NCBI RefSeq assembly: GCF_030817315.1
Contig: NZ_JAUSZF010000001.1
Location: 3,119,001 to 3,183,000 of the forward strand
Source: Sphingomonas faeni
GTDB lineage: Bacteria > Pseudomonadota > Alphaproteobacteria > Sphingomonadales > Sphingomonadaceae
Direction: 5' to 3'
Length of the DNA stretch: 64,000 nt
Below are positions 1 through 64,000 of the stretch, in pieces (the stretch's first letter is position 1; every line of letters starts with the position of its first letter). The notes beneath the pieces were generated by a model. It saw nothing but the letters and a program-made list of their open reading frames with translations. It was not told where the DNA came from and searched no databases. Position numbers and translations under genes: made by a program.

Positions 1-152
1 CCGTGCCAGCTTCCCTCCAGCCATGCGAGCGATTCGATGCTCGCGGCCGGCGGTGCGACTCCGGGGGCGGCGGACCGCGTCTCGTCCGGAACGGCGGCAA
101 GGGACGAGGCCGGCAAGGCGGCGAGCGCGAGGATCGGGATCCAGAAATGCAT
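1..152 (-). CDS. Exported protein, N-terminal fragment (DUF6265-like)
   Basis: This reading frame runs off the left edge, so only the first 50 codons are present. It starts at ATG 152 with a strong GGAGG ribosome site a few bases upstream. The N-terminus is a typical signal peptide: a short hydrophobic core (WIPILALAALPAS) ending near SLAA, so the product is probably exported to the periplasm. The last visible residues, LAWLEGSWHG, resemble the WLxGxW start of DUF6265-type beta-barrel domains of unknown function. The family guess rests on this short motif only. Confidence 0.5.
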   Translation of the reverse strand, partial: MHFWIPILALAALPASSLAAVPDETRSAAPGVAPPAASIESLAWLEGSWH

Positions 153-222
153 ATAGCCTCCACCGTTTCCGGCAGAGGCTACATGATTGGCGCCGCTTGG
201 CGAGTCGCTAGCGGTATGCGCG

Positions 223-408
223 TCAGTCGATCGCGTTCTTGATACCCTTGCCGGCGAGCAGGCCGAGCACGAGGAAGATCACGAACAGCGCGATCGCGAT
301 AAAGAACAGGATCTTGGCGATCCCGATGAACGCGCCGCCGATGCCGCCGAAGCCGAGCAGCGCGAGAACGGCGCCGATGACGAGAAAGGTGATTGCGAGC
401 TTCAGCAT
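223..408 (-). CDS. DUF1328 family small inner-membrane protein
   Basis: A 61-residue, almost entirely hydrophobic protein with two predicted membrane helices separated by a glycine-rich turn ([17 protein letters not shown]) and a short basic tail ([10 protein letters not shown]). This length and pattern match the DUF1328/YtjA family of small membrane proteins found widely in Proteobacteria; their function is not established. It lies between the cut-off exported protein and dps, all on the minus strand with separate spacing. Confidence 0.85.
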
Positions 409-477
409 GGCGGCCTCCAGTTTTCGGTAAGGTCTATCAACCGGCCCGGCGACCGCATTGTTCCTCGGCTGTAACGA

Positions 478-975
478 TCAGGCCTTGCGGCTGGCTTCGA
501 ACAGGAACCATGCGCGTTCTTCGGCATGGTCGGTCCATTCGTCGACGATGCCGCTGGTGGCGTTGTCCTTGGCGGCGTCGGCGGCGTCCTTGACGATGCG
601 GAACTGCTCGACGAGCTTCAGATTGTCCTCGCGCAGTTCGGCGAGCATCTCGGTCGGGCCGACGAACGCCATGTCGTTGTCGGCGATCGTCTGGTGCCGC
701 GAGATGTCGCCGATCGAGCGCAGCGTGGTATTGCCGGTTTTCCGCACGCGCTCGGCGATCGCGTCGGTCACGCCGATGATCTGAGCGGACTGGTCGTCGA
801 GCAGCAAATGGTAATCGCGGAAATGCGGCCCCGACATGTGCCAGTGGAAGTTCTTGGTCTTGAGATACAGCGCGTAGCAATCGGCGAGCGCGGCGTTCAG
901 CGCGTCGGCGACCGACTTGGTGCTGTTGCTCGGCAGGTCGGTGGGCGTGTCGAGGGCGGGGTTGATGTCGGCCAT
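478..975 (-). CDS. dps: Dps-family DNA-binding ferritin-like protein
   Basis: 165 residues, matching the usual 155-170 for Dps. Dps dodecamers oxidise Fe(II) with hydrogen peroxide and coat DNA during starvation or oxidative stress. The ferroxidase signature is visible: KTKNFHWHMSGPHF supplies the histidines of the subunit-interface site, followed by a DDQ segment, and a C-terminal helix ending HAEERAWFLFEA. I chose the ATG at 975 (MADINP) rather than the longer in-frame start at 1071 because the extra 32 residues do not resemble Dps. Confidence 0.92.
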   Translation of the reverse strand: MADINPALDTPTDLPSNSTKSVADALNAALADCYALYLKTKNFHWHMSGPHFRDYHLLLDDQSAQIIGVTDAIAERVRKTGNTTLRSIGDISRHQTIADNDMAFVGPTEMLAELREDNLKLVEQFRIVKDAADAAKDNATSGIVDEWTDHAEERAWFLFEASRKA

Positions 976-1147
976 GTCTAGCTCCGGTTGGAAAGTCGTT
1001 GCGTGAACGATCCGAACGCCGAATTGCTCCCCATCGCTAACCAATCTCCCGCTAGACCAATCGCAGGGCACGGAGCGCTAGGACGACGCCGACTATCAGG
1101 AACACAATGGCGATCGCGATGCGCAGCGGCCTGAGCGGTAGTTTCAG

Positions 1148-1402
1148 TCATGCAGCCTCGCCCATCAGTGCGGCGGGGACGATCGCGACCAGCGAGCCGA
1201 TTGTCGCGTCGATCGCGGCGATTCGGGCGGTCAGGTCGGCTTTCACCGCGATCATGTCGTCGATTCGTACTGCCTGGCCCACGATCCCGCTCCCTTTTAT
1301 CTGGCGGTAGAATGCGCTTATGGTCGTGAATAGCGGGTTAAATGATGCGTCTTGCCGCGTGTCGAAGGCGTAAAGCTTGACTTCGTCGCGCGCGTCCGCC
1401 AT
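1148..1402 (-). CDS. Hypothetical 84-residue protein
   Basis: Small soluble-looking protein (MADARDEVKLYAFDTRQDA at the N-terminus, then an alternating hydrophobic/charged stretch and an alanine-rich end). No domain is recognised. The frame does not end cleanly in function: directly after its TGA the same frame continues for 32 codons (1147 down to 1052) and encodes a single hydrophobic segment LRIAIAIVFLIVGVVLAL, so the true protein may once have been longer. Being real is moderately likely because no competing gene occupies the interval. Confidence 0.5.
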   Translation of the reverse strand: MADARDEVKLYAFDTRQDASFNPLFTTISAFYRQIKGSGIVGQAVRIDDMIAVKADLTARIAAIDATIGSLVAIVPAALMGEAA

Positions 1403-1472
1403 GCGCCGCCCCTGATGGAGCGGCGGCGTCAGTTCGCCGCTTTCGCATTTTCAAGCCATAGGAATTGGGCTC

Positions 1473-1640
1473 ATGGCCAAGCCGACCACCGTAAAGATCA
1501 AGCTGCTCAGCACCGCTGACACCGGCTTCTTCTACGTCACCAAGAAGAATCCCCGTACGAAGACGGAGAAGCTCTCCTTCTCGAAGTACGATCCCGTCGT
1601 GCGCAAGCATGTCGAGTTCAAGGAAGCCAAGATCAAGTAA
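1473..1640 (+). CDS. rpmG: 50S ribosomal protein L33
   Basis: 55 residues, the normal size of L33. It starts [20 protein letters not shown] and continues with the conserved [14 protein letters not shown] core and a lysine-rich end (KEAKIK). L33 is a small large-subunit protein near the E site. This is the cysteine-free form lacking the zinc ribbon, as usual in Alphaproteobacteria. A strong hairpin follows the stop codon, and divK lies beyond it on the other strand; rpmG-divK neighbourhood is common in sphingomonads. Confidence 0.97.
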
Positions 1641-1683
1641 TCAGGTTGGCGGCTTAGGTCGCCGATTGATTGCGATGATCCGA

Positions 1684-1713
1684 AAAGCCGCGGATAGCGA
1701 TATCCGCGGCTTT
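1684..1713. terminator. Bidirectional rho-independent terminator, rpmG/divK
   Basis: Perfect 13-bp inverted repeat AAAGCCGCGGATA / TATCCGCGGCTTT around a GCGA loop. It lies between the convergent rpmG (+) and divK (-) genes, and the A-run on one side and T-run on the other let it act in both directions. Confidence 0.85.
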
Positions 1714-1739
1714 GGGCGTTCCCCCCGGATCGGGGAGGA

Positions 1740-2102
1740 TCAGACCAGCGCCCCCACCGCATCCATGAACCGCGCCAGGCTGATCGGCTTGGACACGTAT
1801 GAATCCGCGCCCGCGGCCCGGATCCGCTCCTCGTCCTCGCGCCCCGCATAGGCGGTCACGGCCATCACCGGGATCGCCTGCAAGTCCTCGTCGACCTTCA
1901 GTTCGAGGATGATCTCGTAGCCGGTGACGTGCGGCATCTGGATGTCCATGATGATCAGGTCGGGCGCGAATTCTCGAGCGCGTGCAACGGCTTCGCGGCC
2001 ATCGCGCACGGGTTCGACGGCGAACTGGTGCGCGCGCAACAGATCGCAGAATAGTTTGAGGTTGAGTTCGTTGTCCTCGACAACGAGCACCTTCTTTGCC
2101 AC
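1740..2102 (-). CDS. divK: Single-domain response regulator DivK
   Basis: 120 residues, a bare receiver domain without output domain. The acidic pocket (E9-D10), phosphoacceptor D53 in IIMDIQMP, T83 and K105 in SKP are all present. The length and the MAKKVLVVEDNELNLKLF start match DivK, the essential alphaproteobacterial cell-cycle regulator that is phosphorylated by PleC/DivJ-type kinases and controls polar development and CtrA activity through DivL. It converges with rpmG; PleD, its frequent neighbour in Caulobacter, is not in the window. Confidence 0.92.
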   Translation of the reverse strand: MAKKVLVVEDNELNLKLFCDLLRAHQFAVEPVRDGREAVARAREFAPDLIIMDIQMPHVTGYEIILELKVDEDLQAIPVMAVTAYAGREDEERIRAAGADSYVSKPISLARFMDAVGALV

Positions 2103-2138
2103 CGATCCACCTTATTCGGAAAGAAGGCACGATAGGCA

Positions 2139-2408
2139 ATGCGCGACCGCGATTCAAACGAAGACGCCGAAGCGCTCGCCCTGCGCGCTCTGGTATGGAC
2201 CCTGGTCGAGCCCGACCGGGCGATGCGGCTGTTGTCGGTGACTGGCCTGGAGCCGCACGACCTGCGCGCCAGGGCGAGCGATCCGACAGTGCTGTCCGCC
2301 GCGCTCGGGTTCCTCGAAAACCACGAGCCGGACCTGATCGCTTGCGCCGAATCGCTCGGCGTGAAGCCCGAGGCGCTGGTCCGCGCGCGGATGGAGCTGG
2401 AAGCATGA
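2139..2408 (+). CDS. DUF3572 family protein
   Basis: 89 residues, largely helical and acidic, with the family pattern ALALRALVWTLVEPDRAMRL, LSVTGLEPHDLRARA and FLENHEPDLIACAESLG. DUF3572 proteins are short alphaproteobacterial proteins of unknown function, very often next to divK, as here where the gene is divergent from divK with a 36-bp gap. Its stop codon overlaps the start of the next gene (ATGA), so the two are translationally coupled. Confidence 0.88.
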   Translation: MRDRDSNEDAEALALRALVWTLVEPDRAMRLLSVTGLEPHDLRARASDPTVLSAALGFLENHEPDLIACAESLGVKPEALVRARMELEA

Positions 2409-3031
2409 GGCCGCTGCTGATCAGCGATTGCGACGAGGTGCTGTTGCACATGGTCAAGCATTTCGGCGTGTGGCTCGACGAGCGTCACGACATCGATTTC
2501 GCGATCCAGCACGGCGATTTCTCGACCGCGATGACGCGACGCGACGGTAGTCCGCCGCCCTCGCGCGAGGATATGTGGGCGATGCTGGGCGAGTTCTTTC
2601 CCGGCGAGATGCACCGCCAGACGCTGGTGCCGCATGCGGTCGAGGCGCTGGAGCGGCTGGCGGAGGTGGCGGACATCGTCATCCTCACCAACCTCCAGGA
2701 CGAGTGCCGCCAGCCGCGGATCGAGCAGCTCGCCAAGTTCGGCATCGCGCACCGGGTGGAGTGCAACCAGGGCGGCAAGGGTACGCCGGTCTCGCGGCTG
2801 GTCGAGGAATATGGAAACCCGGTGACGGTGTTCGTCGACGATCTGGCGGTGCACCACGAGTCGGTCGCGAAGCACGCGCCGGGGGTGCACCGGTTGCACA
2901 TGGTGTCGGAGCCGACGCTGGCGGTGAACGTGCCGAAGGCGCCCGAGGCGCATGCGCGGATCGATGACTGGCGCGAGGCGGCGGACTGGATTTCCGCGCG
3001 GTTCGAGGCGGGGTTGCCGGCGGACGTTTGA
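2405..3031 (+). CDS. HAD-superfamily hydrolase
   Basis: 208 residues. The N-terminal SDCDEVLLH gives the DxD nucleophile motif (D8, D10) of haloacid dehalogenase phosphohydrolases, ILTNL gives motif II, and VFVDDLAVH gives the motif IV acidic pair. The substrate cannot be told. It starts in the ATGA overlap with the DUF3572 gene, so both are expressed from one mRNA. The protein is cytoplasmic, with no signal peptide or membrane segment. A large palindromic repeat follows the stop. Confidence 0.8.
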   Translation: MRPLLISDCDEVLLHMVKHFGVWLDERHDIDFAIQHGDFSTAMTRRDGSPPPSREDMWAMLGEFFPGEMHRQTLVPHAVEALERLAEVADIVILTNLQDECRQPRIEQLAKFGIAHRVECNQGGKGTPVSRLVEEYGNPVTVFVDDLAVHHESVAKHAPGVHRLHMVSEPTLAVNVPKAPEAHARIDDWREAADWISARFEAGLPADV

Positions 3032-3058
3032 GTCGGTCGGGTTGCCGTGGGCACAACG

Positions 3059-3175
3059 GTCCCCCCTCCCTGGAAGGGAGGGGTTGGGGGTGGGTTGGCC
3101 GGCTTTGGTCACCAGCGTTTGAATATGCGGAAGCCGACCCACCCCCGGCCCCTCCCTTTCAGGGAGGGGGGAAGG
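3059..3175. repeat. Palindromic intergenic repeat, family A, copy 1
   Basis: Two arms read CCCTCCCTGGAAGGGAGGGG-TTGGGGGTGGGTTGGCC and GACCCACCCCCGGCCCCTCC-CTTTCAGGGAGGGGG, separated by about 50 bases of variable sequence. The arms are nearly reverse complements, and each also contains its own small palindrome. The same unit occurs around 8408, 8637 and 30941, always in the same orientation and always between genes. It is a REP/BIME-like element that can fold in RNA or DNA. Confidence 0.85.
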
Positions 3176-3232
3176 AGCTGGTAGGGTGGTCGCACTTGAC
3201 CCGTCCCCTGCCGCTGTGGTGATACCTCTTCC

Positions 3233-3697
3233 ATGACCGATCGTATCGACCGCAAGCTCGAAGAGCTGGGCCTCACCCTTCCGCAGGCTGCCGCACCCGT
3301 GGCGTCCTATGTCCCGACCGTGCTGGCGAACGGCATGCTCCACATCTCGGGCCAGTTGCCGTTCAAGGACGGTCAGCTCGTCACCGGCCGGGTTGGAGAC
3401 GGCGTGTCGCTCGAAGACGCGCAGGAGGCGGCCAAGTTGTGCGCGCTGATGCTGGTCGCGCAGATGAAGGCGGCGCTCGGCACGCTCGGCCGCGTCGAGC
3501 GGATCGTGAAGCTCGGCGTGTTCGTCAATTCGACCGGTGATTTTACCGACCAGCCCAAGGTCGCGAACGGCGCATCGGACCTGATGGTCGCGCTGTTCGG
3601 CGATGCGGGCAAGCATGCGCGCTCGGCAGTCGGCGTACCGGTCCTCCCGCTGGGGGCTGCTGTAGAGATCGACGCGATCGTGCAGGTTTCCGCCTGA
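3233..3697 (+). CDS. RidA/YjgF family enamine/imine deaminase
   Basis: 154 residues. RidA proteins hydrolyse reactive enamine/imine intermediates made by PLP enzymes. The fold markers are visible: VLANGMLHISGQLPF near the N-terminus, the middle helix LEDAQEAAKLCALMLVAQ, and the C-terminal SAVGVPVLPLGAAVEIDAIVQ strand. The canonical R-V-P-L-P motif with substrate-binding Arg appears as GVPVLPLG, so this belongs to a divergent branch of the family (often annotated as RidA family without the exact E. coli site). It is a single gene between two hairpin elements. Confidence 0.88.
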   Translation: MTDRIDRKLEELGLTLPQAAAPVASYVPTVLANGMLHISGQLPFKDGQLVTGRVGDGVSLEDAQEAAKLCALMLVAQMKAALGTLGRVERIVKLGVFVNSTGDFTDQPKVANGASDLMVALFGDAGKHARSAVGVPVLPLGAAVEIDAIVQVSA

Positions 3698-3700
3698 TCT

Positions 3701-3726
3701 TGTTCTCCCGCGAACGCGGGAGAACA
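3701..3726. terminator. Strong 26-bp hairpin after the RidA gene
   Basis: Perfect 12-bp stem TGTTCTCCCGCG / CGCGGGAGAACA with only two bases (AA) between the arms, four bases after the RidA stop codon. There is no T-run, so it could be either a transcription end or a short intergenic REP unit of the type seen again near 39227. Confidence 0.5.
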
Positions 3727-3784
3727 GTGAAATTGCCAACGATAGCGTGACGCGGCCTTTGCTATCGGCGGCTCACCACCCCAA

Positions 3785-4943
3785 ATGTTGCGGATGAACG
3801 CCGTTACCGCTCGCATCGCCCAAGGCGTCTCCTCGATCGCGGCCGAGGATTGGGAGGCGTGTTCCGGCACCGCCAACCCGTTCGTCGGCCACGCCTTCCT
3901 GTCCGCGCTCGAAGCCTCGAAAAGCGTCGGTGGCCGGTCGGGCTGGCAAGCCCTACCCGTCGTGGTCGATGGTCCCGACGGCAAGCCGGCGGGAATCGCG
4001 CCCGGCCTATGCGAAGAGCCACAGCCAGGGCGAATACGTGTTCGACCAGGGTTGGGCGGACGCGTGGGAGAGGGCAGGGGGGCAATATTACCCGAAGCTC
4101 CAGATCGCCGCGCCGTTCAGCCCGGTGCCGGGGCCACGCCTGCTGCTCCGCGACCGCGAGCAGGCGCCTGCGCTGATCGCCGCGCTGGAGGCGGTGACCG
4201 ACCAGAGCGGGCTGTCCTCCGCGCATGCGACCTTCATCGACCCCGACGAGGTGGCGCTGTTCGAGGCGGCAGGATGGCTGATACGGCAGGGCACGCAGTT
4301 CCATTGGAAGAACGACGGCTATGCCAGCTTCGACGATTTCCTCGCGGTGCTCGCCAGCCGCAAGCGCAAGGCGATCCGCAAGGAGCGCGCCGCCGCGGTC
4401 GAGGGCCTGACGATCCGCCACCTTTGCGGCGCCGAGATCACGTCCGAGCATTGGGACGCGTTCTGGGTGTTCTACCAGGACACCGGCGCCCGCAAATGGG
4501 GCCAGCCCTACCTTACGCGCAGCTTCTTCGACCGGATCGGCGAGACAATGGGCGACCGCGTCCTGCTTATCTTCGCCGAGCGCGACGGCGTTCCGATCGC
4601 AGGCGCGCTCAACCTGATCGGCGACGAAACGCTCTACGGCCGTTATTGGGGGGCGACGGAGGAGGTGCCGTTCCTCCATTTCGAACTCTGCTATTACCAG
4701 GCGATCGACGCCGCCATCGCGCGCGGGCTGAAGACCGTCGAGGCGGGGGCGCAGGGCGAACACAAGCTCGCGCGGGGGTATGCGCCGGTCGCTACCTACT
4801 CGGCGCACTATATCCCCGACCCGAGCTTCCGCCGCGCGATCGCCGACTATCTCGTCCGCGAACGCGAAGCCGTCGCCGAGCAGCAGGAGTATCTCGGCGA
4901 GCTTACTCCGTTCCGGCGGGGCGAGCAGCAGCAGCCCGGTTGA
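3785..4943 (+). pseudogene. DUF482/GNAT-type N-acyltransferase (FemAB-like), frameshifted
   Basis: The first 72 codons (MNAVTARIAQGVSSI onward to GKPAGIAP) are in one frame. The rest (AYAKSHSQGEYVFDQGWADA to the C-terminus) is in the next frame. Removing one C from the CCC at 4001-4003 joins them into a 385-residue protein of normal length. The family (DUF482, peptidoglycan-bridge-like GNAT fold) has the diagnostic FDQGWADAWERAGG, YYPKLQ and FDRIGETMGDRVL segments. Function is unknown. Its 3' end overlaps the opposite-strand gene by 41 bp. A sequencing error is the simplest explanation, because the remainder is intact. Confidence 0.8.
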
Positions 4944-6492
4944 CGCGGTAGAGCAGGCTGGTGCCGTCGCGGCGGATCAGCGTCAGGTCGCGGACCAGCG
5001 CGGAATCGAACTTCGGCGGGTGGATCAGCCAGACGTAGTCGAACGCGTCGCGTGGGAATTTCTCCAGCGCCATCCCGATCGGCCGCCAGAACTGGCCACG
5101 GCACTTGATGTCGCTGACGATCTCGGATGGATCATGCGCAAAGCCCTTCGCCGCGGGATATTGCGTCGTCATCAACTGCGCGCCGGCCATCGACCACTGA
5201 TCGTTAGTGAAGGCCAGCCGCCGCTCCAGCAGAAGTGCCGGAACATGCTCGAGCCGCGAATAGGCCCAGTCGTCGCGACACCGTCGCCCGACGAACGATA
5301 CAACGCGTGACCGCTCGGGCACGGTATCGATCGCGGCGATCGCCTGATCGTAGCTGCGGTCGTACATCAGGTAACTGACGGTCGTCCCCGCTAGCCGTAC
5401 GCCGAAGAACGCAAAGCCCAGCACCGCGAGCACGGCGGCGCCGCGCAGCGACAGCCCATGTCGCGGCCGCAGCGCGATCACCGCGATCCCGAGCATGAAC
5501 GGCGCGAGCCGCATGTCGGCATAGGCCGAGCCGAACACGATCCGTGGCAGCAGGATATACACGATCGCGAGGAACAGCGCCGACAGGCTCAGGTTGCGCG
5601 AATATTCGATCGTCTGGTCGCGCACGCCGCGGAACAGGATCACGAACAACACGGTGACCGACGCGATGTCGAACGTCATCCAGCGATCGCGCAGGACCAT
5701 CGTGATCCAGTTCATCTTCCAGCGCCAGTTGAACCAGTCCTGCGTCTTGCCGCCAACATGATCGCCCGATCGCCAGACCACCATCATGACCATCGGCAGC
5801 GCGAGCGGCAGGCAGTTCAGCCCCGCCTGGATGCACGCCCGGAACCAGCCATGCGCCCAGCTCTTGGGATCGCTGTCGCGGCGGATGTCATGCTGGCGGA
5901 TCAGCTCGGCGGAGAAGGCCAGCACGCCCAGCACGCCCCAGCCGAACGTATGGCATAGCCACAACAGGCACGAGACGGGCACGAAGATCGCCGTGCGCAA
6001 CCGCAGCCGGTCGAGCCGCCCCATCCGCAGCCACAACGCGAACAGGTTGAGCGCGAGCGCCATGCCGAGCGCGAAATTCACGAACCCGAACTGGAACGGA
6101 TAGCTGTAGGCGAGCGGGAGTGCGAACAACGCGGTCGCGGGGATCCGCCCGTGCACCTCGCGGGCGATCCAGAGCAGCCCGGTCACCGTCAGTGCCGGGA
6201 TCGTCATAACGATCAGCTTCACCGCCAGCTGCAACCCGAAGATCGGCGCGAGCGGCTCGATCAGCAGGTCGATGCCGAGGTTGCCGATCATCTGCCAGCG
6301 GAAGTTATACCACTGGGAAAGCCAGGGATTGTCGGCAATCGCCAGCTGGACGCGGTACCGGCCCATATGCCCGGGCAGGTCGACCAGCGGCGGGATCTCC
6401 GGCCACAGCAGCGGTATGATCGACGCGATCGCGACGGCGGCAACGAATGCGCGCGTCTGCCACCAATGCAGCTTTTCCCCCTGAGTAATCAT
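4903..6492 (-). CDS. Multi-pass integral membrane protein, glycosyltransferase-C-like
   Basis: 529 residues with about 10-12 hydrophobic helices and a soluble C-terminal part containing a W/R/D-rich segment (VVSFVGRRCRDDWAYSRLEH). An early extracytoplasmic loop, PEIPPLVDLPGHMGRYRV, contains D/H residues in the position expected for GT-C polyprenyl-linked sugar transferases, but no exact family can be assigned. It starts at ATG 6492. Its last 41 bases overlap the end of the DUF482 gene on the other strand. Confidence 0.7.
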   Translation of the reverse strand: MITQGEKLHWWQTRAFVAAVAIASIIPLLWPEIPPLVDLPGHMGRYRVQLAIADNPWLSQWYNFRWQMIGNLGIDLLIEPLAPIFGLQLAVKLIVMTIPALTVTGLLWIAREVHGRIPATALFALPLAYSYPFQFGFVNFALGMALALNLFALWLRMGRLDRLRLRTAIFVPVSCLLWLCHTFGWGVLGVLAFSAELIRQHDIRRDSDPKSWAHGWFRACIQAGLNCLPLALPMVMMVVWRSGDHVGGKTQDWFNWRWKMNWITMVLRDRWMTFDIASVTVLFVILFRGVRDQTIEYSRNLSLSALFLAIVYILLPRIVFGSAYADMRLAPFMLGIAVIALRPRHGLSLRGAAVLAVLGFAFFGVRLAGTTVSYLMYDRSYDQAIAAIDTVPERSRVVSFVGRRCRDDWAYSRLEHVPALLLERRLAFTNDQWSMAGAQLMTTQYPAAKGFAHDPSEIVSDIKCRGQFWRPIGMALEKFPRDAFDYVWLIHPPKFDSALVRDLTLIRRDGTSLLYRVNRAAAARPAGTE

Positions 6493-6615
6493 ATCGTCGA
6501 ACCCTAGGGGCGGGTGGGCGCACTAGACAAGTGCGCGCACGACGAGTTGACGATCTTCCTGGTAAACTTCGTTATCGAAACGGTAGTTCGACAGGGCGAC
6601 GATTACTGGTAGAGC

Positions 6616-7860
6616 TTATTGATCACGCCGCCCCAGCAAGCGCAGGCGCAGCGCGTTCAGCTTGATAAAGCCGGCCGCGTCGCGCTGGTCGTAGGCGCCC
6701 TGATCGTCCTCGAACGTCACGACCTTCTCCGAATAGAGCGAGTTCGGCGACTTCCGGCCGACCACATAGACGCCGCCCTTGTAGAGCTTCAGGCGGACGG
6801 TGCCCGAGACCTTCTCCTGGCTGTGATCGATCGCCGCCTGCAGCATCTCGCGCTCCGGCGAGAACCAGAAGCCGTTGTAGATCAGCTCGGCATAACGCGG
6901 CGCCAGCTCGTCCTTCAGATGCGCGGCGCCGCGATCGAGCGTCAGCTGCTCGATGCCGCGGTGCGCGAGGTGATAGATCGTGCCGCCCGGCGTCTCGTAC
7001 ATGCCGCGGCTCTTCATGCCTACGAAGCGATTCTCGACCAGGTCGAGGCGGCCGATGCCGTGGCGGCGGCCATATTCGTTGAGGGTCGACAGCAGTGTGG
7101 CCGGGCTCATGCCCTCGCCGTTGATCGCGACGCCGTCGCCGCGCTCGAAATCGATCGTGATGTATTCAGGGGTATCGGGCGCGTCCTCGGGGTTTACCGT
7201 GCGCGAATAGACATAGTCGGGGACCTCGTCCCACGGGTTCTCGAGCACGAGGCCTTCGCTCGAGGTGTGCAGCATGTTGGCGTCGGTCGAGAACGGCGCC
7301 TGGCCGCGCTTGTCCTTGCTGACCGGGATCTGGTGCTGTTCGGCGAACTCGATCAGCTTGGTGCGGCTGGTGAGATCCCATTCGCGCCACGGTGCGATGA
7401 CCTTGATATCGGGCGACAGCGCGTAATAGCCGAGCTCGAAGCGGACCTGGTCGTTGCCTTTGCCGGTCGCACCGTGACTGACCGCGTCGGCACCGACCAT
7501 CTTGGCGATCTCGATCTGGCGCTTGGCGATCAGCGGCCGGGCGATCGACGTGCCGAGCAGGTACAGCCCCTCGTACAGCGCGTTCGAGCGCATCATCGGG
7601 AACACGTAGTCGCGGACGAACTCCTCGCGCAGGTCGTCGACGAAGATGTGCTCGGGCTTGACGCCCATCATCTCGGCCTTGGCACGCGCGGGCTCGAGCT
7701 CTTCGCCCTGGCCGAGATCGGCGGTGAAGGTGACGACCTCGCAGTTATACGTCTGCTGGAGCCATTTAAGGATCACGCTCGTGTCCAGGCCACCGGAATA
7801 GGCCAATACGACCCGATTGATGCCGGCGTCGCCGGCGGGACGATTGATCTGATCGGTCAC
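6616..7860 (-). CDS. argG: Argininosuccinate synthase
   Basis: 414 residues. It condenses citrulline and aspartate with ATP to argininosuccinate in arginine biosynthesis. The N-terminal ATP-pyrophosphatase loop [17 protein letters not shown] is intact, as are [34 protein letters not shown] and the C-terminal [12 protein letters not shown] region. I place the start at GTG 7860 (VTDQINRP), not at the longer in-frame ATG 7923, because a good AAGGA site lies just upstream of the GTG and the extra 21 residues are not part of the family. It is divergent from the EF-hand gene. Confidence 0.95.
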
Positions 7861-8006
7861 GGCAGAATCCTTCGGGCAATATCCAATGCCCGCGCCCCTA
7901 TGCGCTAGGGGGCGTCCATGCAACCGGCGCCTGCAACTATGGCGTTAATGGCGCGTACAACCGAGCCGGTCTATTCGCGCCGCAAATCCTCTGGAGTTAC
8001 CGCACC

Positions 8007-8399
8007 GTGCTACGCCAAACGCTTACCGTTCTCGCCCTTGCCGGCCTTGCGACCCCGGCGCTCGCGCAGGAAACCCGCGCGTCCGCTTCGGCCAAGTTCA
8101 AGTCGGAGTTCGCCGCGTCGGATACGAACAAGGACGGCGTCCTAACGCGCGCCGAAGTGCAGGCACGGATCGGCAACATGAAGGTCCGCGGGCAGGGGCG
8201 CCCGGACCCGGTCCACGCCAAGCGCCTCGCGGACCTGTGGTTCACCAGCGCGGACAAGAACAAGGACGGCAAGGTCACGCAGGCCGAAGCGCAGGCGCTG
8301 CTCGCGGCGACGTTCGCAAAGTACGACGCGAACAAGGACGGCAAGATCGGCGGCGACGAGCGCGCTGCGGCGAAGGCGGACGTGCAGGGGCCGCGCTGA
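8007..8399 (+). CDS. Exported EF-hand calcium-binding protein
   Basis: 130 residues starting at GTG 8007. A cleavable signal peptide (LRQTLTVLALAGLATPALA, cut before QE) sends it to the periplasm. Three EF-hand-like calcium loops are visible: DTNKDGVLTRAE, DKNKDGKVTQAE and DANKDGKIGGDE, each with D at positions 1, 3, 5 and an acidic residue at 12. Proteins of this kind are abundant in sphingomonads; they probably buffer or sense calcium. The gene stands alone and is followed by two tandem palindromic repeats. Confidence 0.88.
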   Translation: MLRQTLTVLALAGLATPALAQETRASASAKFKSEFAASDTNKDGVLTRAEVQARIGNMKVRGQGRPDPVHAKRLADLWFTSADKNKDGKVTQAEAQALLAATFAKYDANKDGKIGGDERAAAKADVQGPR

Positions 8400-8403
8400 G
8401 GCT

Positions 8404-8747
8404 TGGCAGTTCTCCTCGCTGGAAGGGAGGGGTTTAGGTGGGTTGGCCTGTCTTGTTAGGGCCGCTGATCCCAAGCGGCCTACCCACCCCCGGCCCCTCC
8501 CTTTCAGGGAGGGGGGCAGGTTAGCCTTTGCGTAAGGGCTGCTCGTCTTTCGATCGTTTTGAGTATGAGTCGGTTTTGGCGAGCGTGCTGCGACGAGGGT
8601 GATTGGGCAGGACCTGCGTCGAGCCGCGACGGGGTTCCCCTCCCTGGAAGGGAGGGGTTAGGGGTGGGTTGGCCCGTTTTGCTCGCGTCGCTGATCCCAA
8701 GCAGCCGACCCGCCCCCAGCCCCTCCCTTTCAGGAAGGGGCGGCAGG
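8404..8747. repeat. Palindromic intergenic repeat, family A, two tandem copies
   Basis: This 340-bp gap between two convergent genes has no convincing gene. It holds two successive copies of the family A element (about 8408-8520 and 8637-8747), with arms GGAAGGGAGGGGTT...GGGTTGGCC and CCCACCCC...CCCTTTCAGG-AGGGG. The middles share the motif CGCTGATCCCAAGC. The ends of the second copy run up to the stop codon of the cfa-type gene. Confidence 0.85.
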
Positions 8748-9974
8748 TCAGCCTTCGCGCAATGTCCGCTCGCCCTCGATCATGTAGTCGCGCGTCAGCG
8801 GGAGGGTCATCCGGCTTTTCGATAGCTGGATCTGGTAGTTGACCATGCCGCCGGTCCGGAACGCCGCGGCGGCGCCCGCGAGGTAGAAGGTCCACATGCG
8901 GTAGAATCGTTCGTCGTACAGCGCGACGATCGCATCCTTTGCGGCCACCGTGCGGTCGTACCATTGGTCGATCGTCAGCGCATAATGGACGCGCAAGACC
9001 TCGATATCGGTCGGGAACATCCGCAGTCCCTCATACCCCTTCACGATCTCCGACAGGGCCGGGTTATAGCCGCCCGGGAAGATATACTTGGTCGTGAAGG
9101 TGTCGGTGACGCCCGGCCCGCCCATCCGGCCGATCGTGTGGAGCAGCATCACGCCGTCCTCGGTCAGCAGGTCGCGGCATTTGCGGAAGAACGCTTTGTA
9201 GTGTGCCGGGCCGACATGTTCGAACATGCCGACCGAGACGATCCGGTCGAACGTTCCCGTCAGCGCGCGGTAGTCGATCAGCTCGAACTTCACCTTGTCG
9301 GCGACACCGGCATCCTCGGCTCGACGGCGGGCGACCTTCAACTGCTCTTCGGAGAGGGTGACCCCGAGCACTTCGGCGCCGGTCTTCGCGTGCAGGTACA
9401 GCGCCATGCCGCCCCAGCCGCAGCCGATGTCGAGCACGCGCATGCCCGGCTGGATCGCGAGCTTGGCGGCGATGTGCGCCTTCTTGTCCGATTGCGCCTG
9501 TTCCAGGCTGTTGCCGGCATCGGTGAAGTAGGCGCAGGAATATTGCCGGTCCGCGTCGAGGAACAGGTCGTACAGCCGGTCCGACAGATCATAGTGATGC
9601 GCGACGTTCTTCTTGGAGCGGCGCGCCATGTTCACGCGGTCGACGCGGTGGACGACCTTGTCGAGCAGCTTGATCGGCAGCGAGGGATTGAGCCCGCCGC
9701 CGCGCTCCCACGGGCTGTTGCCCTTGAGCAGGTTGACCAAGTCGCGGATGTCGCCGCGTTCGATCACGAGGCGGCCGTCCATGAACGCCTCCGCCGCGCC
9801 GAGCGCCGGGTGGCGGACGATCGCGCCGGCGACGCCGGGCTGGGTCAGCCGGATCGTGACCGGGTTATAGGCGGGGTCGGGCTTGCCGAAATGCTTGGTC
9901 GTGCCGTCCGCGTGGATGAGCGTGAGTTCGCCGGTTTTAACCTGCCGAGCCAGGAAACGATCGAAAAGAGCCAT
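8748..9974 (-). CDS. Cyclopropane-fatty-acyl-phospholipid synthase family methyltransferase
   Basis: 408 residues, close to the 380-420 of the family. The N-terminal lipid-binding domain is followed by VAHHYDLSDRLYDLFLDADRQYSCAYF, the bicarbonate/active-site region of CFA synthases, and the SAM-binding motif VLDIGCGWGGMALYL. GMFEHVGPAHYKAFF and the C-terminal LTIDQWYDRTV complete the pattern. The enzyme transfers a methylene group from SAM to unsaturated acyl chains of membrane phospholipids. It may alternatively be a related fatty-acid methyltransferase, since several paralogs with the same motifs exist. Confidence 0.9.
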   Translation of the reverse strand: MALFDRFLARQVKTGELTLIHADGTTKHFGKPDPAYNPVTIRLTQPGVAGAIVRHPALGAAEAFMDGRLVIERGDIRDLVNLLKGNSPWERGGGLNPSLPIKLLDKVVHRVDRVNMARRSKKNVAHHYDLSDRLYDLFLDADRQYSCAYFTDAGNSLEQAQSDKKAHIAAKLAIQPGMRVLDIGCGWGGMALYLHAKTGAEVLGVTLSEEQLKVARRRAEDAGVADKVKFELIDYRALTGTFDRIVSVGMFEHVGPAHYKAFFRKCRDLLTEDGVMLLHTIGRMGGPGVTDTFTTKYIFPGGYNPALSEIVKGYEGLRMFPTDIEVLRVHYALTIDQWYDRTVAAKDAIVALYDERFYRMWTFYLAGAAAAFRTGGMVNYQIQLSKSRMTLPLTRDYMIEGERTLREG

Positions 9975-10023
9975 GCGCGTTAGCTAATGACTGGTACGGA
10001 ATTGCGCTACCCCTAGGGGCGGC

Positions 10024-10785
10024 TCAGATCCCCGCGTACCAGTCATAATCGACGTTATCCTCCCAATAGCCGCCCTTGCCCTTGCCGATCCCGGCGAGGC
10101 TGGCGACCGCGTCGATCGCCATGACGTATTTGGCGTGCTTGTAGCCGAGTTGCCGCTCGACTCGCAGCCGGACCGGTGCGCCGTGCGCGACGTCGAGCAC
10201 CCGGTCGTTGAGCGCCCAGGCGAGGATCGTCTGCGGGTGGAACGCGTCGACCAGGTCGATCGACTCGTAATAGGGCGCGCCGCGATACAGGTCGGCGCAG
10301 GTGAAGACGATGTAGCGCGCGGTGCTCTGCAACCCGGCGGCGGTCAGCAGCGCGCCGAGCTTTGGCCCCTGCCATTTGCCGATCGCGCTCCAGCCCTCGA
10401 CGCAATCGTGGCGCGTGATCTGCGCGCGTGCGGGCATCTGGCGGAGTTGGGGCAGGGTGACGGATAGTGGCCGATCGACCAGTCCGCCGACTTTCAGCCG
10501 GTAATCCGCGAAGTTGTTCGCGACCATCGCAGTGTATCCGGGCGTACCCGGATCGCGCGTGCCGTTCGACCGGAAGATCGGCGACATCTGTGCCGGCGTG
10601 AACTCGGGCGCGAGCGCGTTGCGGTTGGTCAGCGCGCGTTGCAGGCCGCGATTCATGTCCTCGCCCATGAACAGGATCTTTCGCGCCGCCGGGTTCTGGA
10701 TGACCTTGTCGCAGCCCGTCAGCAGCGCGCCGGCACCGATCGTGGCGCCGGCAACGAGGGCGCGGCGGGTAATCAGCGAACTCAT
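10024..10785 (-). CDS. Molybdopterin-dependent oxidoreductase (sulfite-oxidase fold)
   Basis: 253 residues with a twin-arginine-like start (SSLITRRALVAGATIGAG) followed by a lipobox-like LLTGC, so it is exported folded and may be lipid-anchored. The catalytic-core pattern of the sulfite oxidase/MsrP fold is visible: ITRHDCVEGWSAIGKWQG (the Cys ligand of molybdenum), GAPYYESIDL and GAPVRLRVERQLGYKHAKYV. It overlaps the upstream cytochrome b gene by 4 bp (ATGA), so the two form a two-gene operon: a periplasmic molybdoenzyme with a membrane electron carrier. The substrate is not known. Confidence 0.85.
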   Translation of the reverse strand: MSSLITRRALVAGATIGAGALLTGCDKVIQNPAARKILFMGEDMNRGLQRALTNRNALAPEFTPAQMSPIFRSNGTRDPGTPGYTAMVANNFADYRLKVGGLVDRPLSVTLPQLRQMPARAQITRHDCVEGWSAIGKWQGPKLGALLTAAGLQSTARYIVFTCADLYRGAPYYESIDLVDAFHPQTILAWALNDRVLDVAHGAPVRLRVERQLGYKHAKYVMAIDAVASLAGIGKGKGGYWEDNVDYDWYAGI

Positions 10786-11528
10786 GCGACGTCCTCTTCG
10801 GCATGGGCGGGGACGGCCCAGCGCCCGGTGATCATCGATCGCACCTCGTTCCAGGTGCCCGCCAGGATAACCAGCGCCATGTGGACGATGATGAAAAGGA
10901 CCAGCCCGGTCGCGGCGATGAAGTGGATCGAGCGCGCCGACTGCCGTCCGCCGAACACCTCCAGCAGCCACGGCCATGCCGCATCCATATTCGGCGACAT
11001 GGCGAGCCCGGTCAGGATCATCACCGGGATCAGCACGAAGATCGTCGCCACGTAGGACAGCTTCTGGAGGATGTTATACGCGCCCGGCCGCTTCGGATCG
11101 TGGAAGCGGAAGGCGAGATGCTCCTTCACGTCGTGCGCGACTTCCTGCGGGGAAAGCTCGGCGACGCGCACGCGAAGGTCGCGCTGAAAATGGCGGTTGA
11201 TCAGGCTGACGATCATGAACCCGAGCAGCGCGAACGAGAGGACGAGCGCGAACAACAGATGCCAGCGCCGCGAGATTGCGAGGTTGTAGCTCGCCGGGAT
11301 CGTCAGGAGGTTGAGCAGCGTCACCAACCAGCTCGGCCACTGGTCGAGCGTGGTCCACGCGGTGTCGAAATTCGCGCCGTACCGCCCCCAATACAGCCGC
11401 GGGTGCGCCTTCAGGATGCCGATCCCGCTGCCGATCATGATGAACATCGCCACCACCGTCACCCAGTGCCAGACGCGGGTCGCCAGGCGGTGGCGCTTGA
11501 TGGTCACGGGGGGAGAGGGATCGTTCAT
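10782..11528 (-). CDS. Cytochrome b561-type membrane electron carrier
   Basis: 248 residues with four to five membrane helices. Conserved histidines (ATRVWHWVTV, NLAISRRWHLLF, SARSIHFIAATGLVLFIIVHMALV) fit the paired haem ligands of thiosulfate reductase/formate dehydrogenase-like cytochrome b subunits. It starts at ATG 11528 (MNDPSPPVTIKRH). The ATGA overlap with the molybdopterin gene says it passes electrons between the quinone pool and that enzyme. Confidence 0.85.
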   Translation of the reverse strand: MNDPSPPVTIKRHRLATRVWHWVTVVAMFIMIGSGIGILKAHPRLYWGRYGANFDTAWTTLDQWPSWLVTLLNLLTIPASYNLAISRRWHLLFALVLSFALLGFMIVSLINRHFQRDLRVRVAELSPQEVAHDVKEHLAFRFHDPKRPGAYNILQKLSYVATIFVLIPVMILTGLAMSPNMDAAWPWLLEVFGGRQSARSIHFIAATGLVLFIIVHMALVILAGTWNEVRSMITGRWAVPAHAEEDVA

Positions 11529-11579
11529 GCTCGGTCTTCGCTCTAGCCAGTCGAACCTGAACCTAGCAGGGATACGCGC

Positions 11580-12197
11580 ATGACCGAATGGCATTCTTAC
11601 GAACCCGCGAACGGCCACCGCCTGCCGCACGATCCCCTCAATGCGATCGTCGCGCCGCGACCGATCGGCTGGGTCAGCACCGTCTCCGCCGACGGCGTGC
11701 CGAACCTCGCGCCGTACAGCTTCTTCAACCTGTTCAACTACACCCCGCCGATCATCGGCTTCTCGTCGATGGGGTGGAAGGACAGCGTCGCCAATATCGA
11801 GGCGACCGGCGAGTTCGTCTGGAACCTGGTGTCCCGCGACCTGAGCGAGGCGATGAACACGACCGCCGCGAACGTTGCCGCCGATGTCGACGAGTTCGCA
11901 CTGGCCGGACTCGAGATGGCCGCCTCGACCCAGGTGAAGCCGGCGCGCGTCGCAGCCAGCCGCGCGCAGTTCGAATGCAAGCTGACGCAGTTGATCCGGC
12001 TCGAGACGAAGGAAGGCCGCGAACTCGACCAGTGGCTGGTGCTCGGCGAGGCGGTCGCTGTCCACATCGACTCGGCCATGCTGGAGGACGGCGTGTACCA
12101 GACGGCGCGCGGGCAACCGATCCTGCGCGGCGGTGGCCCCGCGGATTACTTTGCGATCACAGAGGATTCCTTGTTCAAGATGCGTCGGCCGGGCTGA
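11580..12197 (+). CDS. Flavin reductase family protein (FMN-binding split barrel)
   Basis: 205 residues. The motif order fits the flavin reductase-like split-barrel family: DPLNAIVAPRPIGWVSTVSA, NLAPYSFFNLFNYTPPIIGFSS, DSVANIEATGEFVWNLVS, and FECKLTQLIRL. Members bind FMN and either supply reduced flavin to monooxygenases or act as esterase-like oxidoreductases. It is divergent from the cytochrome b gene with a 51-bp gap. The partner enzyme is not obvious from context. Confidence 0.88.
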   Translation: MTEWHSYEPANGHRLPHDPLNAIVAPRPIGWVSTVSADGVPNLAPYSFFNLFNYTPPIIGFSSMGWKDSVANIEATGEFVWNLVSRDLSEAMNTTAANVAADVDEFALAGLEMAASTQVKPARVAASRAQFECKLTQLIRLETKEGRELDQWLVLGEAVAVHIDSAMLEDGVYQTARGQPILRGGGPADYFAITEDSLFKMRRPG

Positions 12198-12260
12198 TAG
12201 AGGGGTGATGTTGCGGCGCAGCATTTGCCGCCGCTCCGACTCTCACGAAAGCGATTCCCC

Positions 12261-13421
12261 ATGAAACCTGTCGATACGCGCATGGCGCTGCTCGCGCTCG
12301 CCGTCGGCGGGTTCGCGATCGGCACCACCGAGTTCGCCGCGATGAGCCTGTTGCCGCAGTTTGCGCGGGGACTCGGGATCGACGAGCCGACCGCGGGGCA
12401 TGTCATCAGCGCCTATGCGCTCGGCGTCGTCGTCGGTGCACCGACGATCGCGGTGCTCGCGGCGAAGATCGAGCGGCGGGTGTTGCTGATCGGCCTGATG
12501 ACGTTCCTCGGGATCGCCAACGGGCTGTCCGCGCTCGCGCCGACCTATCACCTCATGCTGCTGGCCCGGTTCCTCAGTGGATTGCCGCATGGTGCGTATT
12601 TCGGGGTCGGGTCGCTGGTCGCGGCGTCGATGGTCCCGCATGAGAAGCGCTCGCGGGCGGTGTCGCGGATGATGCTGGGGCTGACGATCGCGACGATTGC
12701 CGGGGTGCCGCTCGCCAACGGACTCGGCCAGTGGTTCGGTTGGCGCTGGGGGTTCGGGGTCGTCGCGATCATCGCCGCGGCGACGGTGGCGATGCTGTTC
12801 CGCTTCGCACCGGTGCTGCGGCCTGCGAAGGATGCGAGCCCGCTCGGCGAACTCGCGGCGCTGCGCAACGGGCAGGTCTGGCTGACGCTGGCGATCGGCG
12901 CGATCGGCTTTGGCGGGATCTTCTGCGTCTACACCTACCTCGCTTCGACACTGACCGACGTCACCGGTGTGTCGTCCGCCTTCACCCCCGTCGCGTTCGC
13001 GCTGTTCGGCGTCGGCCTGACGATCGGCACGTTGGTTTGCGCGAAGGCGGCGGACGTGGCGCTGATGCCGGCGGCGGGGATCACATTGCTGTTCGGGGCG
13101 GGGGCACTCGCGCTCTACGCGCCGGCGACGCAGAATCTCTGGACCATGTTGCCGGTGGTGGTGCTGATCGGTTGTGGGGGAGGATTGTCGACGATCCTCC
13201 AGACGCGGCTGATGGATATCGCGGAGGAGGCGCAGACCTTGGCCGCGGCGCTGAATCACTCGGCGTTCAATACGGCCAATGCGCTTGGGCCCTGGCTTGG
13301 CGGGCTGGCGATCGCGGGCGGGTATGGGCTGCCGTCGACCGGGTGGGTCGGGACGGCGCTGGCGCTTGGCGGGTTTGCGATCTGGGCGCTGTCTTGGTGG
13401 TTGGATCGTCGGCGGGTTTGA
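12261..13421 (+). CDS. MFS drug/sugar efflux transporter (DHA1, AraJ/YdhP-like)
   Basis: 386 residues with 12 predicted membrane helices. The N-terminal MALLALAVGGFAIGTTEFAAMSLLPQFA segment, with its GTTEF motif, is characteristic of the AraJ/YdhP/CmlA branch of the DHA1 family. ALAPTYHLMLLARFLSGLPHGAYFGVG is the usual motif near helices 4-5. The proton-driven export substrate cannot be inferred. I took ATG 12261 (MKPVDTR) as the start; an in-frame start at 12225 only adds 12 basic residues. Confidence 0.88.
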   Translation: MKPVDTRMALLALAVGGFAIGTTEFAAMSLLPQFARGLGIDEPTAGHVISAYALGVVVGAPTIAVLAAKIERRVLLIGLMTFLGIANGLSALAPTYHLMLLARFLSGLPHGAYFGVGSLVAASMVPHEKRSRAVSRMMLGLTIATIAGVPLANGLGQWFGWRWGFGVVAIIAAATVAMLFRFAPVLRPAKDASPLGELAALRNGQVWLTLAIGAIGFGGIFCVYTYLASTLTDVTGVSSAFTPVAFALFGVGLTIGTLVCAKAADVALMPAAGITLLFGAGALALYAPATQNLWTMLPVVVLIGCGGGLSTILQTRLMDIAEEAQTLAAALNHSAFNTANALGPWLGGLAIAGGYGLPSTGWVGTALALGGFAIWALSWWLDRRRV

Positions 13422-13484
13422 ACTGCTTCTGTGGTCTCGCGCGGAGGCGGGAGACTACAGGGTTATCAGCGTTGGCGTTTGTGG

Positions 13485-13665
13485 CTCCTGGACCCCCGCC
13501 TTCGCGGGGGAACGGTTTTTTGCTGGGTGTTCTCGAAGCTAGCTGGCTGCCACCACCCCGGCGGAGGCCGGGGCCCAGTTGGGGGACGGTGGTAACTGAG
13601 AGCGGCGCGTCGTCACTATGACCTTGCCAACTGGGCCCCGGCCTTCGCCGGGGTGGTGCCGGTAG
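13485..13665. repeat. Large intergenic inverted repeat
   Basis: The 305-bp gap between two convergent MFS genes carries no gene. It holds a short hairpin (CCCCCGCCTTCGCGGGGG near 13495-13512) and a large inverted repeat whose arms read CCACCACCCCGGCGGAGGCC...CCAGTTGG (about 13550-13582) and CCAACTGGGCCCCGGCC...CCGGGGTGGTG (about 13627-13661). They are separated by about 45 bases. It can form a long stem and may end transcription from both sides. Confidence 0.8.
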
Positions 13666-13726
13666 GGGTGGCGTTGTGTTTCTGAATGCAGCGAGGTGCC
13701 GGCCGGGGGGCGCACCCCCCGAACGA

Positions 13727-15058
13727 TCAGCGTGCGATGTCGCGTTTGGCGAGTTGCTTGTTCAGTCCGAGTGCGATCAGCGTGAACACCGCCCCCGAGA
13801 ACAGGTATGCGCCGCTTGCTGCCAGCCCGAGCTTGCTCGACAGCAGCAGGGCGGCCAGCGGGGCGAAGCCGGCGCCGAACAGCCAGGCGAGATCGGTCGT
13901 CAGGGCCGAACCGGTGTAGCGGTGCTGCGGCGACAGGCTGGACGCCACGGCGCCCGACGACTGGCCGAACGACAGGCCGAACAACAGGAAGCCGATGCCC
14001 ATGAACAAGCGCTCGCCCGAGTCGCCGCCATCGAGCAGCGACGGTGCGGCGATCGCGAACAGGGCGATCAGGACGGCGATGGTCCCGAGCATCGTCCGGC
14101 GCCCGAACCGATCCGCGAGCAGCCCCGATACCAGGGTCGCACCGAGACCGATGACCGCGCCGACCATCTCGACGACCAGGAAGCGACCCGGTGCCTCACG
14201 CGTGTACAGCACGATCCACGACAACGGGAACACCGTGACCATGTGGAACAGCGCGAAGCTTGCGAGCGGCACGAACGATCCGAGCCAGATCGCCTTCCAC
14301 TCCGACTGGATCGTGTCCACGACCGGCGCCGGCTGAAGCTCGCGCTTCTCGTACATGTCCTGGAATTCGGGGGTGACGACGAGGCGGAGGCGGGCGAACA
14401 GCGCGACGACGTTGATCGCGAACGCCACGAAGAACGGATAGCGCCAGCCCCAGGCGAAGAAGTCCTCGGTCGGCAATGCCGCGACGAAGAACGCGAACAG
14501 GCCGCTTGCGACCAGCAAGCCGAACGGCGCGCCGAGCTGTGGCAGCATCGCGTACCAGCCGCGATGTTTCTCGGGAGCGTTGAGCGACAGCAGCGACGCC
14601 AGACCGTCCCATGCGCCGCCGAGCGCGATGCCCTGGCCGATGCGCAGCAGCGCGAGGATCGCGACCGACCAGTTGCCGACCGAATCATAGCCGGGGATGA
14701 ACCCCATCGCGACGGTCGAGGTGCCGAGCAGGAACAGCGACATCGTCAGCTTGACGCTGCGCCCGTACGCGCGATCGACCGCGATGAAGATGATCGAGCC
14801 GATCGGGCGGGCGATGAACGCCAGCGCGAACACCGCGAACGAATAGAGCGTGCCCTGCAACCGGTCGACATACGGGAAGACCAGCGTCGGGAATACGAGC
14901 ACCGAGGCGATCGCGTACACGAAGAAGTCGAAGAATTCCGACGTCCGGCCGATCACGACGCCGATCGCGATCACACCCGGCGAGACATGCTCGCCATCGC
15001 TGTGGATTTCGCGAACGTCGCTCTCGAAGCTCGTTTCTGGAACCGTGTCTGCAGTCAT
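13727..15058 (-). CDS. MFS transporter, metabolite:H+ symporter (MHS) family
   Basis: 443 residues, 12 membrane helices. The start TSEFFDFFVYAIASVLVFPTLVFP and FIARPIGSIIFIAVDRAYGRSVKLTMSLFLLGTSTVAMGFIPGYDS are the signature of MHS transporters (ProP, KgtP, ShiA type), which import osmolytes or carboxylic acids with protons. RIGQGIALGGAWDGLASLL is the usual motif of loop 4-5. The substrate is unknown. It is divergent from the cyo operon, with about 190 bp between the starts that should contain both promoters. Confidence 0.88.
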   Translation of the reverse strand: MTADTVPETSFESDVREIHSDGEHVSPGVIAIGVVIGRTSEFFDFFVYAIASVLVFPTLVFPYVDRLQGTLYSFAVFALAFIARPIGSIIFIAVDRAYGRSVKLTMSLFLLGTSTVAMGFIPGYDSVGNWSVAILALLRIGQGIALGGAWDGLASLLSLNAPEKHRGWYAMLPQLGAPFGLLVASGLFAFFVAALPTEDFFAWGWRYPFFVAFAINVVALFARLRLVVTPEFQDMYEKRELQPAPVVDTIQSEWKAIWLGSFVPLASFALFHMVTVFPLSWIVLYTREAPGRFLVVEMVGAVIGLGATLVSGLLADRFGRRTMLGTIAVLIALFAIAAPSLLDGGDSGERLFMGIGFLLFGLSFGQSSGAVASSLSPQHRYTGSALTTDLAWLFGAGFAPLAALLLSSKLGLAASGAYLFSGAVFTLIALGLNKQLAKRDIAR

Positions 15059-15244
15059 TCTTCAACTCGCTCTTGCAGGGACTTAGCCCGACGATACCCC
15101 GACGATACGCTGTTCCGACGGATGCGGGCAGGGGCAATCTATGCTACCCCGCGTAATGATAAAGCCATGCCGATGTTGCAGTGCAGCGCCCATTGGACAA
15201 ATTGTCCACTGTAGTGCGGCGAAAGCTAGGCGTAGGGGGACGCA

Positions 15245-16484
15245 ATGACCGTCGTGAAATCGCTTTCCCGCCTGAAATTATGGCTTACTGCCATGCCGTT
15301 GGCGCTGCTTACCAGTGGCTGCGACTGGGTCGTGATGTCCCCTTCGGGCGACATCGCGGTGCAGCAACGCGACCTGGTTCTCATCGCCACCGGGCTGATG
15401 CTGCTGATCATCGTGCCGGTGATCTGCGCGACGCTGTTCTTCGCCTATCACTATCGCCAGTCGAACAAGGCCGCCCGGTACGAGCCCAAATGGGATCACT
15501 CGGTTTGGGTTGGAGCTGATGATCTGGGGTGCGCCCCTGCTGATCATCATCGCGCTCGGCGCGCTGACGTGGACGAGCACGCATCTGCTCGATCCGTACC
15601 GTCCGCTTGGCCGGATCAAGCCCGATACGCCGACTATCGCGAACAACGTGCCGGTCGGCAACCTGGTCGACACGCAGCAGGCGGGCAATGGCGCGAACGG
15701 TGCGGGCAAGCCGCTCGAGGTTCAGGTCGTCGCGCTCGATTGGAAGTGGCTCTTCATCTATCCGGAATACGGCATCGCCACGGTCAACGAGCTTGCCGCG
15801 CCGGTCGATCGGCCGATCCGCTTCCAGCTGACCTCGTCGTCGGTGATGAACGCGTTCTACATCCCTGCGCTTGCCGGCATGATCTACACGATGCCCGGCA
15901 TGCAGACGACGCTGAACGCGGTCATCAACAAGCCCGGCAATTACGAGGGCTTCTCGTCCAACTATAGCGGTGCGGGCTTCTCGGGCATGCGCTTCCGCTT
16001 CCACGGCGTCGACGATGCGGGCTTCCAGGCCTGGGTCAACCAGGTCAAGCAGCGCGGCGGCGGTCTGAACCGTGCGAGCTATCTCCAGCTGGAGAAGTCG
16101 AGCGAGAAGGTTCCGGTCCGCTATTACAATGCGGTCCAGCCCGACATGTTCAAGCTGGTCGTCGAGCAGTGCGTCCAGCCGGGCAAGCCTTGCATGTCCG
16201 AGCTGATGCACGGCGCAAAGGGGGGCGCGCACGGCGGCGACTCGCACAGCGGCATGGCGATGCCCGGCGTGAACAACGGCAAGGGCCCGCAGGATTCGTC
16301 CGAGCGTGTCGAAGGCGCCCTGATGAAGGATGCCGACGAGAAGGGCAGCGGCAACCACTGGACCGCGCCCGCCGACATAAAAAAGGACGGCGCCAATAGC
16401 GCGCCCGGCTCGCAGCAGAACCGCAATCACACGATGCTCACCCCACTCACACAGCCGGGCACGCGCCCCGTCGCGAACGGCTAG
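15245..16484 (+). pseudogene. cyoA: Cytochrome o ubiquinol oxidase subunit II (CyoA), frameshifted
   Basis: First gene of the cyo operon. The N-terminus is a lipoprotein signal with lipobox LLTSGC (Cys26), then the first membrane helix and YEPKWDHSVW. The rest (LELMIWGAPLLIIIALGALTW, and the periplasmic cupredoxin domain without the CuA cysteines) is in the next frame. Removing one G between 15507 and 15513 restores a 412-residue protein. The C-terminus has a Gly/His/Met-rich tail (GGAHGGDSHSGMAMPG). All other cyo genes are intact, so this is probably a sequencing error and the real gene functional. Confidence 0.88.
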
Positions 16485-16493
16485 AGAACCATC

Positions 16494-18494
16494 ATGAACG
16501 ACACCCTGTTGAAGACTATCTTCGGCCGCCTGACCCTGGAGTCGCTGCCGCTGCACGAACCGATCGTCGTCGCCACCTTCGCGATGGTCGCGATCGGTGG
16601 TCTCGGCCTCGTCGCGGCGCTGACCTATTTCAAGGTCTGGGGCTATCTGTGGAAAGAATGGTTCACGAGCGTGGACCACAAGAAGATCGGGATCATGTAC
16701 ATGATCCTCGCGATCGTCATGTTGCTGCGCGGGTTCTCCGACGCGATCATGATGCGCGCGCAGCAGGCGATGGCGTTCAACGGTAGCGAAGGCTATCTGA
16801 CCGCGCATCACTACGACCAGGTCTTCACCGCGCACGGCGTGATCATGATCTTCTTCGTGGCGATGCCGATGGTCACGGGCCTGATGAACTATGTCGTCCC
16901 GCTCCAGATCGGTGCGCGCGACGTGTCGTTCCCGTTCCTCAACAATTTCAGCTTCTGGATGACCACGGCCGGTGCCGTGATCGTGATGATGTCGCTGTTC
17001 ATCGGTGAGTTCGCGCGGACCGGCTGGCTCGCGATGCCGCCCCTTTCGGGACTGGCGTATTCGCCGGACGTCGGTGTCGATTACTATATCTGGGCGTTGC
17101 AGATCGCGGGCATCGGGACATTGTTGTCCGGCGTCAATCTGGTCGCGACCATCGTCAAGATGCGCGCGCCCGGCATGACCATGATGAAGATGCCGATCTT
17201 CACCTGGACGTCGCTCTGCACCAACATCCTGATCGTCGCTGCCTTCCCGGTGCTGACCGCGGTTCTCGCGATGCTGTCGCTCGACCGCTACATCGGCACC
17301 GCGTTCTTCACGAACGACGCCGGCGGCAACCCGATGATGTACGTCAACCTGATCTGGATCTGGGGTCACCCCGAGGTCTACATCCTGGTCCTGCCGGCGT
17401 TCGGCATCTTCTCGGAGGTCACCTCGACCTTCTCGGGCAAGCGCCTCTTCGGCTACAGCTCGATGGTCTATGCGACGCTCGTCATCACGATCCTCGCCTA
17501 TCTCGTCTGGCTGCACCACTTCTTCACGATGGGCTCCGGCGCGAGCGTGAACTCGTTCTTCGGCATCACCACGATGATCATCTCGATCCCGACAGGGGCC
17601 AAGATCTTCAACTGGCTGTTCACTATGTACAAGGGCCGGATCCGGTTCGAACTGCCGATGATGTGGACGATTGCCTTCATGGTGACCTTCACGATCGGCG
17701 GCATGACCGGCGTCCTGCTCGCGGTGCCGCCCGCCGATTTCGTGCTGCACAACTCGCTGTTCCTGGTCGCGCATTTCCATAACGTGATCATCGGCGGCAC
17801 GCTGTTCGGCATGTTCGCAGGGATCAACTATTGGTTCCCGAAGGCGTTCGGCTTCAAGCTGGACAAGAAGTGGGGCACGATCTCGTTCTGGTGCTGGGTC
17901 GTTGGCTTCTACTTCGCGTTCATGCCGCTCTACGTGCTCGGCCTGATGGGCGTCACCCGCCGGATGCGCTATTTCGACGATCCGAACCTGCAGATCTGGT
18001 TCGTCATCGCCGCCTTTGGTGCAGCGCTGATTGCAGCCGGTATCGGTGCCTTCCTGATGCAGATCTTCGTCAGCATCCGGAACCGCGAGAAGCTCGCCGA
18101 TCTCAGTGGCGATCCGTGGGGTGGCCGTACGCTGGAGTGGGCGACGTCGTCGCCGCCGCCGGAGTATAACTTCGCGTTCACGCCTATCGTCCACGACCTG
18201 GACGCCTGGTACGACATGAAGGACCGCAAGCATGCCCGTCCGGTCTCCGGCTTCAAGGCGATCCACATGCCCAGCGGCACCGGCACGGGCGTCGTGCTGG
18301 CGGGTCTGAGCGTGGCCTTCGGGTTCGCGATGATCTGGTACATCTGGTGGCTCGCGGGGCTGGCGCTGGTCGGCATCTTCGGCACGACGATCTTCCACAC
18401 CTTCAACTACAAGCGCGACTTCTACATCCCGGTCGAGGACGTGATCGCCAGCGAGGACGCGCGCACCCGCCAGCTCGCGATCCAGGGAGCCTGA
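16494..18494 (+). CDS. cyoB: Cytochrome o ubiquinol oxidase subunit I
   Basis: 666 residues, the normal length of CyoB, the catalytic haem-copper subunit that oxidises ubiquinol and pumps protons. Haem and copper ligands are visible: [11 protein letters not shown] (low-spin haem His), [22 protein letters not shown] (CuB His with the cross-linked Tyr), WLHHFFTMG (two CuB His), and [12 protein letters not shown] (haem ligands). It follows cyoA by 9 bp and precedes cyoC by 4 bp. Confidence 0.97.
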
Positions 18495-18498
18495 CGCG

Positions 18499-19125
18499 AT
18501 GTCCGCCAAACCGATGACCAACGACGGCGACCTGTCGTTCTACGAGCTCGACGAGCACGAGCATCCGGAAGGCAGCAGCACGATGCTGGGCTTCTGGATG
18601 TACCTGATGAGCGATTGCCTCATCTTCGCGGTGCTGTTCGCGGCCTATGCCGTGCTCGGCAACAGCTATGCCGGCGGTCCCAGCCCGAAGGAGATCTTCG
18701 AGCTGCCGCTGGTGGCGGTGAACACCGCGATGCTGCTTTTCTCGTCGATCACCTACGGCTTCGCGATGCTGTCGATGGAGGAAGGGCGCCAGCGCATCAT
18801 GCAGATGTGGCTGATCTTCACCGGGCTGTTCGGCCTGTGCTTCCTGTCGATCGAGATGTACGAGTTCGCGACCCTCATCCATGAGGGTGCGGGCCCGACC
18901 CGCAGCGCGTTCCTGTCGTCGTTCTTCACGCTGGTCGGCACGCACGGCCTTCACGTCACGATGGGCCTGATCTGGCTCGTCACGCTGATGGTGCAGGTCC
19001 AGAAGCACGGCCTGATCGCCGCGAACAAGCGTCGCCTGATGTGCCTCAGCATGTTCTGGCATTTCCTCGACGTCATCTGGATCGGCGTCTTCACTTTCGT
19101 CTATCTGATGGGCACCCTACGATGA
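18499..19125 (+). CDS. cyoC: Cytochrome o ubiquinol oxidase subunit III
   Basis: 208 residues with five predicted membrane helices. The family pattern is clear: STMLGFWMYLMSDCLIFAVLFAAYAV at the start and GTHGLHVTMGLIWLVTLMVQV, then FWHFLDVIWIGVFTFVYLMG at the end. CyoC stabilises the oxidase and does not bind haem. Its stop codon overlaps the cyoD start (ATGA at 19122-19125). Confidence 0.96.
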   Translation: MSAKPMTNDGDLSFYELDEHEHPEGSSTMLGFWMYLMSDCLIFAVLFAAYAVLGNSYAGGPSPKEIFELPLVAVNTAMLLFSSITYGFAMLSMEEGRQRIMQMWLIFTGLFGLCFLSIEMYEFATLIHEGAGPTRSAFLSSFFTLVGTHGLHVTMGLIWLVTLMVQVQKHGLIAANKRRLMCLSMFWHFLDVIWIGVFTFVYLMGTLR

Positions 19126-19505
19126 GCGACCCCCAAGCACCGGCGAACAATCCGCACGCCGATCACGACCACGACAATGGCGCCGCACACGGCACGCGTG
19201 GCAGCTATCTCAAGGGGTTCTTCCTCTCGGTCATACTGACCGCGATCCCGTTCTGGATCGTGATGACGGACGCGTTCAAGGATCCGTCGACCGCCGCGCT
19301 CGTCGTGATGGTGTTCGCGGTCGCGCAGATCGTCGTCCACATGATCTACTTCCTGCACATGAGCGGCAAGTCGGAGGGCGGTTGGACGATGATGGCACTG
19401 ATCTTCACGATCATCCTCGTCGTCATCACGCTCGCCGGGTCGATCTGGGTGATGTACCACATGAACAGCAACATGATGCCGATGCAGGCCGCGGCAGACA
19501 TGTGA
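19122..19505 (+). CDS. cyoD: Cytochrome o ubiquinol oxidase subunit IV
   Basis: 127 residues with a histidine/aspartate-rich N-terminal tail (HADHDHDNGAAH) followed by three membrane helices; GSYLKGFFLSVILTAIPFW and VHMIYFLHMSGKSEGGW are the CyoD signature. It helps assemble CuB into subunit I in other bacteria. It overlaps cyoC and its TGA overlaps the ATG of the SURF1 gene by one base, so these genes are read as one unit. Confidence 0.94.
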   Translation: MSDPQAPANNPHADHDHDNGAAHGTRGSYLKGFFLSVILTAIPFWIVMTDAFKDPSTAALVVMVFAVAQIVVHMIYFLHMSGKSEGGWTMMALIFTIILVVITLAGSIWVMYHMNSNMMPMQAAADM

Positions 19506-20227
19506 TGCAGACGCGACCGGGCCCTGCCGTCTATGTCGCAGGCCTGGTTGCGCTGTTGCTGTTCGCCGGGTTCATGGCGCTCGGCATCTGGCAGGTCGAG
19601 CGCCGCGCCTGGAAGCTCCAACTGATCGAACAGGTCGCGGCCCGCGCGCATGCCGCACCGGTCGCGCCACTTGGCCCTGCGTCCTGGGGCGCGATCACCG
19701 CCAACACCGATGCTTATCGTCGCATCCGCCTCGACGGCACCCTGGATAATACGCGTGAGACGCTGGTGCGCGCCGCCACCGCGCTCGGTAGCGGCTATTG
19801 GGTCGTTACGCCCTTGCGGACCGTCCAAGGCTTCACCGTTCTCGTCAACCGCGGCTATGTCTCGCCCGAGCAGCGCGTTGCGCATGCCAAGCCGACCGGC
19901 CCGGTCGCGATCACCGGCTATCTCCGCACCACCGAGCCCGGCGGCGGCTTCCTTCGCAGCAACGACCCCGCGACGGGGAAATGGTACTCGCGCGATGTCG
20001 CCGCGATCGCCAAGGCGCGCGGTCTGTCGAACGTCGCGCCGTATTTCGTCGATGCGGACAAGTCCGGTACCGCGGCGCCGATCGGTGGGCTGACGATCAT
20101 CGCCTTTCCGAACAACCACCTCGTCTACATGCTGACCTGGTTCGCGCTCGCTGCGATGACGATCGTCGCGTTCGTCGTGTTCTTGCGCCAGGATATGCGC
20201 AAGCGGCGCGGGGTTGTGGACATATGA
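19505..20227 (+). CDS. SURF1 family oxidase assembly protein
   Basis: 240 residues with one membrane helix at each end, the SURF1 topology. Motifs: LLLFAGFMALGIWQVERRAWKLQLI at the start, YRRIRLDGTLD, GYWVVTPL, VLVNRGYVSP and, before the last helix, NNHLVYMLTWFALAAM. SURF1 proteins help insert haem into haem-copper oxidases, usually aa3 types. Here the gene lies inside a cyo (quinol oxidase) operon with 1- and 4-bp overlaps to cyoD and the kinase gene, so it should serve this oxidase. Confidence 0.93.
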   Translation: MQTRPGPAVYVAGLVALLLFAGFMALGIWQVERRAWKLQLIEQVAARAHAAPVAPLGPASWGAITANTDAYRRIRLDGTLDNTRETLVRAATALGSGYWVVTPLRTVQGFTVLVNRGYVSPEQRVAHAKPTGPVAITGYLRTTEPGGGFLRSNDPATGKWYSRDVAAIAKARGLSNVAPYFVDADKSGTAAPIGGLTIIAFPNNHLVYMLTWFALAAMTIVAFVVFLRQDMRKRRGVVDI

Positions 20228-21537
20228 CCTCCGCGTCCGCACGCCTGGGCTGGCAACGCTGGCTTGCGCTCGCCACTGCGCGGACCGACGCGACCGGCAA
20301 CGCCAACATGCGACAGCTCGTGACGCTGCGCTGGATCGCGGTCGCGGGCCAGCTCGTGACGATCGTGTTCGCGCGCTTCGCCCTCGGCTTCGACCTGCCG
20401 CTCGTCCCGATGATGGCCGCACTGGCCGCCGCGGTCGCGCTCAACCTGGCGAGCATGCCGCTCTATGGATGGCGCAAAGGCGCCAACGTCCAGCTGCTGC
20501 TCGCGCTGCTGTTCGACGTCGGCCTGCTTACCACGCAGCTCTATCTGGCGGGTGGCGCGACCAACCCGTTCATCTCGCTCTACCTGCTCCACGTCGTGCT
20601 CGGCGCGGTGTTGCTCGATCGCTGGTCGAGCTGGGCGATCGTCGCCGTCACCGCCGCCTGTTTCGGCGTGCTGACGGTGTATTACCACCCGCTGATCCTG
20701 CCCCCCGATTACAGCGGCGAGTATTTCCTGCTCTATACGATCGGCTCGCTGCTCTGCTTCATGCTGATCGCGACGCTGCTGATGCTGTTCATGACCCGCA
20801 TCACCGGCAATCTGCGCGCTCGTGACACGCGTCTGGCCGACCTGCGCCAGCAGGCCGCGGAGGAGGATCACATCGTCCGCATGGGACTATTGGCGTCCGG
20901 GGCCGCGCACGAACTGGGCACGCCGCTCGCGTCGATCGCGGTGATCCTCGCCGACTGGCGCCGCATGCCGACGCTCGCGCAGGACGCCGACCTGCAGGCC
21001 GAAATCGTCGAGATGCAGTCCGAGGTGCAGCGCTGCAAGGCGATCGTCACCGGCATATTGCTGTCGGCCGGCGAAGCGCGCGGCGAGGCGCCCGAGATCA
21101 TGCCGCTGCACCAGTTCCTCGACGCGATCGTCGACGAATGGCGTGCGGTGCACCCGTCGGTCGATTTCGACTATACCACCCGAGTCGGCGACGATCCGCA
21201 GGTCGTGTCCGACCCTGCACTCAAACAGGTGATCGCCAACGTGCTCGACAATGCCGCCGAAGCCTCGCCGCACTGGGTCGCGTTTCGCGGCGAACGCAAC
21301 GACGGCAACCTCGCGCTGATCGTCCGCGATCGCGGGCCGGGCTTCAGCAAGGAACGCCTCGCCAGCTTCGGCAAACCCTACCAGTCGAGCAAGCGCGAAC
21401 CGGGTCACGGCCTCGGCCTGTTCCTCGCGGTCAACGTCATGCGCAAGCTTGGCGGCGGCGTGTCCGTCGTGAACTGCGACGATGGCGGCGCGGAAGTCAC
21501 GATCAGCATGCCTCTCTCGGCGATCGCGCTCTCATGA
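20224..21537 (+). CDS. regB: Redox-sensing sensor histidine kinase, RegB/ActS/PrrB family
   Basis: 437 residues: about six membrane helices (residues 30-200), then kinase domains. The second external loop carries GGATNPFISLYLL from residue 110, the GGxxNPF quinone-binding motif that defines RegB/PrrB. The phosphoacceptor is His229 in GAAHELGTPLASI, followed by the ATP-binding NVLDNAAEA, DRGPGFS and GHGLGLFLAV boxes. RegB reads the quinone redox state and phosphorylates RegA. The gene overlaps the SURF1 stop (ATGA), tying the sensor to the oxidase it would control. Confidence 0.93.
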   Translation: MTSASARLGWQRWLALATARTDATGNANMRQLVTLRWIAVAGQLVTIVFARFALGFDLPLVPMMAALAAAVALNLASMPLYGWRKGANVQLLLALLFDVGLLTTQLYLAGGATNPFISLYLLHVVLGAVLLDRWSSWAIVAVTAACFGVLTVYYHPLILPPDYSGEYFLLYTIGSLLCFMLIATLLMLFMTRITGNLRARDTRLADLRQQAAEEDHIVRMGLLASGAAHELGTPLASIAVILADWRRMPTLAQDADLQAEIVEMQSEVQRCKAIVTGILLSAGEARGEAPEIMPLHQFLDAIVDEWRAVHPSVDFDYTTRVGDDPQVVSDPALKQVIANVLDNAAEASPHWVAFRGERNDGNLALIVRDRGPGFSKERLASFGKPYQSSKREPGHGLGLFLAVNVMRKLGGGVSVVNCDDGGAEVTISMPLSAIALS

Positions 21538-21547
21538 GGACTACGGC

Positions 21548-22081
21548 ATGAGCGAACCCGCCCTGCTCGCGATCGTCGAAGACGACGAGACGTTCGCCCG
21601 CACCCTTCGCCGCTCGTTCGAACGCCGCGGCTATGACGTGATGCAGGCCGCCAGCCACGAGGAACTCGTCGAACAACTGGCGGAGCGCACGCCGCGCTAC
21701 GCCGTCGTCGACCTGAAGCTCGGCGGCGCGTCCGGCCTCGTCTGCGTTCAGACGCTCCACGCGCATGATCCCGACATCATCGTCGTCGTCCTCACGGGCT
21801 TCGCGAGCATCGCCACCGCGGTCGAGGCGATCAAGCTCGGCGCGTCGCACTATCTCGTCAAACCCTCCAACACCGACGACATCGAAGCTGCGTTTGATCG
21901 CACCGACGGAGTCGTCGACACCGAACTCTCCGAGCGTCCGACCTCGATCAAGACGCTCGAATGGGAGCGGATCCACACCACGCTCGCCGAAACCGACTTC
22001 AACATATCGGAAACCGCGCGCCGTCTCGGCATGCACCGCCGCACACTCGCGCGGAAGCTGGAGAAACGCCCCGTCAAATAA
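21548..22081 (+). CDS. regA: Response regulator, RegA/ActR/PrrA family
   Basis: 177 residues: a receiver domain with acidic pocket EDD near residue 11, phosphoacceptor D55 (VVDLKLGGASG) and K in LVKPSN, then a short Fis-type helix-turn-helix (DFNISETARRLGMHRRTLARKL), identical in design to RegA/PrrA. It is the partner of the kinase 10 bp upstream. RegA controls respiration, carbon and nitrogen genes in response to oxygen; here the location suggests feedback control of the cyo operon. Confidence 0.94.
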   Translation: MSEPALLAIVEDDETFARTLRRSFERRGYDVMQAASHEELVEQLAERTPRYAVVDLKLGGASGLVCVQTLHAHDPDIIVVVLTGFASIATAVEAIKLGASHYLVKPSNTDDIEAAFDRTDGVVDTELSERPTSIKTLEWERIHTTLAETDFNISETARRLGMHRRTLARKLEKRPVK

Positions 22082-22117
22082 CGGCAACGCTTGGGCGAAG
22101 GCGCGCGTTGTCGTTCG

Positions 22118-23186
22118 ATGCCAGCGCCACAATCCTCACGACTCTGGCAGCCGAAGCGACTGCTCGCGACACCGTCCGCGCTGACCTGGGATCACGGCGC
22201 CGAGATCGCCGCGCGGGCTACTGCACTCGGCGTGCCCGTCACGACGCTACCGAGCGACCGCCTCAAGCTCGATCTCCCCGACGACTCCCGCCGCGCCTAT
22301 GCCGAAGCCAAGGCAACGCTGGCGCTCGTCGTCGCGCCGCCCTCGAAGCGCAAGCTTCAGCCGATCGCCCCCAGCGCCGACTGGCGGATCGACCTCGCCG
22401 AGGGCTGCCCCGCGCATTGCGGCTATTGCTACCTCGCCGGCTCGCTGAAAGGGCCACCGATCACGCGCGTCTATGCGAACCTCCCCGAGATCCTCGCCGA
22501 ACTCCCCCGCGCATCTCGGCCAGGGCACCGTCACGTCGCGCTCGACCGCCCGCGCGCATGAGGGCACGACGTTCGAGGCGTCCTGCTACACCGACCCGCT
22601 CGGCATCGAGCACGTCACTGGATCGCTGTCCGCGCTGATCGCGCATTTCGGTGCGTGGGAGGCCGACGTGCAGCTCCGCTTCACCACGAAGTTCGACACG
22701 GTCGAGCCATTGCTGTCGCTAGACCACCGCGGCCGCACGCGGATGCGCGCCTCGATCAACCCCGCCGCGTATGCGCGCTTCGAAGGCGGTACGAGCCCGG
22801 TTGCCGCGCGGTTGGCGGCGCTGCGGAAAATGGCGGACGCGGGCTACAAGATCGGCCTGACGGTCGCCCCGATCATCGCCGCCGAAGGTTGGCGGGAGGC
22901 GTATGGCGAATTACTGGCGGAGGCGGGCAGGGTGCTCGCCGACGTGCCGGACGTGACGATCGAACTGATCACCCACCGTTATACGCCGGGATCGAAGGCG
23001 GTGCTCGAGACCTGGTATCCCGGCTCGTCGCTCGACCTCAGCATGGCAAATCGTACCGAGAAGCGCACCAAGTTCGGCTCGGTGAAATACGTCTACGACG
23101 CCGATACGATGCGCGCGCTTCGCAGTTTCTTTCAGGACGGGATCGCGGCCAAGCTCCCTGGGGCTAGGATACTCTACTGGACGTGA
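22118..23186 (+). pseudogene. SPL-family radical SAM protein, frameshifted
   Basis: The N-terminal part (LWQPKRLLATPSALTWDHG, and the radical SAM cluster loop GCPAHCGYCYLAG) is in one frame to about 22505. The C-terminal part (AHLGQGTVTSRSTARAHEG, then FEASCYTDPLGIEHVTGS to the end) is in the next. Removing one C from the CCCCC at 22504-22508 gives 355 residues, normal for the spore photoproduct lyase-like family. Members of this family in non-sporulating bacteria have an unknown, possibly DNA-repair, function. It follows regA by 36 bp. A sequencing error is likely. Confidence 0.82.
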
Positions 23187-23262
23187 CGGTGCGCGCGTCC
23201 AGCAACGCAGCGTTGCCATTCACGGCCTTCCGATCGCCGCCGCCGCTGCCTAGGTTCGGACC

Positions 23263-24057
23263 ATGACCGACACCCGCCAGCCAACGTTCTTCATCCCGCA
23301 CGGGGGCGGACCGTGTTTCTTCATGGACGATCCTGCGGGTAACTGGACCGGCATGGCGGACTTCCTCAAATCGATCCCGGCGTCGCTCGCCGCCAAGCCA
23401 AAGGCGATCCTCGTCGTATCGGGCCATTGGGAAACGCACGGCTTCGCCTTTACCGGCTCCGCCAAGCCGCCGCTGGTCTACGACTATGGCGGGTTCCCGG
23501 CGCATACCTACGAGCTTCGCTACGACGCGCCCGGAGACCCTGTGCTGGCCGCCCGCTCTGCCGACCTTATGCGCGGCTTCGGGCTAATCGCCACAGTCGA
23601 CCCGACGCGGGGCCTCGACCACGGCGTCTTCGTGCCCATGAAGGTCGCGTTTCCCGACGCCGACATCCCGGTCGTCGAGATGTCCGTCGATCGCGATCTC
23701 GACCCGGCGCTCCACGCTGCCGCGGGCCGCGCGCTGGCCCCGCTCCGCGACGAGGGTGTGCTGATCGTCGGTTCGGGCATGAGCTTCCACAATATGCGCG
23801 GGTACGGCGACCCGCGCTTCACCACACCGTCCGAAGCGTTCGACCAGTGGCTCACCGGGGCCGTGGAGTCCGAATCGACCGCTCGAACCGCAGCGCTAGC
23901 CGACTGGGCCGAAGCCCCCGCCGGTCGCCTCTCGCACCCCCGCGAGGAGCATCTCCTGCCGCTGATGGTCGCCGCCGGTGCCTCGGACCAACCCGGCACG
24001 CAAGAGTATAGCGAACGCGTGCTGCAAACCGCGATCTCCGGCTACCGCTTCACCTAA
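23263..24057 (+). CDS. LigB-like extradiol ring-cleavage dioxygenase (DODA type)
   Basis: 264 residues, the usual length of the class III extradiol dioxygenase/YgiD family. Metal ligands and active-site residues are visible: FFIPHGGGP (His), VSGHWETHG (His), LDHGVFVPMKVAFP (His/Asp), and SHPREEHLLPLMVAAGA (Glu/His). Members cleave catechol-type rings (for example DOPA) using Zn or Fe. It starts a short same-strand cluster with an FMN reductase and a pirin, all concerned with aromatic or quinone redox chemistry. Confidence 0.9.
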   Translation: MTDTRQPTFFIPHGGGPCFFMDDPAGNWTGMADFLKSIPASLAAKPKAILVVSGHWETHGFAFTGSAKPPLVYDYGGFPAHTYELRYDAPGDPVLAARSADLMRGFGLIATVDPTRGLDHGVFVPMKVAFPDADIPVVEMSVDRDLDPALHAAAGRALAPLRDEGVLIVGSGMSFHNMRGYGDPRFTTPSEAFDQWLTGAVESESTARTAALADWAEAPAGRLSHPREEHLLPLMVAAGASDQPGTQEYSERVLQTAISGYRFT

Positions 24058-24068
24058 AAGGAATGTCC

Positions 24069-24641
24069 ATGCCCCTTCCCGTCCTGCTCGCGATCTCCGG
24101 CAGCCTGCGCCGCGGCTCGTACAATACCGCGATCCTGACCACGCTCGGCGAAGCGGTCGCCGACAAGGCCGCGCTCACGATCTTCGCGCTGAACGACGTG
24201 CCGCTCTACGATCAGGATGCCGACACCGACACGCCCCCCGAAGCCGTCGCGGCCCTGCGCGCGGCGATCGGCGCGGCCGACGGGATCGTCATCGCAGCTC
24301 CCGAATACAACCACGGCATCTCGGGCGTCCTGAAGAACGCGCTCGACTGGGCCTCGCGCCCGCACGGCAAGGCGACGCTGACGGGCAAGCCGGTCTTCAC
24401 GCTGACCTCCTCGCCGGGCGCGGTCGGCGGCGCGCGCGCGCATGCGCAACTCAACGAGACGCTGGCCTCGATCGGTGCCCGGACCGTGCTGCGCCCCCAA
24501 GCTGTCGTCGGCGCGGTGCACGAGAAGATCGCGGACGGCCGCCTCACCGACCAGCGTACGCTCGACTTCCTGGTCGGCGGAATAGACGACCTGCTCGCCG
24601 ACATCGCCCGCCCCACTGCGGCCGACCGCGAGGCATCCTGA
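24069..24641 (+). CDS. NAD(P)H-dependent FMN/quinone reductase
   Basis: 190 residues with a flavodoxin-like fold. LLAISGSLRRGSYNTAIL binds the FMN phosphate, PEYNHGISGVLKNALDW is the family signature, and SSPGAVGGARAHAQL is the next flavin loop. It reduces quinones or azo compounds at the expense of NAD(P)H. I prefer ATG 24069 over 24063 because the AAAAGGA site (24056-24062) lies 6 bp from it and is too close to the first ATG. It is 11 bp after the dioxygenase and 1 bp before the pirin gene. Confidence 0.9.
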   Translation: MPLPVLLAISGSLRRGSYNTAILTTLGEAVADKAALTIFALNDVPLYDQDADTDTPPEAVAALRAAIGAADGIVIAAPEYNHGISGVLKNALDWASRPHGKATLTGKPVFTLTSSPGAVGGARAHAQLNETLASIGARTVLRPQAVVGAVHEKIADGRLTDQRTLDFLVGGIDDLLADIARPTAADREAS

Positions 24642-24642
24642 C

Positions 24643-25497
24643 ATGCGGCAGGTCCTCAACCAGTATCCGGCCCAGCGCGACGACATCGCCGATCTGGTCA
24701 CCCGGCGCCCGCTGCCGGGGCCGGGCCTGCCGCAGGTCGATCCGTTCCTGTTCCTCAACCATCATGGCCCGCAGACCTATTGCCCCGGCAACAGCGGCCT
24801 CCCGTTCGGCCCGCATCCGCATCGCGGGTTCGAAACCGTCAGCTTCATCCTGAAGGGCGAGATGGCGCATCTCGACAGCGGCGGCCACGAAAGCGTGATC
24901 CGCGCGGGCGGCGTCCAGTGGATGACCGCCGGCTCGGGCCTGATCCACGCGGAAATCTCGCCAGCGTCGTTCAAGCGCGACGGCGGCCCGCTGGAAATCT
25001 TGCAACTCTGGGTCAATCTTCCGGGCCGCCTCAAGATGACCAAGCCCGCTTATACCGGCCTTCAACGAGAGGACATTCCTGCGATCCCGGTCGATGGCGG
25101 TGTCGTCAACCTGATCTCGGGCGGCTTCGGAGGCGTGCGCGGCCCGATCGAGTCGCTGACCGATGTCGCGATGATGACCGTCGAACTCGAAGCCGGCGCA
25201 AAGGTCGACCTGCCGGCGCCAAGTGGTCGCGCGGTCTTCTTCTACGTCGTCGCCGGTTCGCCATCGGCCAACGGCACGCCGATCAAGCCGCAGCACCTCG
25301 CCACGTTCGCGGTGGACGGCGACACGATCACCGTTAAGACCGAAGCACCTGCCACGATCTTGTACGGCCATGCCGACCCGATCGGCCAACCCGTCATGTC
25401 CCACGGCCCCTTCGTGATGAACACCCGCGAGGAAATCGTCCGCGCGATCGAGGATTATAATGCCGGCCTGTTCGGCAAGCCGCCGGTCGTTCGTTAG
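24643..25497 (+). CDS. Pirin family protein
   Basis: 284 residues: two cupin domains. The N-terminal metal-binding motif is PHPHRGFETVSFILKGEMAHLDSGGHES (two His and Glu visible), with GGVQWMTAGSGLIHAE completing the site. Bacterial pirins include quercetin 2,3-dioxygenases and redox regulators; the exact role cannot be seen. The gene follows the FMN reductase by 1 bp, so all three genes of this cluster are one transcript. Its TAG stop overlaps the stop of the opposite-strand gene (25494-25497). Confidence 0.92.
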   Translation: MRQVLNQYPAQRDDIADLVTRRPLPGPGLPQVDPFLFLNHHGPQTYCPGNSGLPFGPHPHRGFETVSFILKGEMAHLDSGGHESVIRAGGVQWMTAGSGLIHAEISPASFKRDGGPLEILQLWVNLPGRLKMTKPAYTGLQREDIPAIPVDGGVVNLISGGFGGVRGPIESLTDVAMMTVELEAGAKVDLPAPSGRAVFFYVVAGSPSANGTPIKPQHLATFAVDGDTITVKTEAPATILYGHADPIGQPVMSHGPFVMNTREEIVRAIEDYNAGLFGKPPVVR

Positions 25498-26351
25498 CGC
25501 GCCTTGCGCACCGGGGGCAGCGCGGCACAGATGTCGGCGCCGCCCGCCGGCACCGTGAAGAACGGCCCCGCCCGGTTCTCGCGCGAGGCGATCCAGGCGA
25601 TGAACCGGGCATTGTCCGCAGCGCGATATTCGAAGCGCGGTCGCTGGGCGGCAGGCAACTCACTTGCGAGACGGGCAGACACGATCGGGCTACGCTCCCC
25701 GTCGGTCTTGTAGAACCCCAGATCGCCCGTTCCCCGCGGCAGCGACGACAGCCACTCGATACCGTCGATCACCCGGCCCACCACCGCGATATTGCGGTCC
25801 AGCGCGCGCGGCGAATGGCCGATCACGGTGTAGAGTTCCGCACCGCTGCCCGTGCTCGGCGCCAGATCGCGCGCGACGCCGACCATGCCGTAGCAATGCG
25901 GCAGCCACTCGGTCGCGCCATTGCCCGCCAGTGGCCACCCGTCGCGGCTATACCCCGCCCATTCGGCATAGGGATCGCGCTGCGACAGCCGTGCCACTGT
26001 GGTCGGCCCGGCATGCGAATATTCCGCCGGCGGATTGGCGACGACGCCTGCGGCCAACGGTTTCTTCTCGGTCGCATCGCCCCATTGCGCGACGTAGTTG
26101 TCCTGTAGCCGGTAGACGCTGGTCCCGAGATCCCACCAATGGGCGGCGGCGAGCTTGCGGATGTTGGCGATGTGCACGGGCGCATATTTGGGCGCGAGCC
26201 GCACGGTGAACCGGTGCCTATTGGCCAGCGTGAACACGAGCAGTTCGTCGTCCGGAATTGCGACCCAATCCGTCGGGATCGGATCGGAGGGCAGCGTGGC
26301 GGCGACCGGAACGGCTTGCGCGAGCGCGGTAGCGATAAGAAGATTCAGCAT
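25494..26351 (-). CDS. Exported peptidyl-prolyl cis-trans isomerase, cyclophilin type
   Basis: 285 residues with a signal peptide (LNLLIATALAQAVPVAA). The cyclophilin-like domain shows RFTVRLAPKYAPVHIANIRKLAAAHWWDLGTSVYRLQDNYVAQWGD, then SQRDPYAEWAGYS and LPHCYGMVGVARDLAPSTGSGAELYTVIGH, the expected order for the active site. It would help fold envelope proteins. The fold is larger and more divergent than E. coli PpiA. Start at ATG 26351, not 26372, because the signal peptide begins there. It converges with the pirin gene, sharing four bases at the stops. Confidence 0.85.
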   Translation of the reverse strand: MLNLLIATALAQAVPVAATLPSDPIPTDWVAIPDDELLVFTLANRHRFTVRLAPKYAPVHIANIRKLAAAHWWDLGTSVYRLQDNYVAQWGDATEKKPLAAGVVANPPAEYSHAGPTTVARLSQRDPYAEWAGYSRDGWPLAGNGATEWLPHCYGMVGVARDLAPSTGSGAELYTVIGHSPRALDRNIAVVGRVIDGIEWLSSLPRGTGDLGFYKTDGERSPIVSARLASELPAAQRPRFEYRAADNARFIAWIASRENRAGPFFTVPAGGADICAALPPVRKAR

Positions 26352-26439
26352 CGCCGCAGACTGCCCGAGCACCTCCCCGCACGCAATCGCTTGCGCACGC
26401 GCGCAACCCGCACTAGCAGACCCCCTTCCAGAGCAATGC

Positions 26440-26530
26440 GGAGCGGTGGCCGAGTGGTCGAAGGCGCTCGCCTGGAAAGTGAGTATACGTCAAAAGCGTA
26501 TCGAGGGTTCGAATCCCTCCCGCTCCGCCA
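26440..26530 (+). tRNA. tRNA-Ser (anticodon GGA)
   Basis: 91 nt including an encoded CCA. The acceptor stem GGAGCGG pairs with CCGCTCC, followed by G and CCA. The anticodon loop CTGGAAA gives GGA. A long variable arm (GAGTATACGTCAAAAGCGTATC) and the T-loop GGTTCGAATCC are as expected for serine tRNA. Confidence 0.96.
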
Positions 26531-26604
26531 CCCATTCACCGATGGATCAATCCGGCTCGGCGCGATCGTTGCGGTGCGCTGACCTTTTCCCGCGCCGATC
26601 ACGA

Positions 26605-26772
26605 TCAGCGCGATTTGTCGATGATCCAGCCTGCCGGGGTGCTCCGCATCGGTCGGCTGCAGTGGCGGCAGATGCTCGTATCCCCGCCCCGGCCCTTGAA
26701 TTCCGTGTGTCTGCGAGACCGTCGGTGTACGCCGATCATGCATTTGGCACGTTCGATGAGTCTCTTGAACAT
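26605..26772 (-). CDS. Small zinc-ribbon-like protein, hypothetical
   Basis: 55 residues (MFKRLIERAKCMIGVHRRS at the start). It is rich in Arg/His and holds an H-x-R-S-x-R-x-H stretch and a C-x2-C pair in SICRHCSRPM, which could hold a metal ion together with Cys11 and His16. A GGGGGGA site lies upstream of ATG 26772, which is better than the longer in-frame start at 26880. No family is recognised. It lies alone just downstream of tRNA-Ser on the other strand. Confidence 0.55.
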   Translation of the reverse strand: MFKRLIERAKCMIGVHRRSRRHTEFKGRGGDTSICRHCSRPMRSTPAGWIIDKSR

Positions 26773-27038
26773 CGCGATCCCCCCGGGTCGCAATGTAACG
26801 GCAGATGTGGCGCCCGCGATTAAATTCGCGGTCATGCGGGTCTCGAAATGGAACATCGGTAGTCGGCGATTTGCCGGCAAGTTCGCGGACGATGTTGCTT
26901 GCCTCGACTATGATCTGTGTTGTCACATCTTGCCGTTCCCGGTGGGCCGTTCGCGGTGGGGCCGATCCCAGTGGGGCACCCCCTGGAAGGGGCCGGCCTC
27001 GAAAACATGCTTCATGGCTTGCTTACCGATCCGCGTTA

Positions 27039-28345
27039 ATGACCGCCCGCATGGATGACGCCGCCCAGCTTGCCCATCGGGCCGAAGCCGACCCTCGTCC
27101 GCGATCCGCGGTCAGCCATGGTGCGGGTCTGTCGGGGCTGATCGGCGTGCTCGCATGGATCGGGTTTGCGCGGCATTTCGGCATGGACGGGCCGTATTCG
27201 GCGCTGTGAACGTCGGGGCCTGCGGGCTGCCGATGGTCGCCTGGTCGTTGCTGATCGACAAGGTCCACCGCAGCCCCAGCACCGGGATCGACTGGTCTGC
27301 GCGAAAGCCGTTGCGCGAGACGCTGGACCTGAGCCTGACGAAGCTTGCCGGACTATGGGCGACCTGGACGGCGATCGCGGTCATCTATGACACCGGGCGC
27401 TTTTATTGGCAGGGCAATTTCGCGTTTGCGATCTAGTGCTTCACCAACGCCGCGCCGATCCTGTTCGTCGCCCCGATACCCTATGTGCTGTGGATCGACC
27501 GCTATCTGGTCGAGCCGCGCGACGGTGCGTGGCATCTTGGCGCCTGGCTGACCGGGCAGGCGGGCGTCGACCGCGAGGCGATCTACGGTCACCTCCGCGC
27601 ATGGGGCGTGAAGACGTTCTTCCTCGCCTTCATGCTCGCGATCGTGCCGCCGGGGTTCGGCGATTTCGTTCGCGGCGACGTCTCGATCGTTCTCCGCGAT
27701 CCGGTGGCGCTGTCGGGCTGGCTGGTGACGCTGATGCTCCTGATCGACGTGGCGTTCGCGACGGTCGGCTATCTGCTGACGTTCCGGCCGCTCGATTCGC
27801 ATATCCGCAGCGCCAATCCGTACGCGGCGGCGTGGATGCCTGCGCTGATGTGCTATCCGCCGTTCATCCTGATGAATACGGGTGGGCCGCTCGATTATCA
27901 CCCCGGTACGTCGGACTGGGCATACTGGTTCCAGGGGCATCCGGTCCTGCTTGCGCTGATCGGGACGGTGCTGGTCGGGCTGACCGCGATCTATGCGTGG
28001 GCGACGATGGCGTTCGGGTTCCGTTTCTCGAACCTGACCAACCGCGGGATCCTGACGCATGGGCCGTATGCGGTGTCGCGGCACCCGGCGTATCTTTCGA
28101 AGAATCTGTTCTGGTGGATCTCGACGATCCCGGTGCTGACGCTTGGCAGCCTGGTCGACGCGGTGCGGGCGACGTTGCTGTTGGCGGCGGTCAGCGGCGT
28201 TTATTACTGGCGCGCGAAGACCGAGGAGCGGCATCTGAAGCTCGATCCGGATTACCGTGCGTATTTCGCGTGGATGACGCGCAACGGGTTCGTGCCGCGG
28301 TTGTTTACGAGGCTGCGGGGGACGCTTCAGGCAGGCCACGCGTAA
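27039..28345 (+). pseudogene. Isoprenylcysteine methyltransferase-like membrane protein, broken twice
   Basis: The frame begins MTARMDDAAQLAHR and breaks near 27206, where one base is missing between GCGCT and GTGAACGTC. The next frame runs to a TAG at 27434-27436 (expected TGG, Trp) and continues unbroken to 28345. Adding one base and ignoring the stop gives 435 residues with several membrane helices and the ICMT/NnrU-type C-terminus HGPYAVSRHPAYLSKNLFWW and LDPDYRAYFAWM. Two independent lesions make this a likely true pseudogene, although a sequencing error cannot be excluded for the first. Confidence 0.82.
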
Positions 28346-28347
28346 CC

Positions 28348-28452
28348 CCGTCACCCTGACGAAAGTCAGGGTCCAGGGTTACGGGCGGGGCGCTGTTTGG
28401 CTCTGGATCCTGACTTTCGTCAGGATGACGGCAAGATCGTCAGGATGACGGG
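28348..28452. repeat. Palindromic intergenic repeat, family B, copy 1
   Basis: Arms GTCACCCTGACGAAAGTCAG-GGTCC and GGATCCTGACTTTCGTCAGG-ATGACGG flank about 35 bases; a partial third arm (CGTCAGGATGACGG) follows. Each arm also contains the palindrome CTGACGAAAGTCAG. A second copy is at 37090-37175. It fills the 140-bp gap before the end of gshA. Confidence 0.82.
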
Positions 28453-28489
28453 AAACTATATCTCGGCTCTCCTTCGCCGACCGGAGGAG

Positions 28490-29863
28490 TTAGAAGCTGG
28501 CTTCGTCGTAGACCTTCGAGACGTCGCCACCCCAGATGCCATTGTAGCGATCGAGCAGCACTTCGGCGGGCACCTTGCCGCTGCGGACGATCTCGCGCAG
28601 CGGGTCGAGGAAGCCGCTCTCGTTGTCGCCCGCCCGGTTGAAGCGCGCGCGTGCCGACAGGCCGGCGCCGGCGATGTCGAGTACCTGGCCTGCGATATCG
28701 CGCAGCTTGCCGCCGCCCGCGATCGGCGCGTCGAGAGCCAGCTTCGGGACCGCATCGCGGAGCGACTGGCGCTCGTCGATGGTCCAGTCCTTGACGAGGT
28801 CCCATGCCGCATCGAGCGCACCCTGGTCGTACAGCAACCCGACCCACAAGGCCGGCAGCGCGCAAATCCGGTTCCACGGCCCGCCATCGGCACCGCGCAT
28901 CTCGAGGAAGGTCTTCAGCCGCACCTCGGGGAAAGCGGTCGACAGATGATCGGTCCAATCGTCGAGCGTCGGCTTTTCGCCCGGCAGGACGCTGAGTTCG
29001 CCCCTTAGGAAGTCGCGGAACGACAGCCCGGCGGCGTCGATATACTTGCCCTCGCGGTAGACGAAGTACATCGGCACATCGAGCGCGTACTCGGCGTAGC
29101 GCTCGTACCCGAAGCCGTCCTCGAACACGAACGGCAGCATGCCGGTGCGGTGCGGATCGGTGTCGGACCAGATATGGCTGCGATACGACAGCATGCCGTT
29201 CGGCTTGCCTTCGGTGAACGGCGAGTTCGCAAACAGCGCGGTCGCGAGCGGCTGGAGCGCGAGCCCGACGCGGAATTTCTTCACCATGTCCGCCTCGGAT
29301 GCGTAATCCAGGTTCACCTGGATCGTGCAGGTCCGCAGCATCATGTCGAGGCCCATGCTGCCGACGTGCGGCATGTGCCGCAGCATGATCGCGTAGCGCC
29401 CCTTCGGCATCGTTGGCAGTTCGGCACGCGTCTTGTCCGGCCACATGCCGAGCCCGAGGAAGCCGATGCCGAGCTTCTCGCCCGCGGCCTTCACTTGCTC
29501 CAGATGACGGCCGGTCTCGGCGCAGGTCTCGTGCAGGCTGTCGAGCGGCGCGCCGGAGAGTTCGAACTGGCCCGCGGGCTCCAGGCTGATGCTGCCGTCG
29601 GGACCCGACATGGCGATGGCGTTGCCGCCTTCCATGACCGGCTTCCAGCCATATTGCTCCAGCTCGCCGAGCAGCGCGCGGATGCCGCTGGGCTCGTCAT
29701 ACGACGGCGCGTGGTGATCGCCGTTCGCATAGACGAACTTCTCGTGCTCGGTGCCAATCCGCCACGCGTCCTTCGGCTTCTCGCCGCCCGCGAAGCTGGC
29801 GATCAACTGGTCGCGCGACTCGATCGTCGGGCTGGTCTTGAGCGGGGCTGGATTCGTCGTCAT
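28490..29863 (-). CDS. gshA: Glutamate-cysteine ligase (plant/alphaproteobacterial type)
   Basis: 457 residues, the normal length. It catalyses the first step of glutathione synthesis, joining glutamate and cysteine with ATP. Signatures: WRIGTEHEKFVY, MEGGNAIAMSGPDGSISLEPAGQFELSGAP, the nucleotide-binding TIQVNLDYASEADM, KPNGMLSYRSHIWSDTDPHRTG and EMRGADGGPWNRICALPALW. These are typical of the GCS2-like alphaproteobacterial and plant enzymes, not of E. coli GshA. The gene starts at ATG 29863; rsmE lies just upstream on the same strand (65-bp gap), so both may be co-transcribed. Confidence 0.95.
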   Translation of the reverse strand: MTTNPAPLKTSPTIESRDQLIASFAGGEKPKDAWRIGTEHEKFVYANGDHHAPSYDEPSGIRALLGELEQYGWKPVMEGGNAIAMSGPDGSISLEPAGQFELSGAPLDSLHETCAETGRHLEQVKAAGEKLGIGFLGLGMWPDKTRAELPTMPKGRYAIMLRHMPHVGSMGLDMMLRTCTIQVNLDYASEADMVKKFRVGLALQPLATALFANSPFTEGKPNGMLSYRSHIWSDTDPHRTGMLPFVFEDGFGYERYAEYALDVPMYFVYREGKYIDAAGLSFRDFLRGELSVLPGEKPTLDDWTDHLSTAFPEVRLKTFLEMRGADGGPWNRICALPALWVGLLYDQGALDAAWDLVKDWTIDERQSLRDAVPKLALDAPIAGGGKLRDIAGQVLDIAGAGLSARARFNRAGDNESGFLDPLREIVRSGKVPAEVLLDRYNGIWGGDVSKVYDEASF

Positions 29864-29927
29864 CGCCGCGCCTTACGCGCCGATGAACGAGGGTGCTAGA
29901 GGGGATTCGGACCAATCGGTATCAATG

Positions 29928-30713
29928 TCATGCACCCGCCCGATCGGCGCTCCAATCGGCGCTCCAATCGGCGCTCCAGTCACCGGCGGCCGCCATCCAT
30001 AACGCGACGGCGGCACCCGCCGCGGTTTCCGCCCGCAGGATGCGTGGCCCGAGGCCGATGCCGACCGCGTTCGGATGCGCGCGGATCGCCTCGCGTTCGT
30101 CCGCATCGAAGCCACCCTCGGGTCCGATGAGGATCGCGGCCGGACCGGGTCGCGACCGCATCGCCTCCAGCGCTGGCACGCCGCCGGTCTCGTCCGCGAA
30201 GAACAGCGCGCGATCGGCGGGCCAGTCGCGGAGCAGGGCGGCGAGCTTCACCGGTTCGGTAACCTCGGGGAGCGCGGTGCGCCCGCATTGCTCGGCCGCC
30301 TCGATCATCTGCGTCCGCAGGCGATCGGTATTGGGCTTGTCGACGATCGTCCGCCGCGTGACGACGGGCTGCAGCCGCGCGACGCCGAGTTCGCACGCCT
30401 TCTCCGCCATCCAGTCGACGCGGCCCTTCTTGAGCGGCGCGGCGCACAGCCACAGATCGGGCACGTCCTCGCGGGGTCGCAGTAGTTCGGTGACGTCGAG
30501 CACCAGATCGCGCTTGCCGACGCTCGACGCGACGCCGAGCCATTCGCCAGTGCGGTCGTCGAACAGCTTTACGGGATCGCCGATCTTCAGCCGCATCACG
30601 CCTGCGAGATAATGCGCGGCCGGGCCGTCGACGTGGAGCGGGCCGGGTGCGAGCGGCGTGTCGATGAAGAGGCGCGGCGTGGATTGCGGCGGCCATGCGG
30701 GAGTTGCGGGCAT
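29928..30713 (-). CDS. rsmE: 16S rRNA m3U1498 methyltransferase
   Basis: 261 residues. RsmE is a SPOUT-class methyltransferase that modifies U1498 in the decoding centre. The N-terminal PUA-like domain (RLFIDTPLAPGPLHVDGPAAHYLAGVMRLKIGDPVKLFDD) is followed by KGRVDWMAEKACELGV and the SPOUT knot AAILIGPEGGFDADEREA and GLGPRILRAETAAGAAV. Start ATG 30713 has an AGGACG site upstream, better than 30728. The C-terminus is unusual: three tandem Trp-Ser-Ala-Asp units plus RAGA extend beyond the usual end. Confidence 0.94.
   Translation of the reverse strand: MPATPAWPPQSTPRLFIDTPLAPGPLHVDGPAAHYLAGVMRLKIGDPVKLFDDRTGEWLGVASSVGKRDLVLDVTELLRPREDVPDLWLCAAPLKKGRVDWMAEKACELGVARLQPVVTRRTIVDKPNTDRLRTQMIEAAEQCGRTALPEVTEPVKLAALLRDWPADRALFFADETGGVPALEAMRSRPGPAAILIGPEGGFDADEREAIRAHPNAVGIGLGPRILRAETAAGAAVALWMAAAGDWSADWSADWSADRAGA
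29943..29978. repeat. Three 12-bp tandem repeats inside the end of rsmE
   Basis: Three successive copies of ATCGGCGCTCCA. On the minus strand each encodes the four residues Trp-Ser-Ala-Asp, so the RsmE C-terminus reads WSADWSADWSAD. A 12-bp unit changes length without changing frame. Confidence 0.85.
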
Positions 30714-30726
30714 GGGACGTCCTAGC

Positions 30727-31048
30727 AAATCCTCCCCGGAACGGGGAGGGGGACCAGCGCAGCTGGTGGAGAGGGGCTTTCGCGCGCGTCACGCTTGCGT
30801 TTTGCCCCGGGCGTTGAAAGCGCTGAAGCCGTGAGCCTTTTACCGCCGGGGTTACGCGCGTGGTGATCCCCCTCCACCCTTCGCCTATGGCGAACGGTCC
30901 CCCTCCCCGTGCCGGGGAGGATTTGCGCCCTTCTATGCTCCCCTCCCTGGAAGGGAGGGGTTGGGGGTGGGTTGGCCTGTAACTGCCGACACGTTCGCCA
31001 AGCGGCCGACCCACCCCCGACCCCTCCCTTTCAGGGAGGGGGGAAGGT
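30727..31048. repeat. Two palindromic repeats between rsmE and a small membrane gene
   Basis: The 360-bp gap has no convincing gene. The first element (30727-30924) has arms AAATCCTCCCCGGAACGGGG-AGGGGGACC and GGTCCCCCTCCCCGTGCCGG-GGAGGATTT with about 140 bases between. The second (30941-31048) is the fourth copy of the family A repeat (see 3059-3175). Confidence 0.82.
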
Positions 31049-31077
31049 CCGCGCTTCCCTGCGCTCACATCGTCAGA

Positions 31078-31239
31078 TCAACGCTTTCGCCGTGCCCACA
31101 TCTTTCGCGCTACCAGCCACGTCACCGTCAAGACCACGACGCCGAGGATCAACACCCCAGCTACCGCGCCCGCGACCCGGAAGATCCCCCAGAACAGCGC
31201 CTCGACGAAGCGGCCGACGGCGACCGAAAGGCCGATCAT
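31078..31239 (-). CDS. Small single-helix membrane protein
   Basis: 53 residues, MIGLSVAVGRFVEALFWGIF at the start, then a long hydrophobic stretch (VAGAVAGVLILGVVVLTVTWLVA) and a strongly basic end (RKMWARRKR). It is an inner-membrane protein with a cytoplasmic basic tail. The start is ATG 31239 and the stop TGA 31080-31078. The gene is divergent from ubiA with an 83-bp gap. No family is recognised. Confidence 0.6.
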   Translation of the reverse strand: MIGLSVAVGRFVEALFWGIFRVAGAVAGVLILGVVVLTVTWLVARKMWARRKR

Positions 31240-31322
31240 GCGAGGGGATCCGAACGCGACACTCCCTCGACCCTAGCCGGCAAAGGCTTGCGCGCCAAAC
31301 CCCGTCTTCCTACGCCCCCGCC

Positions 31323-32264
31323 ATGCAGACCAAGCCGAGCCACGCGGAAATCGTCCCCGACAGCGAACACCGAGGGTTGGTCGGTCGCCTCCCGCCAACC
31401 CTCCGCGGCCTGGCGCTCCTAGCCCGCGTCGACCGCCCGATCGGCTGGTGGCTGTTGTTCTGGCCCGGCGCCTGGGGCGTCGCGCTCGCCGGCGGCGCGG
31501 TGGAACGCTGGGACCTGATCCTCTTGCTCCTCCTCGGCAGTATCGCGATGCGCGGGGCAGGGTGCGTGTTCAACGACATCGTTGACCGCGACCTCGACGC
31601 GCAGGTCGCTCGCACCCGCGCTCGCCCGATCCCCAGCGGGCTCGTCTCGATCAAGCTCGCCTGGATCTGGCTCGTCGCGCTCTGCCTGATCGGGCTCGTG
31701 GTCCTCCTCCAACTCACCCCCTTCGCCGCGATCGTCGCGCTCGCCAGCCTCGCCCCCGTCGCCGCCTACCCCTTCATGAAGCGCATCACTTGGTGGCCGC
31801 AGGCGTGGCTTGGCATCGTCTTCTCCTGGGCGTTGCTGGTCGGCTGGAGCGACATCGCCGGCGCGCTCGATACGCCGATGTGGCTGCTCTACGCCGGCTC
31901 GATCGCATGGGTGATCGGCTACGACACGATCTATGCGCTGCAGGACCGCGAGGACGATGCAATGATCGGCATCCGCTCGTCCGCGCTCCGCATGGGCAGC
32001 CATGTTAGGGCCGGCGTCGGTGTCTTTTACATCGCCGCGATCGCGCTCTGGGCCGCCGCCTTCTGGCAAGTCCGGCCCGACCCGCTGGCGATCGCCGCGC
32101 TCGTCCCCGTCGCGGTCCATCTCGCGTGGCAGGTCGTCACGCTCAAACCCGACACGCACGAGGGCGCGGGCACCGCCGCACTCGCCCGCTTCCGATCGAA
32201 CCGGTTCGCCGGACTGCTCATGTTCCTCGCCTGCGTGGTTGTCGGCACGTCCCTCCATCCTTAA
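31323..32264 (+). CDS. ubiA: 4-hydroxybenzoate polyprenyltransferase
   Basis: 313 residues with 8-9 membrane helices. UbiA attaches the polyprenyl tail to 4-hydroxybenzoate in ubiquinone synthesis. Both prenyl-diphosphate motifs are intact: AGCVFNDIVDRDLDAQVARTRARP (NDxxDxxxD) and YDTIYALQDREDDAMIGIRS (DxxxD region). RPIGWWLLFWPGAWGVALA is the typical N-terminal motif. tldE follows 9 bp after the stop, so both genes are probably co-expressed with the CysQ-like gene. Confidence 0.95.
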   Translation: MQTKPSHAEIVPDSEHRGLVGRLPPTLRGLALLARVDRPIGWWLLFWPGAWGVALAGGAVERWDLILLLLLGSIAMRGAGCVFNDIVDRDLDAQVARTRARPIPSGLVSIKLAWIWLVALCLIGLVVLLQLTPFAAIVALASLAPVAAYPFMKRITWWPQAWLGIVFSWALLVGWSDIAGALDTPMWLLYAGSIAWVIGYDTIYALQDREDDAMIGIRSSALRMGSHVRAGVGVFYIAAIALWAAAFWQVRPDPLAIAALVPVAVHLAWQVVTLKPDTHEGAGTAALARFRSNRFAGLLMFLACVVVGTSLHP

Positions 32265-32273
32265 GTCGCTGAT

Positions 32274-33620
32274 ATGCTGACCCCAGACCAAGCCCGCGAC
32301 CGCGCCCACGACATCGTCCAGCGCGCGAAGGCGGCGGGCGCCGACGCCGCGGATGCAGTGTTTGCCGCCGACGCCTCGCTCGACGTGTCGATCCGCCTCG
32401 GCAAGCTCGAGGATATCGGCCGCTCTGAAAGCGAGGATCTGGGCCTGCGCGTGTTCGTCGGCCAGCGTTCCGCCAGCGTCTCGACCTCCGACTTGTCGAC
32501 CGCCGCGATGGACGCGCTCGTCGAACGAGCGGTGGCGATGGCGCGCGAGGCACCGGAGGATCCCTGGGCTGGCCTAGCCCCCGCCGATCGCCTGCTCCAC
32601 GGCATCATTCCCATGCTCGGCCTAGACGACGGCGGCGAGGTTAGCCCCGAACAGTTGCGCGACGCAGCCCTCGAAGCCGAAGATGCCGCGCGTGCGGTCC
32701 CCGGCGTGTCGAACAGCGAAGGCGGCGGGGCGAGCGCCTCGCGCAGCGTCTGGGCGCTCGCCACCAGCCACGGTTTCGCCGGCGCCTATGCCGCGACTGG
32801 CTACGGCGTCTCGGCCAGCGTCTTGGCAGGCGAGGGCGGCGGCATGCAACGCGATTACGCGCACAGCAGTGCCCGTCTCCGCGCGCATCTCGAAGCGCCA
32901 GACGCGATCGGCCGACGTGCTGGCGAACAGGCGGTCGCCCGGCTCAATCCCGGCCGCCTCGTCAGCGGCGCGACGACGATCGTCTACGACCGCCGCGTCG
33001 GCGGATCGCTGGTCGGCCACATGCTGGGCGCGATCTCGGGCCAGGCGATCACGCGGAAGACCAGCTTCCTGCTCGATTCACTCGGCAGCCAAGTGTTCGC
33101 GCACGGCATCACCATCCGCGACGATCCGCACCGCCCGCACGGCCTGCGCTCGCGCCCGTTTGATGGCGAAGGCCTGCCGGTCTCGCCGAGCGACATCATC
33201 GAGGACGGGATGCTCGAACGCTGGCTGCTCGACTCCGCATCGGCGCGTCAGCTTGGCCTGGAACCGACCGGCCACGCCGCGCGCGGTGTCGGCGGCGGAC
33301 CCGGCGTGGCGACCAGCAACGTGTTCATGGAACCGGGCCATATTCCGCTCGAAACGCTGATCGCCGACATCGAATCGGGCGTCTACGTCACCGAGTTGAT
33401 GGGCGGCGGCGCGAACGGCGTGACCGGCGACTACAGCCGTGGCGCGGCGGGCTTCAGAATCGAGAACGGCCAGATCACCACGCCGGTCGCGGAGTTCACG
33501 ATCGCCGGCAACGTCAAGGACATGTTCCTTGCGATGACGCCCGCCAACGACCTCGAATTCCGCTACGGCGTCAACGTGCCGACGTTGCGCGTCGAGGGGA
33601 TGACGGTGGCGAGTGGCTGA
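32274..33620 (+). CDS. pmbA: TldE/PmbA-family metalloprotease subunit
   Basis: 448 residues, the normal length. TldE pairs with TldD to degrade unfolded peptides and mature modified peptides such as microcins. The N-terminus (VQRAKAAGADAADAVFAAD), FVGQRSASVSTSDL, and the C-terminal VATSNVFMEPGHIPLETLIADIESGVYVTELMGGGANGVTGDYSRGAAGFRIENG are diagnostic of PmbA/TldE; it lacks the HExxxH zinc motif found only in TldD. It overlaps the next gene by 8 bp. Confidence 0.94.
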   Translation: MLTPDQARDRAHDIVQRAKAAGADAADAVFAADASLDVSIRLGKLEDIGRSESEDLGLRVFVGQRSASVSTSDLSTAAMDALVERAVAMAREAPEDPWAGLAPADRLLHGIIPMLGLDDGGEVSPEQLRDAALEAEDAARAVPGVSNSEGGGASASRSVWALATSHGFAGAYAATGYGVSASVLAGEGGGMQRDYAHSSARLRAHLEAPDAIGRRAGEQAVARLNPGRLVSGATTIVYDRRVGGSLVGHMLGAISGQAITRKTSFLLDSLGSQVFAHGITIRDDPHRPHGLRSRPFDGEGLPVSPSDIIEDGMLERWLLDSASARQLGLEPTGHAARGVGGGPGVATSNVFMEPGHIPLETLIADIESGVYVTELMGGGANGVTGDYSRGAAGFRIENGQITTPVAEFTIAGNVKDMFLAMTPANDLEFRYGVNVPTLRVEGMTVASG

Positions 33621-34428
33621 TCCGTCTAGCGGACCCGAGCGGTCGCCTGAGTGGCTGCGGGCGATGGCGGACGCCGTCGCGGGGATCGCCGCGGAGGCCG
33701 GGGCGATGGCGCTCGACCGGTTCGACACCGATTTCCAGCGCTGGGAGAAGACCCCCGGCAGCCCGGTCTGCGAACTCGATATCGCGATCGACCGGATGCT
33801 CAAGGCCAGGCTGTCGGCGCTGCTGCCCGAAGCTGGCTGGCTGTCCGAGGAAACCGCCGACAATGCCGACCGCCTCGCGCACGACCTGCTTTGGGTGGTC
33901 GACCCGATCGACGGTACGCGCGACTATATCCGCGCGCGGCCCGGCTGGTGCGTTTCGGTCGCGCTGGTCGACCGCGGGCGCCCGGTGATCGGCATCCTCG
34001 AAGCCCCGTCGCGCGACGAACGCTGGCACGCGGTGGCGGGGCAGGGCGCGACGCGCAACGGCGTGCCGCTCCAGGCCGGCGACCGCACCGACTTCGCCGG
34101 TAGCCGCACGCCTGTGGACGCGCTTCCCAAGGCGGACCGCGACCTCGTGATGGTCCACAAACCCAATTCCATCGCGCTGCGCATCGCGATGGTCGCCGCC
34201 GACGAGGCCGACCTCGTCGCGACGCTTCGCTGGGGCAATGAATGGGACATCGCCGCCGCGGTGCTGGTCGCGAGCGAAGCGGGGGCGGCGGTGAGCGATG
34301 CGCTGGGCGCGCCATTGGTGTTCAACAAGCCACGGCCGCAGGCGTTCGGGGTGCTGACGTCTACGCCGGCGATACACGCGGCAGCGGTGGACCGCTTGGC
34401 CGACCGGGCGCGGGGGTTGCTGGCGTAA
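33613..34428 (+). CDS. Inositol-monophosphatase-family phosphatase (CysQ-like)
   Basis: 271 residues from a GTG start at 33613 inside the end of pmbA. The metal-binding motifs of the IMPase/CysQ/SuhB superfamily are present: LSEETAD (Glu), WVVDPIDGTRDYIRARPGWCVSVALV (D-P-I-D-G-T), and WGNEWDIAAAVLVASEAGAAVSDALG (the C-terminal W-D-x-A-A motif). The likely substrates are 3'-phosphoadenosine 5'-phosphate or inositol phosphates; the motifs do not decide between them. The frame overlap suggests translational coupling with pmbA. Confidence 0.88.
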   Translation: MADPSSGPERSPEWLRAMADAVAGIAAEAGAMALDRFDTDFQRWEKTPGSPVCELDIAIDRMLKARLSALLPEAGWLSEETADNADRLAHDLLWVVDPIDGTRDYIRARPGWCVSVALVDRGRPVIGILEAPSRDERWHAVAGQGATRNGVPLQAGDRTDFAGSRTPVDALPKADRDLVMVHKPNSIALRIAMVAADEADLVATLRWGNEWDIAAAVLVASEAGAAVSDALGAPLVFNKPRPQAFGVLTSTPAIHAAAVDRLADRARGLLA

Positions 34429-34453
34429 GGCCGGATCTCTCGCACCGCCGAGC

Positions 34454-35788
34454 CTAGGCGTCTTTTGCGTCCTTCAGGGCTACCCAGGCATAGGCGATCA
34501 TCACTGCGCACGCGGCACCCGCGACCAGATACGGCAGCGAGTGCTGCGCTTCGTACAAGCCGACCCCGATCGACGGGCCGAGGACGAAGCTCGCGCCGTT
34601 GATCGACGTCACCTTGCCCGCGACCGAGCCTTGCGCGTTGGCCCCGACCGCCAGCGACGATCCCGCGGTGAACCCTGGTCGGGTGAATCCGAAGCCGAGG
34701 CTCGCCAGCGCGTAGGCGGTCGCGATCGTATAGAGCGACGTCGCGATTCCCGTCAGCGCGGTGCCGGCGGCGGCCAGCACCAGCCCGGTCAGCACGAGTT
34801 GCCGCGGGGTCATGTTCAGCCGCGGAATGATGCCCCATTGTGCGAGCAACGCCGCGCCCGCGCCCATCATCAGGACGATGCCGGTCGGCTCCAGCGCGAG
34901 CGCGGGGGCGAGGTGGAGGCGGTCGATCACGAGGAAGCCGATCGCCTGGCCCGTCATCGCCTGAGCATGGCCCATCACCAGCCCGGCGATCATCCAGGCA
35001 CGGATGCGCGGATCGGTATAGCCGACATGCTCGACATGGGAGCCGGTGGCGGCGGCGACCGAAGCGCCGGTCGGCGCGCCGCCGATCGAGGGGTAGGCCG
35101 AACTTGCGCCGTGCGTCTCGTGCGGGGCGACGATCTTGTCGTCGGGCAGCATCCGCCGGACCGTGATCCACACCGCCACGCCGAACACCGCGAACAGGAA
35201 CGCCGGGCCCGCCAGCCCGATCTCGACCCCGCCGATCGAGCCGAGGATCAAATACGGCGCGATCGCCGGCCCCAATATCGTGCCGAGCCCAAATGCCGAG
35301 GCGAGCAGCGTCAGCGCCTTGGTCCGTTCCTCGCGAGTCGTCTCGCCGGCGACCAGCGCCTGGACCGCGGGCGGGGCCGCGGCGCCGAACGCACCGTAGA
35401 TCAGCCGTCCGCCGATGAAGCACAGGAACGCGGTCGTGCCGCCGATCCAGGCGTTGATCCCCGCGAGCAGGAACACGCCGCACAGGGTCAGCGATACGCT
35501 GAACCCGCCGACCCCGAGCAGAATCATCGCCCGCCGGCCGTGCTTGTCCGACCGGTTGGCCCAGAACGGCGCGGCGATCACCCATAGCAGGGCCGAGACC
35601 GAGAACGCCGCCGCGACCGCGCTGTCGGCGACGCCGAGCGAGCGACCGAGCGCGGGCAGCACCGACTGCAACGCGGTATTCCCCGCCGCGATCGTCAGCA
35701 TGACGAGGAACATCAGCGCGAAGCGGCGGTCGATTTTGGGGCCTTCGGTCGTGGTCCCGGTCGCCGGGCCGATCACGGTCGAGTCCAA
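34454..35788 (-). CDS. MFS transporter (multidrug/tetracycline-efflux type)
   Basis: 444 residues with 12 membrane helices. The N-terminal segment TALQSVLPALGRSLG, then SDKHGRRAMILLG, is the MFS loop 2-3 motif (A-N-R-S-D-K-x-G-R-R). GAFGAAAPPAVQALVAGETT also matches. A long hydrophilic insert with Ser/Ala/His (residues about 220-260) is in the central loop. It starts at TTG 35788, and its first 16 bases overlap the end of the monooxygenase-like gene, so it is read together with it. The substrate is unknown. Confidence 0.82.
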   Translation of the reverse strand: MDSTVIGPATGTTTEGPKIDRRFALMFLVMLTIAAGNTALQSVLPALGRSLGVADSAVAAAFSVSALLWVIAAPFWANRSDKHGRRAMILLGVGGFSVSLTLCGVFLLAGINAWIGGTTAFLCFIGGRLIYGAFGAAAPPAVQALVAGETTREERTKALTLLASAFGLGTILGPAIAPYLILGSIGGVEIGLAGPAFLFAVFGVAVWITVRRMLPDDKIVAPHETHGASSAYPSIGGAPTGASVAAATGSHVEHVGYTDPRIRAWMIAGLVMGHAQAMTGQAIGFLVIDRLHLAPALALEPTGIVLMMGAGAALLAQWGIIPRLNMTPRQLVLTGLVLAAAGTALTGIATSLYTIATAYALASLGFGFTRPGFTAGSSLAVGANAQGSVAGKVTSINGASFVLGPSIGVGLYEAQHSLPYLVAGAACAVMIAYAWVALKDAKDA

Positions 35789-36120
35789 TCATAGGCACGC
35801 TCGATCCGCGAGACGTTCACCGAATAGCTGTCGTACCAGAGCGATCGTCCGTGGTCGCGAATCGCGGTGTGCTCGGGATGGTCGCGCCATGCGATCGCCG
35901 CGGCGTCGTCCGCCCAGTAGCTTATAGTGATCCCCATACCGCACGCCTCGCGCGCGCTGTCACCGCCCGCCTCGCGCGCGCTGTCGACACCGCGATAGCC
36001 CGGCTGCTGCGCGGCGAGCGCGTCCATCGCCGCCGCCGCCCGGCCGTAACCGATCGGGTTCGCGTCGTTACGGATCGACACGAAAATAACCGCAATCCGT
36101 CCTGTACGATCGTCGTTCAT
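35773..36120 (-). CDS. Antibiotic-biosynthesis-monooxygenase-like (ABM) protein
   Basis: 115 residues. FVSIRNDANPIGYGRAAAAMDALAAQQPGYRGVDSA at the N-terminus and ITISYWADDAAAIAWRDHPEHTAIRDHGRSLWYDSYSVNVSRIERAY at the C-terminus fit the small dimeric ABM fold (haem-degrading/monooxygenase-like), in which W-H-x2-H-x4-G is the signature. Its 3' end overlaps the start of the MFS gene by 16 bp. A direct repeat encodes DSAREA twice in succession (35944-35961 and 35968-35985), an insertion unusual for the family. Confidence 0.78.
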   Translation of the reverse strand: MNDDRTGRIAVIFVSIRNDANPIGYGRAAAAMDALAAQQPGYRGVDSAREAGGDSAREACGMGITISYWADDAAAIAWRDHPEHTAIRDHGRSLWYDSYSVNVSRIERAYDWTRP

Positions 36121-36312
36121 GACCGGTTCTTAAGCGATGCGGTACGCTTGGCAAAGCGGGAGCCAAAGCGGGTGAACCGCTTGGCGCAGAACGACTTCCG
36201 CTTCGGTTCGTCGCCCGATGCAACCCGCGGGCCTTGAAACGCGTTCGGAATTCGTGCGACGGGAGGGCCAAAGCCTCGCCAGCGTGCGGGACCCCTGACC
36301 GTAAGGAACGCG

Positions 36313-36927
36313 ATGCCCAGTTCGACCACCGCCACCCGGCGTGCACGCAGCCGACCCGCAGGCGTGCCGTCCCCGTGGCAGATGTTCTTTTCAGGGTTCC
36401 TGAAACACCCGGTCATGGTCGGCTCGATCGTGCCGTCGTCGGACAAGCTGATTCGCAAGATGCTCGGTCCTGTGGACTGGGCGAACTGCAAGCTGTTCGT
36501 CGAATACGGTCCGGGCGTCGGCACCTTCTGCCGCCCGATTCTCGACCGCATGGCACCCGATGCCAAGCTGGTGGTGATCGATACCAACCCCGAGTTCATC
36601 CAGTATCTGCGCCACACGATCACCGACCCGCGTTTCTTCGCGGTGCTGGGGTCGGCGGACGAGGTCGAGACGATCGTTGCGGTTCACGGTTTCGAAAAGG
36701 CGGACTACGTGTTGTCCGGGCTTCCTTTCTCGACGCTGCCCCCCGGCGTCGGTCCGGCGATCGCAAGCGCCACGCATTCGGTGCTGCGGACCGGCGGCGC
36801 GTTCCTGGTCTATCAGTTCTCGCCCAAGGTGAAGGACTTCCTGACGCCGCATTTCGTGTCGATCGATCACGACATGGAGTGGTGGAACGTCCCGCCGGCC
36901 CAGCTGTATTGGGCGTGGAAGGACTGA
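36313..36927 (+). CDS. Class I SAM methyltransferase, phospholipid N-methyltransferase (PmtA)-like
   Basis: 204 residues. The region FFSGFLKHPVMVGSIVPSSDKLIRKML is typical of PmtA-like and related methyltransferases, and VEYGPGVGTFCRPIL is the SAM-binding motif I. ADYVLSGLPFSTLPPGVG is the N-P-P-F-like motif found in N-methyltransferases acting on phosphatidylethanolamine. It stands alone on the plus strand; a GGxxAAGG-type site precedes the ATG. The reaction is inferred from family resemblance. Confidence 0.8.
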   Translation: MPSSTTATRRARSRPAGVPSPWQMFFSGFLKHPVMVGSIVPSSDKLIRKMLGPVDWANCKLFVEYGPGVGTFCRPILDRMAPDAKLVVIDTNPEFIQYLRHTITDPRFFAVLGSADEVETIVAVHGFEKADYVLSGLPFSTLPPGVGPAIASATHSVLRTGGAFLVYQFSPKVKDFLTPHFVSIDHDMEWWNVPPAQLYWAWKD

Positions 36928-37079
36928 GGCAGGCGCGGCCACGCCCGCGCCGATGCGCAAAGCGATAGCGCAGCGCAGCGTCAGGCCCGGCCGGCGGGTC
37001 GGCTAGAGAGCCGAACCCGTCCGACGGCGGCTTTGCCGTCGGCGCTGGTGTTGCGTTACGTCGGGTAGACTCAAAGCTC

Positions 37080-37185
37080 GCCCAACACCCCTCCGTCATC
37101 CTGAAGAAAGTCAGGACCCAGAGCCCAAAGCGGCAGCTTCCGTTATCCTGGGTCCTGACTTTCGTCAGGATGACGGGAGTGTTGG
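37080..37185. repeat. Palindromic intergenic repeat, family B, copy 2
   Basis: The 288-bp gap after the PmtA-like gene holds no gene. Near 36990-37040 there is a hairpin family (GACGGCGGCTTTGCCGTC). At 37090-37175 the second copy of family B occurs, with arms CGTCATCCTGAAGAAAGTCA-GGACCCAG and CTGGGTCCTGACTTTCGTCA-GGATGACGG. Confidence 0.82.
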
Positions 37186-37215
37186 TCTCAGTGTGGCACG
37201 CCTCGCTCGACGTCC

Positions 37216-38376
37216 CTACTCGTCGATCCCGAAGTTCAGTCCGCGCGACAAGCTCGGGTCCACCACCGCGACCACGAAATACGCTCCGAGCTGCTTGATG
37301 CGTTGCACCCAGCCGGTGTTCGCCTGGTACAGTTCCTTTGTCACTTCGGTCGATTTCGCGACTTCGCCGTCGATGTAGCCACGGACGTGCGCCGCGAACG
37401 CCGCATCCTCGATCCGCAGCATCAGTTCGAGGTTGATGAACAGGCTGCGCATGTCGAAGTTCGCCGAGCCGATGTGCACCGCATCGTCGATCACGTAGAG
37501 CTTCGTGTGCAGCTTGGTCGGCTGGTATTCGAACAGCCGCACGCCTTTGCGCAACAGACCGGCATAGGTGAACCGCGCGGCGGCGATCGTGGCGTTGTTG
37601 TCCGATTTGCTCGCGGTGACGATCCGCACGTCCGCCTGCCGGCGCCCGGCTTTGTCGAGCCGCCGCAGCAGCGTGGGGCTGGGCGTGAAATAGCCGGCGA
37701 TGATGTCGATCCGTCGTCCGGCGCGCATGTCGTCCCGCACCGCGCGTGCCCAGGGCGACAGTTTCCGCGTCGGTCCGCCGATCAGCCACCGCGTCGCGCC
37801 CTTCGTCTCGCTCCAGTGCGACAGCGCCGCGTTGAGCCGGCGCAGCTTGCCCTTGGGCTCGTGGATCCAGTCCTTCAGCGCATCGAAATACCCTGCCAGG
37901 CGTCCCGCTGCCGGTCCCTCCACCAGCAACCCCAGATCGCGCCACGCCTGTTCGGCCGCCGTCCCGAAATAATCGTCCTCGATGTTGAACCCGCCGATGA
38001 TGATCCGCGTCTCGTCGGCAAGCGCGAGCTTCTGGTGGTTGCGCAGCAGATAGCGGCGACCGAACCGGGCGGAGAAGCGGCATACCGAGATACCCGCGGT
38101 CTCTAGCGGTTCGAAAAAGGCCTGGGAGGCGTCGTCGCTACCGAAGCCGTCGACGATCAGCGCGACCTCGACCCCGCGTTCGGCAGCGGCGAGGAGCGCG
38201 GCATTCACGCGCTTTCCGGACTCGTCGTCGGCGTAGATGTAATAGAGTATGCGCAACGTCCGCTCGGCACCGTCGATCAGCGCGAGCACGGCGTCGATGC
38301 GCCGGGGGCCGGTATCGAGCAGCGTCATCTGGTTGCCGTCGACGGCGAAAGTCGGCTGTTCCGCGGGATCTTCCAT
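37216..38376 (-). CDS. Cardiolipin synthase / phospholipase D-like protein
   Basis: 386 residues with two PLD motifs: NHQKLALADETRIIIGGFNIEDDYF (first H-x-K-x4-D) and LHTKLYVIDDAVHIGSANFDMRS (second). Enzymes of this group make cardiolipin from two phosphatidylglycerols or transfer phosphatidyl groups. It lacks the N-terminal membrane helices of ClsA, so it is a soluble or peripheral ClsB/ClsC-like form. The start is ATG 38376 (MEDPAEQP); an in-frame start at 38427 adds 17 residues. Confidence 0.9.
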   Translation of the reverse strand: MEDPAEQPTFAVDGNQMTLLDTGPRRIDAVLALIDGAERTLRILYYIYADDESGKRVNAALLAAAERGVEVALIVDGFGSDDASQAFFEPLETAGISVCRFSARFGRRYLLRNHQKLALADETRIIIGGFNIEDDYFGTAAEQAWRDLGLLVEGPAAGRLAGYFDALKDWIHEPKGKLRRLNAALSHWSETKGATRWLIGGPTRKLSPWARAVRDDMRAGRRIDIIAGYFTPSPTLLRRLDKAGRRQADVRIVTASKSDNNATIAAARFTYAGLLRKGVRLFEYQPTKLHTKLYVIDDAVHIGSANFDMRSLFINLELMLRIEDAAFAAHVRGYIDGEVAKSTEVTKELYQANTGWVQRIKQLGAYFVVAVVDPSLSRGLNFGIDE

Positions 38377-38505
38377 GGTGCGCCTGATGGACACCGGGCG
38401 CGCGAGTGGCAACCCGGGGGGCGGCATCCGCGCATTTCTTGACTTTGCAGGCCACCCCCCGTAGGCAACGCATTCTCATTCTATCGTTGTTACGAAGGAA
38501 GCCGC

Positions 38506-38850
38506 ATGGCGCGCGTTACCGTCGAGGATTGTGTCGACAAGATCCCCAACCGGTTCGACCTGGTGTTGTTCGCGGCCCAGCGTGCGCGCCAGATTTCGGG
38601 CGGTGCAGAACTGACGCTCGATCGCGACCGCGACAAGAACCCGGTCGTCGCGCTGCGCGAGATCGCCGACGAGAACGTCAAGCCGGCGCATCTCAAGGAA
38701 CAGGTCATCCAGGGCCTGCAGAAGGTTCGCGTCGACGACGACGACGAGGTCGACGCCGTCGGCAGCCTGGCAGCTTCGGCCGAAGCACTGCGTCTTACCG
38801 CTGCTGCGCCGCCGCGGAACCAGAATCTTGGGGCGGATTACGAGGGTTGA
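38506..38850 (+). CDS. rpoZ: DNA-directed RNA polymerase omega subunit
   Basis: 114 residues, the usual size for an alphaproteobacterial omega subunit with a C-terminal tail. Starts [20 protein letters not shown] and continues [13 protein letters not shown], both diagnostic. Omega binds the beta-prime subunit and helps RNA polymerase assemble; in Proteobacteria it carries a ppGpp site. A terminator hairpin lies 105 bp after the stop. Confidence 0.96.
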
Positions 38851-38956
38851 GGCAGCAGGATTAGCGAAAGCTAATCCGCGGCTCGGCCGAAACCCCGGCC
38901 GGCGGGCATCGCCCGACCGACGACGCGGCTTTGCCGCGGCGCGCGAAACAGAGAGA

Positions 38957-38985
38957 GCCCGTGGACCAAAGTCCGCGGGCTTTTT
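38957..38985 (+). terminator. Rho-independent terminator after rpoZ
   Basis: Stem GCCCGTGGAC / GTCCGCGGGC (one G-T wobble) with loop CAAA, followed by TTTTTC. It reads on the plus strand downstream of rpoZ. Confidence 0.82.
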
Positions 38986-39400
38986 CTTTATACCCTCTCC
39001 CTGAAGGGGAGAGGGAAGGGGCCCGCGGCGCTTGCCGTGGGAAGGGTGAGGGCACGGGTTAAGTCGGTCCACCCCAAAGCCGTCATTCCCGCGGAGGCGG
39101 GAACCCATATTGGCCAGCTTATCGTAGGATCGCGACCGTCCGAGAATATAGATCCCCGCCTGCGCGGGCATGACGAAGACGTGGGTCGTTGATCGACGCA
39201 TCACATCTGGCGAGCCTCGCCCATGTTCTCCCGCGAAGGCGGGAGCCCAGTCTGGATCCCCGCCTTCGCGGGGAAACATGCTTATGCTTCATTCCGGCCG
39301 CATCGCTTGCGACCACCCTAAGGCAGGGCGCCACGGCAAAGCCGCGTCGTCAGTCGTTGCTGCGCAACGCTGGCCGGGGTCGGTCAGCGGATTAGCCAGG
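38986..39400. repeat. Intergenic region with several short palindromes
   Basis: The 415-bp gap between the terminator and rlmE has no convincing gene. It contains hairpins of the type CCGCGGAGGCGGGAA (39089), GATCCCCGCCTGCGCGGGCA (39151), TTCTCCCGCGAAGGCGGGAG (39226) and GATCCCCGCCTTCGCGGGGA (39255), plus a longer arm AGCGCCGCGGGC near 39020. The units are short and REP-like. Nothing else is evident. Confidence 0.7.
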
Positions 39401-40072
39401 CTAATCCGCTGACCGACCCTTAAACCCCTGCGCCACGACGAACCACTCGACCGACCCCTTGCGGCTAGCCGGCGGCTTGGCATGCTTCACCGTCTTGAAG
39501 TTCCGCTTCATCTCCGCGACCAGTTCGGAGTCCGCACCGCCCGCGAAGACCTTCGACACGAACGTGCCGCCCGGCTCCAGCACCTCGCACGCAAAGTGCA
39601 GCGCCGTCTCGACCAGCGCCATCGTCCGCAAGGCATCGGTCTGCGGATGCCCGACGGTGTTCGCCGCCATGTCCGACAGCACCAGATCCGGTGCGCCGCC
39701 CAAGGCTTCGATCAGCTTGCCGGGTGCGGCATCGTCGAGGAAATCCATTTCGAAGATCGTCACGCCCTCGATCGGATCGACCGGGAGCAGGTCGATGCCT
39801 ACGACCGTTGCCTTAGGGATGCGCCGCCGGATCACCTGCGCCCAGCCGCCCGGCGCGAGGCCCAGATCGACGACGCGCTTCGATCCCCGGATCAGCTCGA
39901 ACCGCTCGTCCAGCTCGATCAGCTTGTAGGCGGCGCGGCTACGGTACCCGTCGGCCTTGGCACGCTTCACATACGGATCGTTCAGCTGCCGCTCGAGCCA
40001 GCGCGTCGACTGCGCGGTCCGCTTGCGCGCGGTGAGCACGCGGACATGCCCGCCGGAGCCGCCGCGGCTCAT
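39401..40072 (-). CDS. rlmE: 23S rRNA Um2552 2'-O-methyltransferase
   Basis: 223 residues (usual length 200-230). RlmE methylates U2552 of 23S rRNA late in 50S assembly. The K-D-K-E catalytic tetrad pattern is in YRSRAAYKLIELDERF, VVDLGLAPGGWAQVI (SAM motif), LSDMAANTVGH and FVSKVFAGG. Start ATG 40072 lies in an ATGA overlap with the upstream ppx/gppA gene, so these two genes are co-translated. The longer in-frame start at 40246 adds 58 non-family residues. Confidence 0.95.
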   Translation of the reverse strand: MSRGGSGGHVRVLTARKRTAQSTRWLERQLNDPYVKRAKADGYRSRAAYKLIELDERFELIRGSKRVVDLGLAPGGWAQVIRRRIPKATVVGIDLLPVDPIEGVTIFEMDFLDDAAPGKLIEALGGAPDLVLSDMAANTVGHPQTDALRTMALVETALHFACEVLEPGGTFVSKVFAGGADSELVAEMKRNFKTVKHAKPPASRKGSVEWFVVAQGFKGRSAD

Positions 40073-41133
40073 GCCGTCGCTCCCGTGGCTTTGCCGGGCT
40101 TGGGCGAACCCATCAGTCCGCGCAGTATGCCTTCGCGAATACCGCGGTCGGCGATGCCGAGCCGCTCGGCGGGCCACAAATCCATGATCGTCTCCAAAAT
40201 CGCACAGCCCGCGACCACCAGGTCGGCGCGCTCGTTGCCGATGCACGGCAGCTTGGCGCGCTCCGTGATCGACATATGGGAAAGGTCGGCGCTGATCTTA
40301 CGCATCGCCGAGGCCGGCACGATCAGCCCATCGACCACCGACCGGTCGTAATGGCTGAGCCCGAGATGCACGCTGCCGAGCGTCGTCACCGTGCCGCTGG
40401 TGCCGAGCAGCCGGGGCCGCTCGATATGCCGGGGGAGGCGACTGGCGAACCCCGCGAAGCTGTCCGCGACGACCTGTCGCATCTTCGCATAGGCAGCGCG
40501 CCGACCGTCCTCACCCTCGCCGCCGCCGGCATGCTCGGTCAGCGACACCACGCCCCACGGCGCCGAATGCCAGTCGAGCACGGTCGGAACAGGCGTCGAG
40601 GTATCGATCAGCACCAGCTCGGTCGATCCGCCGCCGATATCGAACACCAGCGCGGGATCCTCCCCCGGCTCGATCAGCGCATGGCAGCCGAGCACCGCCA
40701 GCCGCGCCTCTTCCTCGGCGGAAATGATGTCGAGGTGGATGCCCGTCTCGGCCAATGCGCGCGCGATGAAGTCCGGTCCGTTCGACGCCTGCCGACAGGC
40801 CTCCGTCGCGACCGATCGCGCCAGCGTGACGTTGCGTCGCTGAAGCTTGTCCGAACACACGCGCAAGGCGGCGATCGTCCGCTCGATCGCCGCGTCGCTC
40901 AGCTTGCCGGTCGAGGCCAGACCCTCGCCCAACCGGACGATACGCGAGAACGCGTCGATCACCGCGAACCCGCCGGCTTGCGGCCGCGCGATCAGCAATC
41001 TGCAATTGTTGGTGCCGAGATCGAGCGCGGCAAACGCCTGCGCATCGGCCCACCGCCCACGGGAGGGCCGGGTCGTCGCCGGACGGGCAGGACTACCCTG
41101 CCGGAACGGCATTCGGGCGGAAACATCCCCCAT
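40069..41133 (-). CDS. Ppx/GppA family exopolyphosphatase / pppGpp phosphohydrolase
   Basis: 354 residues. The actin-like ATPase-fold motifs are clear: FAALDLGTNNCRLLIARP (phosphate 1), ISAEEEARLAVLG (catalytic Glu), VFDIGGGSTELVLI (phosphate 2) and LLGTSGTVTTLGSVHLG. It hydrolyses inorganic polyphosphate or pppGpp; motifs do not separate the two. Its stop codon overlaps the rlmE start (ATGA). Gene order ppx/gppA-rlmE is common in Alphaproteobacteria. Confidence 0.93.
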   Translation of the reverse strand: MGDVSARMPFRQGSPARPATTRPSRGRWADAQAFAALDLGTNNCRLLIARPQAGGFAVIDAFSRIVRLGEGLASTGKLSDAAIERTIAALRVCSDKLQRRNVTLARSVATEACRQASNGPDFIARALAETGIHLDIISAEEEARLAVLGCHALIEPGEDPALVFDIGGGSTELVLIDTSTPVPTVLDWHSAPWGVVSLTEHAGGGEGEDGRRAAYAKMRQVVADSFAGFASRLPRHIERPRLLGTSGTVTTLGSVHLGLSHYDRSVVDGLIVPASAMRKISADLSHMSITERAKLPCIGNERADLVVAGCAILETIMDLWPAERLGIADRGIREGILRGLMGSPKPGKATGATA

Positions 41134-41297
41134 CGCCGTAAAACTCGCTATCTATGTCTGCCGCCGCGGGAAAATACCCGCCCGGTGCTTGGCGGTGAAT
41201 GTAGCGCGGCGGCGCGATTACGCAAGCCAAGTGGCACATCGGCAACATCTTGGCGTTGACAGCGATAAACCGCCCCCGTAGAGCCCGCCCTCGCTGA

Positions 41298-41371
41298 TGC
41301 CCCGTCGTCTAATGGTAAGACTGCGGTTTCTGATACCGCCTATTGAGGTTCGAATCCTCACGGGGCATCCA
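41298..41371 (+). tRNA. tRNA-Gln (anticodon CTG)
   Basis: 74 nt including CCA. Acceptor TGCCCCG pairs with CGGGGCA, giving the T1-A72 pair usual for glutamine tRNAs. The anticodon loop TTCTGAT carries CTG. The T-loop is GGTTCGAATCC and 3' TCCA is encoded. It is immediately followed by the accessory region, so it probably marks the island boundary. Confidence 0.95.
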
Positions 41372-41491
41372 GCGCTTCTATCCCTTTGCAGTATGATTGC
41401 TCCGCGGGCGCACAAGATTGCACCTCTCTAGCGGCTTCTCCAGCAAGGTATTCGCGCACACTTCTCGGCTTTCGAAAGCGGAGAGTAAGTC

Positions 41492-42229
41492 GTGCAGCTC
41501 GAGCCACCGTCACCGACTCAAGCGGTTATCCGCGATGACCAAAACGAACGCATAGGCTGGTTCCTCAGCCTGACGGGCGACGAGACGAGACGTCCGACGC
41601 TAGTCGTGGCCGCGGTTCTCGCGCCCGTTCCTGAACCGATCGTCTCGCTCGCCATGCGGCTGATGTGGGGCGACCAATGCATCGCCGAGAAGCCGGTCTG
41701 GTTCGCCAAGTTCGCAACGGTCGACGAGGCCGCAGTCCGATACGACTGGCTCATCGAGCATCCCCAGGAACTGGAGTTCTGGGCATGCCAGGCGGAGATG
41801 AGCTCTGCTGATGCGCTGCTCGAACTCATAGAGGAAGGCATCCAGCTTCGACAGCTGGAGCGGCAAGAAGCCGAACACGCAGCGCAAGAGGAAGCCGACC
41901 GGGCTGCACAGATGGCTACAGCCATCGACACCCGCTGGATCGAATCAAATGGAATGTTCGGCATCGCCCTACACCGGGGTCACGACGTCTCGCCGTTCTG
42001 GACGATGCTGTTCCGAGAAAACTGGGAGCGCGACAGGTTTTACGACTGGTGGGTACACCAGCACCATCTCCTCGCCGATGTCGCCGAGTTCCTCGAGAAG
42101 AACTCCAAAGCCGACTTGGAAAAGCTTCTCCTCCACAAAATGCTCCTCACCGAGCAGGCTGTGAGGAAGGCCGGTCTCGGTTCCGGAGGAAGACGCCCGT
42201 TGCGATTCTGGCGGGGGGACGAGGCATGA
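41492..42229 (+). CDS. Hypothetical protein, first gene of the ubiquitin-like operon
   Basis: 245 residues from GTG 41492, preceded by an AAGCGGAGAG site. It looks soluble and largely helical. A central segment (LIEEGIQLRQLERQEAEHAAQEEADRAAQ) is likely a coiled coil, and the C-terminal half has several Trp residues. No domain is recognised. It shares an ATGA overlap with the AAA+-like gene, which makes it part of the same operon as the ubiquitin-like protein and E1. Its role cannot be assigned. Confidence 0.6.
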   Translation: MQLEPPSPTQAVIRDDQNERIGWFLSLTGDETRRPTLVVAAVLAPVPEPIVSLAMRLMWGDQCIAEKPVWFAKFATVDEAAVRYDWLIEHPQELEFWACQAEMSSADALLELIEEGIQLRQLERQEAEHAAQEEADRAAQMATAIDTRWIESNGMFGIALHRGHDVSPFWTMLFRENWERDRFYDWWVHQHHLLADVAEFLEKNSKADLEKLLLHKMLLTEQAVRKAGLGSGGRRPLRFWRGDEA

Positions 42230-43143
42230 ACCTCGCGTCGGCGAACTTGCATCCGATCCATCAGTCGACGACGTCCGGCTCGTCCGTAGGGTCACGGATC
42301 GACGTTCCCGAGACGAGTCCCTGTGCGATCGTGGCGCAGGGCTACTCCAGCTGTCCCATGCCTCTCGGCCTCGATCGCCCTCTGGACCTGAAGGGTGGCG
42401 ACCGGTTGGAGCCAACCGGACTGCCGATGCAGCTGAGGCTGAACTGGCTGCCGGAAGTCACGAGCCTGGTGGCCGCTGCATGCCGGGATCAATCCCTGCA
42501 AGGCGCCCAGTGGTTCAAGATGCGTCCCATCGCGCTGTCCGGGAGACGGGGCTTGGGAAGAACACATATCTGCCGGACCGTGGCGAGGGCTGCGGGAGTC
42601 CCATTCCTCAAACTCGACGTGAGCAGCGCTTCCGAGGCGACGTGGTCGTCATACGGCATGGGAGGTCCCGACATTCCCATGCCTTCGAGGGTCGTGTTGG
42701 CGATGGCGTCCTCAGGATGTGCAAACCCCCTGGTGCTCGTGACTGGTGTGGACGAATCCGCTCCCGAGACTGCCGAGAACGTGGCGTCCATGATCGCCAG
42801 CCAGAGCAGCGCCCGCTGGGTGGATGAAGCGCTCGAAGCCGTCATCGACTTGAGCAACATAAGCTGGATCGTCCAGACCGAGGATGGCGACAACCTCCCT
42901 CCATCATTTCCGGCCGACCTAGATGTCGTGGAGTTGGCGAAACCGGACCGGTACGGCGCGGCGCTTCTCGGGCTCAGCCTGTTCAACGAGGTGATCGCCG
43001 ACCTTCAGCTCAGTCGAGGAGGGCTGGAACCCGTACTCAGCTTCATCGTCGACTACGTCCGAAGCCACAGCTTCCCGTCGGTGATGGAGCTCCACCGCAT
43101 CGTCCTCGATGCCGTCGTCGAATACGACCGCGCCCGTCGATGA
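42226..43143 (+). CDS. Lon-like AAA+ domain protein with substituted ATPase motifs
   Basis: 305 residues. The stretch from residue 106 to 225 matches the AAA+ module of Lon: a Walker A-like loop GRRGLGRTH with Arg112 where Lon has the essential Lys, then VPFLKLDVSSASE, and ANPLVLVTGVDES, where Lon has NPVFLLDEIDK. The Walker B Asp-Glu pair is Thr173-Gly174 here. DLSNISWIVQTEDGDNLPPSF corresponds to sensor 1 of Lon. There is no Lon protease domain. It may bind but not hydrolyse ATP. It overlaps the previous gene and precedes the ubiquitin-like gene by 95 bp. Confidence 0.72.
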   Translation: MNLASANLHPIHQSTTSGSSVGSRIDVPETSPCAIVAQGYSSCPMPLGLDRPLDLKGGDRLEPTGLPMQLRLNWLPEVTSLVAAACRDQSLQGAQWFKMRPIALSGRRGLGRTHICRTVARAAGVPFLKLDVSSASEATWSSYGMGGPDIPMPSRVVLAMASSGCANPLVLVTGVDESAPETAENVASMIASQSSARWVDEALEAVIDLSNISWIVQTEDGDNLPPSFPADLDVVELAKPDRYGAALLGLSLFNEVIADLQLSRGGLEPVLSFIVDYVRSHSFPSVMELHRIVLDAVVEYDRARR

Positions 43144-43238
43144 AGCGAACGTCCGATCCGCCGGTCCGCGCGCGAGCCCGCTCGCCCCCGTCCGCGCCAA
43201 TCGCGCTGACCGACAACTACAGAACGAGGATGACTAGT

Positions 43239-43550
43239 ATGACAGAAGGCAGAAGTCTGGTGACCGTAGGAAACCAGGAGGAAGACCCGAGCGGCGGGAA
43301 GAATGCGGGATCCGACTGCCGCGCGATCGTCGTGAACGGGCGCAAGTGCGTCGTAAGGTCGGAGGACGTCGGTTTCGACCAGGTCGTCCGGCTCGCTTTC
43401 GGAGGCGAGGAGCCGACCCATTCGCGGTCAATGAGCGTGACCTACCGTCGAGGACCCGCAACCGCGGCGGAAGGAATCCTCAGCCACTACCAGCGGATCC
43501 CGCTCATCGATGGAGAGGAGTTCATTGTCACTCGCACCGACAAGTCCTAG
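43239..43550 (+). CDS. Bacterial ubiquitin-like protein (multiubiquitin-domain type), single domain
   Basis: 103 residues with one beta-grasp-type domain. The C-terminal half, MSVTYRRGPATAAEGIL, then the ending GEEFIVTRTDKS, closely follows the multiubiquitin (PF14452) pattern YRRGxGxxPEGxL...GxxFNVTxTDKS; AIVVNGRKCVVRSEDVGFDQVVRLAF is the N-terminal strand-helix part. There is no C-terminal di-glycine. ATG 43239 has an ACGAGGA site 8 bases upstream. The last 26 bases overlap the start of the E1-like gene, so translation is coupled. The N-terminal 25 residues are low complexity. Confidence 0.82.
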   Translation: MTEGRSLVTVGNQEEDPSGGKNAGSDCRAIVVNGRKCVVRSEDVGFDQVVRLAFGGEEPTHSRSMSVTYRRGPATAAEGILSHYQRIPLIDGEEFIVTRTDKS

Positions 43551-44751
43551 CCCGGACGTCCAGCGGCTTCGCGACGAGGGATACGCCGTATCCCTCGTCG
43601 CAGGGCACCTCGTCGTGAGCGACATCCCCTTCGCCGATGCGGACCGGAAGGTCTCGAAAGGAAGGCTGATGGTGCCCATCGACATGGTGGGCGACCGCAC
43701 CGCGGCCCCCACCAGGCACGACGCCTTCTGGTCCGGCGGCGCCCCCTGCGACCAGTACGGCGTTGCGCTCTCGAGCCTCATCACGATGCCGCTCGTCCAC
43801 GACCTGGGAAACAGCCTGTCGTCCGATCACCATCTCTGCAACATGCCGGTCGGCCGTGAGTTCTCGGACTATCACGAGCTCGTCGTCGCGTACGTGGCCC
43901 TCATCTCGGGCCACGCCTCGGCACTGGATCCAATGGCGACGGCACGAGTAAGACGACGGACCGTCAAGGCCGAGAACCCGCTGACCCCGTTCAACTACGT
44001 TGATACCGCGACGTCGCGTGCGGGCGTCGGCGCCCTCACGTCGAGGCTCGAGGGCGGACGGATCGGGATCGTCGGCCTTGGCGGGTCGGGTTCCTACGTG
44101 CTCGATCTGGTCGCCAAGACGCCCGTCTCGCACATACACCTCTTCGACGGCGACGTGTTCCTGCAGCACAACGCCTTCAGGGCGCCCGGTGCCGCCACGC
44201 TGGCGGAGATCGGCGCCCGACGTGCCAAGGTCGACCACTTCGCGTCGGTCTATTCCCGGATGCACAGAGGCATCGTTCCCCACAAGGTGAAGCTCGAGGG
44301 CGTCCATCTGCGTCTTCTGGACCACGTCGACTTCGCCTTCATCTGTATCGACGACGGCGTGTCCAAGCGACCCGTCATCGAACGGTTGGAGCGAAACGGC
44401 ACGGCGTTCGTCGACCTAGGCATGGGGCTGGAAGTGACGGAGGCGGGGATCCTGGGCTCGGTCAGGGTCACCACCAGCACCGACTCGATGCGGTCGCACG
44501 TCCGGGACGGACACCGCATACCGTTCGCGGCGGGTGGAGCTCCCGACGCCTACGAAACCAACGTGCAGGTCGCCGACCTGAACGCTTTGAACGCGGCGTT
44601 GGCGGTCATCAAATGGAAGCGGTTGCGAGGGTTCTACGCGGCTGGCGCCTCCGAGCACCACTGTCTCTTCAGCATCGACGGCAACCAGCTGCTGAACGCC
44701 GACGAGGTCGATCGCCCTGCGTCCGACGCGAGCGCGACGGGGAGGCAATGA
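43525..44751 (+). CDS. E1-like ThiF-fold activating enzyme with DUF6791-type N-terminal domain, copy 1
   Basis: 408 residues from TTG 43525, inside the end of the ubiquitin-like gene (an ATG at 43510 is possible too). Residues 1-165 look like the N-terminal DUF6791 domain that accompanies these E1s (DEGYAVSLVAGHLVVSDIPF, YHELVVAYVALISGHASALDP). The ThiF domain begins at IGIVGLGGSGSYVLDLVAK (G184xGGxG189), with HIHLFDGDVFLQHNAFRAPGA and VDFAFICIDDG. It should adenylate the C-terminus of the ubiquitin-like protein. A paralog lies at 62761-63978. Confidence 0.88.
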   Translation: MSLAPTSPSPDVQRLRDEGYAVSLVAGHLVVSDIPFADADRKVSKGRLMVPIDMVGDRTAAPTRHDAFWSGGAPCDQYGVALSSLITMPLVHDLGNSLSSDHHLCNMPVGREFSDYHELVVAYVALISGHASALDPMATARVRRRTVKAENPLTPFNYVDTATSRAGVGALTSRLEGGRIGIVGLGGSGSYVLDLVAKTPVSHIHLFDGDVFLQHNAFRAPGAATLAEIGARRAKVDHFASVYSRMHRGIVPHKVKLEGVHLRLLDHVDFAFICIDDGVSKRPVIERLERNGTAFVDLGMGLEVTEAGILGSVRVTTSTDSMRSHVRDGHRIPFAAGGAPDAYETNVQVADLNALNAALAVIKWKRLRGFYAAGASEHHCLFSIDGNQLLNADEVDRPASDASATGRQ

Positions 44752-44846
44752 CCGCAGGGGCGGGCAAACCGGGCGCCGTCGAACCGGATGTCCGGGGTGG
44801 CGGCGGGCGACGGCCGCACAGGAAGGGAGAATGGAGGGGGCGCTGA
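44748..44846 (+). CDS. Possible 32-residue basic peptide after the E1 gene
   Basis: Starts ATG 44748 in an ATGA overlap with the E1 stop and has GGGAGG directly upstream. The sequence is MTAGAGKPGAVEPDVRGGGG followed by RRPHRKGEWRGR: short, basic and glycine-rich. It could be a translated linker or chance; no family is recognised. Listed because the overlap and ribosome site resemble those of the real operon genes. Confidence 0.3.
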   Translation: MTAGAGKPGAVEPDVRGGGGRRPHRKGEWRGR

Positions 44847-44867
44847 TCCGCGATTGGAGAGCAAGGC

Positions 44868-45674
44868 ATGAAATCAATGTACGAGACGGCCCGGTCGCGG
44901 ATGTATCCGCATCTGGTCACGCGCGGTACCCGTCGTCCGACGTTCTGGAACATCACGGTCTCGAACGTCCCGCTCGACGAGGACAAACCACAAGGGCCCC
45001 ATGTCCTGGTCGGACCGCGAATGCTGGACGTGACGGGCAACCTGACCGACCGGGGCAGGTCCGCGGTCGCCGAATACGCGGCCGCGCGCGCGAAGCGCGA
45101 CGAGAGGGACCTGTGCGTGGTCTGGGGCGAGCATGACTGCACATGGTACGATCAGGACGGCACCGCGATACCGGGGGCGACGCCGCCGCAGGCGTTCGAG
45201 ACGCTGAACCCCTACATGTACGATCAACTTCCGATCTCGGCAGAAGCATGCTGGGTCTACAAGCTGCCCGAAGGTTCCGAGCCGTCCCATCTCTGCGTAC
45301 TGCGGATCGATGCGACCCGGATCGAGATCGCTCCCGGCGAGACGTCGATCCTCGGCGAGTTCGACGAACGACCGGTCGTGGGGGAGCGTGATCCCGCCAG
45401 CGAGATGTTCGATGCCGAAGGGCGTCTACGTCCACCGTCCACGTACCGCGGACAACCCGTAATCGAGGTCGAAGACGAGCACACCCTCATCGGCCCCGTG
45501 CAGCCGAGCCAGGACGGCGTGATACTGCGCACGCCGTGGCCGCGCCACATCAGGGAGGCGTGCAACGCGATCGCCGGCTGCGACATCGACGAGAGGATCG
45601 TCGCCTCGATCTTCGGACTTGCGCATGTCGCGGCCGATGACCTGCCCCCCGCCGGCGTCGCCGATATCACGTGA
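44868..45674 (+). CDS. Hypothetical protein downstream of the E1 gene
   Basis: 268 residues, ATG 44868, same strand and 117 bp after the E1 stop. It looks soluble and rich in beta strands (TFWNITVSNVPLDEDKPQGPHV, CVLRIDATRIEIAP). Several Trp/Tyr/Cys residues lie in the middle (VVWGEHDCTWYDQDG). It has no recognisable E2, JAB or other ubiquitin-system motif. Its position suggests a substrate, adaptor or other partner of the Ubl-E1 operon; that is only inference. Confidence 0.65.
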   Translation: MKSMYETARSRMYPHLVTRGTRRPTFWNITVSNVPLDEDKPQGPHVLVGPRMLDVTGNLTDRGRSAVAEYAAARAKRDERDLCVVWGEHDCTWYDQDGTAIPGATPPQAFETLNPYMYDQLPISAEACWVYKLPEGSEPSHLCVLRIDATRIEIAPGETSILGEFDERPVVGERDPASEMFDAEGRLRPPSTYRGQPVIEVEDEHTLIGPVQPSQDGVILRTPWPRHIREACNAIAGCDIDERIVASIFGLAHVAADDLPPAGVADIT

Positions 45675-45761
45675 ACACTTGTTCCCAGTGGCGCGAACCG
45701 CTTCTCAACATCGACATCCCGTTCTAAGTCATCGTGGATAGGCGACGGACCCGGAGGATGC

Positions 45762-46739
45762 GTGATCGACGACCGCGAACTGGACTGGATGGCTGCGCTC
45801 GATTGGTCGAAGCATGGGGCCGCGCAGGAACGCAGCGTCGTGACGAAGGGATACATCCCCTTGGCTACAGCCTTGGAAAGGCTGGCGCGACACTCGGTCG
45901 ACGTCTGGCCCGAGTCCGACGACGGGCGCTACTTCCTAAAATGCGCGGGACTAAGACCGCGTGGCGACTGGGTACCGGCGGAACTGGCGTTCGACGAGGA
46001 CGGAATGCCTCACCACTCGGTGCATGCCCGCAGCGCGCCGGCACTGGTTGCCGATGCGGAGTACCTCGCCGTTCCGATCTCATCCGCGTCCTCGGTAACG
46101 CGTGACGAGTGGGAAAGCGTCGGTATCGTCGGGGGAGACGACTGGGAATGGGGGATCGGCGCGAGACGGGTCTGGGCAAAAATCGCACCCGCCTTCGCGC
46201 AAGCAGCTTTCGAAGGGCGGATAAAGACGTACTATCGTGGACTTGGCGGCGGCAAACCGAAGCGTCTGGATAACGCTCTCTGGGAGCTTGAGTTCGAGAT
46301 GGCGGTGCGGCGGGCCGCGGCCTGCGCAATCTACATGGACAACGAGGCATGGGCGTTCGACCAGAGCCTGAAGGCCGAACACCCGATATACGTTAAAGAA
46401 GAAGGTCTGGAGGTAGCGCTGCAGGCGGTTGCCCGTGAAACGTACGCTTCTGCTCTCGATCTTAGCGATGTCGGCCAATTGCATCGGCCGATCGATGATC
46501 ATCTACCTGCGGAAGCCCGGATCGTGACCCGCCTCGCGCATCTTCTCACCGTGAGCGATCCTCGTACAAGCTCTAAGGACATCTTGTTTGACGCGCTCGA
46601 GAAGGACTTCGCCTGCGAGTTCAGCGAGCGACAGCGCAAAAGGTATTGGAGACTGGCGAAGGCGATGATCGACGTCGTTCTCCGCAAGCGTTACGAAATA
46701 CCGGGCCCGAAGCCCAAGGCGCCGACTGAACTGCGCTGA
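45762..46739 (+). CDS. Hypothetical protein
   Basis: 325 residues from GTG 45762 with a GGAGG site. It looks soluble and helical. Trp-rich stretch GDDWEWGIGARRVWAKIAPAF and an ARRLAKAMIDVVLRKRYEIPGP C-terminus are visible. It does not match a family I know. It continues the plus-strand run of genes in the left half of the island and could be in the same transcript as the preceding gene (87-bp gap). Confidence 0.65.
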   Translation: MIDDRELDWMAALDWSKHGAAQERSVVTKGYIPLATALERLARHSVDVWPESDDGRYFLKCAGLRPRGDWVPAELAFDEDGMPHHSVHARSAPALVADAEYLAVPISSASSVTRDEWESVGIVGGDDWEWGIGARRVWAKIAPAFAQAAFEGRIKTYYRGLGGGKPKRLDNALWELEFEMAVRRAAACAIYMDNEAWAFDQSLKAEHPIYVKEEGLEVALQAVARETYASALDLSDVGQLHRPIDDHLPAEARIVTRLAHLLTVSDPRTSSKDILFDALEKDFACEFSERQRKRYWRLAKAMIDVVLRKRYEIPGPKPKAPTELR

Positions 46740-46987
46740 TCCTCGGGATATCACTGCCCCCGCCAGGCGCGTTCGAGCCGAGAACCCCCATTCTGCATTC
46801 CGGAATCGCGTCGGTGCAGGCCGTGATGGGTGCACCCGGACGGAACCGGGCGCCAATCCGCTGATCGGTACGCAATCGGGACGTTTGGACGTCAATTAAA
46901 GCCGGTACCGTCCTCATTAGCCCGCCTGATCGCGCGCATGTCCTAGTCGCCAGCCAACGTCAGCTGGTCCTCGAAGGACAATGCGAC

Positions 46988-47440
46988 ATGAACAAACTCC
47001 TCAACGACATCGGCCTGGAGACGCACACGGCCCTCCACGATCGGCCCACCCCCGACCGGCACCCGAAGGCGCGCGGGGGACGTCCGACGCGGGAGATCCG
47101 CGTCGCGGATCCGGCGATCGGATCCCCGGCCGGCGTTGGTCCGCTGGCCAGTCTGCAGTCGTTTCGGTCGCTGGCGGCGTCCCTACCGCTCCATGTGGCC
47201 GAGGCGCTCTACGAAGCCGCTACTCAGATCTCCAGTAAAGGGTGCGGAACCGTGGTGGACGAGGCGCGGCAGCACGCCCTGGACCTGCTCGCGGCCGATC
47301 CGGCATCCACCCCGTCCGACTTCCGCCGCATCAGCAGGCAGAATGTGGAGGCCTTCGTCATGGCGCTCAAGCCGTACGAGATCGAAGCGCCAGGCGGCCG
47401 GCTCCCGGATCGCGACCCGCGAGCGGGCGACCGCTCCTAA
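46988..47440 (+). CDS. Hypothetical protein
   Basis: 150 residues, ATG 46988. The N-terminal half is basic and proline-rich (HDRPTPDRHPKARGGRPTRE). The second half is helical (LASLQSFRSLAASLPLHVAEALYEAA). No family is recognised. The GAAGGAC sequence 13-19 bases upstream is a candidate ribosome site. Confidence 0.5.
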   Translation: MNKLLNDIGLETHTALHDRPTPDRHPKARGGRPTREIRVADPAIGSPAGVGPLASLQSFRSLAASLPLHVAEALYEAATQISSKGCGTVVDEARQHALDLLAADPASTPSDFRRISRQNVEAFVMALKPYEIEAPGGRLPDRDPRAGDRS

Positions 47441-47749
47441 AGGTCGGCCTGGGCCGTGTCGGTGCAGCCGGCGGCGTACGGGAAGTCGGGCACCCGTCGG
47501 ACGGGCCGTCGGCAGGCCGCGCCGGTACCGAAGGGCATCACCATGAGAATGGTCGAACTCCATACGGCTCGGCAGGCCGAAGAGGCGTCGTTCGTCCCAC
47601 CGTCTTCGGTCGGGGCGGAGCCCGGGATCTGAAGACCATCGCAGCGAGGGGAGGGCGGTGCGGAGGCTCGCCGCCGCGCCGTCGATCGGCGAGCAACGTG
47701 GGAAGGGTTCGCCCGGGAGCGAAAAGACACATCAGATGGGAGATAGGAA
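47441..47749 (+). other. Gap without a convincing gene
   Basis: A 309-bp stretch between two hypothetical genes. Overlapping frames in this stretch are GC-driven and lack good ribosome sites. A 29-codon frame at 47543-47632 (MRMVELHTARQAEE at the start) is the only short candidate. No clear repeat or hairpin was seen. Confidence 0.4.
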
Positions 47750-48379
47750 ATGAAGTTCGTTGAAGAAGATGACGGCCGGCGCGGTTCGCCCGAGGTCGTC
47801 GCGGCGAAGGTCTATGAGGTCTCGGAACCGAGCGTCGTGCGTGTGCAGGCCTTGCGCTGGCCGTCCAACGATCAGGCCGCGAACGGTAAGAAGTGGGTCG
47901 TCAACCACATGTACCGCGATCTGCGTTCGTTCTCCTGGCAGGCGGCAGGGGAGATGCTCGCCGTGGAAGCCGATGCGATGACCGCGCTGTCGGTCATGAC
48001 GGACGAGGGTGACCGGGCCCGTTTCATCGGCGCGCCCCGACTGGTCTCGAGCCTCCGCCAACTCGATCTGGGCGTAGCCGGCACGGTCGCCGCCCTGTCC
48101 GCCGCGCGGTGCGTGCCGATCATGAGCTGCAACGCCGGAGCGTTCGGCGGCCGTCACAGCGAGGTCGCGCCTGTGATCGGCTTCTACGCCAGGGGCGCCG
48201 CCGCTCCGCTGCTCGTCGCGATCGCCGCGGAGACCGGAGTTCTCCTGCGCAACCACCGATATGGCGACCTGGCTGTCGAGGCGACGACGATCGACCGAAT
48301 GCACGCGTTCGGAAGGTCGCTCTTCGAGCACAGGGACGCGTTCATCGCGCTCAAGCTCCCCCGGGCCACCGCCATCTGA
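47750..48379 (+). CDS. Hypothetical protein
   Basis: 209 residues, ATG 47750 with a GGGAGAUAGGAA-type site upstream. Looks soluble, with an alternating helix/strand pattern. The segment RCVPIMSCNAGAFGGRHSEVAPVIGFYARG resembles an exposed active-site or binding loop and is followed by a hydrophobic stretch (AAAPLLVAIAAETGVLL). No family is recognised. It is the last plus-strand gene before the group of minus-strand genes. Confidence 0.6.
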   Translation: MKFVEEDDGRRGSPEVVAAKVYEVSEPSVVRVQALRWPSNDQAANGKKWVVNHMYRDLRSFSWQAAGEMLAVEADAMTALSVMTDEGDRARFIGAPRLVSSLRQLDLGVAGTVAALSAARCVPIMSCNAGAFGGRHSEVAPVIGFYARGAAAPLLVAIAAETGVLLRNHRYGDLAVEATTIDRMHAFGRSLFEHRDAFIALKLPRATAI

Positions 48380-48830
48380 ACAGCCACCGCAGGACGCCGT
48401 GGGAAACGGCGGGGCGGGCGCAATACCCGGCCGCCCCGATCTTCGTGCTTTCACGAGGAAAACTCTAGGGCCGCACAGATCTCCGCTACCCGAGACCCCG
48501 CCGCTCCTGCCCCCGATGCACCTCGGCGTTCAACTGCTCGGCGGGAGGTTGCGGGAGGTCGGAGGATCCTGCCGAAAGATCGGAAGGACTCCGGCGGTCC
48601 ATATCGCCGACCTCGTCCACGATGGGGCGGGGGGTGAGCGTGCTACCGCCGTCGATTCACGCCGACGGTCGAGCTACGACGTACAGGTCGTCACCCCGTC
48701 GGTACGTTCGGAACGGCGGGATCCCATGACCCGTCAGCCGAGCCGCCCGCTCCCGACGAAGGCTTCGCAGGCTGATCCCATCCTTCGTCCGGCGATCAGG
48801 GCGGGTTCGCTGCGTTCAGCCTCGACGATG
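48380..48830. other. Gap without a convincing gene
   Basis: A 450-bp stretch between the 209-residue plus-strand gene and a short minus-strand gene. Overlapping frames here are GC-driven and have neither good starts nor family features. No strong hairpin or repeat is evident. It may contain the convergent ends of both transcripts. Confidence 0.4.
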
Positions 48831-49133
48831 TCAGCCCGCGACGACGCTGTGCTCGCGGGGATCGGGCGCACGTTCCTCGACCACCAGCGCCACGTAGTCG
48901 TTCAGATCCCGCGGATTGAACACGCGTCCCACTACGGTCCAGAGCTCCCGGTTGGAGGGATCGTGACGGTCCACTCCCTGCAGCACGCCCGGGTTGACGA
49001 TCATGTCGCCGATCATCGGGATCTGGCCCGCGAACGTCTCGACATCGAAGTCCTGCTCGTAGTCGACGAGGGTGCCGTCCTTCTCGCGAGTGTAGATCCT
49101 GATGGTGATGCCGGCCAACTCGGGACTCCTCAT
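48831..49133 (-). CDS. Hypothetical protein
   Basis: 100 residues from ATG 49133. Strand-rich (ITIRIYTREKDGTLVDYEQDF, QIPMIGDMIVNPGV, WTVVGRVFNPRDLNDYVALVVEE). The size and composition fit a small beta-sandwich or ferredoxin-like protein, but no family is recognised. It is the first gene of the minus-strand group (by coordinates). Confidence 0.55.
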   Translation of the reverse strand: MRSPELAGITIRIYTREKDGTLVDYEQDFDVETFAGQIPMIGDMIVNPGVLQGVDRHDPSNRELWTVVGRVFNPRDLNDYVALVVEERAPDPREHSVVAG

Positions 49134-49465
49134 ACCTGCAGCGTCCGACGGAGCTAGTCAGGCCCCTACGTGATTGCAACGATGCCGTTTCGTTCGAGGT
49201 GTCTGCAGGCGTGCCTCCAACCTGGTCTGCCGGGGCGGAAGCGGATGATCGACGCTCCGCGGCGAAGCGCACGTGAATACTTTAGCCGGTGGGGCCTAAG
49301 GGTAGGGTGCTCGCCCCTTGACGACAGTACCTGCGCGGATCCAGGTCGGTTCCGCGATCACGAAAATGCCCTGCCGATCGCGAGATCTACAGGGCATTGC
49401 GAGCCGTCACCGCCGTTCCCCCCGGAAGGGCAGGACGCTTAGAGCATGTATGGAAACCACTTCGT
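49134..49465. other. Gap without a convincing gene
   Basis: A 332-bp stretch between two short minus-strand genes. No frame here has a family feature or a good ribosome site. Nothing else is evident. Confidence 0.4.
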
Positions 49466-49726
49466 CTAGGGTCCGTTCCCCGCCCCAGGGCGCGGGTCTT
49501 CCTCATCCATGTCGGATAGGGCCGCCATCGCACTCGATATCCAAGCGGCGACGATGGAGAGGGATAGCCGATCGGCGAGCTCGAGGCTTTCCTGCAACTT
49601 GGCCTTCAAAAGCTCTAATGGTTCAGTGCCATCTTCCACGCCGCGTCGATATGCGCGCAAACCCAACCGTCCCGGGTAGATTTCGCATCCCAGCACTGTT
49701 TTTTGCATCAAGCGGGAGGCGCTCAT
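49466..49726 (-). CDS. Hypothetical short protein
   Basis: 86 residues if read from ATG 49726 (MSASRLMQKTVLGCEIYPG). Helical and acidic at the C-terminus (ALSDMDEEDPRPG). A longer in-frame start at 49807 adds an Arg-rich stretch that looks non-coding. Probably real, because the helix-forming central part (LELLKAKLQESLELADRLSL) has a normal coding pattern, but no family is recognised. Confidence 0.4.
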   Translation of the reverse strand: MSASRLMQKTVLGCEIYPGRLGLRAYRRGVEDGTEPLELLKAKLQESLELADRLSLSIVAAWISSAMAALSDMDEEDPRPGAGNGP

Positions 49727-49875
49727 CCCTCGAGGATGTCGCCACCGTCTAGAATTGCGCCGCCATCGCCGATAACGGACGCCGTCGAAGCTATGTAGGC
49801 GGTTCACCGAACCCCTGTTGCCCGACCGCCCGCGTCAAGCCGGTCGGTCGCTAGCCCCGGAAAGAACCTCCTAGG

Positions 49876-51102
49876 CTAGCCGCGGTCTGCGGGCGAAGCA
49901 TGCAGTTCGGAGGGACGGCCGCGCTTTATCGCCGCATCCATCTCGAGGACCGCTTCGATCAGTCCGATCAGCGTTGTCGCTTGGAAATCGGACCATGCGA
50001 GACGGAGATTTCCCGTCTGCGCTTCGGCGGACATGCTCGCTGCGCGTTCGGCCGTGAGAAGGTCCCGGCTGAAGATCGTGACCCATTTCGCGCCGATGGA
50101 CTTAGTCAGACCGGTGAACTGACCGGGACGCGCCCTGGCCGCCTCGTGGAGCGCCTTGCGATAGGCCTGATCGCCGGGCCCTATGATGAGCGATATGTTG
50201 AGACGCCCCGGCTTGGCGGCGTAGCTCTTGACCTCGAAGAGCAGCCCGCGGCCGGTCTTAGACCACTCCTTCGGATCGATCCTGAAGATGTCGCATGCGT
50301 CCCACCGGTCCACGGAGAACCGCATCAGCGATCCGCCTTCGGAGTCCATCGACAAGCCTCCGCACGCCCTGACCTCCTGGCCGACGACGTCGACCAGGCC
50401 GGCCGTGCGCGGCCTGCTGGCGAAGATGAAGTCGAGCGCTTCGGTGTGCCGTTCGTACAGCTTGGCGGCCAAGCCCCTGAGCTTCTCGTCCTCCACGATG
50501 TTCCTCCTGAGCATGTCGACATAGTGTTGAATGATGAGCTGGGTCGCGTCGGGCCCCGCTTCGGAACTCGCGAGCGTCTGCAACGTGTCGGCCAGCTGGA
50601 TGTAGCTCAGGGCGTGGTAGGCCTCGTCATCCGGCGCATGACCGTCCGGGGTGAGGAAGACGAAGAGTTTCCGCCGGCTCGCATATTGGACGTCGACGAG
50701 TTCGCGGTACCGCCGGAGCTGCCCGTCACCCGCCTTCGCGTGGACCTTGTTCTCGATCACGACGACCAGGTCCAGGGCGTCGATCTCTATCAGCAGGTCG
50801 ATGCTGTCGCGCTCCCTGTGGACGATCGCGTCGTCGAGGTCGCCGACGAGCAGTTCCAGTATGCTCACGGGCCGGGATCCGGGCGGCATCGCGTCGAGCA
50901 CCTGCCTAAGGATCAGCTGCAGCGCACGCGGCCCGAGGCCGTGCGGCCGGCTGGGGGACAGGAGATAGGCGAGGAAGTTCGAGTGGCGGAGTTCTCCGTG
51001 GACGGCGCCCATCGCCTCGAACAGGTTGAACCGGGACATCCGCTTCTGGATCTCCCAGAAGCCGTCGTCGTCCAGCAGCGCACTGATGCCGTCATCGATC
51101 AC
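49876..51102 (-). CDS. PD-(D/E)XK nuclease superfamily protein
   Basis: 408 residues. The N-terminal half carries the pattern of PD-(D/E)XK restriction-like nucleases of the PF14281 type: ELRHSNFLAYLLSP around E37, then DSIDLLIEIDALDLVVVIENKVHAKAGDGQLRRY, with D102, E117 and K119 forming the active-site D...E-x-K. The C-terminal half is uncharacterised (WDACDIFRIDPKEWSKTGRGLLFEVKSY). Such genes usually occur in phage-defence or mobile-element settings. The 557-residue gene lies upstream on the same strand (168-bp gap), and the two may work together. Confidence 0.83.
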   Translation of the reverse strand: MIDDGISALLDDDGFWEIQKRMSRFNLFEAMGAVHGELRHSNFLAYLLSPSRPHGLGPRALQLILRQVLDAMPPGSRPVSILELLVGDLDDAIVHRERDSIDLLIEIDALDLVVVIENKVHAKAGDGQLRRYRELVDVQYASRRKLFVFLTPDGHAPDDEAYHALSYIQLADTLQTLASSEAGPDATQLIIQHYVDMLRRNIVEDEKLRGLAAKLYERHTEALDFIFASRPRTAGLVDVVGQEVRACGGLSMDSEGGSLMRFSVDRWDACDIFRIDPKEWSKTGRGLLFEVKSYAAKPGRLNISLIIGPGDQAYRKALHEAARARPGQFTGLTKSIGAKWVTIFSRDLLTAERAASMSAEAQTGNLRLAWSDFQATTLIGLIEAVLEMDAAIKRGRPSELHASPADRG

Positions 51103-51270
51103 GCCGATCCTCTCAGAAACATCGCTTGATCCACGTCGATCCCGATCCTGCTCGTACGACGATGCATCCCCATGGGGCCACTGTCATGCCTCGCGAAGGG
51201 AACCGAGACCTCGGCGGATCTGCGTTCGCCCGCCATGCATTCCGTCATGACGAACGACCCGGCTGGAGAA

Positions 51271-52944
51271 TCAGCCAAGACGGACGTCAGCGGGCTGGCC
51301 GTTCTCGAGGCGGAAGTCGACCCAGACAGGCGCGAGGCGCTCTGATCGCGCGTCCGCCAGACCGGCAAGGATCTCAGAACTCGCGATCCCGACCGTGTCG
51401 AACAAGGCGTTCTCCGTACCTAAGATTAACGCCTTGGTTTCGTAGGAGGAGATGCCCTCGAGCTTCCCGCGCAACATCCGATCGAGCGCGACGGTCACCT
51501 CGCCGGTAGGCGAGTAACGTTCGGCAGCCATCCCGATGTCCTCGAAGCGCGCCTCCTTGCCCAACTCCCGTCCCGGGTAGGCGGCGAGCAGTTGATAACC
51601 GCACGCACGTGCGCGGATGCACGTGTACATCTCGTCGAACGACCGGACGATGACCGTCATCTGCTCCTCGATCGCCTTGACGTACTTCGAGGACGTCCAT
51701 CCTCCCTTCTTCAGTGCGCCGAGTTCGTCGAGCTGCGTCTGCAGATCTCCCGCGAGATGGTCCTGCACGCGCACCAGTTCGGCTTCGTGCCGCTCGATCT
51801 CGTGAAGCACCTCGGTCGAAAGCTCGCCGGAGAGCACCGGTCGGGCGACCTGCCCGAAGTAGCGGATTGAGCCGGTCAAAGTCGCTCTGCGCTCGTCCTT
51901 CTGGAACCGCGACACATCCCTCAGCGACAGCTTGATCTCGTCGAGGCCCCGTTCGATGGCTTCCATCTTCTGCTGTTCGATCATCGCCGTAGTCAGCATG
52001 AGCAGCGCAGCCGGCCAGGCGATGGTTCCTGCCGCAACCGCGAAGAAGGGGATCTGGCCCTTGTGGCCCTGTGCCGATCCGACCAGCGCGCCGGCCTTCT
52101 TGCTGTAGGAGAGCGCCGCGGCGCCTCCTTCGATGCCAACGCGGACGAAATTGCCGTCCTTCAGGATCTGTTCGGCGGCGACGAGGGGCTGCAACGCCTT
52201 AAGAATCGGGGCGAGCGCACCAAGCACGTCGCCCCCGCCGTTAACCGGCCAGCCCGCCGTTCGCGCTTCCGGTAGGCGTGCGACCGAGAGGACCGGCGCG
52301 CCGTCCTCGGTCTGCAGGACCAATGGCGCATAGAGGTCGGAGCCGGCTTCCGGATCCGCGAGGACCGCTGGCGGGCCACCGTCCGACCCGTCGGGCATCC
52401 GTCCCTCGGCCACGAGCTTACGACGGAGATGGGCCGTTTGAAGCAGGGCTGCCGCGAACGGTGGCCATGCATCGGAACTAAGGATGCCAGCCGTCGCGGC
52501 GGATGCAGCAAGGCACGCGGCGTCGACCACGGGTTGGCGATCCTCGGGACGTAACGAGCCCAAGTGTTGGACCGCGAACATGTTCAGCAGACCGGCCTCG
52601 TTCCGATCTGTGTCCGCCGTCGTGGGCACTCCTATCTTCCTGCACAGGCCACTGATCATGAAGTCGTAGGACGGCCGCCCGGCGTCCTTCGTCGAAAGCG
52701 CCAAGACCCCCAGTCGGTAGATCTCGTCGCCAATGCGATCCGCATACTGGACGTGATCGGGATTGTGCATCTCGAAGGAGCGGCTGATCTTCAGGAAACT
52801 CGCCGGGGACGCCGCAAGCGCATTCACTAGCGGGGCGAGCTCGTCATTTCGGCACGCGGCCAGAACTTCGTAGATTTCCGCATTTGCTGCGGCATGCTGT
52901 TCGTCGACCACGCGTTCCCCCCGAGCTTCGCTGGTGGAATACAC
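51271..52944 (-). CDS. Large hypothetical protein, YaaW-like N-terminal region
   Basis: 557 residues from GTG 52944. The N-terminal part (ACRNDELAPLVNALAAS, ISRSFEMHNPDHVQYADRIGDEIYRLG, SGLCRKIGVPTTADTDR) faintly resembles the YaaW/DUF3944-type helical region. The middle has a hydrophobic segment (IPFFAVAAGTIAWPAALLMLTTAMI) that may be a membrane anchor, then a coiled-coil-like stretch. The rest is unknown. Being beside the PD-(D/E)XK gene suggests a defence role, which is inference only. Confidence 0.55.
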   Translation of the reverse strand: MYSTSEARGERVVDEQHAAANAEIYEVLAACRNDELAPLVNALAASPASFLKISRSFEMHNPDHVQYADRIGDEIYRLGVLALSTKDAGRPSYDFMISGLCRKIGVPTTADTDRNEAGLLNMFAVQHLGSLRPEDRQPVVDAACLAASAATAGILSSDAWPPFAAALLQTAHLRRKLVAEGRMPDGSDGGPPAVLADPEAGSDLYAPLVLQTEDGAPVLSVARLPEARTAGWPVNGGGDVLGALAPILKALQPLVAAEQILKDGNFVRVGIEGGAAALSYSKKAGALVGSAQGHKGQIPFFAVAAGTIAWPAALLMLTTAMIEQQKMEAIERGLDEIKLSLRDVSRFQKDERRATLTGSIRYFGQVARPVLSGELSTEVLHEIERHEAELVRVQDHLAGDLQTQLDELGALKKGGWTSSKYVKAIEEQMTVIVRSFDEMYTCIRARACGYQLLAAYPGRELGKEARFEDIGMAAERYSPTGEVTVALDRMLRGKLEGISSYETKALILGTENALFDTVGIASSEILAGLADARSERLAPVWVDFRLENGQPADVRLG

Positions 52945-53367
52945 CGGTGCCCTCCGATAGACGACCGGTTTCGACTACGTTCCCGATACCGCTACACTCG
53001 CCATCGGGACTCGTCAGCGATCGCAATCCATACACGGACAGGACCGGGAAGCCGGACTCCGCTCGGGATGGACCCATGTGAAGTCGTCCGCACACGTCGG
53101 CGGCCGTCGCATCGAGGGAGGGGGCCATACGGCGCCTCTATTGCAGGGAGACCTGGGTCACGACGGTTCCGGCGTTGGGAGATCGGCCTCGCGGGTTCGC
53201 TGTCGCACCGACGCAGGAGCGCGAACGGTCCGGCTTCGGTAGCCCCCGGCATATCTAGGCTGAGATAGAGGGAGGGGAGGATTCCCTTCCGGATCCAAGC
53301 ACAAGGCTGATCCTCGAAAGTATTGGCTGCGGCGGTCCAAGACCACCATCTGCATGAGGACTGCAGG
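52945..53367. other. Gap between divergent genes
   Basis: A 420-bp stretch between the divergent 557-residue gene (-) and the transposase-like gene (+). It should hold promoters for both. No clear -35/-10 pair, hairpin or repeat could be assigned by eye. Confidence 0.4.
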
Positions 53368-54450
53368 ATGAGTTTTGCAGCGTCAAAACGACGCAGGATG
53401 AAAGCCAAGATGAGCAAGGAAGTCGACTTGACCGGAGTGCATCCGGTCAAAAGGGCGGAGACGCTTCGCAGGATCGAAGTGGTGAAGGCGTTCATATCCC
53501 TCAGTCGTCCCACCAAGGCCGAGGGGGAGCGGCATGCGAAATCGCTGGGCATCGGGTACAACCAGTTCCTCGTGCTCGTTCGCGCGTGGATGGAGCACGG
53601 CCGTGCAAGCGCGATGCCGGGTGCGAAAAAACGCATGAGGCTCTTCCACGAGCATCAACTCCGCAGGCTGGACCCCGCAATCGAAGAGATCATCGCCGAT
53701 GTGATCGAGGAGAAGGGGGCGTTCGGCCGCCTCACGGTCATACTCGACGCCGTACGGCATCGCTGCGAGGAGGCGGGCCTGAAGCCTCCGACCATGCAAG
53801 GCTTGCGACCTCGTCTGGACGAGGCGCGACGTCGGGCTCCATCGTCCGATCTCGACGGTCGGGCCGTTCTGATCGGCCGCGCCCTGACCGACGTTCCGGT
53901 ATTGCATAACGACGGGGTCATGGAGCCGGCGCTGCTGGTGCTCTCGATACAGGCGAGCACCCGCAGGGTGCTCGCCTATGGGGTCGGCTCGCCGTCGCGC
54001 CCGCCTGAAGTCGCCGCCGTCCTCATGGAGACCGTCAAGTATCCCGTCGTCGCCGTGCAGCGAGACATACGGGTCTCCTTGCCGCCCGGTTTCGAACGCG
54101 ACCGGCTGATGGTCGCGGCGCGCGCCGCCGGCTTGGACGGCGTGACTTGGCTCAGCGGCACGCCCGCCCCTCACGACAGCGTATACGCAGTGTTGGGCGG
54201 ACGCCTCGGCGACGTGCGTGTGGGCGAATTCCAGCAACGCCGGAACTGGAAGCTCCAGCCCGTGCTCAACGCGCGAACGGCATCGCCGCTCTCGGAAGGC
54301 GAAGTCGAAGCCGTGATCGCCGCGGCGGTCGCCGAACATAATGCTTCGCATCCACCGCTGGACGCTGAGCCGGTCCCAGCCGCGCCTGGCGATGTGAATA
54401 TGATCGAGCGTCTCCGGGATGCGTTCGAAGCTACTGCCACAAGGTCCTAG
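53368..54450 (+). CDS. Mu/TnsB-like transposase-fold protein, small, copy 1
   Basis: 360 residues from ATG 53368 (GAGGA site 7 bp upstream). Residues 20-80 form a helix-turn-helix region (AETLRRIEVVKAFISL, HAKSLGIGYNQFLVLVRAW). Residues 98-157 form a second one of the kind found in Mu-type transposases (LDPAIEEIIADVIEEKGAFG, LRPRLDEARRRAP). The core has D175 (ALTDVPVL), D233 (AVQRDIRV) and E287 (RVGEFQQ), arranged like a reduced DDE domain. It is about half the size of the TnsB-like protein. Copy 2 is convergent and overlaps by 20 bp. DNA binding is likely; strand transfer is uncertain. Confidence 0.62.
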   Translation: MSFAASKRRRMKAKMSKEVDLTGVHPVKRAETLRRIEVVKAFISLSRPTKAEGERHAKSLGIGYNQFLVLVRAWMEHGRASAMPGAKKRMRLFHEHQLRRLDPAIEEIIADVIEEKGAFGRLTVILDAVRHRCEEAGLKPPTMQGLRPRLDEARRRAPSSDLDGRAVLIGRALTDVPVLHNDGVMEPALLVLSIQASTRRVLAYGVGSPSRPPEVAAVLMETVKYPVVAVQRDIRVSLPPGFERDRLMVAARAAGLDGVTWLSGTPAPHDSVYAVLGGRLGDVRVGEFQQRRNWKLQPVLNARTASPLSEGEVEAVIAAAVAEHNASHPPLDAEPVPAAPGDVNMIERLRDAFEATATRS

Positions 54451-55561
54451 CGGCGTTGCGCAGGAGTACCGAGAGTTTCTTGCGGGTTTCCGTGGTCGCC
54501 TCGTTCTCAGGCCCGTCGCCGATCAGGCTATCGTTGTGACGTGACATGGCGCGGGAGAGCAGGGCGATCACCTGCTTCCTGTTCACGACCGGAAAGTCGT
54601 CGGGATCGAGGGAAGAGGCGCCTTCGCCGGTCACCATGCGCACCCTGCCGAGAGAAGGGCCGAGGGCCGCGCGCACCAGCCGACCCGGACTGTCCTCCTG
54701 CTGCATCCAACCCGCCTGCCGCGAGAACACGCGCAACATCTCCATCACACCCTGATCCGTTATCGCGACGGTGACTGTGGTCTCCTCCTCCGCCGCCGCG
54801 ATGCCGGGAAGAGGAGTAGCGTCAAGGTAGCGCGCCGCCGTTCGCGCTGCGACGGCTAGCGTCCGCGGTCCGGGTGAGTCGGTCACCACGGCGGCACCGA
54901 GCGCCAAACGGCTTCCAACATCCAGGACAATGGTGCAGCGCCAACCGCGGCCATGGTCGTCGCGCAGCGCCAGCGAGACCTCGTCGAAGGTGATGTGACG
55001 ACCCAGAATCAGTTGAGCGGGCGGGGCGGCACGGAGTTCGTGCACGATCCGGCGAACTGCGTTCTGAGCCAGGTCGACCTTCTTGAAGCGCGGATCGCGC
55101 AAGACCGAAGTGACGACCGCGTCGACCGCGACCCCAGAATCCGGGGACGTACCCCCCTCGATGCCGCGTACGATGGTCTTCACGACCTCGTGCGCTTCCT
55201 GCTTGGCTCCCCAGACCGGACGGGCATGCGGCTCGGTCCGAAGACGCAGCAGTGACAGCGACCGGCCGTCCCTTCCATTCTCGGAGACAGCCGCTTCCGC
55301 CCTTTTCCAGCTCTGGACGATGTTGCGAAGCGCCCCCTGCGCCAAGCCGGTGTCCTCACAGAGACGCTCCTTGATGCCCTCCGGGTCGCCGCGCGGCAGT
55401 TCCGTCCACGCCTTAATGGCACCCAGGCGCCTTAGGATCGCGTCCCGTCGAACCGGGCTCGCCGCCAACCACGCTTCCAGCTCCTCGACCGGCAGGGAAC
55501 CTCCAAACGCCCACTGGAGCATCTCATCAGCGCCGCCGGTGAGCGCTTTGCTTCTGTTCAT
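54431..55561 (-). CDS. Mu/TnsB-like transposase-fold protein, small, copy 2
   Basis: 376 residues, start ATG 55561. Same order as copy 1: N-terminal helix-turn-helix region (DAILRRLGAIKAWTEL, DTGLAQGALRNIVQSWKRA), a second one (EVVKTIVRGIEGG, LAQNAVRRIVHELRAA), then a core with D193 (ITFDEVSLAL), D269 (AITDQGVM) and E313 (MVTGEGAS). The two proteins align by eye over their whole length but are well diverged. The catalytic assignment is tentative. The last 20 bases overlap copy 1. It is transcribed away from the tns operon. Confidence 0.62.
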   Translation of the reverse strand: MNRSKALTGGADEMLQWAFGGSLPVEELEAWLAASPVRRDAILRRLGAIKAWTELPRGDPEGIKERLCEDTGLAQGALRNIVQSWKRAEAAVSENGRDGRSLSLLRLRTEPHARPVWGAKQEAHEVVKTIVRGIEGGTSPDSGVAVDAVVTSVLRDPRFKKVDLAQNAVRRIVHELRAAPPAQLILGRHITFDEVSLALRDDHGRGWRCTIVLDVGSRLALGAAVVTDSPGPRTLAVAARTAARYLDATPLPGIAAAEEETTVTVAITDQGVMEMLRVFSRQAGWMQQEDSPGRLVRAALGPSLGRVRMVTGEGASSLDPDDFPVVNRKQVIALLSRAMSRHNDSLIGDGPENEATTETRKKLSVLLRNAARTLWQ

Positions 55562-55700
55562 TCAGACAGCCTTCGATCTTTCATTTCAATCACGAGGAAA
55601 ATTAAAAACATTAAGCACAGATTTTACGGAACCTAACCAGGTGCCAACCATTCGGCAGTGAGGAACATCCTGAACATATAAAACGGAAAGGTATGTTAGC
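55562..55700 (+). promoter_or_regulatory. AT-rich intergenic region, likely promoter of the tns operon
   Basis: This stretch is far more AT-rich than anything nearby (AAATTAAAAACATTAAGCAC, CATATAAAACGGAAAGG). It lies between the divergent copy 2 gene and the plus-strand tns genes and so should hold promoters for both. In Tn7-like elements one transposon end lies just outside the tns operon, so it is also a place to look for end repeats; none was clear by eye. Confidence 0.5.
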
Positions 55701-56048
55701 ATGGATAGGACGCCAGGCAAGTGGAATGCGAAGGAGGGCAGCGCGGGCCAGCGCGTCGTCCAACCGGATGGGGAGGAGGCGTCATCCGACCGGGTGAGCG
55801 GCGAGGTGTCGAACCCTCTAAGCACGTGGGCGGCCGTCTGGGTCGTACGGTCCGGCCTCGCCGGAGCCGTGGACCCAGCCATCTCCGCCATACGGTTCGG
55901 CTTAAGCAGCGCCGCAGGGATATCTCCACCGGACGAGGTGGTCGCCAGCTGGCACGACCCCGCCGCGCGAGACCGTCGCGGCACGTGGGACCGTGTTCGT
56001 CGGCCAAGCCGCACCAGAGCGCGGCTTCCCCCCCGTCAGTCGAAGTGA
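55701..56048 (+). CDS. Possible 115-residue protein, uncertain
   Basis: Frame with ATG 55701 and a GGAAAGG site 10 bp upstream. The N-terminal 30 residues are hydrophilic, followed by a moderately hydrophobic stretch (AAVWVVRSGLAGAVDPAISAIRFGL). The C-terminus is Arg-rich and looks non-coding. It may be a small accessory gene of the tns operon, or chance. No family is recognised. Confidence 0.3.
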   Translation: MDRTPGKWNAKEGSAGQRVVQPDGEEASSDRVSGEVSNPLSTWAAVWVVRSGLAGAVDPAISAIRFGLSSAAGISPPDEVVASWHDPAARDRRGTWDRVRRPSRTRARLPPRQSK

Positions 56049-56080
56049 ACGATACCAGACATTCAGGAGAACGAGCCGTG

Positions 56081-56311
56081 ATGAAGACCAACAGGAAGAC
56101 CCACGCCGTCACCACCGTCCACACCCCGCGTCCGTCGAACCGGCGTCGCATCCGGCGCATGCGCTGGCGTGCGGCGCCGCAGGCGAACCCGGAGCGCTTC
56201 TACGACGTGCTGCGCGGCATGGTGCCGGGTGAGACCCTGCGCTTCGGCAAAACCGTCGTGAGCGCGTCGGAAGCCGCGAGCGGCTGCGTCTACAAGCTGA
56301 CCCGCGCATGA
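56081..56311 (+). CDS. Small basic hypothetical protein upstream of tnsA
   Basis: 76 residues, ATG 56081 with an AGGAGA site (56065-56070). The first half is very basic (RPSNRRRIRRMRWRAAPQA), suggesting nucleic-acid binding. The second half (VPGETLRFGKTVVSASEAASGCVYKLTRA) looks like a small compact domain. The stop overlaps the next gene (ATGA at 56308), so it belongs to the tns operon. Unknown family. Confidence 0.55.
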   Translation: MKTNRKTHAVTTVHTPRPSNRRRIRRMRWRAAPQANPERFYDVLRGMVPGETLRFGKTVVSASEAASGCVYKLTRA

Positions 56312-56622
56312 GCGGCGTGCGCGTGCCGGTCGCGACCGCGCCGTCGTACATTCCGATCCTCACGGTCGTCACCGACCGTGAGGACGGGGTCGCCATCGGC
56401 TCCGTCGTCGTCCTGGACGGATCGGACTCGATCTACCTGGGCAGGACGGCGACCGGAGGTCACGCCTTCGCGATCAAGGGCGGCAGGTCCACCGAGAAGG
56501 CGGGGCGTACCCCGATGGTCGTAGTCAAGAGCTTGGCGAGGGCCATGGAGCAGGGGCGCCTCGGCCGAACGGTCCGACGCCGCGGTCCCAGACCCGGCCA
56601 GTCCTGGGGGCGACAGTCGTGA
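56308..56622 (+). CDS. Small hypothetical protein directly upstream of tnsA
   Basis: 104 residues, ATG 56308 in the overlap with the 76-residue gene. The strand-rich part PILTVVTDREDGVAIGSVVVLDGSDSIYLGR is followed by a basic tail (RLGRTVRRRGPRPGQSWGRQS). It ends in a GTGA overlap with tnsA, so it is translationally coupled to it. Unknown family; coupling suggests a role in transposition or in controlling TnsA. Confidence 0.55.
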   Translation: MSGVRVPVATAPSYIPILTVVTDREDGVAIGSVVVLDGSDSIYLGRTATGGHAFAIKGGRSTEKAGRTPMVVVKSLARAMEQGRLGRTVRRRGPRPGQSWGRQS

Positions 56623-57524
56623 AGTCGGAGCCGGAAGCGGCCGCCGACGCGAAGCCCGGGCGGATCAGGATCCCAGTATCGCAGATCGCGGTGAGGGGTA
56701 CCAAGCTGGACGCCCTCTACGATCCGGCGATGGCGCCGACCCGCGCGCGCATCCTTCCCATCGCGGACCTGAACCGGGAAGCGATCGAGAACGCGCAAGC
56801 GATGGCGACCCTGATCCGCGAGGAGGACGGAGGGCCGCTGCGAACCTTCAGTGGAGGGCTCACCCATGAGAACGGCTGGCACCCCTCCTACAAGGCCCGC
56901 CGCCTGCTGCACTGGGAAGGAGAGGCGCAGCTCGAATACATCACGGCCGCGGACCTCGATCACGACGTCGTTCACGTGGGCACCGAATGTCTCCGCGTCG
57001 AGTTCCCGCTCGACGGCGCCATGGTTCACTACACGGTCGACGTGGAGACCGTCGGACCCGATGGAAGACGCCGTGCAATCGAGATCAAGCGTGACGAGAA
57101 GGATCTCGAGAACCAGGCGTATCGTCTCAAACTCGCCTACGTCCGCGAGATCCTGCGCCGATGCGACATCGATTTCCGGATCGTCCTGAGAAGCGAGATC
57201 TTCGCAAGCCGCCAGCACCGTCGCAACGTCGAGGACTTCGCGTCGCGCCGCTTCCGCAGCATCGAGCTCGCCCCCGGCAAACGCTTCGAGCGCTACGCCG
57301 CAGCCAACGAGACCTCGACCTACGGTGAACTCGCCGCGGCGATCGAACCAACTTCCCAGGTCCAAGGGCGTGCCACCGTCCAGGCGCTCGTCGCGCGGCG
57401 TCGCGTAGTCATTGATCTGACCGGGCCGGTCCGCGACACGACCCCGGTGCGCATCGTCGGTCTCCGCAAGAAGACCCGTGCCGCGTCACGTTCCTCCCGT
57501 CGGGCGACGCCCGGGAACGCCTGA
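56619..57524 (+). CDS. tnsA: TnsA-like transposon endonuclease
   Basis: 301 residues from GTG 56619. The N-terminal nuclease domain has W-x-E-G-E-A-Q-L-E (E102/E106), HYTVDVETVG (D141) and AIEIKRDEKD (E155-x-K157), the restriction-type catalytic set of TnsA, which cuts the 5' ends during cut-and-paste Tn7 transposition. The C-terminal part (STYGELAAAI, ATVQALVARRRVVIDLTG) resembles the winged-helix domain of TnsA that touches TnsC. The 187 bp before tnsB contain its ribosome site only. Presence of TnsA implies cut-and-paste movement. Confidence 0.85.
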   Translation: MKSEPEAAADAKPGRIRIPVSQIAVRGTKLDALYDPAMAPTRARILPIADLNREAIENAQAMATLIREEDGGPLRTFSGGLTHENGWHPSYKARRLLHWEGEAQLEYITAADLDHDVVHVGTECLRVEFPLDGAMVHYTVDVETVGPDGRRRAIEIKRDEKDLENQAYRLKLAYVREILRRCDIDFRIVLRSEIFASRQHRRNVEDFASRRFRSIELAPGKRFERYAAANETSTYGELAAAIEPTSQVQGRATVQALVARRRVVIDLTGPVRDTTPVRIVGLRKKTRAASRSSRRATPGNA

Positions 57525-57711
57525 GGCGACGACGTCAGACGAGCCCCGACCGGCTCGCAAACATCCATTCCCGCATCCGTGGAACGCAGAACTCGGAGTC
57601 GCAGGACTCGTCGGAGCGGGGCGTCCGATCCGGGCGACCAGACCTCGCAACCGACTGAAGCCGCGGCGTCAGGGCCGGCCTCCGCATCATTCCCAACCAA
57701 GGAGAAGTCCA

Positions 57712-59901
57712 ATGGCCAAGAACAACCTCGAGAACCTGATCGTCGAGATCGACGGCGCCGTCCATGCCTACGGAGGGCATCTCATGGGGCGTCTGCAGCT
57801 GACCAACGCGCTTACCGGAGCGCCGTTCGTGGCTCCCCAGGCCGACGGGACGGTCCAGCTGATCGACGACGTGCAGTTCGATCGCCTGCTCGATGAGGGG
57901 CGCGTCAAGATCAGGTCGAAGCCCTCGTCCGACCCGACGCGGCGCTTCAACGACGCCGCCCAATGGACGTTGGACCAGGCGGCGGAGATCGATCCCGCGG
58001 CGCCCAAGAGGCTGGCGCAGCTCGAGATGCTGGACGCCGCAGGCGTCCTGAACGGATCGAAGGCGATTGACCAGTTCATGGCGGCTAGCTGGGGGGAGGC
58101 GCAGATCGCGAAGTGGGGCCCTTACGACAATCCGCACACGCTCCGGAGGTGGCGCGCGAAGCGCGGCAAGGCGGGCCGGCGCCACGCGCGCCAGATGATC
58201 CGCATGAACGGACGCGTTCCCCGAGGACCGTATGGCGCGGGCGTTCCGGCGGAGGTGGCACAGAAGCACGCCTACGACCACTGGGTGACGAAGGCCCGCG
58301 TCAAGGATACCTACTCGAACTACGTCGCCGAGATGACGCTGATCAACGAGGGGGCCCACCAGCACTACGCCCGGCCGGACGCCCCGTACATGATCGCTTC
58401 CGAGGAGACGATCCGACGCCGGTGCAACGCGCTGGAACGGGCCGAGTCCGATGCCGTGAAGCGGGGCACCAAAGCCCTCGAGCAGGACTGGATGGGCGGC
58501 GGGCGTCCGCTGACGGCCAGCTTCGCGATGCAGAGGGTCATAATCGACCATACGCGTCTCGACGTCCACGTCCGCGACGAGACGCGTGAAATCGTACTGG
58601 GCAGACCGTGGCTGACGCTGGCCATCGACGTGGCGACCAGAGCGGTCGTCGCGTACCTCATCACGTTTGTAGATCCGTCGGCATGGACCGTCGGTGAGAT
58701 TCTGCGACGGATGGCGCTGCCGAAGAGGCCCCCGGCCGATTTGGCGACCCGCTACCCCATCCTAGCTCAGATCCGCGGAAAGCCGCACGAGGTCATCGTC
58801 GACAACGCCACCGAGTTCCGAAGCCACACGATGGAGGCGGCGGCGCGCGCCGCGGGTTTCGGCGTCCGGTACTGTCCGGTGGGGCGGCCGAGGTATCGCG
58901 CAATAGGCGAACGCCCGATGGGCACGGTCCCCCGTCTCATCTGCGAAAACATGCCGGGACGCGTGATGCTCTTAAATGAGGCGAAGCGCCTCGATGACAA
59001 ACCCGAAAAGGACGCTTGGGCGACCATGGACGAGCTGGAAGGGATCGCGAACCACGCGGTCGCAGAGTACAACGTCAATCCGCACGACGGCATCGGCGGA
59101 CGGCAGCCAGCCCTCTTGTTCGAGATCGACGCGAACCGCCGCGGCATCGACAACTTCGCCGATTTGGATTCCTTTCGGCTGGATACGATGGCGATCCACG
59201 TGGACGCTCAACTCTCTCCGTCGGGCATCCGGGCCTTCGGCTGCCTCCGCTACCATCACGTGGCCCGTGTGCCCGATCTGCTGAGCGATCTTCGTCCCAG
59301 CGAATGCAGGCGCAAGCGGCGCGACGACGCGACCGCGACCGTGGACTTCCGGTACGATCCCATGGACATCTCACGCATCTATGTCTGGAACCGCGTCCGG
59401 CGTACCTACGTGGAACTCGTCTGCGACGATGAGGACTATGCGGACGGCATGCCTTTGTACCTGCATGAAATGATCCGCGATTTCGCCACCGCCCAGAAGT
59501 TGGCGTTCAACACGTCGGCGGAGCGGGCGCTCGCCCGCTCGCGGCGGATCCAGGCCATCCGCAAGGTCAGGCCGAAGGACGAGGCCAAGGAACGCAATGC
59601 CGTCGCCAAGCTCTACGAGATTCCCAGGCTGCGTCAGATCACGGGGAATATCGTCCACCTGCACACCGAGCGCTCGACTGTGACCGTCGGGGAATTCATC
59701 TCCCACGACCGCGTTGCGCTTACGTCCCTCGACAGCGAGATCCTGTCGCCAAGGCCGCAGATCGGCGGACGCCGTCACGGACCGGCGTCAGACAGGCAGG
59801 ATCGCCGCGATGCCGGTTCGGAGTCGTCCCATCAGGACGGCACGGCCGCTCCGCCGGTGCGCCGCCGCCGAGGCGCCAGCCTCATGGGAGACGACCAGTG
59901 A
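57712..59901 (+). CDS. tnsB: TnsB-like DDE transposase (Mu/TnsB family)
   Basis: 729 residues from ATG 57712 (AAGGAGAA site). N-terminal DNA-binding region, then the RNase H-like core: D279 in VIIDHTRLDV, D364 in EVIVDNATEF and E400 in GERPMGTVPR. This is an intact DDE triad with 35 residues between the last two. The beta-barrel C-terminal domain follows (IYVWNRVRRTYVELVCDD) and an Arg-rich tail (RRRRGASLM) that could bind TnsC. Its stop overlaps the GTG of the ATPase gene (GTGA). It carries out 3' end cleavage and joining. Confidence 0.93.
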   Translation: MAKNNLENLIVEIDGAVHAYGGHLMGRLQLTNALTGAPFVAPQADGTVQLIDDVQFDRLLDEGRVKIRSKPSSDPTRRFNDAAQWTLDQAAEIDPAAPKRLAQLEMLDAAGVLNGSKAIDQFMAASWGEAQIAKWGPYDNPHTLRRWRAKRGKAGRRHARQMIRMNGRVPRGPYGAGVPAEVAQKHAYDHWVTKARVKDTYSNYVAEMTLINEGAHQHYARPDAPYMIASEETIRRRCNALERAESDAVKRGTKALEQDWMGGGRPLTASFAMQRVIIDHTRLDVHVRDETREIVLGRPWLTLAIDVATRAVVAYLITFVDPSAWTVGEILRRMALPKRPPADLATRYPILAQIRGKPHEVIVDNATEFRSHTMEAAARAAGFGVRYCPVGRPRYRAIGERPMGTVPRLICENMPGRVMLLNEAKRLDDKPEKDAWATMDELEGIANHAVAEYNVNPHDGIGGRQPALLFEIDANRRGIDNFADLDSFRLDTMAIHVDAQLSPSGIRAFGCLRYHHVARVPDLLSDLRPSECRRKRRDDATATVDFRYDPMDISRIYVWNRVRRTYVELVCDDEDYADGMPLYLHEMIRDFATAQKLAFNTSAERALARSRRIQAIRKVRPKDEAKERNAVAKLYEIPRLRQITGNIVHLHTERSTVTVGEFISHDRVALTSLDSEILSPRPQIGGRRHGPASDRQDRRDAGSESSHQDGTAAPPVRRRRGASLMGDDQ

Positions 59902-60848
59902 GCGGGGTCGAAGGCGGGACCCCTCCCGTCGAGCTGTCGTCGATCGTCGACGTCCGGGAGCGCATCGCCGAGGGGAGGCGACGCTTCGACCGGATACGCC
60001 TGGAGCATGCTCCGCAGCGCAACGCCATCGACATGCTCGACGACGTGCGCCGCGCGGGCATCGGCCGCCGTGCCGGCGCGGTCTGCGGCGGAGCCATCCT
60101 CGTCGCTCCGTTCGGCACCGGAAAGACCTGCGCGATCGAGACCCTGTGCGAAGAGGTCAACGGTGCGGCGGACGTTCGACCGGACATCATACCCGTCCTG
60201 CACGTCAAGCTGAGCGTCGCAGGCACCACGGACGCCGTCCCCACGCAGATCCTGCGTGCGTTGGGAAAGCCCAAGCCCGGGTCTGGCAAGGAATCGGTCC
60301 GATGGGACAGGGCGATCCAAGGCATGTTGAACGCCGGGGTCCAGTTGGCCCTCATCGACGAGTTCAACCGGGCGGCCCGCCGGCCGACCATGAGCGGACC
60401 GATCGCCGACATGATCCAGGAGCGTATCGTCGACGAAGGGATCGCCCCCATCGCCATCATCGGGTCGGAGGCGGCCGGATCCGTGCTCAGGTCGGCAAAG
60501 GGTCTGATGGAGCGGCTGGACGACCAGATCGACCTGGAGCCCATGGAGTGGGTTCACGATCAGACGCTCTTCTGTGGTTTCATGGGAGCCCTGGACGCCG
60601 CCATCGTCGACGCGGGCATCCTCGACGAAACGTCAGGTCTCGATCATCCAACCGTGGCTGAAAACCTCTGCATTGCGTCGGACGGCCGCCTGCGCCGGAT
60701 CATGAAGATCATCAGGATCGCGTCTGCCACGGCTGTGCGTCGAGGCGATACGGCCATGACGGTCGCCGATCTCGCCGAGGGGGTCGCAGCCTATGCCGGC
60801 ACGCGCCGGTTCATCGAGGACAACCCGTTCGAGGAGAAGTCGAATTGA
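59898..60848 (+). CDS. tnsC: TnsC/TniB-like AAA+ ATPase
   Basis: 316 residues from GTG 59898. Walker A APFGTGKT (residues 70-77) and Walker B LIDEF (D154, E155) are intact. The remainder (KGLMERLDDQIDLEPMEW, LRRIMKIIRIASATAVRRGD) follows the TniB family. TnsC-type ATPases choose the target site, linking TniQ to TnsB. It overlaps tnsB and the tniQ gene (ATGA at 60845), so the core is one operon. Confidence 0.92.
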   Translation: MSGVEGGTPPVELSSIVDVRERIAEGRRRFDRIRLEHAPQRNAIDMLDDVRRAGIGRRAGAVCGGAILVAPFGTGKTCAIETLCEEVNGAADVRPDIIPVLHVKLSVAGTTDAVPTQILRALGKPKPGSGKESVRWDRAIQGMLNAGVQLALIDEFNRAARRPTMSGPIADMIQERIVDEGIAPIAIIGSEAAGSVLRSAKGLMERLDDQIDLEPMEWVHDQTLFCGFMGALDAAIVDAGILDETSGLDHPTVAENLCIASDGRLRRIMKIIRIASATAVRRGDTAMTVADLAEGVAAYAGTRRFIEDNPFEEKSN

Positions 60849-62786
60849 CCCGTACCGATGGCAACGTCGACCTCGGCGCGTCTCCCCTTCCGGGCGAATC
60901 CCTCGACGGTTTCATCGCCCGCAGGGCCGCCGTCGAGGGCCTCCCCAATACGCTCGTGATCACCGCAGCCGCCGGCGTGAGGTGGGCCCACCGACCTGCG
61001 ATAGGGCTGGCGACGTCCGCTCAGCTGCTAGCGGTGGCGGAAAGCATGGGTTTCGACCACGAGGAGCTCGTCCTCCGGTCTTCTCCCGTCGCCCCGGGTG
61101 GGCGCAACCGCCGCTTCTTCGGCCTGGACCTGGATCACCGCCACTTCGCCAACAGCCGGCGTCGCTTCTCCCCGACCTCCCTCACGGCGTCACCCCATCA
61201 TCGCGCGCTCTGGGGGCTTCGGCCCTTCCCGTTCTGCGACGAGAGCTGGGAGATGCTGCTGGACACGTGTCCGGATCCGGAATGCCGTACGGTCCAGCGC
61301 TGGCATCACGCCATGGGCATCGAACTCTGCGACCGCTGCGTCGAGCCCCTGAGCCGGGCGGCGGCCCCCGTCGTACCCGAGGAACTCCGGTCTGCGCTCC
61401 ACCTCATGATCGGGCTCATGCATCCGGATCAGCGCCGCCGCTCCGAAAGCTCCGGACGTCTGCCCGGATGTCTGCGAGACCTGTCGGCTGGAGATCTGCT
61501 CGACATTGGGCTGCGCCTTGGCAGGGGTGCACGACCCGAGCATACGGCAGAGGAGCAACCGACGCCTGTTCGCGGACGACGCGTCCGCGAAGTCCGTCAC
61601 GGAGGCGATGGCCGCCGCCTGGACGATGCTGGAGGGCTGGCCCAACGTGTTCGCGGAACTTGCGGGAACCAGGCTGGCGACGCGGACCGGTCGGCACGGG
61701 GACGGGAACAAGGGCGCGACCGAGGCCTTCCTGGCGTTGGCCGACAGTCCGTCGGTCGCTGCCCCGGTCAGGGAAGTCGTCGCACGCCTTCGCGCTGATC
61801 TGTATCGGTCCGACCACGGGCTGGACATCAAGGCCGCTGCCGTTCTCTCCGGCCTGCGGATCCGCGAATTGACCGGACTGAGACGGGGCCTGTTCGTCAA
61901 GACGATCTTTGCCATCCACGACGACAGACCGCTGCCGCTCATCTGCAAGGCCGATCTCGAAAGGCTTGGAACTCTGCTGCGATCGACGTCATCCTTGGGA
62001 AAGGCCGCCATCGAGCTGGGGATCACCTACCGCGGCGTGGAGGAACTCGTCTGGGCGGGGCGGCTCGAAGCGATCGAAGAGCCCGCGCTCGCCTTCCTGG
62101 AACGCGAACGGCGGGTCGGTTCGGTATCCGTCGAACGTCTCCGGTCAGCAGTCCTCGCGCGGTCGACGCCTACCCGGCCGGAGGGTTCGGTTCCGCTGCG
62201 CCGGGCGATGGTCGGCATACCCGGACTGAAACCCTGGGCGCCCGTCCTCGAAGCCATCGCAGATGGACGGTTGCAGGCTTTCGTCGCCTCCGCACCCGTA
62301 GCCCTGGCCGATCGGATCTCCGTTCGTCCAGACGCAGTCGTAAGACTATGCGAGCACCGCGCGGCCACCCCCGCCAGCGTCGGCATCGTCTCCGACATGA
62401 TGTCCAAGAAGGAGGCGTTGGAAGCGCTCGGGCTCCATCCTCGCCACGGAGCCTGCATCCTTTCGGAATGGCCCGTGAGGACAGGTAGCGACCGCACGGT
62501 CCCGGTCGCCGCCGTAGAAACCCTTGCGTCGACCGCCATCAGTCCCGCCGAGGCTGCCGCACGCTTTGGGGGAACCTCCCTGGCGGTGGCGCGCCTGCTC
62601 CAGAGACGGTGCGTGCCGTCCATTCCCGGTGGTCTGTTCGATCGCGGCAAGGCGGAGGAGACGTTGCGTTCGTGCGGCGTCCTTCGTTCGGGAGAAGCGC
62701 ATGCCGCTGGTAGCCGCTCGAGCCACCAGCACTACACCCCGGCAGCAGAGGAGACGTTCATTGTCACGCGCATCGACAGGCCGTAA
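60845..62786 (+). pseudogene. tniQ: TniQ/TnsD-like target-selection protein, frameshifted, with ubiquitin-like-protein tail
   Basis: N-terminal TniQ domain with zinc-binding DTCPDPECRTVQRWH...ELCDRC in one frame to about 61507. From there the continuous frame is the next one (ALAGVHDPSIRQRSNRRLFADD to the end). Removing one G from GGG at 61508-61510 gives 646 residues, as long as TnsD-type site-selecting proteins. The C-terminal half has several helix-turn-helix-like repeats (SLGKAAIELGITYRGVEELV; ISPAEAAARFGGTSLAVARLL). The last residues, EETFIVTRIDRP, match the end of the ubiquitin-like protein (GEEFIVTRTDKS). Confidence 0.85.
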
Positions 62787-63978
62787 TCCCGATCTCCGGC
62801 GTCTGCGCGACGAGGGATACTCGCTCTCCGTCGCCCGCGGGCGCCTCGTCGTGACGGGCATCCCTTTCGTGTCCGGCCCAGGCCGTATCGAGCGCGGTAC
62901 CCTCATCGTTCCGCTGGACATGGTCGAAGGCACCACCGCACGACCGACCGGGCGCGACGTGTTCTGGGTCGGAGCCGTACCGTGCGACGACCGCGGCGTT
63001 CCGATCGACGATCCCATCACGTCGCCGCTCCGGCGCGATTTCGGAGGCGGGCTCGTCGCCAACCACCTTCTCCATGCGAAGCCCGACGACGGCGGGTTCG
63101 AGGACTACCACCAGTTGGTCAGCAGCTACGTGGGCCTGATCTGCAGGCACGCCATCTCACTGGATCCGACCGTCACGGCGCGCGGCCGCCGGCGGGTAGT
63201 CGTGACCGAGAATCCACAGGGCCCGTTCGATTACGCGGACACCGCGAGCCAGAGAACCGGCATCGGCGCATTCAGTGGGAAACTCGAAGGCAGCAGCGTC
63301 GCCATCGTCGGTCTCGGCGGGACCGGTGCCTACGTCCTGGACCTCGTAGCGAAGACCCCGGTCGCCCGAATCCATCTGTTCGATGACGAGACGCTCCACC
63401 AGCACGACGCCTTCCTCTCACCGGGCGCGGCGTCGTTCGCCGAGATCGGAGCTGCGCCCGCCAGAGTCGATCACTACGCAGCGCTCTATTCGCGCGTGCA
63501 TCGCGGCGTCGTGCCGCATCGGAGCGGATTGTTGGTCGCATCCCTCGCGATGCTGGATCAGGTGGACTTCGCATTCCTATGCATTGACGGTACCGCGGCG
63601 AAGCGTCCGGTCATCGAACATCTCGAACGAACCGGAAAGCGCTTCGTCGATCTGGGGATGAAACTGCGCCTGACGCCAACCGGCGTCTCCGGAACGGTCA
63701 GGATCACGACCAGCACTCCAGCGATGCGATCACACGTCCGGGACATGAACCGCATCCCGTTCCCGACGGACAGTAGGGGAGACGACGATGCCTGCAATCT
63801 GCAGGTCGCCGAACTGAATGCGCTGAACGCTGCGCTAGCGGTCATCCGCTGGAAGAAGCTCTACGGCTTCTACGCCGATCCGCTCGGTGAACACCACGCC
63901 GTGTATAGCGTGGACGGCAACCAGGTCCTCAACACGGACAGCGATGGCGCCGCGGGAACCCGGTGCGGCCCATCCTGA
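62761..63978 (+). CDS. E1-like ThiF-fold activating enzyme with DUF6791-type N-terminal domain, copy 2
   Basis: 405 residues from TTG 62761 with an AGAGGAG site 7 bp upstream, inside the last 26 bases of tniQ. It aligns with copy 1 (43525-44751) over its full length: DEGYSLSVARGRLVVTGIPF, YHQLVSSYVGLICRHAISLDP, and VAIVGLGGTGAYVLDLVAK, with G184xGGxG189 at exactly the same residue number. VARIHLFDDETLHQHDAFLSPGA and VDFAFLCIDGT follow. The copies are clearly related but diverged. A partner ubiquitin-like gene is not seen upstream; its place is taken by the end of tniQ. Confidence 0.87.
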   Translation: MSRASTGRNPDLRRLRDEGYSLSVARGRLVVTGIPFVSGPGRIERGTLIVPLDMVEGTTARPTGRDVFWVGAVPCDDRGVPIDDPITSPLRRDFGGGLVANHLLHAKPDDGGFEDYHQLVSSYVGLICRHAISLDPTVTARGRRRVVVTENPQGPFDYADTASQRTGIGAFSGKLEGSSVAIVGLGGTGAYVLDLVAKTPVARIHLFDDETLHQHDAFLSPGAASFAEIGAAPARVDHYAALYSRVHRGVVPHRSGLLVASLAMLDQVDFAFLCIDGTAAKRPVIEHLERTGKRFVDLGMKLRLTPTGVSGTVRITTSTPAMRSHVRDMNRIPFPTDSRGDDDACNLQVAELNALNAALAVIRWKKLYGFYADPLGEHHAVYSVDGNQVLNTDSDGAAGTRCGPS

Positions 63979-64000
63979 GAACCGGAACGACGAGGCGGTT

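Follow-up and report, generated by a model that had tools for sequence, protein, structure and literature searches.

Multiubiquitin (PF14452)-DUF6791/ThiF operons encode a ubiquitin-like protein (Ubl), such as the multi-ubiquitin protein of PDB 9cd2, and a PRK06153-type E1. The Bub (bacterial ubiquitination-like) pathway, represented by Citrobacter BubCD (PDB 9ea4, 9ea5, 9eae, 9eav), offers a further comparison, at ~16% identity. Tn7-like transposons (TnsABC + TniQ) carry overlapping genes in the order tnsA-tnsB-tnsC-tniQ. As described in PMC10293859, a gene captured beside tniQ can fuse with it and become domesticated, giving TnsF-TniQ fusions. Neither ubiquitin nor ThiF is mentioned in the main text of the Tn7 surveys PMC8649781 and PMC10293859, and no paper in the literature searched pairs TniQ with ThiF.

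We analyzed a 64,000-nucleotide stretch of the Sphingomonas faeni genome (hereafter, the window) that contains a Ubl-E1a operon and a tns operon ending in a second E1 gene, E1b (Table 1). E1a, the Ubl and the 26-nt overlap between their genes are typical of multiubiquitin operons. By contrast, at E1b the Ubl is replaced by tniQ, and conserved adenylation-site residues differ. The tns operon has the gene order and the overlaps of Tn7-like transposons but differs from them in its appended E1 and its split tniQ.

Table 1. Coordinates of features in the window.
Feature	Position	Strand	Basis
Two genes 5′ of Ubl: 41492-42229, without assigned function; 42226-43143, AAA-like ATPase	41492..43143	+	ATPase below Pfam cut-off
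Ubl, single multiubiquitin domain, ends GEEFIVTRTDKS; later start at 43239 possible	43140..43550	+	PF14452 24.1 bits vs cut-off 24.5; same TDKS end in PDB relative 9cd2
E1a, the Ubl's own E1, TTG start inside Ubl	43525..44751	+	DUF6791 6.3e-38, ThiF 1.3e-7
tnsA-type nuclease	56619..57524	+	PF08722 E 0.023, below cut-off; 47% and 54% identical, in two pieces, to G086 homologue
tnsB-type DDE transposase	57478..59901	+	rve 5.2e-5, Mu-transpos_C 0.0067, neither over cut-off; 54% over 704 residues to G086 tns-operon homologue
tnsC/tniB AAA ATPase	59898..60848	+	PF05621 TniB 2.3e-7, over cut-off
tniQ N-terminal part (TniQ domain)	60845..61798	+	PF06527 1.4e-6, 29.4 bits vs cut-off 27; 90% identical to P0002 residues 1-226; overlaps tnsC stop by 4 nt
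tniQ C-terminal part, different frame, bears tail	61506..62786	+	88% identical to P0002 residues 220-628; P0002-P0007 read straight across
Tail of tniQ C-part frame past P0002 end (QHYTPAAEETFIVTRIDRP + stop)	62727..62786	+	P0002 ends ..NRSSH; window's matching H codon ends 62726
26-nt overlap of the end of the tniQ C-part frame with the start of E1b	62761..62786	+	E1-family geometry common to 50/50 loci
E1b, second E1 (DUF6791 + ThiF, PRK06153-like), TTG start, fifth tns-operon gene	62761..63978	+	

Results

The operon at 56619-62786 is Tn7-like, since TnsC/TniB (PF05621) and TniQ (PF06527) both score over cut-off within one operon with transposase genes. P0002, the closest TniQ relative (88% identical), aligns to the window in two pieces (residues 1-226 in one frame, 220-628 in another), indicating that tniQ is frameshifted near 61500, through either a mutation or an assembly error; the initial annotation of this DNA had overlooked the frameshift. 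The 147 nt 3′ of E1b contain no convincing terminal repeats. Searched over the window and its flanks at ≤4 mismatches, 20-mers from these 147 nt gave scattered matches only and did not reveal where the element ends. A search for an empty site by means of the sbcC-like gene found no homologue at E 1e-50 in 24 other genomes. In the Ubl-E1a operon, the Ubl reaches 24.6 bits, over the PF14452 cut-off, in a whole-genome search; it is the genome's sole PF14452 Ubl and sits 19 kb from E1b. An alternative start for E1a is possible at an in-frame ATG (43510), as used by database protein P0009, and the gene pair 5′ of the Ubl recurs beside Ubl-E1 in relatives. Ubl-E1 operons of one type are found close to tns operons in seven Sphingomonas genomes, counting that of the window. 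The place behind tniQ can also be occupied by other genes: in genome G137, the 44868/45762 gene pair is located there. We rejected the idea that this pair is part of the Ubl operon, and with it an ancestor in which all of that operon stood behind tniQ, because 44868 has homologues in 11 of 295 genomes of the genus and the 11 loci fetched from outside the window have no E1 in their flanks.

We compared the Ubl/E1a and tniQ/E1b junctions. The Ubl ORF ends with GEEFIVTRTDKS at 43550, and the ORF 3′ of tnsC ends with EETFIVTRIDRP at 62786. The TTG starts of E1a and E1b lie at 43525 and 62761, respectively, giving a 26-nt overlap at both junctions. The overlaps share 20 of their 26 bases, and the E1a and E1b proteins are 56% identical. 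These coordinates and this identity bear out the initial annotation's observation that the tails of the Ubl and of the TniQ frame are alike, with the TTG of an E1 within the last 26 bases of each. Its broader description of a shared tail, ribosome site and coupled start holds in that the likeness is above chance, but the "TniQ" in question is not one open frame, as the PF06527 part and the tail lie in different frames. Upstream of the E1 start, similarity fades after ~10-16 nt. Taken as a whole, the 70 nt 5′ of the overlap at the tniQ/E1b junction have no significant similarity to the window's Ubl (score equalled by 559 of 2000 shuffles) or to the Ubl of G137 (997 of 2000). The DNA common to both junctions is the E1 translation-start region, consisting of the 26-nt overlap and ~10-16 nt with the ribosome site, the latter recognized by eye.

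The 26-nt overlap is a strong signature of the E1 family. We compared 50 non-identical DUF6791-ThiF loci, drawn from several phyla and including E1b; in all 50, the upstream ORF has its stop exactly 26 bases into the E1. This ORF is a Ubl at 49 of the loci; the E1b locus has the overlap, yet its upstream ORF is tniQ, the sole exception. Among plasmid E1 matches, an annotated multiubiquitin protein lies beneath the match in 35 of the 40 listed (of 108 records). Because the E1 starts 26 nt inside the Ubl gene, a relocated E1 that keeps its start site brings with it a Ubl-like tail in the +1 frame. The tniQ C-part matches a Ubl profile at E 0.019, compared with 1e-3 or better for the ORFs upstream of the E1 at the other 49 loci. 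Ubl tails at these loci resemble F-x-V-T-x-T-x-x-S, with Thr, Ser or Cys at position -4 in 49 of 49 Ubls and Ser at position -1 in 48 of 49; TniQ has Ile and Pro, respectively. P0133, a genuine Ubl, has a tail (DGETFIVTRTDRP) almost the same as that of TniQ (AEETFIVTRIDRP). P0133 terminates ETFIVTRTDRP; hence the Pro end of the TniQ tail cannot be called decay, and we dropped the terminal Ser-to-Pro change as a sign of it.

The tail is peculiar to the window's tniQ among the relatives compared. P0002, compared at the protein level, stops before the tail, and five further TniQ relatives have none. We found no E1 behind tniQ at 33 of 33 other TniQ loci, with 0.8-1.5 kb downstream of each examined. 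The best 120 listed matches of an E1b search include no E1b orthologue assignable to the contig of P0002, which is weak evidence because E1b itself is also missing from those matches. P0002 has no plasmid match at 1e-30, and TniQ relatives were not found in viral contigs; three distant E1 loci were seen in the latter. In an AF2 model of the TniQ C-part (7 sequences), residues 331-390 are predicted to form helices with short strands (pLDDT 85-94), and the C-terminal 33 residues, 394-426, are predicted to be disordered (pLDDT < 50). The model has no beta-grasp domain directly before the tail, and a fold search with the C-part gave no match at E 0.001.

The paralogue E1b is intact but evolves fast, and residues of its adenylation site have changed. 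It contains DUF6791 and ThiF and scores over cut-off for NCBIfam PRK06153.1-4; PADLOC matches both E1a and E1b partially to E1-E2 models. Of 74 columns with ≥95% conservation, a set defined with both E1a and E1b left out, E1b differs at 6; among 121 sequences the next highest count is 3 and the median 1, and E1a has 2. Two of the E1b changes, R219L and K235R, replace an Arg and a Lys that 119 of 119 homologues retain and that we take to have a role in ATP binding. K235R is a mild substitution. In the alignment, these two positions fall in the N-x-x-R and P-K-V-D stretches of BubCD, which has a Lys at the position of G301. E1b retains the G-L-G-G-T-G loop, D208 and C274, in common with E1a; all three are conserved in ≥90% of 62 aligned sequences. 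On sequence grounds, the activity of E1b is likely to be reduced. Its terminal branch is the longest in the tree (0.86, median 0.15), and the ORF contains no stop codon. Neutral simulation of this branch produced a mean of 3.3 stops, with zero stops in 8 of 200 runs, suggesting that E1b is probably still under selection for something. GC3 is 0.79, which is coding-like. The open frame, the retained glycine loop, D208 and C274, the mildness of K235R and the Lys of BubCD weigh against the explanation that we prefer below.

Discussion

In our view, the junction of tniQ with E1b is most probably a scar of recombination in which the E1 translation-start region was preserved. The initial annotation had offered the arrival of the E1 with a fragment of its Ubl partner as one reading, and had noted that tail-less tniQ relatives and tns operons without an E1 would mark the tail as such a scar. 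That reading is supported by the overlap at 50 of 50 loci, by the nearest TniQ proteins, which lack the tail, and by the 33 of 33 TniQ loci without an E1. Comparison supports a relocation that took an E1 out of a Ubl-E1 operon and put it after tniQ in a Tn7-like tns operon, with only about a dozen Ubl codons left at the junction; the order of events is the part that we infer. The tniQ C-part frame would then run into the Ubl remnant and end at the ancestral Ubl stop position, with E1b carried as cargo in the tns operon. Such a start-site remnant differs from TnsF-TniQ, in which a DNA-binding region is fused (PMC10293859). The likely use of the overlap is translational coupling, as ribosomes finishing the tniQ C-part frame could restart at the TTG. 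The TniQ tail thus most likely links translation of tniQ and E1b, and does not appear to be a conjugation tag. Against the scar, we note that tniQ would be in frame with the tail in one case out of three by chance, and that selection could have favoured this reading.

The same observations bear on three other explanations. A chance match of the TniQ tail would fit the lack of significant similarity further 5′; however, the overlap is identical at 20/26 and 22/26 bases to two genuine Ubl/E1 overlaps, the stop is positioned as at the other 49 loci, and an E1 of 56% identity lies directly behind, such that the family-wide 26-nt geometry refutes this explanation and leaves it next to no probability. 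It is very improbable that the TniQ tail is a functional Ubl-type tail adenylated by E1b, with protein conjugation acting in Tn7-like target choice, as had also been proposed. The tail does match that of a real Ubl, P0133, and E1b, whose ORF is intact and belongs to the operon of tniQ, keeps its glycine loop, D208 and C274; however, tniQ is frameshifted, the modelled region before the tail is helical and the tail itself is predicted to be disordered, the residues at -4 and -1 depart from those of Ubls, E1b has lost the invariant Arg and Lys, and P0002 has no tail. We therefore rejected TniQ as a substrate of E1b. Alternatively, E1b could have a working, specialized role in the transposition module. 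As a diverged enzyme or a pseudo-enzyme, it would modify or regulate Tns proteins by using the element's Ubl (43140-43550) or by blocking it, and the tail would have no meaning of its own. Consistent with such a role, E1b is the final gene of an overlapping tns operon, has an open frame with coding-like GC3 on the longest end branch, lies 19 kb from the genome's sole PF14452 Ubl, and belongs to a genus in which six other genomes have Ubl-E1 operons near tns operons. We nonetheless regard this role as unlikely, given the 33 of 33 other TniQ loci without an E1 in 0.8-1.5 kb downstream, the changed adenylation-site residues, and the other genes that sit behind tniQ, such as the pair in G137.

Our preferred reading, the recombination scar, removes a tempting but wrong inference, as a Ubl-like tail on TniQ follows from the Ubl/E1 gene overlap. 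Beside the overlap signature and the proximity of Ubl-E1 and tns operons, a further usable point is that the tns operon of one element has incorporated an E1 paralogue. E1b may have a role in transposition. The most specific form of such a role, which we think quite unlikely, is that E1b, an E1-type protein with altered catalysis, has been domesticated as a regulatory subunit of a Tn7-like transposition module, acting with or against the genome's Ubl in trans, with the overlap kept to match the level of E1b to that of TniQ. If this were true, transposition would be controlled by Ubl conjugation or by its inhibition.

The tail belongs to the E1 start region by sequence comparison

The initial annotation had correctly given the two tails, GEEFIVTRTDKS and EETFIVTRIDRP, as well as the overlaps of 26 nt with the E1 genes. 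We examined 54 E1 loci, 50 of them non-identical and including that of E1b, the DUF6791-ThiF gene behind tniQ; the partial E1s L011 and L012 and one match without a locus (G315:C14) were excluded. At all 50 non-identical loci, a +1-frame ORF runs into the E1 gene and ends after an overlap of exactly 26 nt. The upstream ORF matches a ubiquitin-like (Ubl) profile built from nine proteins at the threshold of E 1e-3 or better at 49 of the 50 loci, the sole exception being the window tniQ (E 0.019). The nominal E1 start is ATG at 38 loci, TTG at 6, GTG at 3 and the non-start GCG at 3. Among plasmids, an annotated multiubiquitin protein lies under the E1 match in 35 of the best 40 rows of 108 records. 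Likeness upstream of the overlap is limited to about 10–16 nt including the ribosome site, and a 70-nt comparison upstream of the overlap gave no significant similarity. These alignments tie the tail to the start of the E1, whose translation-start region is the part retained.

The initial annotation had offered a second reading, in which the E1 activates the TniQ tail for protein conjugation. TniQ shares F at tail position -9 with 47 of 49 Ubls and V at position -7 with all 49; at position -4 all 49 Ubls have T, S or C and TniQ has I, and at position -1 S is found in 48 of 49 and TniQ has P. A multi-ubiquitin protein of solved structure (PDB 9cd2) ends TDKS, as does the window Ubl. A genuine Ubl, P0133 (on a 563-nt contig), ends DGETFIVTRTDRP, i.e. 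ETFIVTRTDRP, near the AEETFIVTRIDRP of TniQ, and because of this closeness the source operon of E1b may have had a Ubl with a P0133-like end. E1b may have parted from a Ubl of this kind. We consider a role of the TniQ tail in conjugation unlikely. In the library searched, no paper combined TniQ and ThiF; in passages of PMC2621215, Tn7-like and ubiquitin stand in unrelated places, and neither ubiquitin nor ThiF occurs in the main text of PMC10293859 or PMC8649781. Bub is described, in PMC13373217, as a family of putative immune pathways for which phage protection is not yet demonstrated.

Related TniQ proteins end differently

The closest database relative of TniQ, P0002, has a C-terminus (..NRSSH) equivalent to window position 62726, and the window frame extends 19 residues further; P0003–P0007 have C-terminal ends that differ from the window tail. 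We also collected 35 TniQ loci with downstream DNA, two of them the window itself. The other 33 (31 different genes) comprise two sets of matches outside the window: 19 of the 40 from 295 genus genomes, the remaining 21, mostly weaker, being left out, and all 14 from 396 order genomes. None of the 33 had a similar tail, or an E1 (E 1e-3) within 0.8–1.5 kb behind tniQ. This comparison among related tniQ genes, proposed in the initial annotation, indicates that the tail does not belong to TniQ itself. A structure model of the TniQ C-part, from an input of 7 sequences only, has a mean pLDDT of 73, with helices and short strands at residues 331–390 before the tail (85–94) and values <50 at residues 394–426, tail included. 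A PDB search with this model gave no matches at E 0.001, which alone is uninformative on the fold.

The initial annotation took tniQ as a single frame, but the TniQ domain lies in ORF 60845–61798 and the tail in a separate ORF, 61506–62786. P0002 (628 aa) covers both pieces (90% and 88% identity) in different frames, and the six aligned full-length relatives, P0002–P0007, are continuous across the break point, indicating that tniQ is frameshifted here near 61500 (61500–61515), by mutation or assembly error.

Ubl-E1 operons and the genes behind tniQ

The genome (4.37 Mb, five contigs; window at C1:3119001-3183000) has a single PF14452 match, the Ubl of the window, and the only close relatives of E1b in this genome are itself and E1a, the E1 behind the Ubl (third match weak, E 4.3e-4). 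E1b is an intact but altered E1 and the last gene of the tns operon.

Features of the window
Feature	Position	Strand	Location	Remark
PD-(D/E)XK_4 family nuclease	49876-51102	-		PF14281, 8.1e-22
Two ORFs	53323-55561	one +, one -	upstream of tnsA	function unassigned; no Pfam match
tnsA	56619-57524		tns operon	domain match below Pfam cut-off
tnsB	57478-59901		tns operon	domain match below Pfam cut-off
tnsC/tniB	59898-60848		tns operon	TniB domain above Pfam cut-off
tniQ	from 60845		tns operon	TniQ domain above Pfam cut-off
E1b	62761-63978		tns operon, behind tniQ
Presumed sbcC-like gene	3' end ~64122 (window numbering); L002 3123-6827	opposite to tns operon	downstream of tns operon
Unclassified gene (41492), AAA-like gene, Ubl, E1a	41492-44751			four-gene set
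Gene pair 44868/45762	44868-46739		behind E1a	function unassigned

Homologues of the four-gene set are clustered 10–27 kb from tniQ in G137, G022, G008 and G255, and 43–58 kb from it in G157 and G299, where cluster and tniQ need not belong to one element; clusters near tns operons thus recur in a further six genus genomes (loci L048-L052, L115-L120, L123-L125). G084 carries the four homologues with no tns genes within the 40 kb read. DUF6791 matches occur in 26 other genus genomes, these seven among them, and because six were picked for E1 and TniQ matches sharing one contig, the proximity counts as a recurrence rather than as a tested enrichment. In G020 and G005, E1 fragments are accompanied by the upstream genes of the Ubl-E1 operon.

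The nuclease gene is possibly defence cargo. A search of 24 further genomes at E 1e-50 gave no homologue of the presumed sbcC-like gene downstream of the tns operon, and for this reason the gene may itself be accessory. The first ORF of 53323–55561 has relatives close to the tns operons of G022 and G086, and G137 and G008 have short TnsB-like ORFs close to theirs. The 44868/45762 genes form a separate cargo pair, and of the 295 genus genomes 11 carry a homologue of 44868, the window counted.

This pair lies directly behind tniQ in G137 but behind E1a in the window. The 46 kb read in G086, whose TnsB was the closest found, contain no match to Ubl-E1. On these arrangements, the genes directly behind tniQ differ between elements, which fits cargo capture there. 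We conclude that the tniQ/E1b junction is real and is explained by E1-family gene overlap and capture behind tniQ: an E1 would have been captured there with its translation-start region, and the overlap would account for the tail.
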